64,000 nucleotides of DNA from Xestospongia bergquistia (Eukaryota > Porifera > Demospongiae > Haplosclerida > Petrosiidae), in contig OZ014416.1 in the NCBI GenBank assembly GCA_963965975.1, positions 248,001 to 312,000 on the forward strand, in the 5' to 3' direction. Below, piece by piece: positions 1 to 64,000 of the stretch. Numbering within the stretch: position 1 is the stretch's first letter; each line of letters opens with the position of its first letter. The position numbers were made by a program, and so were the translations under genes. A model generated the notes under the pieces. That model searched no databases, was not told where the DNA came from, and worked only from the letters and a program-made list of their open reading frames with translations.

Positions 1-459
1 ATTGTACATCAATGTTGTGAGTTTAGTTAAATAAATACTCATAGAACACTTATTTCAACTTTGGTAGCAACCAAAGGAACGCGACTGAGGGGGGCGAGTT
101 AAAATGGCGCGAGTCTGTTTTCGGGTGCATTCGCTTTTGACTTACTGCGATATTATGAGAATGCTCCGATAGTTTGGCTATCTTCGGAGGTGGCTCCTGT
201 TAATATGAGAAGACACAATATAGCAAAGGGTAAGCGCCGTATGAGACGGCCATTGATTGTCTTTCCACCTTACTGTAGTTAGGCGTGTCTAAATAATAAA
301 TTGACCAATAGAATTGCGATATTTGATTGCATCACGATAACTAAAAATTTGACTATAATTTTCAAATAAATAATTTGAAGCAAATCTATCACGTGTTGAT
401 GAAATATTTGTTATAGTTTTTTAAATATAGGTAATATAGCCAAAGTCATTTCTAAAGAA
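1..459. other. left-edge intergenic segment with a CpG-rich patch
   Basis: No gene is assigned here. From about 75 to 260 the sequence is richer in G, C and CpG than the surroundings. It holds a short hairpin around 163-189 (CTCCGA...TCGGAG) and a good splice-donor match (GGTAAGC) near 228. An ATG near 204 starts a short frame that reads into this donor, so a first exon, or the promoter of a gene to the left, is possible. A downstream acceptor-like CTGTAG lies near 280 but gives only a few codons. The rest is AT-rich 3' flank of the UBE4B gene. Confidence 0.3.
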
Positions 460-1987
460 TTAACGTAAACCTCGCTCTTTTTTCCATTCATTAATCCTAG
501 CCAATAATTCAGGAACAGGTTGTAACATGTTAACAGTTAATAGTTGTCGATTAAAAGGATCTTGAGGAGTATTTAGGAGATGTCGTACAATAATAGGCCT
601 GTCAACAATGATGCCACTAGGCAAACAGACTGGATCAGTCATCAAAGTGTCCATTAATGGATCTAATTAAATGGATTATAAGTGGGTGTGTCTAACTGGA
701 ATAAAGCACCTTTGAACTCGTCAGGAATATTTCCAATTTCTATCTCTTCTTTCATACTAGCTACAGCTTCTGCTTCAATTCTTTGAGCAAAGATACGGAA
801 CTGACGAATTGATTCCTAAAGAAATATTAGTTAATAAATAACCAACCTCCAACCACGCCCACCTCAGATTTGATGCCTCTGTTGTACAATATTCTGATGC
901 ATTGATCAAACAGTTCTTTACGATATGAACGTTCATCTGTAGCAACAGCTCGAGCTAGAGTGTCACCTGACAAATGTAGGTATATATTTGTCAGGAGGTC
1001 AAGAAGGTGCTTAGGAGAAAAGTTATATTTTTCAGGATCTTCAACCTAAAGTAAAATATGACAAACAAATTAGGAAATGGACAGATAATGACTAATGGAC
1101 AGATGTCTGTAGTGTAAATGGATGGACCTTTAATCCACTACATTTGGGACCACATAATTGCTGAAGATTGAAGTTCAACATTGAACTAACTCGAGACACC
1201 ATCTCCTGTATAAATAAAAATGTATGAGAAGTTTTACAAATAGATTTGTATTTACAGGACGCAAGAAAGGTTGCGTAATTTCTTTAGTTAAATAATGAAA
1301 TGTACTGAGAGTTTGTGAAGCTAGTGTGAGATACGAACGACACAGGTGTTCATCTTGTGACAACTGATGTAATCGAGATTGCTGTAAAGCCTAAAAGAGT
1401 ATAGACTTTCCTAACTACTACTAAACAAACACATACTTGAGGTTGACTGTTCCAGGATTCTTTGTCCTTCATTGCTTCTTGAGTTTCGTGAATAGCCTTT
1501 AAACCATCCAAAGACTCGTCCAATAAAAAGGTGATGTCATTAATTAGCATATTAATAAAACGAATGAAAGGGGCATCATCTTGAGGGTTTCTATGACAAT
1601 AAGTAGGTGAATGGAAAGATGAATTGAAGGATAACTGATTGATAAATTTACTTGCTCTCTTCAATAAAAACTTGTTTATGATGATGATTTTCCCACAGCT
1701 GCTTCAATATAATTGACAGATGGTAACGTACGCTAAATTTATCGAAGAACTCATTGGCACCACCCATATTCTCACAATCTACATAAAATATTTAAAGGTA
1801 TTATTATATGTACCAGATCACAGTACCAATATAAATCTTCATTAGCGCTGGAGCAAGATGAGGTACTGAGAGAGGATGTCCTAAAAAAATATCTAGTAGA
1901 TTATGTTGACGCTGTTGAACACCAGGTGTCATTACAAAGATCAACTTTAAGGAAATAATAGGGAAAGAGGAAAAGATGATAGAGAGA

Positions 1988-2021
<34 letters not shown>

Positions 2022-5000
2022 CAGAGAGACAGAGAGACAGAGAGAGACACAGAGAGAGAGAGACACAGAGAGACACAGAGAGAGAGTAATTTGAAAGCCA
2101 GGTTTCTAGTTTTTCTTACCTCTACTAATTTAACCAATAAATAAGGGTTTTTAACATATTTTGGACTAGCTATTAAAAGTAATGTAAGTGTAACAATGTT
2201 ACTAAGACCAGGGTCATCCAGAATACGAGGACATCGTCTAAAATAAATCATTCTAATTATCAATACAGACGAAAATATTGCACTCACTGAGAACAGAAAA
2301 CAAGAAAATCGATCATATCATCAATAAAGAACTCTGGTATCCCAGCAAATGACATAGGAGGTGTGTCTGGTAGTGGTAAATAAGGACTACAGCCACTATC
2401 ATATCCATGGCAACCATTAATGAATACCTTTTTCTAATACAGATCACTGATGTCATCCATTCAGCACACATACTATAGTATTCAATACATTTTTGTAAAA
2501 ATTCCTCATCAAATAAAAATGACCGCATGTTAACTTCCCACACAACTAATGCTTGATAACGATCATGTAGTTTTTCAGGTATTGATCTTTGAGCTACACG
2601 ACGTTCATCTATTATCTAAATGAATAAATGGATTCATAAAGGAATGGATGGATGGACTGATGAGTCAGTAGTTAGGAATGATTCCAAATACATATCAATT
2701 TCCTTCTGAATGACATCATTATGACATCATAACTAAATCATTGCTATTGGTTACTAAGATAAATACTGAAATATGAATTACTACAAAAATATTATAAGAA
2801 TTATATTATAATTACCTGACTTAATCGATGTATTTCCCTCAACATTTCTTTGTAGCGTCTTAGAACTGGAGAGAGAGTAATATGGTGACACATAGCTGTC
2901 AAAAAAAAACATTCCGTAGGGAACTTGGGTGATTGGAATTTCACTTCAGCAACTAATAAAGAAATGGGTGGAGTCATAATACAATATTGATATATTTACA
3001 TTGTTCTTTGCGCCACTTTTCTAGTTCCTTAGCTGAACAAGCCAGTCTGGTCTCATGTTCAATGGAAATACGGGAATCAGGATGGAAAATATACAGTGGA
3101 TCAATCTAGAGGTTAATATTACACAATAACCAAAGGATAGCTACCATTAGTAAGATCTAGACTAACTACCATTAGTAAGATCTAGACTAGTAAACATTAG
3201 TACTTACCACAGTGACCTAGGATAGCTACCATTAGTAAGCTCTAGACTAGTAAACATCAGTACTTACCACAGTGACCTAGGATAGCTACCATTAGTAAGC
3301 TCTAGACTAGTAAACATCAGTACTTACCACAGTGACCTAGGATAGCTACCATTAGTAAGCTCTAGACTAGTAAACATCAGTACTTACCACAGTGACCTAG
3401 GATAGCTACCAATAGTAAGTTCTAGACTAGTGTACTAGCTACCATTGGTAAGTTCTAGGTCACTCTATAGTACAATAACTATTAATAATGTATTATAACT
3501 TACACTAGCCAATTTAACTTTGCTATTTAGCTGTTGTAACACATATAACAAGTTAAATAGTAGTCCATCAGTAGAGAGAAAGTGGTCATCAGTTACTAGT
3601 TGTACCTTCTTTGAATTAACCACTAATAGTTTCTCCAGAATATCCAAAGTAGCATTACGTGTTTCAGTACACTTCAACATACAATGTACTGCACGAAACA
3701 TCTCTTGCTAATGGAGATAGGGAGAGAGATAGATGACGATTAATGTAATTTTTAGATGAGATCAATTAAGGTAAAAATTTAAATTGTTTTATTATATCAA
3801 CAAATGCACACACCTTATAACATCCTGTAAACACATTACATACTTACATGGTAAACTACATCAATGATGTCATAATACATTAGACAATACACTTCTTATT
3901 TCTCATTTGATGTCATTTGATTAAATATTATATTATATATATCACAAAAACCTTTCAATATCCTATTGTATCACTCCTTACAAAGTTAATGTATTAACAA
4001 TAACACGTTTAATACTGAATGGAGTGATAGACAAGTCATTTGATTAACAGTACCATTTACTTACTATAGAGCACTGTACATCTATACAACATGTACCAAT
4101 TACAGGACTAATAGCTATACAACTGACCTCTCTCATGTATTATGAAGGACAACACATATTACTACAAGACTACAGGGTTTTACCAATTACTCAGTACAGG
4201 ATACATTACACTAAATAGTACTATCCGTCTAATCTATCTAAAAATAGAACATTGCTATAATGCACTAGTAATATTGTCCTGTATAGGAGTGGTATTGTCA
4301 TGTGCAGGGGCAGTATTGTCCTATATATATATATATGAGGTATTGTCCTGTATAGAGGCAGTATTGTCCTATATATATATGAGGTATTGTCCTGTCCAGG
4401 GGCAGTATTGTCCTGTATATATGAGGTATTGTCCAGTATAGGGGCAGTATTGTCCTGTATAGGGGAGGTATTGTCATGTATAGGGGCAGTATTGTCCTGT
4501 ACAGGGGCAGTATTGTCCTGTATATATGAGGTATTGTCCTGTTCAGGGGCAGTATTGTCCTGTATATATGAGGCATTGTCCAGTATAGAGGCAGTATTGT
4601 CCTGTATAGGGGAGGTATTGTCATGTATAGGGGCAGTATTGTCCTGTACAGGGGCAGTATTGTCCTGTATATATGAGGTATTGTCCTGTACAGGGGCAGT
4701 ATTGTCCTGTATATATGAGGTATTGTCCTGTACAGGGGCAGTATTGTCCTGTATATATGAGGTGTTGTCCTGTACAGGGGGAAGTATTGTCCTGTATATA
4801 TGAGGTATTGTCCAGTATAGGGGCAGTATTGTCCTGTATAGGGGAGGTATTGTCATGTATATATGAGGTATTGTCATATATAGGGGCAGTATTGTCCTGT
4901 ACAGGGGCAGTATTGTCCTGTATATATGAGGTATTGTCCTGTACAGGGGCAGTATTGTCCTGTATATATGAGGTATTGTCCTGTACAGGGGCAGTATTGT

Positions 5001-6831
5001 CCTGCATATATGAGGTATTGTCCTGTACAGGGGCAGTATTGTCCTGTATATATGAGGTGTATTATTAAATGACTTACTTTACAAATGTTGATTGTTTGAA
5101 CTAGTGCAGTACCTAATGACTGAGCATCTTGTGGTGTTGTTACACTACTAGATACATATTGTTCTTTAACGTCAGTCTAATGGATGTATAAATTATTAAA
5201 ATGGACATATATAATAGTTAATATGTATCACTGACATGATCTTCCATCAATCCTGATACAGCTAAGAATGGTCCCAAAATACAGTTGTGTTGTAGTTCCC
5301 GACCAGAATCTTCTTGTGGTAACCACATATTATGTGATGTCATCTGTAATATAATATCTGTAAACTTTAATAGTCTAATTCATCCATTTACCAGACGACA
5401 AATTGGTCGAAGACTTCCATTTGGAACCTTGACTTCACATAAATTTGCTAAGATTGATATAGGGGCGTGACATCCTTCACAAAGAGGAGATACATATCCA
5501 ACGCTCTCTCGTAATCCTAAAATGATAGGTTCGAATACCTATGACACAAGAGAGATAAATGGATTAATGAACAGGTAGATTAATGGATATATAAAGGACA
5601 GGATGTGTAACGTACAGTTTTCAAACAGACAGAGGATTGTCCAGGAGGATCTTCATTATAACAACACAATACTAAATCTGATAAAAAAGAGGGGGACAAT
5701 GGGTGGGCGTAGCTGGCAAGTAGGTAGGGTAGCAATACAGAACTAAATAACAATAAATTGACATCATAATAACATCATAGTGACATCATACTTACTATCG
5801 TATATCTTCAGTATCTAGATTCCCACAAAGTACTGACATTAAGAATGACATAATTGTTTGTTTACTAGCAGCTATAACATGACCTCTTGTACTCTCTTTA
5901 TCCTAAATACATATCTGTCAATGTGTGACCTTTACCATCCAGTCTTTTGTCTGTCTATCCACCCATTAGCTATTAACATATATACCTTTACATAGCGTTC
6001 TTCTAATGCAGCACGATCATAACAGTCTAAAAGATAAGCTACCATTCCTATTCTGCCTGGCTGATTTGTATATCGGATAACTTGACCACTCCCACTAGTA
6101 GGAGAAGCAGCAAGATTCACATACAAAATAGGTGGGGTTAAGTTTTGAGGGGGAGTGGTTTGATGAAAGAACAAGAGTCGCTCCATAAGTAGCTGTGATA
6201 TCAAATCTAAAGGATTAGCATATGCTAGAGAAGAAATGAATGTAATAAAATATTAAGATAACCAGTTATATCTAACCTGTGTCTTCATTAATTTCCAAAT
6301 TTTCCTTTAAATAAGGTAACAATATTGCATCTTCTTGTACATCAGCAGACTAGATAATATGCATATAAACATGACCACACCCACTTCCCCACCCCTAACT
6401 CACTGTATATGTAACTTTAAAGATTCGAGATATGAGATTGTGAAAATTCAAATTTTTTGTTTGAGCTAAATTAGTGGGAGTGTCTTTTGTTGGAGAGACT
6501 AGTGAGTCTTGACGAGAAAAAGAAGCTTCCATTGGTTCACTTGTATGCGCAGGTGTAACAGACTCCATCTGATGATGTCATAATGTAATGAATGCTACTT
6601 ATTTGATACGTACTGATTTATTGGGGGAGGGGCTTAGACTTAGAGTACGCCCACTTTCATGGACACTCTGCTCTGGTTGAGATGTGGGTGTTGATGGTTC
6701 AGTCTGTGATCGTACTGGTAAGTTAGCTAGTCTCTGGAGACGACGACGTCTCATCTGAAGAGAAAGAGAGAATTTGTCAACCATTACATACTAACTCTTA
6801 CCTCATCTATAGATAATTCATCTGCACTCAT
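460..6831 (-). CDS. UBE4B: ubiquitin conjugation factor E4 B (U-box E3/E4 ligase)
   Basis: Multi-exon gene encoding an E4/E3 ubiquitin ligase that extends chains on substrates handed over by other ligases, often with p97/VCP. The start reads [10 protein letters not shown], then after a short intron [12 protein letters not shown], matching the UBE4 N-terminus. The Ufd2 core is visible in many exons, e.g. 3502-3709 ([20 protein letters not shown]). The last exon, 460-662, is the U-box ([14 protein letters not shown], stop after KKERGLR). As is usual for U-boxes there are no zinc-binding cysteines. Most introns are about 50 nt; the intron 663-709 is 47 nt. Two large introns carry minisatellites (3135-3470 and 4262-5065). 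About 20 exons; not every boundary was resolved. It is head-to-head with MED18, 132 bp between start codons. Identity is secure. Confidence 0.93.
1980..2088. repeat. GA-rich microsatellite in UBE4B intron
   Basis: About 110 bp of (GA)n broken by GACA steps, lying in an intron of UBE4B. On the gene strand it is a (TC)n/(TGTC)n polypyrimidine tract. Low-complexity reading frames across it (Ser/Leu/Cys/Val) are not genes. Confidence 0.9.
3135..3470. repeat. 60-bp minisatellite, locus 1 (UBE4B intron)
   Basis: Tandem array with an exact 60-bp period over its best part (lines starting 3241 and 3301 are nearly identical). The unit contains GATAGCTACCATTAG, CTCTAGACTAG and CAGTACTTACCACAGTGACC. Edge copies are shorter and diverged. 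The same family occurs in inverted orientation at about 36910-37262. Confidence 0.93.
4262..5065. repeat. 21-bp minisatellite, about 800 bp (UBE4B intron)
   Basis: About 38 copies of a 21-bp unit, GTATTGTCCTGTAnnnnnnnG, arranged mostly as alternating A/B forms (TATATGAG or CAGGGGCA endings), so a 42-bp higher-order repeat. As 21 is a multiple of three and the unit lacks stops in some frames, long open frames cross it on both strands (heptads such as QDNTAPV on the minus strand). It sits inside the 1.37-kb intron between UBE4B exons ending near 3709 and starting near 5076, so it is not expected to be coding. Confidence 0.93.
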
Positions 6832-6963
6832 TGTTAACTTTAACTAGGGCCAAAACTTTCTCCTTTTATGTATCAACAGAATAGCTGTATCATTGAGAGC
6901 GAGTTGTATACAACACAGCTGATATATACCACAATATTGGGCGTGGCCACCACACCTAATAAG
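6832..6963. promoter_or_regulatory. shared UBE4B/MED18 bidirectional promoter region
   Basis: 132 bp between the UBE4B and MED18 start codons. It must hold both promoters unless there are 5' untranslated introns. It contains GGGCGTGGCC next to CCACACC, a form of the CACCC word found all over the window. No X-box and no clear TATA box was seen. Confidence 0.6.
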
Positions 6964-9112
6964 ATGTCGGCGTCAGCTAGGGCTCTAGGACAGCAGTATG
7001 AATTTTTATTGTACGGTAGTGTCTCTGAGGCGAACTTAGCCGCTCTTCTCCACCGTTTGAGAGGACTTTGTGACTTTGCCACGAGTGGAGGAACCGCCTT
7101 CTCTGACAGAGAAATTGTGCTCAAAATTGGTAGGTGTGGGACGCACGTTAATTAATAGTTATTTATAGTTGCTATGAATAATAATTATTATTATTATTAA
7201 TTTTTAGTTTATTATTACCTCTTAATTCCACCCACTTTTAGAAAGTCAAAGTGCCTCAGCAAAATTACATGTACGACAGTCGTTAGATCAACCCAATGCA
7301 CCATGGTTAGTGGGTGTGGTCAACAATCGAGTAATAGTAAACAATATATTATACTATAATATGTGCTAATAGTATATATACAAAGATAGTTTATGGACTT
7401 GTGGAGTCCTCTTGGTTTTTGTGATTTGGTTCTTTTCATAATTAGTTATTGTTCCATACTAATTTGTTATTATATTATAGGGTCCTCTCATATAATGGTC
7501 AGTTAGAACTTGGTGATCTCTCTCGTCCTACTGCCGTTAGAACATGTGTTCATACTGGATGTAGTCATAATGTGTTAGACTATTTACGTGAATTAGGATT
7601 TAAGTAAGTTATCATTATAACGATAACAAGCTATCATAACATTAATATTATTATATTATTATAGTGCTGTCACGGAGACTATTATGAAAGGATATATTTT
7701 TAGAAAGGGAACAATTAGAATTTTGGTATTCAGACTATATCAGGTATAGGCCACGCCCTCTGTTACCATCAGTCCATATCAAATACACATTCATCCATTC
7801 TAATAATCCATTGTATCATTCAGTCATCCATTAATTGTAGACAAGACATTGACGAGACATCACTTGACATCACTTGACATCATTATCATATGTCATCTGC
7901 TTCATTTAACATTGCACACTATTAATGCTGAAAAGATTAATGTATCAAAACAACTTGAAAACATACAAGCATGTCATATTTAAATTAATGTACACTTATA
8001 TCATTGATATAAACAACAAACTATAAACATTCTTTCTCTATAATAATTAATTATCGGTAAGTTCTTGGAAGGTAGACAAGATAAATGAATTAACAAGACA
8101 ATTAACAATACTTAGTAATCATTATTTTGATGTGTCCGTTTAATTAAATTCCATATCTAGTTATCTTCTAATTGTCAATAGAAACACTATATACAGCATG
8201 TATTTGCCAACATCTCCTTTTAATATGTAACAGTAGAACTGATTATAATAATAACTCCATACACTGTTAACATAACACAAATGACAGCTATATTACTTGT
8301 ACAAACAAGCCACAGTCAGTACCATTATCTTTTATTGTTCTATTCGAAATATAAAAGAGAGGTTTAATAGCTAGCAACAGCTAAAAAGTTATAGTTCATT
8401 AGTTACGTTATATGTTTCTCTCGTGTTCTTTAAATTTTTTGATAATCTGCGTGCAGTGCCAGCTGTTACTACCTGGCAAGAAGACTAATCATTCCATATA
8501 TGGGCAAACAACCACCAACTCTCGGCATTTTCTTCAGATTCTTGTTCATGTACAGGTTATCAAGAATGGCAAAAGGAGTGGGCGGTAACATTATTGTGGT
8601 CAATAAAGTCATCATGTTTGGTCATCAGTATATATAAAAACACATTGTATATGTAACTTTAAACCATAAACAGATTGAGTGATACTATATTGGACACCAT
8701 AATCCTTACGTTTTGGTTTGCATAGTAAAGATGGTTGTGGTTACTGATCATATGTTGTAAACAGCTGCTACTGTGCATGGTCTACAAATCCAAAATAATT
8801 GAATGATGATGTCATATTGATGAACTTCCCAGTGTACTGTTATCATAGATACATTGTTAAGATGCCTTCAATGATTTTGATGTTGCTAGGATATGCTATA
8901 CAATTTGGAAAATACACACCCAAAATTACTTAAAGGTTAAACCACCTAAAGCTATATATCCATTAAACTCTATCTATCCATCCATCCATACACCATTTGA
9001 CCTGCCACATTCCATTAGGAATTAACAACCATCTTTTGAGCCATCAATATTGACACACACACCTCTCCTCCTAAATTCCTTTAAGCAATATTTAACTCAT
9101 TGATAATTATAT

Positions 9113-9153
<41 letters not shown>

Positions 9154-9347
9154 GCACTATTGTAATATCTATTGTAATACTATCTACTTTATATATACAG
9201 TCTAATGATACTGGTGATGTGGACTCTGCTCAACCATTTTCCAATAGCTACCTTGTTGAGTTATCAGCAGTTGCTACCACTGGTCAAGATTCCATCGGAA
9301 ATGAGATGAAAAGTTTTGCCGAACATCTAAAATCGTATCCTTGGTAG
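6964..9347 (+). CDS. MED18: Mediator complex subunit 18
   Basis: Head-module subunit of Mediator, which with MED20 and MED17 links activators to RNA polymerase II. Five exons: 6964-7129, 7242-7305, 7481-7603, 7665-7743 and 9201-9347, about 190 residues against about 208 in human. Diagnostic stretches are LLHRLRGLCDF near the N-terminus, LDQPNAPW, YLRELGFN, GYIFRKGTIRILVFRLYQ and the final YLVELSAVATTGQDS...MKSFAEHLKSYPW. The protein stops soon after the conserved AEHLK helix, so the tail is shorter than in vertebrates. Intron 4 (7744-9200, 1.46 kb) is unusually long for this window; it holds AT-rich sequence and a CA microsatellite but no gene that I can recognise. Confidence 0.92.
9114..9157. 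repeat. CA microsatellite in MED18 intron 4
   Basis: Run of (CA)n with CG interruptions at its edges, just upstream of the last MED18 exon. Confidence 0.9.
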
Positions 9348-10764
9348 ATAAATGGATGGATTAATGGATGGATGGATTGTTCTAATAATCTGATGAATTT
9401 AATTTTTTATATATTTTATATTTTGTTCCCTTAAATTTCAATAGAAAATCAATTGTTAGGTAACTGTACTACATAGTTTGACCAACTCTTGGAATAAGAG
9501 TGTAGTCAACCAATAGCACAGTTACTTAGCAACACTATTTTATAATATTATATAATTAATACATTCCAATCTACAAGGAAATAATGGTTGTAAATAATCT
9601 TGTCTATAGTGACTGACCCCATTAGAATGTGTCACATCCTGATTGTTACTATGGGCACCTGGTTAGTACTATGGACAAATGAACTAGCTATAATACCCTT
9701 TAGCTATAAGTGATGATATCAATGATTTCCTCTTTCAATTGCCTTTATTATGTCCATAACTAGTAAATAATATTGACATAACAAATACAGGTCATATTTA
9801 ATATTTAATATCCTGATGAAGAGGATAAATAACGAGTGATTTTCATGGAAAATCTGTACTTTGAATGTTCAGTAATGTAAGTTTGTTATAGAAAGGTCAG
9901 AGTATAGTGCATTTATTATTGTTCATTGGTTAGCTACCTGTCATGTGAGTACATTCTTACAACATTATAAAGAGTTCTATTGACAAGATATACTACAATT
10001 TAGGGCAACACAACATTGGCCCTGTTCCAGGAAATATTGTAACACCTTAGTCATGTTCAATAAGTTAGAATTTAAGTTGACATTTCTTGTTGACACATCA
10101 CATAATACAATGACAATATCCTGTTTTATTTTAGTAGTATAAAGCAAAGAGAAGGTTACCAATATCTTATTTAACACAGAATGAGGTTTTTAAATATCTA
10201 GTTTGTTATATTAATTATCTAGATATTAATTTTATAATGAGTTTGTATAAAGAGTTTGGTTGTCTCAATGTTGGATCAACACGGACGTCTGTATCTTAAT
10301 AGATTTGACTATCTCACTAGACATTATTATCATGTAAATTATTTAACTTAATTATTGATGTGGTTTACAGCTGCAAATTACAAAACCTATTAATATTATT
10401 ATTTTCCTTAATAACTATTACTTTTCGTTAGAATTGTTGTAATGGAGAAAACTGACGGTATTCGATGACAAACACATTTAAGTGTACTTCATTATGATAT
10501 GTTATTTTCATATATTATCAAGAGTTAATTTACTGGTTTTTGTAAATATATGTCGTCAAAATGTCTAATGAAATACTTCTAAACCTAGAAACCCCCTGGA
10601 GTAGTTACATAACGTCATCGCGTCCGCCCAATTTAGAAATTATAAATACCACACGTAACGTCGCATCGCTCTCCAGATCGAGAAAGTTAGATTTACAGAA
10701 AGTTTTATATTTTATGATTATAAGCAGAGCTTTTCCTACAAATTTTTTAAGCAGACGCTAAAAG
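9348..10764. other. MED18-dystrobrevin intergenic region
   Basis: 1.4 kb between tandem genes. It starts with AATGGATGGATT repeats (9355-9380) and holds a 13-bp X-box-like word GTTACTTAGCAAC near 9522. The middle is AT-rich with no gene seen. The last 200 bp are CpG-richer and look like the dystrobrevin promoter: CCAAT at 10628-10632 and TATAAATA at 10641-10648, about 120 bp before the start codon. An open frame of 66 codons (10561-10761) overlaps this promoter and ends just before the dystrobrevin ATG; it is probably not translated. Confidence 0.5.
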
Positions 10765-13700
10765 ATGAATACACTCCTTGGAGAACTTGGTAAGTGAAAT
10801 AGTACTGCAAATTCTGAGCTAGAAATATCTCCAATTTCTTTGCACAGCAACTTACAATGATATTCAGTATCCTCGTTATCGACTCGCCTTTAAGTTGAGA
10901 AGATTGCAGACCAGCTTTATTTTGCATCAACTTGATTTAGGTGTCCTTCAAGATATCTTGCACTCTACTGGAGTCCAACCATTACCTCCAGATCACGAAG
11001 TGACTGAACCTCAGCTCAGTTCTGTGATGGCAGAGATCTACTCTGCTCTCAAGTCTTCAATGTCAAGTCATATCAACTCTGCAACACTACAAGATGCTCA
11101 CACAACTTGTTTCAATTGGTTTTTAATGGCACTGCAATGGTAAGTTGACTGCAAGATAGAAACGCAATCTTCTTTTTGGCAATATTTAGTTTTATTATCA
11201 ACTGTTCTTTCTTTCTGTATACAGTGATACTCCCGACAGCAGAGGAACTGTAGGAGTACTAAAAATTGTTTTAACTCTCTTTTGTGGAAGTAAAACTGCT
11301 GACAAAGCAAAGTGTAAGTGTTAAAATTATAATTTTGCTTTGCTATAAATTTGAAAGATAAATTTTAAACTGTACATTCAATAACAATGATTGTTTACTT
11401 TCTATATTAATATTAGATTTGTTCAGTGTACTGGCAAAGAATGGTACTGTTGGTCTAGATGGTTTACAATTCTTTTGTGAAACAGTTCAACTTGTAAGAA
11501 TGTGTTATTAATTGTTAATTGTATTGAACTATTTGTTATTTCAGCTGGCTAATTGTCTCCAAGAAACAATCTATCCTGATGTGAAATCTGTGGATCGAGC
11601 AATGTCTGAATGTCTTTATTATGTTCGTAACCAAGATGATATTGAAGATGAAGAGGAAGATGGTGGTCTTCAGCGACCATGGTTGTCATGTTTTGAGTTA
11701 GTCAAGTCATTCACGGCTTCTCCTTCACTGAACTTTTTGTCGTGGTTGGATTTGTGGTTTAGTCTTCCAAATATGGAAAAAGGTGAGAGAATTTTAGCTA
11801 CGTGACTAGTAATTTAGCATCTGTATTTTTTGTGTTCTACAACTCACTCATCCAAAAACAACAATGTCAAGTATTTTCTTTCTTTTGATGTAGTAATTCA
11901 CACCGTCAAGTGTAGTATCTGTAACAAGAAAAGTATAAAAGGTTTCCGATATCAATGTGAAGAGTGTTCCAGCTATCACATGTGTCAGGTAAATAATAAC
12001 AATGTTAGTAGAGCTACAAACCACTTAATTAATACAAAGGCAGTTGGTTTGTTTAAACTGTCTGTGTAAACTTTAAATAAAGAATTGAAAGGGATTCCCA
12101 TTTCCCAGGTGTCTGTTACAGTGTGGGCTATTAGTTAATATCATATATAATATAACTCCTCCTGTTCAGATCTATTATATGATAACACTTAATTTTTTTT
12201 TTCAGATGTGTTTCCTCAAAGGACGTACATCAGATCACCATACCAACGAACATAAAGTACTAGAATGTCAGGATTATACAAAGAGTTTAATGTGTCGTAT
12301 TGGCCTCAGCCACTCTAACAGCAAACATTATAGAGTTATGGACGAACCACGACAAGGTCATGTTCAACTTCGTCTTAAAAGTAAAGACTTGATTGATGGA
12401 AGTGCTAACTCCTTAAATCGACTATCTACAACATTCCTTGACAGTCCAATTGGGTAAGACACACGGCACCTCTTATGAAATAAATTATTAATATTTTTTT
12501 TATGTAGTCATGTTCGAAGCCCTTCAGCTACTCCTGAGCCTGTACATAGACCTACTGTTATTCGTATTGGTAGTAAGGATTCACTCAATAGTCCACGACG
12601 TGAACCAGGAATTGCTACTGAAAACAGACGTCATTCACTTGCTAGTACAAGTAGTTCTGATAGCTCTGAAGGACGTGGTCTAGAAGGAGCAACTAGTCCA
12701 CAAACGATTGGTGATCATAGTCTTGGTTTACGTAGACCCAGTCCTATCATTCCAAGTATCAGACGTTATACTCAATCTGGTTTTCCTGCACCTCGCTCGC
12801 TACAAAGGATTGCCGACGAAGAAATGACTGGTGCCTGGGTAAGAAAACACAGTGCCCCTCAAACCTTCCCAAGATCTGGTAACTTGAGCATGTCCAAGAC
12901 ATCTTCAGATGGTCTTGTTTTGGATAAGAGAGAACAAGAAGAATTTAACAGAATCAATAAGTAAGTTTGGATTGATATGAAAACAGTAAACAAAAATAAC
13001 GACATACCTACTATAAAACAGAAGCTGATGAGCTCAGTCTATTTTAATGTCAAAGGTGTTATTTCATTGTAAGAAGACCCTAATTTTATCAGTACAGAGG
13101 CCAAACATGACATGCCTAGAGGCCATACATCCTATAAAGGAATGCTTTCCTCTGTAAGCACAAGATTGACATGTTATATCATGTCATGTTGTTTTGATAT
13201 ACAACTAGTCTCTCATAGTGTGTCTATGCCAATTTAATAGACCTATAGACCACAAGATTTTAAAACATCCATAAATAGTAACTTGATCTGTAGGATTGTC
13301 ACATAGTTTCACTAACAGATCATTCAGGAACTGTTGACAATGGCATTGCTCTATCATAACAATGTATTTACTTAGTCTTGTGTGGCATTTGAAAGTTGAT
13401 ATAATTACTCTCCAGTGCCATATGCACTATATCTATTGGTAGTAGTTTAGTGTTGTATTATTATAATTATCATTCTCTTGTTTTTTACAAGGAAATTGAG
13501 TCTTGAAGTTGATCAACTCTTGCAAGATATTGAGCCACAACTCAGTGGCACTTCTACTAAAATGAGCTTTAGTTCTGAAGGTAGTGATGAAATTGCTGTT
13601 ATGAACGAAGTAGAACAAGAAGAAATCCTTCAATCTCGTTTAATTCAAGCTTCTGAAAAGAAACAACATCTGTCAATGGAGTTAGATACCCTATTGGGTC

Positions 13701-13906
13701 AAGTGAAACAATTACACAGTGGTTTTCTCGGCCTCAAAGAAGGCACTCGTGTCTCACCCCTACCTCATAATATTATTCAAACTGGAGGACATCAGCGTGC
13801 TGGTAGTCTAGATTTACTTGAAGGTGGTGATAAAACTCAATCAGATTATCTTACATTACCACCACCTTCTCAATATAACAGTGCTAGGATGTCTGTTGTC
13901 TGGTGA
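10765..13906 (+). CDS. DTN: dystrobrevin-like protein (dystrophin complex)
   Basis: Cytoplasmic member of the dystrophin-glycoprotein complex. Nine exons: 10765-10789, 10848-11139, 11225-11313, 11417-11493, 11545-11782, 11894-11988, 12206-12453, 12508-12960 and 13492-13906, about 643 residues. Order: EF-hand-like region (YPRYRLAFKLRRLQ, FSVLAKNGTVGLDGLQFF), ZZ zinc finger split over exons 6-7 (VKCSICNKKSIKGFRYQCEE...CQMCFLKG...H..H), a long Ser/Pro/Arg-rich linker rich in RRxS sites, then a coiled coil (EQEEILQSRLIQASEKKQHL...LLGQVKQL) that in the family binds dystrophin. An acidic insert (DDIEDEEED) sits in exon 5. No WW or spectrin repeats are present, which argues for dystrobrevin over dystrophin. 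The start was chosen because exon 1 splices in frame to the conserved core. Confidence 0.88.
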
Positions 13907-15412
13907 TAATTGGAAAGCTTGAAATAACTTTTTTTAACTTGTCTATTCTTGCCCATTTTATTTGTTTGTATATTTGTTTTCCTTCTCTCTCATTTTCTTT
14001 TGACTTGTATAATCAAATATATACAAATGTTAGATAATAATCATTTGTTATTACATTAAGTTCACATTTTAATTGTTAATTGTTTTTGTTGAAAATGAAT
14101 TATAGTTAATTAGAAAGGGCGGGTGATTACCACTAGACCAAATAGATATCCTCACAATAGAGCAATGTCGTCATGAACACCACCTACAATTTAATTACTT
14201 TCTTGTTTTTCCATTTAAAAATTAAAACAGACAATACATTAATATAGTTGATACTATGAGTATTGAACTATCCACATTACAAAAAGTGGTTAAAGCCATT
14301 ATTCTTAGCACCATTTCTAAGACCCTCCCAGGACACACTAAAAATAATATAGCCAGTAGTCATAGTGACCACAATTGTTTAACGAGTCCTTCACACTTAA
14401 CATTATCATTGTGAGACACATTGCACTGGCTCAATTAGAACAGATGCATGAATAAACTAGTCAACAATATACCATTAATAATAACCATAGTTTTCATAAC
14501 AATATCAATGTATTAATTAAATCTATTGTCTAGCATTGTTAATTAGAGTAATTAACTGCTCCATGATTCAATAAATTGTATATTAATATCAAATGATGAA
14601 TTTATAAGGTTCTATATAATACTTTATATAACAATCTGTTAGACGCTAAAGTATGTATTAATCACATCAATCATAGACCTCAATGTCCAGTACAAGTAGT
14701 TAACTATATTATAGTGGTCCCACAATGTGAACTGCCTAAACCACATGATGTCATAATGTGGTAATTTATTGAGTAATTAAGTCACCACATACGAACTCAT
14801 AACTCAAAATGTTTATATTTTATAATAACATTGTGTTTTGAAAGTACATTTCTCTCATTAGACAACTCTGGTTACTAGTTCATAACTATTGGGATCTAGT
14901 GGGATTATTGTATTAACCATTTCTTAGAAATATATTATATAGAAAAATAATTTTAACTTTACAAGAGGACATATATGTAGTTCCTTATTTGTACAACTGC
15001 TATATATTTCAAATGGCAAATTAATTGCTTATGACAATATGTGTGACTGATCATGAACTAAAAATTCATTTAAAAAAAGACACAGACCCATTCTGCAAAA
15101 GAGACTGAGACTCGTTTCACAAGAGAGTCAAATAGACCGACAGTTACTTAGTCATAAAAGATTTATTTTAAATAAAATAAATACAGCTGGTTAATTATAA
15201 AGATAAATCATATACTTATCATAGTGAGGTGGTTACAGTCAACACAAGATAAAAGATATCTTACTAGTAGTGTAGTTACTGGAGTAAGGTTAGAAACCCT
15301 CTTACGTTAATACATGTAAGGATGCTCTTACAACATCAGTAGTATTACTACATCTAACAAGTGTGCAATGTGGTTACTAATCATACAATGATGACCAGCT
15401 GGTAGAGAACTA
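13907..15412. other. dystrobrevin-RMND5 convergent intergenic region
   Basis: 1.5 kb between the 3' ends of two convergent genes. It is very AT-rich. I see several polyadenylation-type AATAAA/AATATA strings and one TGATGTCA word near 14750, but no gene, RNA or mobile element. Confidence 0.5.
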
Positions 15413-18400
15413 TTAGAATTTTAACATTTGGACATCTTTAGCTATCATTTCTACTGGACAATATGGACATTTTAATCTATAAAAGTGTAGACAGATAATT
15501 AAGGAATGGATGGATACAAGAATAGATGGATGGATGATAAACTCTCACCTTCCTGAATGGCTAACTAATTTTTTCATCGCATCTCGTGAAATAGCATGTC
15601 CACATGACAACCTCACAGGAGAATTGGTTTCTGAACAAAAATGAACAGAATTTTTAACCCTAAAATGGATCCATGCCTTTTATACCTGATGTCTGTTGAC
15701 GAAGAATGGGACAAGTAAAAATAGAATGATATCGATGTTTCCATGGCAACTGTATTTCACAAGGAAGCTCATCTCTATGAGCCAAAACATCAACAACTTG
15801 TCTTTGTACCATCACAGCTTGAAGATGAAGTAATTGTGGTAATGCAGAACATCCAATAGAAAGAGCAACTGATAATGGACTCTCCAGAGATAAACCCAAT
15901 AGACAACAGGCGTCTCTATTATTACTAATAAATCAAGACGTCTCTAACCACACCCACCTGGTAAATGTATCCATGACATCACTCCAATGCCAAGGGTCAA
16001 AAAGGTCAGAGTATGGGCTAGTTTCTAGTCCTCTTTTGACAAAGAGTAGACAACCCATGAGACGTTGGATATCTATTGTATAGAACATGCCACATTATTA
16101 ATCACACCATTTACTTGTCTAATGACATACACCAAACACATGTCAACAGGTTTTTGATCCATAATATGTGACTTGTTCTAACATAATGATCCCACAGTTA
16201 CACACAACAACAACATTACCAGTTGCTAGGTAACAACAAATATTGCAATGCTGATACAATATTATCACATGGAGAAGTTCAAATTACTGAATAATAAGTT
16301 TACTATAAAATTAATCAGGGACTTAGAACAAGATAAACAAACTGGTTTGACAGGTTTGTATATTGACAATACATAAAATACCACTACATGTAATCAGATG
16401 TAATTATATTTAATTACAACCAATCAAGTATTAATGATACAAAGTGACATTAATGTACAACTTTTGTTATTCTATACAATACAAAGATTTACTATGGGAA
16501 TACATTTGGAGTACATTTAGAGGACAATATCAATAACATAACATGATATATGTATAATACATTGCCAAAGTTGCCATGACATTACTATTGAGCAACTTAA
16601 CTTTTTATGTCATTCGAGTAACCACATAACATTTCCCCTCTAGTAGGGGATACATTTAAAATACAGCTAGAGGGAAGGTTTTGTGGATACCTTATGACAT
16701 AAATTGTCATATTACACAGTTGAGTTGCCAAGATTCTACTATCAAGACATAGTTACTCCACATGTCCTGACTGTTAGTAGTGGTCGCTGTTGTAATTTAA
16801 TTTAATTTGAAATAACTGCCAAAAAGTTTATACTAACATAATTGGCGTCAGTTTTAATGTTATAATTGACCACATCACCAACTGTCTAGAAGAGAATCCT
16901 GACAAGCAAGATATTCTCACTGGATTGTCCACCTGTGAACATTCATAGTGAAGACCAATGTTTGATAATGTACTGATCTCTATTCATTGACAATAGTAGA
17001 GTTATAAAAGGTCTCAAGTGACATACTTTGAACTACTAAAGTCCCACTACAATTACTAGAAATTTCTTATAATAATATTATATTTAATATCTGAATATAT
17101 ATACAGCTGGTTATAATACAGACATCATATAACATAGTGAATATTCCTGTTTCATTATGTAAACTAAACTCGTTGTTTAAAGGAACATTGAACATATGCA
17201 ACATACAAAACCCACAATGAATATGGCCTCAATTAAGTTAAGACCACAGGTCAAACCAGAAACCTTTAAACTCATTAATTATATAGAAACCTCCATGATG
17301 TTAAGGTAAATTTATCATCACAAAGTATAGTATTACTCTGTTTATAGTTTTTTTTACTATGGACTATTGCCACACATATACAAACACACACAAATTAGCA
17401 TTAAACAGAAGGCTTCCTGACCAATCCAAAATACAACACTATTATGACTAGAGAGAGGGAGAGAGCTAAGGTAAGGTAATTACCCTATAGAAATAATATT
17501 ACATGGTTTTCAACAAAATATGTCCCTGTATTATCAGTCAATGTTGTGTGTATTACTCTGTCAGAGTGGCTCCTGAAGGGGAACTTATATCATTACTCAA
17601 CATACTATCATCATTACTATAAAAAGTATGAGCCCAACAAACTTTCTCTAGAATTGCAAAGTACATTATAAACAACACACCCTTCCTTTCCCAAAAAAAA
17701 CATTTCATAGTACTTGTTGTTATAACAACTGTTGTTATGGAAACACAATTAACCCTTTACTGACTCACCTTTGCTGTGACATAAGGAGAACTGTCCAAAT
17801 ACTTTAGCGTATGAGACTGCTTCATTGATCTTACCAATTGATAATAGGGAGAGATAATGTCTTTGACGTAATTTGAACTCTAAAACACTGCCATGATGAA
17901 GGAGTTCTTCACGATGACAAATAGCCCATCTAAATGAAAGGAACGAACTAACATTGTCATGGAAACAAAGCTCCACCCACTGTAATGCTGGCTCGACATC
18001 TCTATTACGCAATGCTTGAACAATTTGATGTACCTCAGTAAACATTGCTACAAAATGTTCATGTTGGGATAGTCCTGTCTCCTAAATGTCACATGACAAA
18101 TCAACAGTAAGTCACATGACTATCACATGACTTTCTTACATTAATTAATGTTTCTGCTATATCCATTTGTCCTTCTCTTAACAAATGTTCACAAATTGCT
18201 CGATTTAGTAGATGGGTGTGGTCTTCAGAGAACATCCCTTTTGCTATTACACTAGTATTGTCCTGAACAAAATACTAGAGAAAAGAGCTAATGTGAGAAT
18301 GAACCATAGTCTCCACCCACTTTATCAATAACACGACCATATTTGGAGATGGAAGCATGTATATCTTTGTGATCTTGTGATATTGTCTGAACAGTTGATG

Positions 18401-18649
18401 ATATTTGTGCCACACAATTTCTAATGGAGTCAGAATCTTCCTGAGTAAGCTCCTGGTCTCCATCTACATAACAAGATCATTATAACTTTGTTACTGCGAT
18501 TATTAAGTCTTACTTTCTAGAACTTTAGTTTTTAATGAGACTGCAGTATCAATAAGAGTTTGAAGACGAGTTGAAGTAATATCAGATGTCGTCTGAAGTT
18601 TTTGAGTCACTTTATGAAGTTCCTTCTCCACTGCTAGGCAAGCCTCCAT
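15413..18649 (-). CDS. RMND5: RMND5-type E3 ligase subunit of the CTLH/GID complex
   Basis: Catalytic RING-variant subunit of the CTLH (GID) ubiquitin ligase, which pairs with MAEA. Start [14 protein letters not shown] resembles the RMND5A N-terminus. Then come the LisH/CTLH region (17766-18045: [45 protein letters not shown]) and the C-terminal RING variant (15413-15900: [59 protein letters not shown]). The N-terminal Cys of the RING (TCPIL) and the CGH and CPYC groups are kept. One intron is long (about 16078-17766, 1.7 kb) and contains a large foldback. An X-box-like palindrome lies inside a coding exon at 15737-15750. CDCA3-like lies 110 bp upstream on the same strand. Confidence 0.93.
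16562..16735. repeat. intronic foldback (imperfect inverted repeat)
   Basis: Left arm about 16562-16643 and right arm about 16667-16735 pair imperfectly: TATGTCATTCGAG...CCCCTCTAG against CTAGAGGG...CTTATGACATA, then GAGCAACTTAA against GTTGAGTTGCC farther out. The loop is about 20 nt. It could be a decayed MITE-like element or a long RNA hairpin. It lies in the long RMND5 intron. Pairing was done by eye. Confidence 0.6.
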
Positions 18650-18759
18650 CTTGAATAGTAAGGCGTGGCCAAGCACGCCTCTTTTAAAATTAGATTGGAC
18701 AAATGCAATTATTAACTAACTCATAATTATTTATAAAATAATAATAATAGAATATTTAG

Positions 18760-19128
18760 TCAATTTTTTGCGGACAGAGGTTCTCTTGACTCTCTGTCAT
18801 TGTCATCTGGTAATGGAAATAACTTGTGAGGTACAACTTCAATTTCTTTTGGCCCCGCCCATTTCTCTGTACCACTGCGAATAGGTGTCCGTTGGATTTC
18901 CTTATTTGGAGATCTGGGATCACATGTCCCTCCTCTTTTTGATGACGATAATGATACATAAGTTGATCCATATTTTGGGAAGAAACGAATAGGAGTTCGT
19001 CGAATGTTTCCATTTGGTGATCGTGGATCATGATCTACTCGGATTTTCTGAACATCTATTTTTATGTTCTCTTGATCTTCGCGTGTCTCCTGCTGTTTTT
19101 CTTCTTCCACACTATGGAATTGTCCCAT
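18760..19128 (-). CDS. CDCA3: CDCA3/TOME-1-like protein (DPRSP-RTPI repeats)
   Basis: Single-exon frame of 122 residues. It has two copies of the motif DPRSPNxxIxRTPI (residues about 34-47 and 70-83), which in vertebrates marks CDCA3 (Tome-1), an APC/C-regulated cell-cycle protein linked to mitotic entry. It also begins MGQF, as vertebrate CDCA3 begins MGSA, with Gly2 available for myristoylation, and ends with REPLSAKN, similar to the PLSEN of CDCA3. It is about half the vertebrate length and lacks the long middle. The SP and TP sites are plausible CDK sites. It shares a 190-bp promoter with TTLL10 and lies 110 bp upstream of RMND5. The repeat match is clear; equivalence of function is inference. 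Confidence 0.65.
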   Translation of the reverse strand: MGQFHSVEEEKQQETREDQENIKIDVQKIRVDHDPRSPNGNIRRTPIRFFPKYGSTYVSLSSSKRGGTCDPRSPNKEIQRTPIRSGTEKWAGPKEIEVVPHKLFPLPDDNDRESREPLSAKN

Positions 19129-19318
19129 CTTCAGATCTAGTCGAAATTAAGTTTGTAATTTGAATCTCGCGCCACGTGGGTAAAAACCTATATTTACAAT
19201 GTTAATTGAATTGTTACCATGACAACAATGAAATTAGTCAACAAGTCGATTGGTAATAATTGTTACATTAGAACACACGCATACAAATACTTTAACAATA
19301 TGGACTATTAGTAAAGTA
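19129..19318. promoter_or_regulatory. shared CDCA3-like/TTLL10 promoter region
   Basis: 190 bp between two divergent start codons. It contains the X-box match GTTACCATGACAAC at 19213-19226 and a GCGCCACGTGGG segment (CACGTG E-box) near 19170. Confidence 0.6.
19213..19226. promoter_or_regulatory. RFX X-box-like site upstream of TTLL10
   Basis: GTTACCATGACAAC fits the two-half-site X-box (GTNRCC-NN-RGNAAC style) used by RFX factors on cilium genes. It lies about 93 bp before the TTLL10 ATG. Confidence 0.6.
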
Positions 19319-21205
19319 ATGGCTTCTGCAGTTGTTATGAAAGCAGGGTCTGGAGGAGACAGGCCTAGCTCTGGTTTGTCTGAGATAGTTTTGGAATCTT
19401 CATCAGCAGAACTGCAAGTAGACAGAACCAGCTTCAGTGTCCAGGTAAAGTCCAGCACAGTCAATGAATGCATTAAATAGTCCTTGTTTTATCTTGCTAG
19501 AATGATCATCAAGAAGATGACTCTGAAGAGCAGGATGACATTGTTACAGAGACCAGCAGAGACAAACTCCATAAGGTAACAGTACACAAGAAAGGTAGAC
19601 CAGAGCTACATGCTAAACCCTCTACATCATCCAAACCAAGTCGAGGTTGTCACTCTTACATCATTCATGGTGGAAATGCAGCCTCACTGTTAGTAACACA
19701 TTACAGTACTATTATATACACATTATATATATACAGAGTAAACAGTGTATTGACTGAGTGGAAGTGGGTGAAATTAGAAGACAAACTGTCAACATCATTC
19801 ACTCTGAAGTGGGCAGAACTCAAGCAGAATATTGATTTCCACAGTTTCAAAGAAGGTATATTCTATTTTGCTGCACTGGTATCCACTGATATATATATTA
19901 TTATATATTGGTGCAGGTGAACAGATAGTTAACCACTTTCCAAATATATCACTCCTAACTACTAAAATTGGACTTTTGGAAAGTTTACGAGCTAGCAAAC
20001 GAAAACTACAGTTGTCTTTGAGGTACATTGTTCAGTCCACAAATATATATATAAACTGCTGTTTTAAAATTATAGACTAGATATAAATGACATTTTTCCA
20101 GAAACTTATCGAATGGATGTTGCTTCTGAGAGAGAGGAATTCTTTCAAACCTACAAAGGTACTCAAGTTAATTGAAATATTAAATATAATATTAAACTTA
20201 GAAGGTGATCTATGGATATGTAAACCCACTGGTGCCAATCAAGGCAAAGGTATTTTCTTAGTTCACAATCTAGAACAAATCAAGCAGAAACTAGCATCAG
20301 ATATAACAAATGCACGAGCCTCCAGACGACCTACACCAAGAATTGTACAGAGGTAACTAATTCAACATATCACAACATTACTGTAATATCGTGTACTACA
20401 GGTATATTTCACAACCTCTTCTACTTGAAGGACGCAAGTTTGACATACGAGTTTACATGCTACTGATAGCAGGAGAGAAGCAGCTACTGGCTTTCTATCG
20501 AGAGGGATATATCAGATTGTCATGTCTTCCATATGATGTTGAAAGTCATGATATGACTATACATTTGACAAACCAGTTTGTCCAGAAAAAGCATCCAAGT
20601 TATGCTGACGTCAAAGAAGATACGGTACATAGACAATGACATTTCAGTAAATGGCACTATGACCCAACAGGTGTGGAATTTTGATAAATTACAAAGCTAT
20701 TTAAGTGAAAAAGAGGGTATACCTGAAGATTGGGTATCAACTACCCTGACTGTATGTGATGTTTGTTGTGTTTCATTATATTTCATTAGCAAATTTAGCG
20801 TCAATTGAAAAAGCTAATGCTTGGTTGTCATCACAGTGTGTGTCACAAGTTAGAACAAAGAATTGGATACTTTGAACTATTAGGATTTGACTTTCTTTTG
20901 GATTCCAATCGTCATGTATGTCATCCATCCATTCATTCATTCATCCATCCATATATAAATAGGTGTGGCTAATTGAAGTCAATACTAATCCTTCAATGAA
21001 TACAAATTGTGATGTTTTGAAACAAACTCTTCCTAGTACAATTGAAGAAACACTAGGTACACTAAGTTGCTATGACAACAAGCCTGTCTAACAATCTATA
21101 CTCAACAGGTATGGCAGTGGAAGTGTGGAGTAAAAGTAGGCGGAGAAAACCTATCTTTCCCATCGAAGCTCAAAAAGATTTTGTTACTCTTTTCCCTACA
21201 TGAAT
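19319..21205 (+). CDS. TTLL10: tubulin tyrosine ligase-like protein, TTLL10 type
   Basis: ATP-grasp enzyme of the TTLL family. TTLL10 elongates glycine side chains on tubulin and other proteins; its closest match here is judged by motif. Visible core: LWICKPTGANQGKGIFLV (ATP binding), PRIVQRYISQPLLLEGRKFD then IRVYMLL, HLTNQFVQKKHPSY, EDWVSTTLT, the HHSVCHKLEQRIGYFELLGFD block and VWLIEVNTNPSMNTNCDVLK (metal and substrate residues), ending FVTLFPT. The N-terminal part is acidic and low-complexity. Short introns, one containing an X-box-like word at 21066-21079. The start at 19319 was chosen over an in-frame ATG at 19250, whose extra residues look like untranslated sequence. Exact glycylase activity cannot be read from sequence. 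Confidence 0.85.
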
Positions 21206-21255
21206 TAAATAAATTTGAAACTTTCACTTTTTGAAATTCAATTTCCCTGTTTAAA

Positions 21256-21346
21256 ACTTTTATTTATTATTAAAATACATTCTTAAAATGACACAATACA
21301 TATTTTATTTATTATTAAAATACATTCTTAAAATGACACAATACAT
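21256..21346. repeat. two-copy 45-bp tandem repeat
   Basis: TTTTATTTATTATTAAAATA followed by CATTCTTAAAATGACACAAT appears twice in direct tandem with no obvious differences. It fills most of the 168 bp between the convergent TTLL10 and TBC1D24 stop codons and may carry poly(A) signals for both. Confidence 0.9.
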
Positions 21347-21373
21347 AAAATATATTATAAAATTGTTGTGTGG

Positions 21374-23415
21374 TTATTGCACCCAAGAGATTTTAAATAC
21401 CTCAATAGCTGAACATTTAAAATCTACAGCAGTTGTACCAGTAAGAGGAGAATTGTCATAAGCTGTGCATGAAGCAGAACTTCCTCTGTCCAAATCACCA
21501 TCTACCCAAATACCAAATTGCCTACATTATAGAGGAATAAATTAGTTTATACTTCAGACCCTATCTATGCTAATAATGACACTACTCCAGACCCTATATT
21601 ATTACTTACCCTCCTCCAGAACCTATAATTAACTCTTCATCATTAGCTCTTAAAACAAGATCAGATTTGGCTGTCCACTGGTAGTGAGAAGGGTGTGGTT
21701 TAAGAGTGAAGAGAAAAGTCTCTCCAGAACCAAAAAATGTATTATTATGGCGTTCAGTTAAGTTACCCACGACAAAAGCACCAAAAATCTAATAAGATAT
21801 TAATATTAATTTATTAACTATTATAATTAGCTTACAGCAGCTTCGCTTGATTTGATGACTAGAATAAAAGCATCTTCATGTTCACATTTGTGATATAATG
21901 TACGCAAACTATAGAATGTCGTGATTATATGATTACAATAACATACTTACTTATAACCATTTTTTGATGCCTTAAAGATACATTCCAAATAGTCACCAAT
22001 AGCCCAATCTGGTAACCAATTTACAAGGATCTCTGATAAAGTAGGAGATAAAATCTCTGATGAAGAATCTAACAAATAGATTTTCTTTTTGTTGCTACTC
22101 TCTCTGATTCCTGTTGGAACTAATGTTGCAGGTGGAGTTGAATTCTGCTGAGCAATAGCACAATTCTGTAGCCACAATTTAAAAATAGACTTCCATGACA
22201 AGCGGGGAATAGCCAGAGCTTCATGTATCCATTGTCCACGTTGTTCAAGAGAAAGAGTGGAAAGAAAATGAACTAGGATTTGGTTTATAGTAAGGTCACC
22301 TATATATATAGGAAAAATACAGTTATTTAATATGTACCATTGACATTACATGATCTGTATGTCTCCACTAAAGAACTAGAATGAATCATCTTCACAGCTA
22401 CCAGAGCTAGACGATAAAATATTTTAGGTCCTTCCAGTAAGTATAAATCCATGATACGAACCTAATAGAAATAATAACAATATCCTATTGTTCATGTATT
22501 TTTACATGTAATTTTAAGGGTGTGTCACTTACAACAATCCAGAATGGTTGGTTCAAAAATGGCCAATAACACCAGAGTGATAAAAACTCTGTTTCAAATA
22601 GATCAGCACCCATACCAACTGGTTTAAGAAGAGATAGATTGATATCTCGCTAGAGAAATAAAGAAAGTTATCTATTTGTCTGTCCATCCATCCAACCATC
22701 TTACTAAATGGGAGGAAATCAAGTTCTTTAGTGTCATAATAGATGCAGTCTGTTCAACAACAGTTCTGTCAAGCCAACCTTGACGTTGTATAATCTTCTT
22801 TATAACAACATAACATTCCCATTCTTCTAATAAATGAAGCAGAACATGGACCAATACAGGGAGAAGAGAATTGTTAGGAACTGAAGAGAAGCAGTCCATT
22901 ACACAGCCCATAAGTCTTTCATAAGCTGTGCTAAAGTTGGAACTTTGCGAAAAACTGGGAACACCATCTGGAATTTGGGGTGGAGCTACAACAGGTGAAC
23001 TAGGATCTATACATTACAATATCACATAACTATCACATGACATGGAGTACTTTGTTCAGGTTGGCCGATAGCATGGGAATATGAGATGACGTCCTCATCT
23101 TTCACCTCTAAAATTGCCAACCAATAGTTTCTCCTAACACGAGGTGTTACTCCAGCACGAACATGAGCCTTGAGAGAGGACTTAGCCAAACGTACCTTTT
23201 TCCAAAGGTCTTCATCTAAAGGTTTCGAGGTAGTGAACCTACAGTACACCAGCATTATGATTTAAGATATTAATGTTTTACTTTGTAAGTGACCACACAG
23301 CTTGATATTCCTCTAGATCTGTAAAACACGAAGCAGCACCATCGTGTCTGTCGATCAGAGTCGAGAAACACTCAATTGGTTGGACGACATCACTTCCATA
23401 GCTTAGAGTAGCCAT
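21374..23415 (-). CDS. TBC1D24: TBC and TLDc domain protein, TBC1D24-like
   Basis: Encodes a divergent TBC (Rab-GAP-like) domain followed by a C-terminal TLDc domain, an order typical of TBC1D24, which acts in vesicle traffic and oxidative-stress resistance. TBC part: VRAGVTPRVRRNYWLAIL, LLPVLVHVLLHLLEEWECYV, LWCYWPFLNQPFWIVVRIMD, LLEGPKIFYRLALVAV. TLDc part: FGAFVVGNLTERHNNTFFG, FLFTLKPH, FGIWVDGDLDRGSSASC and the end CSAIEVFKISWVQ. The catalytic Arg/Gln fingers of active GAPs are not obvious, as in TBC1D24. The start MATLSYGSDV was preferred; an in-frame ATG 51 bp upstream also exists and would overlap the shared promoter. Start codons of this gene and LRRC23 are only 55 bp apart. Confidence 0.85.
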
Positions 23416-23445
23416 ATATGCATATCTGCTGGGGGTGTGGCTGAA

Positions 23446-23459
23446 GTTGTCATAGTAAC
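23446..23459. promoter_or_regulatory. RFX X-box-like site upstream of LRRC23
   Basis: GTTGTCATAGTAAC, an X-box-type imperfect palindrome, ends about 11 bp before the LRRC23 ATG. A GGGTGTGG word lies just upstream (23433-23440). The site lies inside the 55-bp gap shared with TBC1D24. Confidence 0.6.
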
Positions 23460-23470
23460 CAAGCAATAAA

Positions 23471-24848
23471 ATGGCCAGTGATGAAGAGGAGGAAATTGTT
23501 GAAGGCGAGGAACCAGCAGAAGATGAAGAATTGGTAAATAATGTAGCTTTAAAAGGTCTAGTAAATCAATATATATTTTTTGAGGTTGATAATCCATTGA
23601 CTGGACAAGTTGTTGGCGAAAATCTTTCCTTACTTTGTAAAACTGGCAATGGACTGTCGCATGCTTTTATCCGACTTGACCTCAAGAACAAGTCAGAGTG
23701 TTCACCTTAATCACGTGAATATCATATGTCTTTGTTTTCATTTAGAAAATTAACTGAGATCTCAGTCTTAAATTGCTATGTTCATCTCCGCTATTTGGTA
23801 GGTCATATGCCTGATCATGTGATTATCACATGACTAATATTATTCACAGGATCTCTCAAATAACAAACTTAGCAACATCAGCGCTGTTAACGCACTACCT
23901 CATCTGCTATTGCTACGAGTGGATCACAACATGCTGACATCAGCTCGTTTAGGAGAGGTATCATGAATAATTCATACAAGTAATGATTTTTTTGTTTTTA
24001 GTTACAATATCTTCAAGTAGCCAGTTTCTCTAATAATCAAATTACTAGTACAGATGGTATTGCCCATCCAATGTTAGAGACACTCAACTTAGCTTGTATG
24101 TATTATATATAATAATATTTATAATGTGTATGTGTGTTTAGTTAACAAGATACAAGTACTGAATGGTCTCTCACATCAAAATCTTCCTTCTCTTCGTATA
24201 CTTGATCTCCATGGCAACCAACTGACGAGTTTATCTGATCTCCGTATACCCACTCTACGACAGTTATTTGCAGGATCTAATCAACTCATTAGTGTGCAAG
24301 GATTAGAGGGATTTCCTCAATTGACGACATTACATTTAAGAGAGAACCAGATTACAACTCTAGATGGCTTCACAGCAGAGCTAGAATCATTGCAGTATAT
24401 TAATTTGAGGTATACTTTAATGAGAAGGACTATTTCTAAACACTTGATGTATTTTACAGAAGTAATAAAGTTACTGAACTTCAAGAAATTGATAAACTTA
24501 CTTGTTTGCCATTTCTTCGAGCACTTAGTTTAGTTGGTATGTAAACTAAATAGACAATTAAAATGACTGCTAGCCTTGCCTAATTATTATGCTCATTGCT
24601 ATTAGCAATATAATTATTGAAGCATTATTTTGTATTAGATTGTCCAATAGGTGAAGTGGACGACTATCGAGTTGAGGTGTTAGTCAGGTTAAGAAAACTG
24701 GAAAGATTAGATAAAGATCAGTTTACAAATGATGAGCGAGCTGATGCTGAAGATGTAAAAAAATAATAATTAAGTTATTATTATTATTATTTATTTATAG
24801 ATATATGCACAAAGACAAACAGAACTACAGCAAGTCGAAGACAACTGA
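23471..24848 (+). CDS. LRRC23: leucine-rich repeat protein 23 (radial spoke, cilium)
   Basis: Ortholog of LRRC23, an axonemal radial-spoke protein needed for sperm motility in mammals. An acidic N-terminus (SDEEEEIVEGEEPAEDEEL) is followed by the signature NLSLLCKTGNGLSHAFIRLD (human: SLLCKTGNGLAHAYVKLE). Then come SDS22-type leucine-rich repeats (LHLRENQITTLDGF, LQYINLR) and a C-terminal cap (RLRKLERLDKDQFTNDERAD, then AEDIYAQRQTELQQVEDN). Several short introns; about 330 residues, close to the human length. An X-box-like site sits just upstream. M6PR follows 98 bp downstream on the same strand. Confidence 0.92.
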
Positions 24849-24946
24849 CCACACCCCCATGAACAAGCTATGAATACTATTATTATAATAAATTTATGAG
24901 CCCCACCCACTGAGCATGACAGTCACATGTTCGACAGTCAAACATA

Positions 24947-26308
24947 ATGGCTAAGATGTTTCTATTGGTGGTACTGATTATCTTGTCAGTATGGGTCTCT
25001 GTAACTGAATCTTCGTCTGTTGATCCGGCATGTTCAGCTGCTCTAACTCATAATGATACACACAAACATTTAAAGGCTTATATTGGATATATTAGGTAAG
25101 TAGACAACTGTATGGATTGATGTATAGATAGATAAATGGATGTATAAATAATAAAGAGTGTAGAGATATTATTGATCCTCTATACATCTCTATATATATT
25201 GTCTTTGTATGAAGTAATTGTACTATTTCAAATAATATTTGTCTTTATTCACAGTGGTGACATCGTTGGTGTTCATACTGATAAATCATACAGATATAGA
25301 ATTGGTATTTGTGTTGAACCTGATCCTGATAATAAAAAAAAGTGTGGTATAGTACAATATGAAGACAAGGTTTATCCTAATGGTACTCAGTATCACAAAA
25401 CTAGGTGTATAGGAATGATAACAAACTCTCAAGTAACAGAAAGTAAGTATATTGTAGTTTAGTCCAGATTAATCCTTTTAATTAGCTAATGATCATGTGT
25501 GGGTGGAGCTAACATATTCCCAAGGAGAAACATATGGGCATCATTGTGGCAGGGAACCAAGAAAAGGTCGTATTGTGTTCCTTTGTGATCCTCTGATATC
25601 TGGCAAGGTACGATGTCATTATGATGTAATTATGAATGCTTGTTATTTGTCAGTTAAGTTATTCTTTAGTTGATTTTAATTACTTTCAGTTTCATTATGA
25701 TATTTTCTAAGGGACATATACAATTTCTTGAGGAAAATCGTGATGACGATATTTGTTATTATTTGTTTACTATTGCATCAAAACAAGTTTGTGGCTCACA
25801 ACTAACTCCCGGAGATATCATATTAATAATGTAAGTGAACTAGTAAATGAATGAACTAATAATGTAAAGTCTTTCTCTTAGTATGGCCTGTTTGGTTGTC
25901 ATTTGGATGGTTGCTATGATATTAGGGTTCTTGTACAAAAGATTCTTTCTTGGTTCTAAAGGTTTTGAACAAGTTCCATTGATCAACATTTATAGAGAAT
26001 TTGGTAACTTGGAAGCTGTAAGTCTATGATACATGTGTTATAATAGATTTGATGTACATATATATTAATAGGATGGATGTGATTTGGTATGTCGAAGTGG
26101 AGAATCTGTTGCACCTTCTAGATATGTGAGTAACAATAGTTTTGACATTTTATTACTCTGCATTCATCCTGTGTTTATCCCAAACAATACAATTGTAAAA
26201 TATAATGCTGTTTGGTTGTTTCCATAGAAACCACCAGCTCCTCCCTTTTCAGCAGAGACAGATGAGGAAACAGATGAAGAGAAGGACGACAACCTTTTAC
26301 CAATGTAA
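24947..26308 (+). CDS. M6PR: cation-dependent mannose-6-phosphate receptor
   Basis: Type I membrane receptor that carries mannose-6-phosphate-tagged lysosomal enzymes from the trans-Golgi. Signal peptide MAKMFLLVVLIILSVWVSVT, luminal P-type lectin (MRH) domain with paired cysteines (GHHCGREPRKGRIVFLCD, EENRDDDICYYLF; the Arg, Glu and Tyr align by eye with sugar-binding residues), one transmembrane helix (MACLVVIWMVAMILGFLY) and a tail strikingly like human: GSKGFEQVPLINIYREFGN, then EADGCDLVCRS, ending EEKDDNLLPM. That end is the acidic-cluster dileucine signal recognised by GGA adaptors (human ERDDHLLPM). Exons 1-2 are 24947-25095 and 25255-25442. About 250 residues against 277 in human. Confidence 0.92.
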
Positions 26309-26653
26309 CACGATTGCCCTTTTTTTCCTATTCTCATAATTTCTTGATCTTTATTGCTTCTTAAGAATTCTAATCATTACATTGGCATTAATTACTATAT
26401 TATTATAAATTATTATATAGCTGTGTTTATCATGTGTGATGCATTCATCCATTATATGTACATAGGCTCTGCTAATGTGTGGTTGTTCTTAGACTTCAGA
26501 CATTTAATACAACAATAGAGTAATCTATTCTAGTCATATGTAGTTGAAAACTATAATATGAATAGAAATATAGACACCTGGTTAGGTTAGCAGTTATACC
26601 ACACTAATATGTTATATTAATGTAATTGAACAGTGTTAATTTGTGATAGAAGA
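26309..26653. other. M6PR-AGTRAP intergenic region
   Basis: 345 bp of AT-rich sequence holding the M6PR 3' end and the AGTRAP promoter. Nothing distinctive was seen. Confidence 0.4.
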
Positions 26654-27987
26654 ATGGATAGTTTGCAAACTTCAAGAATGACTTCTCTATCTCATTTGAA
26701 CTATCAAAACTGGAATGTCCCACCTCCGCCTCATCATGATGAAGTGTCATGTCATCATCACTCATGTGACACTAGTGAACAGCCTCAGCTCTCGTTTTTT
26801 GGTAATATTCAGGATATTGATCGCACGCTTCCACGATCACCTGCTGTAGCAAAGATGCAGAGAGCTACTCTTAATCTAACTTGTCCAGTGATACCTCTAA
26901 TAGTAAGTTATCTTAATTAAGAGAGATAAAGTTACTAAATTATAACTGTATTTGCACTAATAGATTGCAGCCTTTCTTCACTTCACATTGTCAGCTCTGT
27001 GAGTTAATAAAAGCATATTTCTATTGTATCTGGTAACACAATATATCCACAGATAGCATAGTAAACAAATGTAGATTTTATTTCTTATGCAATCAACTCG
27101 TTTTACTCAACAATTAATTTTTAAATTTATCTGGTGTTATAGCTTATTTAGTAACAACAGATTAGATGATATAAAATATGAAAATGATTATTTTAATGAT
27201 AAATCCAAACTATTACATTATTTTTTCTAGTGCCTTGTTGGGGGTTGTTTCTGTAGCTTTTTTATTTACTCATCTCGTTGTAGTATTAGTTGGTATCTGG
27301 TCATCACGAGACAAAACCTCGCTAGAACCTGTTTTAGCGGTAAGTATGCCAAGCATATTGACTGACTCCTTAATGTCAACATTGTTTTTTTTCGTTCTTA
27401 GTTTATTTTTGTCTTGATATTCTCTTGTCTTATTGACATCATTATGTTAGGTGTGTACTGGGATGAAATGACTGCCAGTGATATTGGTAAATTCAGTGCA
27501 TCGTATCCTCATTAATATGTATGTGTCATGACAAGTTATGTGTTAGTACCAGCTGTTGGTTAATAATAATAAACATTAGATAGTGAATTAAAGTAATTAA
27601 TGGACAATGGATGTTTATATTAAACAATTAATTGATGTATTGTTGAGTTATTATTTGTTGTCCTTAACTTGTTATAGTATGGTAATTATCAATTTACTAC
27701 TTAAGGTGAGTTTCTATTCCAATATTAACGAGTATGGGTATGAGGATGGACTAATGTCCCTCCTTTTTATCCACAGCCAGTGTCTGTAATGTTTAGTGTG
27801 TTTGTCCTCTATCAAAGAAATGGAAGTTTTAATTTCTTAGATTACTTCAGAGGTACATCATTTATTATATTACATCATACTGTTAAACTTTCTCTCTCTC
27901 TTTCTCACAGCTCAAAGTGCCTATAATGAGATAGGAGGTCATGTTGATGTGGAGGGAGGTAGTAGTGGTGGACATAATAACGAATAG
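26654..27987 (+). CDS. AGTRAP: AGTRAP-like multi-pass membrane protein
   Basis: Resembles the type-1 angiotensin II receptor-associated protein. In the hydrophobic core MQRATLNLTCPVIPLIIAAF aligns with the human start. It is followed by LGVVSVAFLFTHLVVVLVGI, a third helix (IFVLIFSCLIDIIMLGVYWD), the motif DIGKFSASMVIINLLLKPVS and VFVLYQRNGSFNFLDYF, then a short hydrophilic tail (QSAYNEIGGHVDVEGG). If translation starts at 26654 there is an extra N-terminal segment of about 66 residues rich in His, Pro and Ser (PPPPHHDEVSCHHHS) that human AGTRAP lacks; the ATG at 26854 would give a human-like start. Short introns. A sponge lacks angiotensin signalling as known, so the ancestral role is likely in membrane traffic (inference). 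Confidence 0.78.
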
Positions 27988-28082
27988 ATAGAGAAAAAAT
28001 TGTTACTTAAAGTTTTTGTGAATCATCAGAATTTTATGTTAATAATAATATTATTAATTAGCCCCTCCTCCAAAATTAACCC

Positions 28083-28096
28083 GTATCTATGGCAAC
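28083..28096. promoter_or_regulatory. RFX X-box-like site upstream of ARMC3
   Basis: GTATCTATGGCAAC matches the X-box pattern and ends about 48 bp before the ARMC3 ATG. The intergenic gap from AGTRAP is only 157 bp. Confidence 0.6.
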
Positions 28097-28144
28097 CAAA
28101 ATACATTAAAATAGAGGGAACTTGTTCTTTACTGGTAGACTGAG

Positions 28145-31100
28145 ATGCCAAAGGGAAAGAAAGAAGACAAGCCCATACTAGATGAGGTCCGTGAATACTC
28201 TACTGAATACTAAACTGTCACTTTCGCTTTTAGAAATTTCAACAATTTGAAATCAATGCTAAAGACCCAAAGACAGTCGTGTTAATGTTAGACTCACCAG
28301 AACAAACAATAGTTTGTAAAGCATGTCAGGCACTACAGAAACACATGGAGAAATGTTAGTTCACTAATTAACTATACTGTTAATTTCTCTCTCTCGCACA
28401 CACACACACAAACACAACCTTTCTCTTCAGCTGAACAGAACTGTTTAGAAGCACATGGACTAGGTGTAACGCAACGTCTTGTACAGTTACTAAGTTCTAC
28501 AGACAAGACTATATGTGCTTGTTCTATTCTTTGTTTAGCAGTTATGATACCAAACAGTAAATTACCATAATATCTTATTATAATTAAAGTGTTTTTATTA
28601 GTGTCAGTACGTCGATCATTGTTACAAGTGAATTGTGTGTCACCACTTTTAAAAATGCTCAAACCTGATGGTAAGTACTAAATGAAATAATTTTCACATG
28701 ATTATCACATGATCATCACATGATACAGAAGAGTTGGTTATTCTTGAGAAGGCATCCTTCATTGTGTCTCAATTAGCAGGTATATTATAATCCACATAGT
28801 AACAGGCTCCACCCACATATAGAAGAGTTTACATTCAAACAACGGCTACAAGAAGAAGGAGTATGTTCATATCTTCTTCAACTTGTGTCTCACGGAGACT
28901 GTGATGTCATTAAGAACAGTATTAAGGGGTTGTCTCTATTAACTAATCACCACTCGAGCAGAACCTCTGTCGCTGAAGCAAATGGTAGTTTATTAAGAAA
29001 ACTATATCTCATAATTTCTCCATCGTTATATAGGGTTTCCTCAGCTATTGTCATTGTTAGATTCTGAGTATGCTGAGATACAGGAGCTTGTCTTACATAC
29101 ACTGGAACATTGTCTACGAGATGGTCAGTAGATAATATACATTGTATTGATGTGTTATATTATGTAGGACAATGTCGAGTGGCATTTAAAGATGCAGAGG
29201 GATTGAAAAAAATAACAGAATTTTTAAATAATAAGGTAAAATCTATTGTTATATTTGTCTATTCATCCATTCATTTGTCCATCTATCCATTTATTAGGAA
29301 TGGGGTGACTTGCATGTTTTAGCTGTTGATGTATTATCACTTTGTCTTGTTGAGGAAGGAGGAATGGAGGCACTTCACTCATCAGATTGTCTTCAAAGAT
29401 TACTTGAAAGTATCCATAATTCTCAGTTACCACAAATGAAGACAAAAGCAGTAAATAAACCTTCTCTATCTATCAATTTAAAACCATGTGTCCAAATGTT
29501 CATATCTATTTATCCATTTACTTCTTTATTTATCCATTAAATCAGGCACTAGCTTTAGCACGATCATCACAAGATCCAGTCAGTCAGAAAATACTACATG
29601 AACAAAATGCAGAGAAGGTCTTTTTGGATCTCCTCACATCTCAAGTTAGAGCCAGTATTGTCCTTTTTACATAAGCCATACACATATATAGGATGAAGCA
29701 GTCCTTACTGCTTCTTGTGAAGTGCTAACCTCACTCTCTGCTTTAGCTAGCAGTCGTCAACGTGTTGGAAGAGAAGGAGGTATAGCCACTTTGGTTCAAC
29801 TATCACAGCATGCAACTCCAGCTGTACGTTCAGCAGCTGTACAAACATTATCAGCAGTGATTTGGGAGGCTCAAGCAAATGCTAAGTAAGTAAAATGGTA
29901 GACGTCATGTCTCCTTTTATTGGTCTCATAGTTTGGTGAGTGAAGCCGGAGGTTCTGAGTCTTTAGTCGACTTGTTATCTGAGAAAGAAGCATCTTGTTG
30001 TGTGTATGCAGCTAGTTGCATTATTAGTATGGCCCCAAATTGTAAGAATGAATGAATGGTAGACAAATACTTGTACAATACATTCAGGTTCACTAAGATC
30101 AGAACTGGTAGAACAAGGCGCAATAACTGGTTTAGTAGACTGTATATCTCACACTGATGCTCGTGTAGTTAGTACCAGTGTTGAAGCTATAGCATTATTA
30201 GCTACAGACTCTGTGGCCAGAGAACAGGTCAGTCTGGTTATTATAACAGGTATATTATTGGTATTGTCTTTTAGTTTCCTATAGAGAAGATAGATGTATT
30301 ACTTAGTCTAGTTCTATCTAGTCATGTTCAGATATCACGCTGTGCTACGTGGGCTCTGTCAGTACTAGTACAGAATAAGAGAATAACAGATGCAGTCTTT
30401 AGAAAAAAGTATGATATTTTAATGAATGGATTTAACTAATTTCTCTTATATTTAGAGGCCTAGAGACATTAGAAAAATTATCAAAGGAGACTAATCATAG
30501 GGAAATATATGAATATTCACAATTAGCAATAAAACGTCTCTTAGCTGGTAGTCCTGCAGCTAAATATTATATAACTGGATCTCTATCACCTCAAGATACT
30601 CTAATAGGAATTGAATTCTGGGACATGGGTATGGCAGAAGCTAAGGGAGGGTTTACACCTTTAGAAGACATTATGTCTCAAACACCAAGTTTAAACAGGT
30701 ACATGTATGATATTTGATAGACAATAATAGTTATGTCATTTATTAGACCTGTATTGACAGTATCCCTGATAAATCAGCCACTCCCCTCTCCTCCTCCAAT
30801 AATAGGGAATGAGGAGGGTGTGGCTGGAAGGGAAGAGTCTCTTTTAGAGGTATCTGTAGGACAATCTAAGAGTAATCGACAGACTCAAGCTCAAACTACA
30901 ACTAAAAAGTATAGACTTCAAATATTTTATTTACATCATTTTGTGTATAGTAAAAAAGGAAAAGGAGACAAATCAAATGAAGTGCTAATAACTGATTTAG
31001 GGGAGGAGTCTGAGCAACCACACCTAACAGACTGGCTGCTTCCTCCCGATGAAGGTCTATGGGAGCACATCACTTATGTACAGACACACATACAGCCTCT

Positions 31101-31514
31101 GACATCAGTACAAGAACAAGCTGAGAGATTAGCAATGTAAGTATAGAAATGTGTAACTGTTAGTATAAAGACCTCTCATTACATAGTTATGTATCACAAG
31201 TAATGGGTGGAGCTGTTGGGCGGAGCACTAACTTCCAATTTGAGCTACCATTAGCCAAGACTCAAATCACTAATCATTCTCCTCTGGTTCCACTGGGGAC
31301 AATACGCAAGGGAACATTTCAACATCGTAGCCTACTATATAAAGTGTTGTCGGATCATTTGGGTCTTCCATGTTCTCTCTATCGTGGACAATATGGTCGT
31401 TATTGGAACACTGTCTTATTAAATAGAGGAGAGTGGTTAGTTGATATTATGTACATACCAGGCAAACTATTAGAATTAGATGAACAAGACGCAGCTAATT
31501 ACAAATCTATTTAA
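28145..31514 (+). CDS. ARMC3: armadillo repeat-containing protein 3
   Basis: Ortholog of ARMC3, a cilium/flagellum-associated scaffold. Start MPKGKKEDKP (human MGKKIKKE). A long series of ARM repeats follows (PKTVVLMLDSPEQTIVCKAC, LLSLLDSEYAEIQELVLHTL, VDLLSEKEASCCVYAASCII), then a Pro/Ser-rich linker and a C-terminal EDR1-like, transglutaminase-fold domain (PLGTIRKGTFQHRSLLYKVL, GLPCSLYRGQYGRYWNTVLL, WLVDIMYIPGKL). The latter is shared with human ARMC3 (HVKKGIFYHRALLFKALADR). About 850 residues in about 17 exons; most introns about 50 nt. The intron near 28673-28727 is almost wholly made of three TCACATGA words. An X-box-like site lies just upstream. Confidence 0.93.
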
Positions 31515-31696
31515 TAGATGGTACTGGTACATATAATATATGTAGTATTATGTACATGTACTAACATATAGTGTAATATACTATATATAGTATTATGTAC
31601 ATGTACTATATATAGTATTATATACTTGTACAATCTGAGGTTATTTAAGTTCAATTTTATTTCAACAATAAAGAATTGCACAGCATATTTTATTTG
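31515..31696. repeat. AT-rich palindromic tract between ARMC3 and NOC2L
   Basis: TATAGTATTATGTACATGTA repeated with variation at about 31543-31630, strongly self-complementary (TACATGTA, TATATA). It lies between two convergent genes whose stop codons are 182 bp apart. AATAAA-like signals are present for both. Confidence 0.7.
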
Positions 31697-32034
31697 CTAG
31701 TTTTCATCAGATGAAAGTTCTAAATCCTCAACAATATCTTCCTCCTCCTCTTTCCAATCAATAACTGTTGCTCTTTTAGTTGTTTTACGATTATTAGTCC
31801 GAGACTTTCTTTTACGATTATATCTCTTCTCCTAAAATATAATAAAATACATAAACCAATAAATAACAAACCTCTATTTCTCTTGTATCGTCTACTACTT
31901 CACTTTTATTGTCTTCTTTTTTACTTTGATCTACTGATTGTTGTTGGACCTTCTCCCAAGTCTCTAAGAAGTTAGTTAATGCATTACGTTCTTGTTTGCG
32001 CTGTCGTTCCCAACTAATCTATATATATATAATT

Positions 32035-32070
<36 letters not shown>

Positions 32071-33836
32071 CATATATATATATATATATATATATAAAGA
32101 TTACATCTTGTAAATATATCAAATAAACTTACAATTTGTTCAGAGTCTTTAGGAGAGAATGGTAAGGTAGCACGATCTGTCACAATGTACTTACTGACCT
32201 CCTCCGTCTATAATATATTGTTAACAGTATCAAAGTATATAATAATACCATATATGGTAAACACACTTATTACAATTGTATGGTAAAACTGTACTTTGTC
32301 TACTAGTTGTTTGAGGTGATGTTTTAACCAAGTTACTGGTGTAGTCTTTATAACTTTACGTATCTATAATAATATATGTGGTCATGAATGAGAAAGGTAT
32401 TATAGTTACCCTAATAGTTGTAGGAAAGACCATCTCTGGAAAACTAATAAGATGAGAATGAGTTGCTAGTAGTCTAAGTAATAACTCAATTGTCATATTG
32501 AGAACTGCACTCTGTTAGGGCCATATATAGCAATAGTGAACGGAGGAAGTTGTCAGTACATACCTGTGTTCCTCTTGCATCAATTTGGCCTTTCTTGAAC
32601 TTCAGTGTACATTGCAAATTTGGTGGTTTGCCAGTGGTTGTTTTGTGTGACACATTACACGACTGTGTCTCCAAAATCTAAGAAATAGGACAGACAGAAA
32701 ACATAAAGTACTCCCTTTGGCAGCTGTGGAGTCAATTATACACAATGCGATATATTAATTCAGCTGGAATTATCACATTAATAGACTAATGGACTGGACT
32801 AATGATCAGACTAATGGAATAGTTTAATGAAAGATAGTATAAAGGACGGAGCAACAGGGATTAATGAAGGTAATGGAACAATGGAAGTATTGAGATATTG
32901 GGACAATGGTGATATGGGACAATGGAAGTATTGAGATATTGGGACAATGGTGATATGGGACAATGGAGGTATTGAGACAATATTGCAATGGGACAATGGA
33001 GGTAACTGGGACAAATAATGAAATTACTAACCTCAAGAAGTATAGGAGCAAGTGGAATATATGTATTGGTTTCTGTGGCAACAGTGAGTAACATCCTTAC
33101 AATATGAAGTCGTGTAGGTACATGAGCAGTAGAAGGTAGTACTTGGACAACCCCTAAGGCTACTTGAGTGACAGGATATATCAAAGGAGAGAGAACATCG
33201 CTGGTACAACAAGATAAAACAGCTGTAAAGAGCTCAAGAGAGTGAATAAACGGCCATGTTGCTATGGCAACTTTCTTGCTAGAATAAGCAGTTCGAAGTT
33301 GGTTTGCCAGTTGGCGAGTGTACACAAATATGAGTTGGTAGGCGTGGTCATATGATAACGAGAGGAAGTCAACAAGACACCCACACATAAAACGAACATG
33401 AGGGAGAGTTGAAGTTGAAGTGAATCGACTATTACGAATATAGGAGAGATATAGTTGCTAGTGGAGAAATGGATGAATAACTCATTAAATGGATGCATAC
33501 TTTTAGTGTTTCTTGTTTTTTGTGTTCATTGAAAGACAAGTAAATTTTCCTCAAAATTAAAAAGGCAATTACAGCAGCTTCTTCTCTACTTTCACTCCAT
33601 ACACTTATTAATAATTTATTGAGGAGTCGAGATAACTTTGGATAACAACAATAGTAGATCCAAAGGTGTTCAATATGACGTAGGAGAGCACAAACCATAC
33701 TAACATCAGTCACACCCTTTAACAGCTAATGGATGAATAGTAAAATAAATGGACAAATAGAAAATGAAAATGAACTATAGAGAAAGTAATAGGACTATCT
33801 CTAAAGAAAGTAATTAAGTTCTACAGTGACAATATT

Positions 33837-33918
<82 letters not shown>

Positions 33919-36900
33919 CGTGTGTGCGTGCGTGCGTGTGTGTGTGTGTGTGCAGACACTCTTTGCAGACAATGTAGGCTAGTAAATAAACAATAACACA
34001 TTATATGTTTATAATAGATCATTGAAGTCCTCTATGAGGGGACCACCCATCCTCCCCCGGCACAGGATGTGGTCTATTATATAGTACCCTGATGTACCAC
34101 AGGAAGAACTGCCCACTTACTTGTAAAAAATCAGTTAAATAAGACTTGATAATAATACTTAAACGCCTCCACTTTTTGAGTGAAGAAGGCAAAGCAAGTC
34201 TATAATGAGTGGGTGGAAGAGGAAGTAAACATCTGGTTATGACATCCTGATACTGAAATTGTTTACTATAGTTATTGTATCAGGGAGTAGATATGTTTAC
34301 TATAATATCTTATCATAGGGACTACCTGGTATGGTTATTAGGGATAGACTCTTGTCTGATGAAATAACCTCATAGACAACATGATATATAACTATATGTA
34401 CATGTACAATTAATACTTGTTGGTTGATTGGGTAACAGGAGGAGGAGGTAAGTGATGTTCCAATGTTTGACGAACATGACGGAGACAGGCGACAACAATG
34501 GCATTAAAAACTACAACACATAGAATGTTATAATTTGATGGTATCACTAGCTCACAATGTACCTTTCTCTCCTTGTACATAATACAATGATGATGACAGC
34601 TGTTCTTGCTGACGTTTTTGTTGATCAGTATAGGAAGATAGAATAGAGAGAACAGCTGAATGAAGTGCTGACGTGAGCTCTGTTAGTGCCACAATAGAAT
34701 GATTCTATGGAGAGTCAGAGAATGGATGTACAAACAACAGTTAATGGACAGATGATTGAAAGTATGAACACACCCACTAATCTCTTATATTAACAATTTC
34801 TTTTGTCATAATTCAACAATTTAAAGCAAAAATGTACTTCTTTTTATCAAGATGTTTCAATAGAGGCTATTCAAGAATTCAACAAAAGAGAATTCATAGA
34901 ATCATGAAGGAAGTCTAGTTACTATTATCTTTAGTCTAAACATCATTCTGAGTACCAACACTTATACCCCACATTTAAATACAATACTTCCTTTGTATCC
35001 TCTCTACTATAGATAAAAAATAGTACAATGTTCTGTGACAGCACAGACACAGGAAGAGATGAGAAATAGAGTGTGATGTTATTGTTGTATCTATCCAATA
35101 TATTAGACAGCAGACTGGCACATTCTCTATATGTTCTCTATAATGTATAATGTTTTGTTTGTCTTATTGAATCACAACACACAACATATAGAGTAGGAGT
35201 AACATTAAGAGAATGACACTAAACACATCAAATGACAGCAATTACTAGACCATATTAAAAACAAAATCCTCTTAAATGGCAATACTTCATGGGACAATGT
35301 GTGAGCAATACAGTAAGTTACCACATACTCACTCACCATACTCAATTGATATAATTTTACACTAGAGCTATAGAAAATGATCATTATGTTATCTGTTGAT
35401 GTCACATTATAGTCACATGATAACAATGCTTACTGTCTTGAGTCTTTCACTCCAGCTGTTTACAAGTTTCACTGTCACCATAACCCTCTCCTTCTTATCA
35501 ACGACCTTCTCCTAATAAAGAGAAGAACAATCAACAAGGTCACCTAAACAACTCTCACACTCTCCCTCCCTAACTCTCTTTGTCCATTATGTGGGAACAG
35601 TCAAATGTGTTGCCATGGTAACAATACAGCAATGAACTGATCAATAGAGTAATGGTACAGGTTTGGTTTGCTTTGACTTGAACTAATAGAGCCGGGGGAA
35701 CAAATGTGTATCCCTCTCAAAGAAACGAGACAGGTAGCTGGACTATTCACTTTGAATGGGTGTAGGGTCACCATAGCAACACGTAAACATGTGTACGTTT
35801 GACGAGGAACACACCTTGCTTAATGGGACATTTCGACAAGTGCATAAGACGAAAGAAAACTCACACAAGTTAGAGAGATGGGGAGAGAGTTTACTCATGT
35901 TATTGTATTGTCTGACAATGTTGTGATCTACGTATGTCAATATCATTATCTTTTTTTAGTGTTTCTTCAAATAAAAACAATATCTTATGTTACTCAGAGA
36001 GATGTCAAGCTTTGTTCAATTAAGTAAGATCTTCGAAACTCGACAACTGCAACAATACCAGCTGGTATTGTTGCTAAAGGTGGTGACTGAACAAGCGTTG
36101 CTTAGCAGCCAAACCTTAATTTAATAGCTTTTTGGACACACAGGGGGTAATAAAGCCTTGTAAAAGATTGTTGGTTAGTAACACATAGTTATACTAATAC
36201 ACCTGTTCACATACTAACTATCTAAGGTAATTACAAGGCCTCCAGCAAAGAACAATGCAAAGACATGTAAAAACCACAAATAAAGAAAAAAGGCTGAGAA
36301 ATTGGGTTGAAGGGCAGTCCTTCAATAACTTATGGCACTTCCATCAAGTAACATGCTGAAACCTATAGATAACACAGTAACCCCAACTAAGATATATAGT
36401 GCTTCTGGGTATTACGCAACCATCAACTAATGTCTGTAAATGTTTTTTCAGACTGCTACAGTTAATGTTATGTAATAGACATTTGATGTGAGTGCACAAA
36501 CTAATTAGAAGAGACAATATCATGTTACATGAGGCATAAAAAATTTCATGTAATTCTCTTTGTTGCAATAAATTACGTAATATTAAAGACTGAAAAGTTT
36601 GTAAGGTTGTAGTCATGGTCACCATCATACAACCTGCATTGGTTGCTATGTTGATAGTGGTCAACGTACTGTGGTAAAAAAATCTGAGGACTGCTAAGAT
36701 ATTTCATATTTCACACAGAAAAAATGTTTTCCTTGATACATTGAGGGCTTGGGGTCCTAATTGATCATGTTCAAAACGACCTCCCACAGTTCTTAGCTAC
36801 ATGGCTTCACTCAGTCCTATGGTTGTATTTGATAACTTAGTCATGTAACCAACCATTGACTAGACAAAGTAAACAACATACCCAAAAATGGTAGACCTTT

Positions 36901-38367
36901 TTATTACAGACTGTCTAGAACTAGGTCGGTATCAGTTTGTAGTCTAGAACTTACTATGGTAACTATTCTGGGTCACTGTGATATGTATGTTTACTAGTTT
37001 AGAACTTACTAATGGTAGGTCACTGTGGTAAGCACTGATGTCTACTAGTCTAGAACTTACTAATGGTAGGTCACTGTGGTAAGCACTGATGTCTACTAGT
37101 CTAGAACTTACTAATGGTAGGTCACTGTGGTAAGTACTGATGTTTACTTGTCTAGAACTTACTAATGGTAGGTCACTGTGGTAAGTACTGATGTTTACTT
37201 GTCTAGAACTTACTAATGGTAACTATCCTAGGTCACTGTGATAAGTACTGATGTTCACTAGGAGCTAATTTAGTGCTCAGTATTCCAATAGAGAGAGTCA
37301 GTATTACATCCTTTACATATATTAGTTGTTTCGGTGTTTACATTCCTTTACTAGTATCAACAAAATACAGTCAATACAGCTCCTCAACTACAAGACATAT
37401 CTACTTCTCAATAGTCTTATATTATCTCTCTTTATCGCTAACATAAGGGACCACAACATAAGATAAGGTAATCCACCTGCTTTGACTGGAGCTCTCCTGT
37501 CAACACTTGAGCAATATCAGAGGAAATCAAAAAATAACCAAAACACGATATAAATGGTTACAATTATATCAACAATGAAGTAGAAAATACAAAAGTAAGA
37601 TAGCATTTAAAGATAATCCATTATAAATTGGCATACAACATACCTGATTACTTTCATGATATTCAACAGCAGAATACGTTTCATTCCCATCCTCTTCTTC
37701 CATCTCATTCATCTCCTCTTCTATCTCCTTCTCCATCTCTTCTTCACTCTCAACATCACTTTCTGAAAACTGAAGTAATTCTTTGTCATTTTCTTGTAAA
37801 TATTTGTAAAACTCTGGATCTAAATCTTTTAAATTTTTCAGCTCTTCTTTGTGGCCAGATCTATAAATTATTACACAATATTATTATAATATCCAAATGT
37901 TATATGAATGGCTTCCAAAAGTTAACATAATTATCCACTAAAAGTCACCAATAATTTAATTAAATTTTTTTATGTCCTCTCTATTTATCACACAGTAGTG
38001 ACAAGATTGTTTTAGAGGAATCCTCATGCAAACCCCTCAACATGTACTTCACATGATCAACACACCACAATACATACATAATATACCAAGAGGCAACACA
38101 AAGTTTTAATTATACTAAAAATGAGATAGACCATAAGAACACATATAATATCATTACTACTGACTTTTTATTAGATACATCTATTATGTCACTATTGTTA
38201 CTACTCAAATATGTCATGATCTCTTCTGCATTCACGTCTGCAGCATGACTAGATTTCTTCTTCAATCTAAAGATAATTCAATAATTTTAAATTTCTTAAG
38301 ACTAGCAATACCCTGTCCTTCTCTTGTTAATAGTTCTCTTGTAATGCTTGTCTCTAACACCAGCCAT
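31697..38367 (-). CDS. NOC2L: nucleolar complex protein 2 (NOC2L)
   Basis: Ribosome-biogenesis factor that moves pre-60S particles; in mammals NOC2L also binds p53 and histone tails. Start [17 protein letters not shown], then [20 protein letters not shown] and [13 protein letters not shown] (human [20 protein letters not shown]) and an acidic stretch of Glu/Met repeats. The Noc2 core follows ([27 protein letters not shown]-type helix [37 protein letters not shown]). The C-terminus is basic then acidic ([37 protein letters not shown]). Introns are longer than usual for the window and repeat-rich: a 41-bp minisatellite, a 116-bp TG tract and a 51-bp minisatellite. Start codon is 55 bp from that of ATP10. 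Confidence 0.92.
32021..32096. repeat. AT microsatellite in NOC2L intron
   Basis: About 75 bp of (AT)n interrupted by two TTATAC steps, in a short NOC2L intron. Confidence 0.9.
32871..33013. repeat. 41-bp minisatellite in NOC2L intron
   Basis: Unit built of GGGACAATGGAAGTATTGAG plus ATATTGGGACAATGGTGATAT, two good copies followed by two or three shorter, degraded ones. Open frames across it on the minus strand ([12 protein letters not shown]) are a product of the repeat. Confidence 0.88.
33838..33953. repeat. TG microsatellite in NOC2L intron
   Basis: About 116 bp of (TG)n with a few TGCG interruptions, the longest dinucleotide tract in the window. Confidence 0.95.
36049..36074. repeat. perfect 26-bp palindrome in NOC2L intron
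   Basis: GCAACAATACCAG followed directly by its reverse complement CTGGTATTGTTGC, with no spacer and no mismatch. It lies in the 2.1-kb NOC2L intron 35520-37640. Confidence 0.9.
36910..37262. repeat. 51/60-bp minisatellite, locus 2 (NOC2L intron)
   Basis: Reverse-complement relative of the 60-bp repeat at 3135-3470. Units contain TCTAGAACTTACTAATGGTA and GGTCACTGTGGTAAG. Middle copies are 51 bp because they lack CTATCCTAG; the last copy keeps it (GGTAACTATCCTAGGTCAC) and is closer to locus 1. Confidence 0.92.
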
Positions 38368-38422
38368 GACTCCACGTGGCGTGTAGTAATATTGTGTGGA
38401 CGTTAATTGGAGTTGCCACGAG
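38368..38422. promoter_or_regulatory. shared NOC2L/ATP10 promoter region
   Basis: 55 bp between divergent start codons, so the two transcripts may overlap at their 5' ends. It contains CCACGTGG (E-box) near 38372 and a half X-box (GTTGCC) near 38413, but no full palindrome. Confidence 0.5.
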
Positions 38423-39404
38423 ATGACAAATGTATTATACTATAGAGCTAGGGTTCTTTATCTCTCAGCTCATACCAATCGCATACAGTTAAGAACATTC
38501 TTGTTTCGTAGCAAAGAAGAGCGTAGAGTTAGAAGGGAACAGATGTAAGTCGAAGTTATATTACAGAAAGATGGGTTGAGCTCGTCGTTATTATAGATGG
38601 ACTGAAATTAAACAGGGCTATTTTCATGAGCTGAACGGTTAATGGATGTAATGATCATAATATTATTGATACTAAATTATAGAGTTTAGAAAAATTAGTG
38701 GAAAAAGATTTGAGGCGCTAGATCACCTCTGTTCCCAAAAAGTATGAATGTATAAATAATATTTTTGTTTCTATTAATTTTGAGGAAGCAGTGATGTTTC
38801 CTCGTATTTCTGGTCGTTCCCTCTCTGGGCATAACGTAGTCCTTCCTGATGTCCATCGTGATCATGTGACACTTGTATTGATGTCTATGAGAGCTATTGG
38901 AATGGTAATAGTGACATCACATGATATGTTCACATGATGATCACATGATATGTTCTAGAAAATGTGTGAAGAGTACAGAAAACCATTTCAGAACACATTT
39001 CAAAATAATGTCAATATAACAACTTATGAAGTGGGCATGATCATATTGTGCATGTCCATTTGTTGTTTCATTTTATAGGTAGCTGTTATAGATCAGTTTA
39101 TATTTAAATTAATGAGTTATTTTTTGGAAAGAAATCTCCGACATCAAGTAGATGAGAAAAATCATGTATGCATTATTTTATTTTACAAATGACTTACTCA
39201 ACTTTCTTATAAAAGGCTCAATTTCTTTGTTACACTGGTAAATTTTCCAAAGTCAGGAAGACACTCTCTATTCATAACTCAATAATTGGATATGCTTTTC
39301 TCCTTGATTCTAAAGGATTCATAAGATGGCGTGCTCATGGATACCCTAATGATAGAGAAATCAATGCTTTATTAAAATGTACTTGTCGATTATTAAAAAA
39401 TTAA
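38423..39404 (+). CDS. ATP10: ATP10-like mitochondrial ATP synthase assembly factor
   Basis: In yeast Atp10 chaperones Atp6 into the mitochondrial F1Fo-ATP synthase. Here about 229 residues in seven exons (first 38423-38530). The N-terminus (MTNVLYYRARVLYLSAHTNR, then IQLRTFLFRSKEERRVRRE) is Arg-rich without acids, a likely mitochondrial presequence followed by the family's FFRSKEER-type region. The core is FPRISGRSLSGHNVVLPDVH, VTLVLMSMRAIGMKMCEEY, VAVIDQFIFKLMSYF and the diagnostic end NSIIGYAFLLDSKGFIRWRA, then EINALLKCTCRLL (family: GYvFLlDrxxxiRWxaxG). One intron (near 38907-38960) holds three TCACATGA words. To my knowledge the gene is absent from mammals, so its presence in an animal is of note. 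Confidence 0.82.
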
Positions 39405-39496
39405 AATAATATTTAATAATGCTGACTCTGCTGAATCAATCATAAAAGAGGTTGGGTTGTACAAAGCATGATATTATATTATAGAGTTATTGGGTG

Positions 39497-41317
39497 ATGC
39501 CTAAAGGCAAGAAAAGGAGTGATAATGGGAAAAGGGACAAGAAGAAGGAGAGAGCAGTTAGACAAGCTCTTAAAAGAGACAGAAGATATCTTAAAGAAGG
39601 TGATCCAGAATTCAAGAGTCTCACTGATCAGTTAGCTATTCAAGGATTACAACTAAAAGATGTCCCTGGTGATGGGTGAGTTAATGAGTTAGTTATTTTG
39701 TTATTGTGAGGTGTGGTACAGTCCCAACTACCTTAATTGTAATGTTAAAGTGTGGAGTGGACATAAACAAGTTGTAATGTTTATTTGTAGGAATTGTTTG
39801 TTTAGAGCATTGATTGACCAGTTACCTGATCAAACTAGTTGTTACGATCATCGTACACTTAGAAGAGACATAATTGAATATATGAAGAGTAATCCACACG
39901 ACTTTGCGCCATTCATGGAAGAAGATGACATCACATTTGAGGAATACTGTGAGTATCTGAAGATCTGGTTCCCATACTAATGGTTTTGGTTTGAGACTCA
40001 TATTCTTTTATGTAGTACATGATTTAGCTCAAGACGGTACTTTTGGAGGCAATGATATTATTGTAGCTTTTTCTCGTTGCTTTAATTACTCTGTCATTAT
40101 CCATCAACCCAATGCACCTCGATGGGAAGTTCATCCTGAGGTGGGTGTGGTTACAGATCGACCTAGCCTCCACATAGCTTACCTTCATGGTGAACATTAC
40201 TGTTCTGTAAAGCCATTAGAAGGGGATGCTCCTCCTCGTTTATCCTCGGCAACAATAACATCAACAAAGCCTAAAGTAATAAACTTATTTTATACGTGTG
40301 TATACCCATTAACATGTACATGTACATACCATTAACATGTACATGTACATACCCATTTATATGTAGTTCACAAAACCAATAGATACCTATTATGTACTTG
40401 TTTGTATGGACATGTGTGTGTATAGATCAGTATAGGATATCATTAAAACTGTCTAGAGATCTAGACTAGATCTCTCGTGAACTTCTTACCACCAACCAAG
40501 TCCCAAGGGTAACTGCATTGTCATGGCTCTGTTGTATAGAGTTAATAATATTCATTAGTTTTTCATGGGTCATTGAATACCTTCCTGCCAGGAGGTTTAA
40601 GGGTAATAATATTCATGGACTGTGGGGACCCAAGTCAGTCAGGAATGCAATTGATATTGGAGTGCTTTACATGATAATTGCTCATGTTTTGTTATCAGTT
40701 ACCACAGGTATCGACGTGGCAACAGCAAACAGGACCACAATGGAGACTAGAGGAATACACTGGAATGACAGGAATGCACGACGAGTTAATCCAGGTGATG
40801 CAGTCAACAGGTTGTGAGGTAATAATGATATTAATACATTTAGTACATGTATTTTTTAAGGACCCTGTTTTGGCTGAGCATATTTTACAAGAAAATGCTT
40901 ATGATTCTCAGCTGGCAATATTAGAGCTGTTACAACTGATGGATCTATCAGAAAGTAGATCTAAAAGATTCACTAGACCTGTTGTCATGACAACTATTTT
41001 ACAGGCCAGCCTCTAACCACATCAAATGATACTTCCACAACATCATTGTACTCAGGCCAGTTACCCTCGGCACCCTCTACTCTATTATCACCTAAACCAA
41101 TAATACCCACCACTTCCTGCACAATCAATGCTCCTTTAATGGAACAAGAAGTACAACAACTGCATAAGACAAGAAAGAAGCCATCATCAGTTCAAACTCC
41201 CTGTCTGAACCAATCATCTCAGGTTTGGCTTAAGTAAATTAGAGAGTGATAATTAAGTGTTGCCACTGTCTACATATCTATTATGATATATTATTCTGGG
41301 ATGACATGTCATTGATA

Positions 41318-41361
<44 letters not shown>

Positions 41362-41506
41362 GTAGCGTCATTTGAGCAACAGAGAAAGGAAGGAACAAGC
41401 TAAACGAGAAAGAAAGGAACGGAGGTTAGAAGAGAGGAGAAAGGATGGACGAGAAAAGAAGCCTTCAGCTGATGTAGTTGATCTTGTAGGATCCTTAGCA
41501 ATATAG
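39497..41506 (+). CDS. OTUD3: OTU-domain deubiquitinase OTUD3
   Basis: Cysteine protease that removes ubiquitin. Basic N-terminus (MPKGKKRSDNGKRDKKKERA), then the OTU domain: LQLKDVPGDGNCLFRALIDQ (catalytic Asp and Cys), FAPFMEEDDITFEEY, GTFGGNDIIVAFSR, VIIHQPNAPRWEVHP and LHIAYLHGEHYCSVK (catalytic His). A UBA-like region follows (MHDELIQVMQSTGCE, AYDSQLAILELLQLMDL), then a low-complexity linker and a basic helix (RERKEQAKRERKERR), ending VVDLVGSLAI as human OTUD3 ends VTLVKTFAALNI. The ATG at 39497 is preferred. A (CT)n run at 41321-41359 serves as polypyrimidine tract of the last intron. Confidence 0.92.
41321..41359. repeat. CT microsatellite acting as polypyrimidine tract
   Basis: (CT)n just before the TGTTGTAG acceptor of the final OTUD3 exon. 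Confidence 0.85.
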
Positions 41507-42278
41507 GAACAAAATGGTTCAAATCAAAACAAGACATATCTAGTTGTCCTAAATTGTGAAATGAACAAAAGAAGATATAAGCTGAAAAGACCTTTTGTTG
41601 TTTTGTTGTGTTTGTGTTACTAATTTTGTAATTATAACACATTAAGACACCAAACAATCAATTCACTGACACTCATTGTTTATAACAATATTGACTGTCT
41701 CTATTCTTCTATACTATGTTGAGAATGTTGCCATTAACAACGTATAATTGTAAACTGTCATTTGGCATCACTCTATTAACAAAACTGAATGTCTTATATT
41801 GCAACAATGAAGATAAATTGGTTGCTATGTCCCTTTATCTTAATGACAATGCTGTTGTTAGCCTTTAATAATAACACATTGCGTGATTGAAATAACTCTT
41901 TAAAAAGCAATGATTTTAATAATATCTGTACTGTATATATTTGTTAAAAATTAATCAAAACTAATGGGATTAATACAATTAAAATAATCCAGACAATTAA
42001 AATAATATTACTGAGTTCATGTGTATGGAAGAGAGACTAATGCAACAATGTGAAAACTGAAATAAACAATGACTCTGATGATAATTTGATGATCAGATGA
42101 TGAAAAATATGAAAGTGATTTCATTGCCTGCTGATGTTAGTGATGATAAGATAAGAAAGATATGGGAGAAAGTAAGTGTACAAGAAAATGATAAAACTGT
42201 ACATGCTATGATGGTATGTGCTTGGGACAATTCAAAAAATATATATATAATTAATTTTTTTGTAAAAGTTATTAATTG
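41507..42278. other. OTUD3-FOXL2 convergent intergenic region
   Basis: 772 bp of AT-rich sequence. A plus-strand open frame at 42097-42309 (MMKNMKVISLPADVSDDKIR) runs into the FoxL2 3' end. It looks partly protein-like and contains a GTAAGTG donor, but has no recognised family. No other gene or element seen. Confidence 0.4.
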
Positions 42279-43139
42279 TTACATGACTTTTCCATCAAGT
42301 AGGTACTGATGAAGATTTGTCATTGTTGATCCAAAACCTCCATATGATGAAAAGGAAGGTAGTGATGCTCCTGGTAGGTAAGAACCTGCAGCTGATCCTG
42401 CAGCATAGACATTGGAATGAGCCGAATAGCTGTTATTGCATCCTGAAGTGGATAGAGATCGGTAAACATCCACTTGAGGTGGTGAAGGTGAGTAGCCAAG
42501 GTAAGGTGGTGTCGTACTACCACCATAGTGACTGTACATTTGCATTGAAGTTGCTGTTGGGTAGGCTGGTGGTGGAGCATAGGGATGTGGATAAGATGGC
42601 ATTGAGTTTCCACGATCTTCTGCAAAACATCCTGCTCCTGGGTTACCAGTTGTGAAATAGATGGCTTTTTTAGGTTCATTAAGGGTCTTTTGAGGTCTTT
42701 TCATCCTCTTGCGACGCTTAAAGTTTCCATTTTCAAACATCTCCTCACACGATTCATCTAACGTCCAATAATTTCCTTTGCGATCTCCACCATCTCGGGG
42801 TACTTTAACGAAACATTCGTTCAAGGAAAGGTTATGTCGAATGGAGTTTTGCCAGCCTTTTTTGTTCTTTGCATAATAAGGGAACTGGTCCATTATAAAC
42901 TGATAAATTCCGCTGAGTGTAAGTCTCTTGTCAGGACTTTTTGCGATAGCCATTGCTATCAACGCCACGTACGAATAAGGCGGCTTTACATCTTCGCTAC
43001 GATCCGAGTCAATGTTAACTTGCGCGAACAAAGACGACGGTGGCTTACAGGCTTTTCCACCAACTGAAGGAGGTTCTGGAGAGCTGGAGTCTTCTCTACC
43101 AGTCATAACTTGCTGTGGATAATCCATTACCATCGCCAT
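42279..43139 (-). CDS. FOXL2: forkhead transcription factor FoxL2
   Basis: Single-exon gene of 286 residues. The forkhead domain spans residues about 52-145: [58 protein letters not shown] (recognition helix) and [20 protein letters not shown], with the RRKRMKRP basic end typical of FoxL2 (human RRRRRMKRP). The C-terminal half is rich in Tyr, Pro, Ser and Gly ([17 protein letters not shown]) and probably activates or represses; no engrailed-type motif was seen. FoxL2 in vertebrates is also a single exon and controls ovary fate; the sponge role is unknown. A TATAAATA box lies upstream on the gene strand. Confidence 0.9.
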
Positions 43140-43192
43140 AGTAAGTGTTTACTATAACAGCCTAAATCTGCAGAACTTGTAAGAGATCATCG

Positions 43193-43200
43193 TATTTATA
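43193..43200 (-). promoter_or_regulatory. TATA box of FOXL2
   Basis: TATAAATA on the minus strand, about 54 bp before the FoxL2 ATG, which would place the transcription start near 43165 with a very short leader. TATA boxes are otherwise rare in the window and fit a regulated, developmental gene. Confidence 0.5.
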
Positions 43201-43325
43201 TTCACTCCTTTAAAGCTGCCCACGCAAGCTAGGACGTAAAACCTCACTAGAGCGGTATTGTATTACTAACAAAACAAATATACAGACAATGAAATATGAT
43301 CTCTTGAAGGAAAAAAAGTGGGCAA

Positions 43326-46171
43326 TTAGTCTATATCTGCGAGATATTCTTCTTTGAAGTCGTCAAGATCTCTTTTTAATAGATGCACAGAGTTCCTATA
43401 AATTTGAGATAATAAATATAATTTGAGATGTTGTTCCATGAATTTACCTCAAACTGTGAGCTTGACCTTGCAGTTTACCAAGATGGCGTTCTTCTGCTGA
43501 CAATTTATCAATAGTTACTTCTTGTTCTTTTTGAGTGGAATTAAAAGCTGAGTTTAACTTCTCAAGAAGACGTTGAAGGTCAGTCAGTAAGACATGATTA
43601 TAGCTCATTTTAATAGCCAAGATTTCAGCATCAAATTTATCTCGAAGATGGTTCACAACCTGGATTAAAATGTCATGTGACAATCATATTGAAATCAAAT
43701 GATACCTGAGACTTTAAACGTTGTTCCTTAGCACGATCAGTCCAGGTAAGATGTTCGTACATGTACACACCCACATATAATAATGTTGGTGGTAACAAAT
43801 AACGCCAACTTAATAAACGAGATAGCTGTGCAAAAAGAGAGAATGTAACTGGTCACATGACTTTCATGTGACTTACAACTATCCCTCCAGCAAGTAAGGA
43901 GACAGGGAAAAGGAGTTCAGCTGGAACAATTGCTGTAAATCGAGTAAATTGTTGTTGGAGAGAAAAAAGAAGAGAGCCAGTATTAATCCATTTCTAATAA
44001 ATAGATGAGTGTCTGAATAAAAACAGAGACTTTACAAGTCCTTACGCTAAGAGAGAAGAGACCTAACGAGAAACGAAATTCCAGATCTTCTCGGAAATCT
44101 TGACATAGCTCAGAGCAGTGTATAACATGGCTGACCTCGGGAGGAGCAAGAACATAATGAGATACTTGTTGTTGTGAGAGACTCAATAATTGTTGATATA
44201 ATGATATAATATCTGTACATGCTTGTTGATGAAGAGTGCCTAGTGTAGCCGGACAGAGGTTACCCAGTTCTTGCTTTAAATGTTCATCAATATGAGCATA
44301 AAGTCCAACCTTATAACTCTCTGATTTTGTAGGATCAAAATCATCTTTGTAGTCATCAACAATATCTAGGAAAGATAGCCAGACGTGGACAGACAGACAG
44401 ACAGACAAACATAGACAGATAAAGAGACTTTACTTGTTACACGTTGCATTGTATATTCCATTGATGTTTGAACTTTCTCTTGGACTACCATTCCCATGGC
44501 AACAGCTTTATTTCGAGCTTCATCATAAACCTTGGGTCCATTCTGATTCAATTCTTGAAGTTGGGAGAAAATCTGTTGAAGTTCTGATTGAATAGCAACA
44601 CTAAATATATTATACAATGTAATGATACAAATTGTTGTCAGAAATAAAGGTACCTTCTCTCTTGCATTTGCTCTTCCTCGGAATGTAACAATTGCTCGAG
44701 TTCAACAAGTATTTCAATACCACGAGAGTGATGCTGTTCAAATTTTGTCTTTATGGCTGAACTCGACAAACACTCTTTAAATTTCAACTCAAATCTTTCA
44801 AATTCCAGAAGACGTCCTTTGTAGCCATCAGCAAGACCACGCCCTACAATTATACTGGTTCATTGTTCTAATTAATGCCTACTTACCGATATCAGTTTCA
44901 TTGTTCTGTTGTCTAATTCGCTGAGTCAGTACTTCCTTAGCAGAGACAAAATAAACACGATCTTTAGCTGTTAGTTCATCAGTGACATTTAAATGCTGAG
45001 AAAGAAAGGCAATGTTGTTCTCTAAATGTTGACGTTTCACTTCTTCCATCATAGCAGGCTCTTCCTGAATACTAGCATCCCAACGATTATTGAGGATAAA
45101 TATATTTGGACGAGAGAGACGCTCACTGACACGATAAAAAAAATTTTTCTCCTGTGACAAACATAATATTTTTAATTTGTTAATAATTAAACTTACAGCA
45201 TTCATTAAAGTTGACTCAGCATTAGATACTAGTACAAAAACATCAGCATCAAGACAGTGAGTATTGATCCAATCATCAACGTCAGGGTTCATATCAATAC
45301 CAGGACTGCAGGAGAAGGGAGGGAGAGTTGTCAGGTTAAAAAATGGTTGTGGTTTTACCTATCAACAAATTCTACATCCTCCTGTAAGAGAGAACATTTT
45401 TCTTTAGGCCAATAGACTCGTACAAGACTATTAGTAGAAAGATGTTCTTTATGTAATGAGTGGGCTAACTGTTGTAATGTCTGTTAACAAAATAGGAAGA
45501 TACATGACAAAAAATGACATCATTATACTTTAATATCACGCTGTTCCTCTGAACCAGGTGTGAGAATATATCCTTTACTGTCATCCACACCAATCACAGA
45601 ACAAAAACAATTTGTTGTATGTCCAATACCAGCTGGTAGAACCTTGTCATGTAATAGAGCATTAACCACAGTACTCTTTCCATTACTGGTACGTCCAAAA
45701 AAAGCAACCTAGTATTAATTTTAATTTTTATAACTAATAATATAATTAGACTTACTTTCATATGATCTCGTGCTAAAATATCTTCAATACCTTTTGTTTT
45801 CTCTAATAATAAAGACATACGTCCATTGCTATTAGGTCCATGAGCTGATTCTAATAATTCTTGTGCTTGAGATAATTGGCTTTGAATTAAACCAAATGCT
45901 CTAAATATACTCTCTTTTGCTAGACCAAATCTTTTCAATGGACTTGTTGTACGTCCTGTTATGTTAGTAGTTGCTGGACTGCCTGATATTCGCCTCTCAG
46001 AGATTGTGTGTGATCTTTGGAAATCACCCTAAATTAATTAACGATCATTACAGTATATTGTGTTTAAAGGTTTACTTCAATTCTCTGTTTCTTTAATATA
46101 ATGGTGTCTGGAGAATCTAGAGAGTGATGGCGATCCATTTTTGGTCTCTGTGGAGTTGGAGCAGTAGTCAT
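43326..46171 (-). CDS. MFN: mitofusin (mitochondrial outer-membrane fusion GTPase)
   Basis: Dynamin-like GTPase that tethers and fuses mitochondria. Start [20 protein letters not shown], then the GTPase domain: P-loop [32 protein letters not shown] (G2), [20 protein letters not shown] (G3), [14 protein letters not shown] (G4). Next come HR1-like coiled coil ([20 protein letters not shown]), the paired C-terminal membrane segments ([34 protein letters not shown]) and HR2 ([16 protein letters not shown], then [16 protein letters not shown]), ending [10 protein letters not shown]. One gene, so it probably represents the single pre-duplication mitofusin rather than MFN1 or MFN2. Start codon is 132 bp from the divergent CDA start. 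Confidence 0.94.
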
Positions 46172-47221
<1,050 letters not shown>

Positions 47222-47248
<27 letters not shown>

Positions 47249-47400
47249 ATTTCATATCTTGTTGAAGATAGAGGCAAGAAAATATTATGAATCATTTAAA
47301 ATTGTTATAATTAGAATTTTTAGTTTCTGCTAAAAACAGTGATAATTGGATTTTATATGTCTTGTTGCAGATAGAGGCAAGAAAATTATTATATTAATAT
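47222..47400. repeat. partial tandem duplication of CDA 3' end
   Basis: The segment around the CDA stop (GCTAAAACCAGTGATAGTTA ... GAAGATAGAGGCAAGAAAAT, 47226-47287) recurs about 105 bp downstream as GCTAAAAACAGTGATAATTG ... GCAGATAGAGGCAAGAAAAT. It is diverged by a handful of changes. Confidence 0.85.
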
Positions 47401-47484
47401 TTAGAATTATATTTATAATAATAATAATTATAATTATTTATAATAAGGACTAAACTAATTGTTGTGGGTGTGGTCGACTGAGTA

Positions 47485-48459
47485 ATGATGGCAGAAGATA
47501 TCGAGTACGTTGAGTTAGAGCTGATACGAAGAGGCACTGAGGGTGGTACTTCAGAAGTCAAACTGAAGAAAGTATACGTTACTGAAGTGAATGGTACAAT
47601 CACACTGGATTTGTATTCGGGCTGGGCTCTGGAAGGAGAAGAACATAAATTTAAACTTCAACATTTACCTCTGAAAGTTTGTTCGTTTATCTCATTGGAG
47701 AAGTTATGGATCTCACATAATAATCTATCAGAGCTACCAGGTCAAATTGACCAACTTGTTAATTTACGTGAGCTATTTCTTCATCATAATGCATTCACAG
47801 AAATTCCAGTACGTTTATTTCAATTGAGTAAAATTGAAATATTATGGTTGAGTTCAAATTTTATTAGTGAAATACATCCAGACATTACCCAAATGAAAAG
47901 TCTGCGTCATTTACATTTGGAACACAATCAAATTGAAGAGTTTCAAGAGTCACTCTGTGAATTACCTAACCTAGAAGTTCTTTATTTAAATCATAACAAC
48001 ATTAAAGCCATCAGCCATTCTGTCAACAAATTAGCTAACATCATACAACGTCTCTATCTACATAATAACAAGATTCAATTTGTTCCAGAGACGCTTTGTG
48101 AACTAGAAAAATTGGAGATTCTTTATTTAAATAATAATGAAATTGCATACGTTCCACGAAATTTTGAAACTTATTGTCAAAAGATCAAAACTTCAAACAA
48201 GGCCACTGTTCAAGTGGATCACAATCCCTACGTTGTCCCTAGAGCTAAAGTAAAGTTGAGTGTGGGAGGTGCTGCTCCAAGTATACAAGGACTTCAACTA
48301 AAGTCCTCTCGTCGTCACTCAGATATTGGCGGTACTCCACGAGATGCCCCACAGAGTGATGGAGGTGTGCGCTCAAATCGACACTCTGTACCATCTTCTG
48401 GTATTACAAAGGAAGGTCTTGAAAATATGAAATCTAAATCTGCTACTTTAAAACGCTAA
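47485..48459 (+). CDS. single-exon leucine-rich repeat protein
   Basis: 324 residues, uninterrupted, in a window where nearly every other gene has many introns. The N-terminus (IEYVELELIRRGTEGGTSEV) is not recognised. Residues about 65-235 hold seven or eight LRRs of the plant-like/Shoc2 class (LEKLWISHNNLSELPGQIDQ, LRELFLHHNAFTEIPVRLF, LRHLHLEHNQIEEFQESLCE, LEILYLNNNEIAYVPRNFE). The C-terminus is basic, Ser-rich and disordered (SSRRHSDIGGTPRDAP, NRHSVPSSGITKEG, KSKSATLKR), with RRHS-type kinase sites. No membrane segment. I cannot name an ortholog; SHOC2/LRRC-type scaffold is the nearest class. Confidence 0.8.
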   Translation: MMAEDIEYVELELIRRGTEGGTSEVKLKKVYVTEVNGTITLDLYSGWALEGEEHKFKLQHLPLKVCSFISLEKLWISHNNLSELPGQIDQLVNLRELFLHHNAFTEIPVRLFQLSKIEILWLSSNFISEIHPDITQMKSLRHLHLEHNQIEEFQESLCELPNLEVLYLNHNNIKAISHSVNKLANIIQRLYLHNNKIQFVPETLCELEKLEILYLNNNEIAYVPRNFETYCQKIKTSNKATVQVDHNPYVVPRAKVKLSVGGAAPSIQGLQLKSSRRHSDIGGTPRDAPQSDGGVRSNRHSVPSSGITKEGLENMKSKSATLKR

Positions 48460-48822
48460 CTTAATATAATAATATTATATTAATCAAGTTTTTATAATCA
48501 TCTTAATAACTTCCTTGTTGTAACAACATACGTCATAATGATTTTAGTTATAACAAGTTAACAACACTGTTCTTATGAATTCTATTATGAGGTCACTACG
48601 ATACCAGCACGTTCTGCTTTGCTGTTATGAGGAGCTGTGTTATTAGTGCTTGTTACGTCAAGAGGAAGAAGGTTAGATAAAATAACACAGACAGCTGATC
48701 AATTGATGACTTTATAAGTAGTGTATCATACTCATCTTCTATTCTTAATTTACTGCTTTGTTATCAAGTAAGTATAGACTGTCCTCTCTCGTGACCTTTT
48801 TACTTGTCTGGTTAAGAGTGGT
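48460..48822. other. LRR-PACC1 intergenic region
   Basis: 363 bp, AT-rich; holds the LRR 3' end and the PACC1 promoter and leader. Nothing else seen. Confidence 0.4.
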
Positions 48823-50255
48823 ATGGCAGAGCATATGCTTTCAGATCCTATTGTTGTCCCTCGATCCCTTCCACCTCAATTGGAACGAGGGGGTCTCCCC
48901 AATGAGATGTATTCATACCCAGGTTCTATGACTGCCAGTGAAGCTGATGCTGACTGGATGGAAGAGGAGGACTGGTTATTGAAAGGTGATCAACAGGGAA
49001 GACGACCACGTTATGGTTCTGATGAACAGAGAGAGATACATAGAGATAGACTGTCTCGAACTAAGCCAGGGAGACGAAGACAAAGACTAAAGAGTACAAC
49101 AGTATCATCTTTAACAAGAGTAAGTTTATAAATATATGAATTTACTTTGTATTATATTATCAGATATTTAGTAGAGAAGATAATGATGACTCTAGTGATG
49201 AGGAAGAGCCCCCACTTACTAAGATGATCTATCGTAGGTCTCGTAAAGATGTTGCCAAATTAATCATGTTACCAAGTTTATATTTTGTGTTGATGGTACT
49301 TGCTTTTGTGTTTGCTTTCTATACAATTGAAGGACTATTGGAATCGTACAATAACAGAGTTCGATCTGTACAAATAATTGATGTCCAAGATAGATACGAT
49401 CCTATTGGTATTGCTATAATGCCACAATTTTCAGAATACCAGTCTTGTGGATATCGTTACTATGACGATGTATCACCACACCCACAGAAACCACCATCAC
49501 ATTGCGACAAATATGAAATTCCGACAGAATATAAATGTATTAATTATAATATCACTTTTAACTCAACTTCTCTTCGTAATGTGGAACGACATGCTATGGT
49601 ATTTCAAGGACCAACTCTAGTTGCTTGTAAGGAAAGCATTGCTATAAGATTTCTTATTAATGCTACTGAAAGAGAATTCAGTGCTGTTGAGTACATGTTA
49701 TTTGAGAATTGGTATTACTTTGAACAACTTGATGATGAAGGCAAGAAAGATTTTTTAGCTAATAAGGAGTCTACCACAAGTATATATACATTTCCTGCTG
49801 GTTTTAGAACTTGGGTTAAAATGAGTTACTCTGTTCGTTATGATATGGGGATGAAAACAAATGTTACTGATTTTACTATTATTGATAATTATGGTTCATA
49901 TAATGATCCTGGTATGGGTAACCAGTTTGATATATTTCCCATGGAGGTCCTCTTTGAGTGGAAGAGCAATCAATATGAGTATATTAAAGAGATTATTTCT
50001 ACTACTGCTTGGAGTGCCTTTGGTTCTCTTTGTGGTGTGTTTATAACATTAGTTAAAGCTGGTGAGTTTGGTCATGCATGGGTTCGTAGAATACGTAGAG
50101 ATAGACAAAAGAAAATAGTTCATTTGAAACAACTTGAGGAAGAACAGAAGAAGTTGATGGAAGCGTATGAAGAGAGACAACGAGAGAGAAGGGAAACTAA
50201 ACTTCGTAAATCTTTAGAAGCTACACAACCAAATATAGTGCGACCAATTAATTAA
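48823..50255 (+). CDS. PACC1: proton-activated chloride channel (TMEM206/PAC)
   Basis: Trimeric two-transmembrane anion channel opened by acid, acting at plasma membrane and endosomes. Two exons (48823-about 49120, about 49163-50255), about 455 residues. A long acidic/basic cytosolic N-terminus leads to TM1 (LIMLPSLYFVLMVLAFVFAF). The extracellular domain carries family blocks: VQDRYDPIGIAIMP, a Cys-rich stretch, FSAVEYMLFENW, AGFRTWVKMSYSVRYD and VLFEWKSNQYEYIKEI. TM2 is SAFGSLCGVFITLVKAGEF. Human has the same VKM, FEWK and LFKAAEF features; the TM2 lysine (VKAGEF) aligns with the human pore lysine. The tail after TM2 is longer than in human and a charged helix (LKQLEEEQKKLMEAYEERQR). Several N-glycosylation sequons are present outside. 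Confidence 0.9.
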
Positions 50256-50320
50256 CTATTAGTTACTTAATCAATTTTAACGTATACATGAACAAAGTAT
50301 ATTATTTGTATTATACAGAG

Positions 50321-51294
50321 TTAAATATTTTTATGATCTTTCTGAAAAGTTCTCAATACTTTTCTTGTCCACGATTCATAGTCAGATCCCGCCCACATTC
50401 CAACACCCTTCCTCTGGGCTTGTAATTCACGACGAGTAAGACTGGTCATAAATGATGCATACTGCTTGTTGCTATGGAAACCTTTAGTATCAGTAACAGT
50501 GGCTAGACCAGCTGTTACTAGGGCTTCATTAACGCTATATTTGTGTCGCAAGAGTCCCTAATGAAAGACAACAATGGATACAACATTAGAGAAATGGATA
50601 GATAGGTATATTGGACATACGCAAAATGGATGCATAAGAAAAATCTGATCTTTTTACTTTTCTTTTTGCATAAATAATACATTTAATAGCATCTCCTTCA
50701 TTATGTAACAGTTTGAACTGGACAAACTGGTTTATCAGGTTTCCTTTAAACCACTGATGACTAAGTTCAGATTTAGTAATAATGATCCCAGCAAACTGAA
50801 GATAGAGAAGATCAGAATTTACTAGAGAAACAAGTCTATTTAATTTGTCTCTCTGTGCGTCTGCTGTACCTGAGGGAGGATTGGTTTTCCATCGGAGTAA
50901 TCTGTTACCAAGTGGCACATGCCACACCCCCAAACTGTCATCAAAACATTTGATGACTCGACCCGACAATTGGGAATTATGTTGTATCAGGATTTGTGGA
51001 ATATCTGATGCTTTTTTGAAGTGATGAAACTAAATGTAACATAGGAATGAGACTAAATATAGGAATGAGACTAAATACAAGAATAAGACATGGGAATGAG
51101 ACTACATAGTATGAAACTCAGAGAATAATGCTACATACAACATGTGTGTGTTTCACAAGAAGATAACTTCCAATCCCTCCAATAAACCAAGGTATTATCT
51201 GTATAACAGCTGAAAATATGGCCAGAATTCATTTGTTTACACTCACCCTGACCAGTCTCAAATGATCATCTATCCATTGACTGAGCCTGTCCAT
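50321..51294 (-). CDS. C3orf33: C3orf33-like protein
   Basis: Resembles human C3orf33, a poorly known protein with an SNase-like/OB fold and an N-terminal membrane anchor. Start MDRLSQWIDDHLRLVR matches human SRWADQHLQLVRS. Then comes a short hydrophobic exon, RVIKCFDDSLGVWHVPLGN, SDLLYLQFAGIIITKSEL, WFKGNLINQFVQFKLL, then NEALVTAGLATVTDTKGF and SLTRRELQAQRKGVGMWAGS, where human has LLKAELTALKKGEGIWKE. This last block is the SNase-type C-terminal helix; catalytic Arg/Glu of true nucleases are not evident. About 240 residues. A short repeat (AGGAATGAGACTAAATA) occurs in the intron at 51028-51115. Divergent from PLEKHM2 with 57 bp between start codons. Confidence 0.8.
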
Positions 51295-51351
51295 CAGCTA
51301 ATTAATTATGTGGGCGTTATAGAAAGGGCGTGGCTAAGAATTTGTTAAGAC

Positions 51352-54300
51352 ATGGCTAGAGCTATCAGAAGATCTCCTGGTCAAGTGAAAGACGCTTTAC
51401 TGGAGCATATTTCTCAGGATATTAAAGGGGTACATGTGATTACAATATCCACGCTATTATGGAAATCTAAGTTGATGACCACAATCTCTTTTATTTAGTT
51501 ACAATGTTTACAATGTGATATATCAACTCATGTAGACGCCATTACAAGTAATAACTCACGTGCTCAAACATTATGTGAACATTTCGACTGTTTATTTTTA
51601 CATGGGTAAGTCAGTACAGCCATTAGTCTGGCATTGTTGCTCTAAAAAGGTTTGGCAACATCAATAACATTCATTGTGATAAATCCAACACTATCTAGAG
51701 TGTAGCTATAATTATTCTTCAGTTAGAAATTAACACTACAACCTAATCCTTGAGCCTTGAATGTTCATTGAAATACATAATATTCTAAGCTGTCTTTATA
51801 ATTAGAACATTTATGGTACATACTCTATTGATATAGGTTGTACAGGAATGACAATGGATACTGGCCTTGTGTCTCTTATTTCACTCGTAAAGATGCTATC
51901 AAAACAATTAATGAACTCACTAATGTGACAAGCAATCTTGGAAAAGGTCTGTCTGCACAAGAAATCGACACACATCTGGTCAATGTTACTGCTTGTATTG
52001 ACTCCACCCACTTTAGGTCGGTCATGGTTAAATTTGACATTAAATGAACAAGTTATGGAAAGCTATTTGAGAATGTTTATTGAAAACCAGCTTGTATTAC
52101 GAGACTACTATATTCCGTAAGTGGGTGTGGTCAACATTGATAGCTGTGATAAGTTTTTCCTTATACAGAGAAGCCTTTCTGAGAGACGTAGATGTAAGTT
52201 TTTATAAATGTTCATCTGAAAAAACAAATTTTGTTTCAATTTTTAGAGGCTATCAATACTACAGACTCTTGTCTCTGGACTGGATTTTGTGACCTTTGAC
52301 CTCTCTATGGTAACCTATTTATCTATCACATGACCTATGACATGTATCACACATAGGATGAAAAATATCTGGACTTTTCTGCTACTCCAAACCAATCAAG
52401 TTTGAACTTTGGTACATAACGTTTGATCATTGAAGTTTATTGAGGAGGTTTCCCTTTTTATCTCTAGATATCAGTCCTTCCTTCATTGGATTAGTAACAC
52501 CTGAGATGAAACGTAAAGAAAACTTCACTCAGTCTTCAGACGCCATTCTATCTAACAGTTCATTGCTCATTGGGCAAAGACACTTCTCTCAACAACCAGC
52601 TCCCATTTTTTCTTCATTACCATCTACAATTACAACAATTAATGTCGCAGATGACAAACCTGATAGTGGTATTTACATCTCTGATGCTGACTCCACCTCC
52701 AGCCACACCCACCAATTTAATTTCTCACCATCAGAAACAGTATCACTTCAACAGGAATCTTTTGCGCATGAAATGGATGGAGCTGGTTTAGTGCAAGGTA
52801 TTGAGGATCAACCTGAAAGTGGTACATCTGGTCAACCTAGTTTTTTTGACCGGTTTTTACAGCTGGATGAGCAAGAAAAAGAGCAAATTAAGGAAGAACA
52901 AGAAGCATTTCTAGTTGCTCGACAAAGAAAGTCCAAAGGAAAGAAACGAAAGAAAAGAAAAGACCCTCAGAAGGAGAGAGATGATACTGACTATGATGGG
53001 AGTTTAACCACACCTACTCAATCATGGCAGGACTCAATTAAGGAGAACCAACCACCTGTAGATTTATACTCTGTCAACACCATACCTGACAAATTAGTGG
53101 ATACTGAAACCACACCCACTCATTACCACAACATTGAAGAGGAAGAAGGCAACGTTCCTAATCCATTTGAAAACAGTCCCAAAGCAGTCAATCTACTTGA
53201 TGAAATAATGAACTCACCAACTGAACTTACACACTCTGTACAAGATCTTCATAATGAAGTCATTACCATAGAAGATAATTATCTGACATCATATGATAGT
53301 CATGTGACTGATGATCCTAAAGATCTACAACGTCTTGAGTTTTTACATGAGGATGATGAAATTATGGATATTAATCCTCAATTTCATTCTGGAGTAATAT
53401 CATCGATAGAAAAGACTCCAGATGATTATCATCTGGTATATAGTAAGAGACCTACCCATTTAGATACCACACCCATTACAGGTGAGAAGGGTGGAGCCTA
53501 ATTATTATTGAAATATTACTTTGTCATAATTAGGTGAAAGTTCTAAGTCATATGAAACTCCGCCCATTCGACCTGCTAACATGACTAATGCTGATAAACA
53601 AGCATCAGATGTGTTAGTAGATGCAAATACTAAAATTATTTTGTCATTAGATGTTTTCTTTCAACCCGAGGAGACTATTTGTAGGGTATGTAAGTTTTAG
53701 AAGTGGGTTTGTCCTATTGATATTATCTCTCACATACAGTTGGTACAGATTCAGGTACCAACTGGACCAGGTCGATATAAGACTTCGTACATTGCTATCA
53801 CTGATGCAGCTGTTTACCTTTTGCAAAGAGGTATAGCTAATGTCGTATGTTATATGTTGGATAGTAATATTGAAATATACACTTAATTAGAGTATATATG
53901 GTACACTGTAGATGGTACTGAAGGTGTCTATAGTCGAACAATGTCTATCAGCTATAATCAGTTGGAACATATTGTCATTGGATTGAGTTGGCAATCATTG
54001 GGTCTGGTTTACAAGGAAACAGCTGGTAGTCCGTACTTAGAGAAACAGATGATTATCACTGGTAGTGAGGCTGTATCAAAGTATGTTAATTACATGTATT
54101 TTACATGTGTATATACGTGAACTAGGAGTATTGTTGATTCAATACGAACTACAGCTGCTCAGTCAAAGCAGTTTGGTAAGTCTATCCCATTGAACAGGGA
54201 TGATGAATCTCGTATTGAAGCCATTGAAAGAGAACTTATTAAACTTGGCAGTGAGGTATATATTAGTCACACACCTCTGAAGTATATCATGTGTCTGTAA

Positions 54301-55974
54301 CCACTTCTTGTCTGTCCATTAACTATTATTCCATCTGTCCATTAGACGAGTATGGAAGTTGTAAGATATTGTCTTGTACACTGGGAACAGCTATCTGGAG
54401 AGATGCCACTGTTTTCTCCCCCTGCAGACATAGGAGGTGTGGTTAATTGTACAATTTAATTATAGGATGATATTAATTTATTCATAGTTCCTTTTTCTGG
54501 GTCTCTTGACATCAAAGAAATGTCATTCCTTAAAAAACCTTACTGGCGGAAAGCATATTTCTCTCTCATAGAAGGGACTTTGTATTACTTTAATAGCGAG
54601 GTATGTTTTCCGGACCTTATGTAATAGGGTTTTTGTTTATAGGATGAAAAGAGCCCCAGGGCTACTTATCCATTAAAGTAAGGTATATGTTGTCCAAACC
54701 CTCTCAATTTAATTTATATAAGGGGTCCAAGATGTGGCTGCACAAGAGCAAATGGAGAAAACAAACAATTTGCATTTACAGTAAGCACCCATAATTGGAG
54801 CATTAGCAAGTATTTATGGTATATTGCCACGCCCTTTAAAGGTTTCGGACAATATTGGTTCATCACTTGTGTTAGCTGCTAACAATGAAGAAGAAATGGC
54901 TAAATGGATGCAGGCTTTATGTATGGCAGCCATTGGAGACAAAGTTAATATTGAGACTTACTCCTGTCAATTTATTAATATGATCTATAGGCCACACCCT
55001 CTTTGTCTCCAGTACACAAGGGTGGTGCTTTTTGTGCTGTCTTGTTAACACAAAATAAAGTTTGTTTTGTCTTGTGTTCTTATTCATTGTTTTAATTACT
55101 AGATACATGTACTTCAAGAAGACTGGTCAAACGAGTCTGTCCAGTTAATAACGAGCATATCAGTACAAGATATCAATGGTATTGGTGTTGATAAAGATCT
55201 ACCAATGTATTGTACACTGGTGAGATATAGATTATGCCAATAGACCAATGTACCAGTAGACCATGTACTAGTAGACCATTATACCAGTATTCTAATGTAC
55301 ATCAATACCAATGTACCTGTAGACCATTATACCAGTATTCTAATGTACATCAATACCAATGTACCAGTAGACCATTATACCAGTATTCTAATGTACATCA
55401 ATACCAATGTACCAGTAGACCATTATACCAGTATTCTAATGTACATCAATACCAATGTACCAGTAGACCATTATACCAGTATTCTAATGTATCATCAATA
55501 CCAATGTACCAGTAGACCATTATATCAGTATTCTAATGTATTATCAATACCAATGTACCAGTAGCATTATACCAGTGACCAGTAGACCATTATGCTAACA
55601 TCCAGTAGACCAATGTACCAATGTATTAGTAGACCACCAATGTATCATTGTGTTAATGTACTAAACACTAGAGTTATGATGACTGGGAGAACAATTCAGA
55701 AGGTGGTATGTGGATGTTATGTTTCTGTTCAGAATATGAATTAGGTCAGTTTGAAAGAATGCTTATCACACGTTTCAAAGACATTTTTCAAGTAAGGAGG
55801 AAGAGATGAATGAAGTGTTGTTATTCAGTCTCCTAGGTTGATCCTCAGTTTTCAGAGATATCAGATCCAATTGTTAAGAACAGAGCACAACATGCTATTG
55901 AATTAACAAAAGCATCACGTCACCGTAGTGACAGTGTGACAAAAGGAAGAACAGAATTTACTTATGAAATATAA
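51352..55974 (+). CDS. PLEKHM2: PLEKHM2/SKIP-like RUN and PH domain protein
   Basis: Adaptor that in mammals links Arl8 on lysosomes to kinesin-1. Start MARAIRRSPGQVKDALLEHI, RUN domain (AQTLCEHFDCLFLHGLYRND, GYWPCVSYFTRKDAIKTI, RSWLNLTLNEQVMESYLRMF, LQTLVSGLDFVTFDL), then a long disordered middle in one large exon (52440-53501) with a Lys-rich patch (RKSKGKKRKKRKDPQKERDD). Next a first PH-like region (TSYIAITDAAVYLLQ, YNQLEHIVIGLSW) and a clear PH domain (EMSFLKKPYWRKAYFSLIEG, RCGCTRANGENKQFAF, LAANNEEEMAKWMQALCMAA), and a last region ending TKGRTEFTYEI. Human-type W-acidic kinesin-light-chain motifs were not evident; SWQDS near the middle is the only weak candidate. A 48-bp minisatellite lies in the intron at about 55225-55640. 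Confidence 0.9.
55225..55640. repeat. 48-bp minisatellite in PLEKHM2 intron
   Basis: About seven copies of a 48-bp unit (ACCAATGTACCAGTAGACCA, TTATACCAGTATTCTAATGT, ACATCAAT). Copies become shorter and more diverged at the right end. As 48 is a multiple of three, open frames cross it (YQYSNVHQYQCTSRPL) but they are repeat products. Confidence 0.92.
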
Positions 55975-56025
55975 CTTAATTTAATAGTTAATAAATTTGA
56001 TTATTGTATTATAAATAAAATTATA

Positions 56026-58422
56026 TTATTTCTTTTTCTTTAATTTTTTACTTTGTTTCTTGTCGTTCAATGAGTCAATGTTGACTCCACCCATTTGCGG
56101 GGTAGCATGTCCTGTCTCTTTTATATGAGTAAACAGTTTATTACGAGAGGAATAATCCTTTTTACACATCATACATGACCAGCTGCCACTACTTTGACCA
56201 TGAGGTTCATTGATCGTTAACTTTTCCTAGAAATCACAGTGACAATATACAATGTTATTAATGATATAATTACTGGAGGATGAAGGGTTTTCCCTTTTTT
56301 CTTGCGTTTTGTTTTCTTATTAAGACTTTCTCCATTCCACTCACTGTTACAAAAAATGAAATGAAATGAAATCTTAAGAAAAAAAACACTAACTCTTCAG
56401 AATCTATAGTTGCCACGGTAACTTCCTGATCCTCCTCTTCTAACAAAGACAATTTTCTGAGAAACAGTTAAATTAAAAACAAAAGGTTTAAAGATTTACT
56501 TAGGAGCACTATAAAGTAACTCCACCTCTTCCTCCACCCCCTCATTATCAGGTCCTACAAGATCCTCTAGTGTTGTATCAAAATCATCCAATGTATCATT
56601 AAATGTTGTCACAGTAGGTTCTATCACATCATGTGACTCAGCAGTAACTACAAGTTCATCTTCTATTCTAATATCAGCTGTGTTGTTAATGGTAGCAGCT
56701 GTGTTATTAGTGGTAGCAGCTGCTCCAATACCTCCAATCTCTTCATTATCTGACTCATCATCAGTTAGCACTTGTTTTAGTAAGATAACATTTTCTTTGT
56801 GCTTCTTGGACTTTTCATGATTTACAAAACTAAATTAAACAAGAGAGGTATGTAGTAAATGAGATATCTCTTACGCTTTATCAGATTTGAATATTTTGTT
56901 ACATGCAGCACAAAACAAGTCCAGTGTGTCTGATTCATCAGATCCACTCTCACCTGATATACCAAAAATCTCTAATTACATAACTGGAAAATATTACTCA
57001 CTATCAGTATCTTTACCAAACTCAGTGTCAAGACGAGCCTGCATGGAAGCCATTTGCTAGAGAGAGAGAAAGAGAGAGAATGGCATTTTTTTGTTAAATA
57101 TTGATCTTGTACCTTTTCAAACAATTCATCAGTTTCCCATTCCTGTGGTTTGTAATCAGATAATTTTAACTCTCTAAAAGTAAAATTTTAATAATATTTA
57201 TATTATAATCAAATTACTTACTCTAGTCTTTTACGAGCATCAAATGCTTTCCTTTCTAATATTCTTTTTTGTCTCTCTTCTTCTTTCTCTTCTAGAAATT
57301 TCTAAAAATAACAAGTATCAATGACATCATTAAAACTAATAAAACATACTTTATATGCTTGAACTCGTTTATCTCGTTTGCGTACAAAAGCAACAAGTTG
57401 CTATGGAAATATTAATATCATATGTGTACCATAATAACCATCAGTATTCTAATTACCCGGATACTCTCATTTCGTTTTTTCTTAGCTGCATCACGAATCT
57501 TTTTATTATCTTTCTCCATTAGTTTTTGAACTTTACGATTGGGAGCCTATATCATTTAACCATAGCAACAATCACATGACCACACAAAAATATAAACTGA
57601 CTTGTGTACGATCATATTTATTTAACCAGTGATAAGGACGACAGGTAGAAAAACTTTGCCAGTAAGAATAAAATGGATGCACAATCTATTTCAATTAAAG
57701 AGTCTTTTAAAAACCTCACAACATAATAAAATACCTCTTCGTAATCACTTGTGGAACATCCTTTAAAAATTTGAATGGGTAATTGTATCAAAAATTATTT
57801 CAGGACTAACCAAACAGTGGTAAACTAATAGAATCATCTTCAGCAAATTGTGCCTCTTCATCTGCTATTCTTGAAAATACTGCACCATAGACTCCATAGA
57901 AACCCTAAATGATTATGCCTCCTGTAATAATCTACATTAATTAATTAATTATCTTTACCTTACTATCATCTCCATATCCAGTGTAGACTGAGGGACTGAA
58001 GAAAGACATAACATTGATGACATCATCTTTGAACTCTGACCCCACTGTAATTAATGAAAAATAATTAATTACTAGTGTCTACATTGTTACCTCCGTAAAG
58101 TATCTCTTCTCTGTGTCTGTCATACCTGTAGTGAAAATCATCTGACAATCACATGACACTCACATGATGTTAATAACCATGCTCTTTCCTGTGGATCACT
58201 AAGTACTTCATAAGCATGTTGAATGGAATGAAATATTTTAGCACATTCTTCAAGATTGTCTGGATTCTTGTCTAAAGAAGAGTGATCACGTGAGTCATCA
58301 TTTTTGATCTCCTTTTCACCTGGATGATATCTAAGTGCCAGTTTTCTGTAAGCCTTCTTTAAATCTTCATCAGATACTGCTCTATCTACGCCTAGTATTT
58401 CATAAAAACACTTCTGAGCCAT
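56026..58422 (-). CDS. DNAJC21: DnaJ homolog DNAJC21
   Basis: Hsp70 co-chaperone of 60S ribosome maturation (yeast Jjj1), recycling shuttling factors. J domain: [34 protein letters not shown], then [21 protein letters not shown] and [13 protein letters not shown]. The HPD codons are split by a 48-nt intron (58272-58319). Next [17 protein letters not shown] and [20 protein letters not shown], then RRxxREA-like basic coiled coil ([20 protein letters not shown]). Two U1-type C2H2 fingers: [20 protein letters not shown] and [20 protein letters not shown], then a Lys-rich end ([11 protein letters not shown]). Acidic low-complexity linker between the fingers. Convergent with PLEKHM2, 51 bp between stops. 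Confidence 0.94.
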
Positions 58423-58552
58423 GCTTAAATAAACCGCACCTACTTATAAACAACGTTAATGATATTCATTGACTGCCATATAGCGCCCCACAAGAGCATG
58501 ACGACAAAACTATTATTGCACTAGTAATCATAAAAAGTCTATTAATTATTAT

Positions 58553-60126
58553 TTATGAATCAGGCTTTAATATATCAATAGCCATTACTGTAACATTATC
58601 AGTGCATCCTCTCTTAACAGCCTCAACTGCTAACTGGTTGCAAGCAACTTCAAAACGATAAGCCCGTTCACTTTTGACAGTCTTCAATGATTCATAATTC
58701 GTTTGAACAATGTCATCTAAATGAAAAATTAATAATATAAATACATACAAATATAATTAACCTTTATTTTGTTGTATACTCTTGTCCTGTGTTTATTATA
58801 AAGTTATAACAAAACAAAAACAAATTGACTTACTTCAATAATACGTAAAACATATTCAGCTGCTTCTTCTTTTTTGAAAACATTCCACAAACCATCACAA
58901 GCTGACAATATAAACCTATTAATTTAAAAGTCATTTTGTTCATTTGTCCTTCCAATTATTAATAAATATTTCTTACAGATCATTATCACTCATCTGACAT
59001 CTAAATATATCAGGTGTAGAGATCAGTCCACAACCTTTGAATCTACCATCTCCAATACTTCTGGATACTTCCAAAATTCCCATGACACGTCCTTCTCTAA
59101 TTATAAAATTAAATAAAATTAAAATAAAATTGTAAATGTACCTCACAGTACCACCTGCTCTTTCAATCCTCTTACGTTCTTCTAACTAAAATGGACAGAT
59201 AATAAATAAAATGGATGTATAATTAATACATTGACAGGGGTGTGGTCTTTAGTCAATGGTACACAGCAGATTTCTCGGGAGTCATTTCGCTGACATAAGA
59301 TAGCTTTACTATCTCCTAGGTTACCTGAACATCATCCTGATATCAAGTCTACAAACATGAGTACATTATAACCTGAATAGATAGTATTATCGATAATTAA
59401 TATTACTACAGCTGTTGAGCCATCTTTCCAAGTGGGTGTGGCTTTAGATGCAAGAGCTAGAAAATCGTTATCAGTTTGTTTAAATGTATCAACAAGACAT
59501 CGTTTTATCTCTCGATCAGAGTGGTTACCTAAAAAGGAATGTTACTTAATTTATAAGCTATTTTGGGTGTGACCTTTTGGAAATTTTTCTATTAATATTT
59601 TGTGCAGATTGTCAGCTGCAAATTTGGCAGCACGTTCACCACTGTGTCCATCAAAGATACCATAATATGCAACCCTTGATCTAATTAAGAGAAATAGTTA
59701 GTACAGTTATATAAAAAAAATTATACATTTTATTAGGCAATGTTGAAAACTGTGGGGTCATATCATTAATCATTACATGAGCATCTTGCATGTCCTCTCT
59801 CTCACCACGTCTCTCCCCTAAATACCCAGTCACCTGATAATGATCTAACAATCACACAAATAACACATATTATCAATTAATTTATTAAATTATATAAACA
59901 CTTGTTATTTCAAATACGCACCAATCTTCACCTTCTTAGCTGTTGGCTGTTCAATATCAGAGTCTTGTCTCTCATGATTTATGGGTCCAGCCAGGCCTTT
60001 CTTAGCAGCTGACAAACCATCAAATAAAGCAACTACATTAAAATAATGAGTTATAACTACATGTACATATAACTTACCAGTAGATGTGTTAGTGGAAGGA
60101 GGTGGTAGATCACCAAATAAATCCAT
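58553..60126 (-). CDS. ILKAP: PP2C-type phosphatase ILKAP
   Basis: Mn/Mg-dependent Ser/Thr phosphatase associated with integrin-linked kinase. Start MDLFGDLPPPSTNTST equals the human MDLFGDLPEP start, which fixes the assignment. A spacer with LFDGLSAAKKGLAGP and AKKVKIGAYLK follows, then PP2C motifs: GIFDGHSGERAAKFAADNLH (metal Asp), WKDGSTAVV, NLGDSKAILC, a GRVMGILEVSRSIGDG block and ILSACDGLWNVF, and the final GCTDNVTVMAIDILKPDS (metal Asp/Asn). About 370 residues, close to human. Many short introns. It lies 131 bp upstream of DNAJC21 on the same strand and 186 bp downstream of GIGYF. Confidence 0.93.
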
Positions 60127-60311
60127 GCTTTCCTAAATCTTAATAATATTCATGACTAACCATGCCCCACCCACATTTTGAGATTTAACACTGGTGCAAT
60201 TGAATAATATTACATTTTTATACTTTTAATGTACTATGTTTAGAATTACCAATAGTATTTTCAATAATAACAAATAATAAAGCGTTTCTCCCTCTCCTTA
60301 TAACAGATGAA

Positions 60312-63300
60312 TCACATGGCGTCTTTAGCTGACTGGATCTCACCAGCATTAGGTCTCTCAGCAGCATTGACAGTAAATCCTAGAAATGCTGCAGGAGTAG
60401 TCATTTTTTGCATTTTGCCTTTCTTTTTCTTCTTAGAGTTACGTGAAGAAGAAGCCACCAAAGAGGAGTCGGAACTAGCACCAGTTGATGACTTCTTCTA
60501 AGAAAGCTATAACTGATAACTTATATATATAGTACTACTTACTTGTTGACAGCCATATGATCTGATTTTCTGTCGTCTTTCTAGGAACTGTTTAGCAAAT
60601 GCATGTATTTCATCTGTTTCCCCTAAGAATGACTTGATGTAATCGTGAACCTCATAAGTGGACTCGACTTCAAGTAATAAATTAACAAATGTGGCAGCTG
60701 GAGAAATGTAATTCAGTTGTACCAGTAATGGTTACTCTACTTACCATCAACATCAGTATTGTATTTGGCTAGTTCACCAGCACACCACTGAGTGAATGCT
60801 TCATCAGATGTTGAAGAAGCAAACAGCTGTCGAACCTTCTCCTATGAGGGAAAGGAAATTAAAATCCTTTACTGATGACTTCCTTACTTCCTCTTTAGTT
60901 GTTCTCACGGGAGTTGGTTTGCTTATTCCACCTCCTTCTCTCTCTCTTCCTCTCCCTCGTCCTCCTCCTGTTCTAGTATTCTCTAGAGCACATTCTTCCC
61001 AGAATGACAATTCTTTAGGTGGTGCTGACATAGAGGAAGGTATAGTTTGCAAGTTGGGTGAAGGACGAGAGACAACAGGAGCATGGTTAACTCCCCAAGG
61101 AGGATTCTGTGGCTGTCGATTGTTGCTACCAGCTGCTATTTTACTCCAAGAGGATGGAGTTGTCACTGGTGAAATCTAAAGATAACATTAATTATAATGA
61201 TTTATTCATCCAATATTGATACCAACTGACCACATTCTTTTTGCTAGATCCTTTCCCAGTGGTGGTTCCACTGCTGTTACCTCCAGCACGTCCACCAACT
61301 TGTTGTTGTTGTTCTTGTTGTATCTCTAAGAAGGACGGAGTCGTTTGAAAATTACTAGTGGGTGTGGCTGCACTAGTCCAGCCTAATGAAGCCGTTTTAG
61401 TCTGTAGTTGCTGCTGCTGCTGTTGCTGTTGTGCTAACATCATTGTTTGAAGTTTTTGTTGACGTACCTAAACAATATATATTATATAGTTATATTATAT
61501 GTTCTCAGTAATAATAATAATACCATTTCTTTTGTCTCTTCTTGTTGTATTTGAATCAATGATGGTGCTGCTACTGTTGACAGTGTATGCTGCTGTATTG
61601 GAGATGGTAACTCTTGTGTCCAACCTCTTGCTAAGATATCCTGTTGTAGTCTAATATCTTCTATAGAGAAAGGCTTGTTCGTATACTATATGTAATGTTG
61701 TCTTGTACCTTTTCTTTGTCTCTCTTCTAACTCTCGTTGATGCTGTAACCTCAATTGTGCTGCTTCCTCTTTCTCTCGTCGTTCTTGTTCCAATCGTATT
61801 CTTTCTCTCTCATTCTCTTCCAGTTGTTTTCTTTCTTCTTCTTTCCTTCGATTATCTTCTTCCTTTCTCTTTCGTTCCTGCTCTTTTCTTTCCTCTTCTA
61901 GTCGCAATCTTTCCATTGCTTCAAGACGTCTTCTCTCTTCATCTCTCCTCTGTCTCTCTTCTTCTTCTCGCAATCTCTGCCGTTGTTCTTCCTCAAAACG
62001 TTTTCTCCTTTCTTCTTCAAATTGTTTCTGTATTTCAGCTGCTTTACGCCTAATGAGTGGGAGAAGTCACTTCATCCATTATCATCCGTCCATCCATACA
62101 TTATCTATTTATTCATCCATTATCCATCCATCCATCCATACTACAGTGCAATAACATACATATATTGTTACCTTTCTTCTTCCTCAGCTTGTCTTTTTCT
62201 CTCTTCCTCAATCTGTTTTTCTTCTGCCTGTCTCTTTCTCTCTTCTTCTTGACGTTGAGCTGCTAGTATTTGTTGCATGGAGTTATTAGTATCAACTCCA
62301 TGACTGGTTCCTTTATTACTAAGATCAGGCCATTGGTCCTCCTTTTCAGGTGCTTCTGCAGGAACTATACCCCAAATGGGACTGGGTTCATTTTGTTGCT
62401 GTAACTGCGTATGATGCTTGGGGACTGAGTTAGTAGTAGAATATGTAGTACTAGTAGTGGGAAGTCCATGGGATTGTGGAAAAAGTTGATGTTGTTGTTG
62501 GAACAGCTGTTGCCAGAATGGTTCAGTGGGTTGTATAGGTGGAGGGTGTGGTCCAGCATTAAAAGGAACTCTCTTCCATATTCGAATTACTTGACCTATT
62601 ACCATATATGGTACATAGATTTTATTTGTATTATATTATTAATACCTAGTGGTAACATGATAGCATCACAAACTCTTCGTACATGTAAGTCCATAGTAAA
62701 ATAGCCAGCTTGAAACCAATCATTCATTTCATTGTTTGAAAATGGACCTTAACAAGACACAGTGAAAAGAGTCAGTATCTAAAACAATACCTTGTGTTTC
62801 TCCTTGAGGATCTTGATATAACCATTGATTTGTTTCATCAGCAACGGGAGCAACAGGAGGTTTTAGTTGCAACGATAACGATTCTTGGTGTGATGAAATT
62901 AATGAGAGGGTGGGATTTGGTGAGGGAGAGGGTGTGTCCTCATCTTCTGTTGATAGGACAGCCTCTGCCGCCTAAAAATACAATTATTCCAATCACAATA
63001 TAACAATGATAATATAAAATGAGACTTTGCATTTATACTATTTACTTTCTCAAATCTTCTTTCCATTTCTTCCATAGAATCAGCAGATGCTATTCTATCA
63101 TTTTTAGGATGATGTAATACAATGAGTTCTCTAGAAGAAGAGCCCTCTTCTTTAGAATGGGATGTTACCTCGGGTGGAGATGGTGGTCTCGTTTCTTTTT
63201 TATCATTTCCTGGATCATCCAGAAACACATCCTATACATCAAGATATGATAAAGAGTAAACTTGTAGTATTTACTTACTTCAAGTGTATCTGTTTCTTCA

Positions 63301-64000
63301 TCCTTCATATCATTATCTTTAGTCTTACTAGATTCATCAGGAGGCTGAAATAAACACACACACACATATTATTATAGAGGGTATGAAGTTTTATTTCAAC
63401 ACACTTTATCTGTTACTGAGTAATTCCCTTTATTATCAAAGACTCCAGAATTATTACTACTGGCTGATGTATTATCATCAGTTGCCCATTCAGGTAAGGG
63501 TTGCCAACGATCTTTCTTCTCTGTCCAGGTTCCTTGAGGTTTAACTGGACTGAGTGGACCAGATGGATGCCAAGGTTTGCTCCAAGGTCCGTCTTTCTGA
63601 GATCTCCAATTAGTATCTTGTACAGCTCGTCCACCTCTATCGGAATACCCGCCCCCTCGTCTAATAAAGAAGGATGAAATGTGCAAGTCATGTGACATTG
63701 GTACCCTTCATCGATCCAATGAGAATCACTATTTGAACGATAGTACCCACGATCTTCATTGCCACTTGATGTCCGATAATAATCAGGGCGTCCAGGACCT
63801 CCACCACGTCCCCTTCCTCTTCCTCCACGAGAGTAATACCCTCCTTTCCCTCGACCTGAATAAGGTGTCCCAGAATTGACACTACCACTTAGTACCATCT
63901 AATAAATAATAAATAAAATTTAGGTAAATAGTTGGATTTTACCTGTTCCTCTGGAGATGGTGGAAACATAGCTATAGGAGAAACAGGTTGAGTACGGACT
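60312..64000 (-). CDS. GIGYF: GIGYF-type GYF-domain translational repressor (N-terminus beyond window)
   Basis: GRB10-interacting GYF protein, which recruits 4EHP to repress mRNA translation. Visible in order from the cut N-terminal end: SGRGKGGYYSRGGRGRGRGG (RGG box), an acidic/Ser linker, the GYF domain (WLYQDPQGETQGPFSNNEMN, DWFQAGYFTMDLHVRRVCDA), HPPPIQPTEP, a Gln-rich stretch, a very long charged helix of Glu/Arg/Gln (61686-62260), a Gln/Trp-rich middle, and the C-terminal helix (STYEVHDYIKSFLGET, HAFAKQFLERRQK). It ends AAFLGFTVNAAERPNAGEIQ (human LLGFSVNASSERLNMGEIE). The 4EHP-binding motif, normally far upstream, would lie to the right of the window. Animals other than vertebrates usually have one GIGYF. 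Confidence 0.93.

Follow-up and report, generated by a model that had tools for sequence, protein, structure and literature searches.

Genes and X-boxes of the window

Three cilium genes, a TTLL gene, LRRC23 and ARMC3, are found in the window, a term used here for the whole stretch of 64,000 nucleotides that was analysed, with modelled ATGs at 19319, 23471 and 28145, respectively (Table 1). The TTL domain of the first gene scores 167 bits and its best solved-structure match is 5vlq_A, named 'LOC100158544 protein', which is presumably Xenopus TTLL3. The identity of LRRC23 is given by a top solved-structure match of 221.5 bits, followed by 67 bits for the next other protein, while ARMC3 carries Arm repeats together with an EDR1_CTR1_ARMC3_pept domain (64.6 bits). 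Two further genes diverge from the starts of the TTLL gene and LRRC23. A Pfam search with the first of these gave no match, and it is presumably CDCA3-like; the second is presumably TBC1D24-like. An Rfam search of the window gave no match.

A symmetric X-box matrix, self-written from the consensus and with a maximum of 22.5 bits, was used for all scoring. The three 14-mers which the first-pass annotation had reported ahead of the cilium genes, at 19213-19226, 23446-23459 and 28083-28096, are present there letter for letter, and its distances of about 93, 11 and 48 bp to TTLL, LRRC23 and ARMC3 agree with the 92, 11 and 48 bases found, a near-start position that is measured to ATGs and not to transcription starts. 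The X-box is printed as GTNRCC N0-3 RGYAAC in the available part of a recent report (PMC10530576). All three sites consist of two inverted half-sites with an allowed spacing and score 15.6-18.2 bits, which makes them degenerate X-boxes; by eye, each is off by 1-2 letters from the strict printed GTNRCC/RGYAAC form with 2-bp spacing. The sites at 19213 and 23446 sit in divergent promoters, each common to two genes.

Starts could be placed for 21 genes of the window, with that of UBE4B set by hand and with NOC2L, ATP10 and the right-most gene left out as not placeable. A site of at least 12 bits within 300 bp was detected at the three cilium genes and their two divergent neighbours, and at none of the other 16. 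The earlier observation that the remaining promoters lack a full X-box is thus borne out for the 16 placed starts at this threshold, NOC2L and ATP10 being outside the count. Within the window alone, three of three cilium starts compare with 0/16 others (p = 0.001).

Table 1. Genes and X-box sites of the window, and axonemal genes elsewhere in the genome with an X-box shortly before the ATG
Feature	Position	Strand	Site score (bits)	Setting or evidence
X-box GTTACCATGACAAC	19213..19226	.	18.2	92 bases to TTLL ATG, 84 to divergent CDCA3-like ATG
X-box GTTGTCATAGTAAC	23446..23459	.	15.6	11 bases to LRRC23 ATG, 30 to divergent TBC/TLDc gene ATG
X-box GTATCTATGGCAAC	28083..28096	.	15.8	48 bases to ARMC3 ATG
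Divergent single-exon gene	18760..19128	-		Two DPRSPN..I.RTPI repeats
TTLL gene (TTLL10 in the first-pass annotation)	19319..21203	+		PF03133 TTL; last exon read by eye
Divergent TLDc gene	21374..23415	-		TLDc 120 bits; TBC slightly below cut-off
LRRC23	23471..24766	+		Gene model and structure match 9fqr_Xm, 221.5 bits
ARMC3	28145..31514	+		Arm repeats and EDR1/CTR1/ARMC3 peptidase-like domain; end depends on model
Site	2401		at least 14	UBE4B body
X-box GTTTCCATGGCAAC	15737..15750	.	20.4	RMND5 coding exon
X-box-like site	17731..17744	.	15.3	RMND5 intron
X-box-like site	21066..21079	.	17.4	Short TTLL intron by eye; gene model reads through as coding
Site	24205		at least 14	LRRC23 coding exon
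Site	26218		at least 14	Spans splice acceptor
Weaker X-box	33069		14.9	NOC2L coding exon
X-box GTTGCTATGGCAAC	33258..33271	.	19.9	NOC2L coding exon
X-box GTTGCCATGGTAAC	35609..35622	.	20.7	Large NOC2L intron as read; best of the window
X-box	35767		17.5	NOC2L intron as read
Site	40981		at least 14	Intron
Site	44490		at least 14	MFN coding exon
X-box-like site	50468..50481	.	17.8	C3orf33 coding exon
X-box-like site	56409..56422	.	17.8	DNAJC21 coding exon
Tektin L068			at least 14	Site ends 47 bases before ATG
DUF4200 gene L085			at least 14	Site ends 33 bases before ATG
DUF4200 gene L086			at least 14	Site ends 23 bases before ATG
TPH gene L034			at least 14	Site ends 67 bases before ATG
TPH gene L033			at least 14	Site ends 27 bases before ATG
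CIMIP2 L099 (C11)			17.4	Site ends 35 bases before ATG
DRC2 L102			20.7	Site ends 32 bases before ATG
TTLL L073			at least 14	Site ends 23 bases before ATG
TTLL L077			at least 14	Site ends 34 bases before ATG

X-box abundance in the window and genome

Sites of at least 14 bits are far more numerous than expected, with 17 in the window against a mean of 0.55 and a maximum of 2 in 20 third-order Markov sequences. A second null, in which the columns of the palindromic matrix were arranged in 2520 orders (the true one included), gives a mean of 0.43; the true order is equalled by none at 14 bits, by two others at 16 bits and by one at 18 bits. Apart from the three ahead of the cilium genes, none of these sites is near a start. 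As placed by gene models and reading by eye, seven of the other 14 fall in coding exons, five in introns, one across a splice acceptor and one in the UBE4B body. The surplus extends beyond the window, with 7 sites of at least 14 bits in 46 kb of 13 proteasome loci (0.24 expected) and 5 in the 27 kb that cover RFX and axonemal loci (0.13 expected), and is weaker in 78 kb flanking X-box sites of contig C1, where 3 sites compare with 0.29 and 42 of the 2520 column orders do at least as well.

The same property was seen in a scan of 24,576 dyads (4096 half-sites at spacings 0-5). The DNA scanned, most of it genic, amounted to about 130 kb and comprised the window and the proteasome, RFX and axonemal loci, cilium genes included; figures refer to masked DNA, since the scan without masking is dominated by tandem repeats. 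TTGCCA/TGGCAA heads the ranking (19 against 2.6), followed by GTTGCC-N2-GGCAAC (11 against 0.75), with GTTGCC strongly enriched only at the 2-bp spacing, other spacings giving 0-3 against 0.25-1.4. Genome-wide, the two strands carry 1142 + 1128 copies of exact GTTNCCATNGNAAC, compared to 50 + 56 for the reversed pattern, a count in which palindromic sites enter on both strands and which comes partly from repeated sequence. X-boxes in this genome are not special to cilium genes, with non-ciliary gene bodies sharing the surplus, and the idea that they are confined to cilium genes has to be given up on account of the 14 window sites elsewhere and the proteasome loci. Such confinement is, however, no strict requirement for an RFX ciliary module.

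Part of this abundance could have arisen by copying, with mobile elements or other repeats carrying an X-box-like palindrome. By eye, 15 of the first 26 loci fall into groups with shared flanks (L012-L018; L022/L023; L008/L009; L020/L021; L028/L029). Against this, the window sites have no shared flanks by eye, for which reason their being repeat copies was rejected, some lie in coding exons (RMND5, NOC2L), and the surplus around the C1 sites is weaker than at genic loci. It is unlikely that repeats account for much of the genome-wide surplus.

X-box position at axonemal and control genes

Strong X-boxes are common genome-wide, so that a single one is weak evidence for RFX control. Axonemal families and controls were searched in the window's own genome. 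The 22 controls comprise 12 UQ_con (ubiquitin-conjugating) genes, these being the ones taken with an N-terminal match while other UQ_con matches were dropped, and 10 proteasome genes, three of the 13 proteasome loci lacking an N-terminal match. Also dropped before the counts were a tektin match on C9 below cut-off and TTL matches outside 11 regions (other C14 cluster copies, C15, C5). The first count accepted any site of at least 14 bits in the 1.5 kb preceding the first domain match and revealed no clear difference, with 9/21 axonemal-family genes against 3/12 UQ_con and 2/10 proteasome genes (5/22). Most of the axonemal sites are directly ahead of the ATG, unlike the five control sites, of which one is in a first intron and four lie at least 322 bases from the start, insofar as its position could be established; the other 17 of 22 controls have no site of at least 14 bits in the 1.5 kb, although some starts may lie further upstream.

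The picture is different when position is considered, under a 100-bp rule that was chosen after the first families had been seen and with starts defined as ATGs, set by a home-made gene finder or by eye, some control starts not being located. Positive genes number five of ten in the tektin, TPH, DUF4200 and Tctex-1 families, and two of 11 among the TTL genes outside the window, where the start of the other nine could not be placed. In a test fixed beforehand on CIMIP2 and DRC genes, two of four are positive compared to 0/22 controls (Fisher p = 0.018). Pooling the non-TTL axonemal families, an X-box of at least 14 bits ending 23-67 bases before the ATG is found at 7/14 genes against 0/22 (Fisher p = 4.1e-4), a comparison with a small sample and a partly post hoc position rule; adding the 16 window starts to the controls gives 0/38 and p = 2.6e-5. 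The near-start X-box noted in the first-pass annotation thus recurs at axonemal genes far from the window.

The misses comprise two of three tektins, all three Tctex-1 genes, one of two CIMIP2 genes and one of two DRC genes. Several are close to the mark and were nonetheless counted as misses, namely DRC1 (13.8 bits, 83 bases), the Tctex gene C5a (a 15-bp variant, 7 bases before the ATG) and the tektin on C7 (a 13-bp variant, by eye). The CIMIP2 gene on C6, also a miss among the 14, lacks an upstream site and its start was not located. In the reverse direction, ten X-box loci of contig C1 for which no repeat partner was evident yielded one clear case, a DUF4639 gene (L024) whose ATG follows 17 bases after the X-box. 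At L025 and L026, high-scoring frames lie 156 and 122 bases from the X-box, that of L026 being transposase-like by eye, and the remaining seven loci have weak frames only.

These counts bear on whether the three promoter sites are mere accidents of the general surplus, with no link to cilia. Such an origin would fit the predominance of window sites away from starts, the density at proteasome loci and the genome-wide counts. However, the control density of 5 sites in 33 kb predicts a site at about 1.5% of genes per 100 bp, whereas 3/3 and 7/14 cilium genes have one, compared to 0/22 and 0/16 elsewhere, and an accidental origin is accordingly considered very unlikely. What looks distinctive for cilium genes is the position of the X-box, directly upstream of the start codon.

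RFX factor and probable control of cilium genes

RFX-domain matches were detected at three loci in the genome. The domain on C5, assembled manually from a pair of L001 exons, matches human RFX1 (1dp7) with 133 bits, TRRLGTRGNSKYHYYG being identical, so that the genome encodes an intact RFX1-type DNA-binding domain. We take 1dp7 to be a complex with X-box DNA, and the two RFX loci on C1 to be RFX4/6-like from their motifs.

Roughly half of the axonemal genes tested, and none of the controls, have a start-proximal X-box, which together with the RFX1-type domain favours RFX as the regulator. The three sites are very probably RFX X-boxes, each in the core promoter or 5' leader of an axonemal gene that RFX would switch on. 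In the proposed mechanism, an RFX1/2/3-type dimer would occupy the X-box with one monomer per GTTRCY half-site and 2 bp between them, and at a start-proximal site would activate the axonemal gene in ciliated cells, while an X-box lying between two divergent genes could act on both. RFX binding, the direction of its effect and the cell type are what we infer for the three sites. Of the earlier proposal of RFX control, the promoter association stands, on the axonemal comparison and the RFX1-type domain, and the cilium-specificity of X-boxes does not.

RFX control of cilium genes here would represent a system that is already known. The available part of a Xenopus study lists ttll7, ttll9, ttll13, mns1, components of the dynein regulatory complex and Tekt2 among Rfx2 targets (PMC3889689). 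The animal X-boxes bound by DAF-19, dRFX and RFX2/3 resemble those described here in their palindrome, start-proximal position and types of target. In C. elegans, X-boxes are placed 100-250 bp before the coding sequence in the portion of PMC2873420 at hand, compared to 11-92 bases in the present case. In choanoflagellates, the RFX motif has been reported as enriched at ciliary promoters near the start, a likeness to the present case; the motif of the cRFXa module resembles a monomeric half-site, whereas a full dyad is seen here and is abundant outside promoters too (Coyle et al., 2023; PMC10530576, in part). The same report infers that the RFX module is older than animals (PMC10530576), and the title of Chu et al. 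(2010) has RFX and ciliary genes meeting before the metazoan origin (PMC2873420). Since a pre-animal module had already been inferred in these sources, as far as available, the earlier suggestion that such control was in place in the common ancestor with this lineage adds little, and would do so for an early animal lineage too. At the sequence level, the present data add one more genome to those with RFX-cilium wiring, its X-boxes being placed close to the start.

X-boxes inside genes

The X-boxes away from starts may have a second RFX function, for example as enhancers within genes or as chromatin and boundary sites, with the promoter sites forming the ciliary subset. This would account for the ranking of the RFX dyad as first and second of 24,576 in a sample that includes cilium genes, and RFX-type domains occur at three loci. 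It would also fit the coding exons, where 23.6 kb of modelled sequence (NOC2L and UBE4B left out) contain 6 sites against 0.69 when synonymous codons are shuffled, with a maximum of 4 in 200 shuffles; one of the six, at 21066, is really intronic, which leaves 5. Codon-usage accidents were rejected as the source of the coding sites on the same figures. On the other side, a mutational or historical cause may lie behind them, and functional human X-boxes far from starts are called an exception in the available part of PMC5838959. A second function is thus put forward tentatively, as one possible reading. The broader proposition, that a pervasive dyad, kept at about 30 times chance in gene-dense DNA and, in coding exons of housekeeping genes, still several-fold over the synonymous-codon expectation, would be bound by RFX for a non-ciliary purpose such as enhancers or chromatin, is somewhat more doubtful. 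A single genome does not allow constraint to be separated from a mutational cause or from old repeats.

The two sites at 35609 and 35767 had also been considered as NOC2L/ATP10 promoter sites, a placement that would go against the first-pass annotation; it was rejected, the region being read as one large intron of NOC2L. The literature searches brought up no paper on how abundant X-boxes are in a sponge or similar genome, an absence that is not proof. Dyad abundance in genes without a known cilium tie would bear on RFX roles besides ciliogenesis. What is out of the ordinary is how often the dyad occurs within unrelated genes, exons included.

X-boxes and E-boxes

Strong X-boxes in the window total approximately 30 times the Markov expectation, and the window scan has placed such palindromes in genes not known to be linked to cilia, both in their exons and in their introns; of the gene-body sites, 24205 and 21066 are located in cilium genes. 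Elsewhere in the genome, GTTACCATAGTAAC is carried by a repeated sequence at seven loci of a single contig (L012-L018), with flanks common to all of them. At another locus, L024, a DUF4639 gene, which we take to be of the C2orf81 family, starts 17 bases after an X-box.

A CACGTG E-box has been detected at most 200 bp before the start of 6 of 18 ciliary genes, compared with 2 of 21 others, these two being MFN and CDA, with a single promoter common to both. Across the whole window, this motif was observed 7 times against 6.1 expected.

Other features of the window

The UBE4B region contains tandem arrays, composed of CCCTGTACAGGACAATA-like units and CTAGTCTAGA-type units. A gene presumed to be dystrobrevin-like, as read by eye, is absent from the gene list of the first-pass annotation.

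Positions of the features described (window coordinates unless a locus or contig is named)
Feature	Position
Gene-body strong X-boxes	15737, 17731, 24205, 33069, 33258, 35609, 35767, 40981, 44490, 50468, 56409, plus others
X-box-bearing repeat	C1:1665751-1746719
X-box ahead of the DUF4639 gene	L024 1501-1600
CACGTG E-box	19173-19178
CACGTG E-box, upstream stretches	L068 (tektin), L073 (TTLL), L086 (DUF4200 gene), L038, L099 (CIMIP2)
Tandem arrays	4224-5078; 3150-3480
Dystrobrevin-like gene (presumed)	10561-13906
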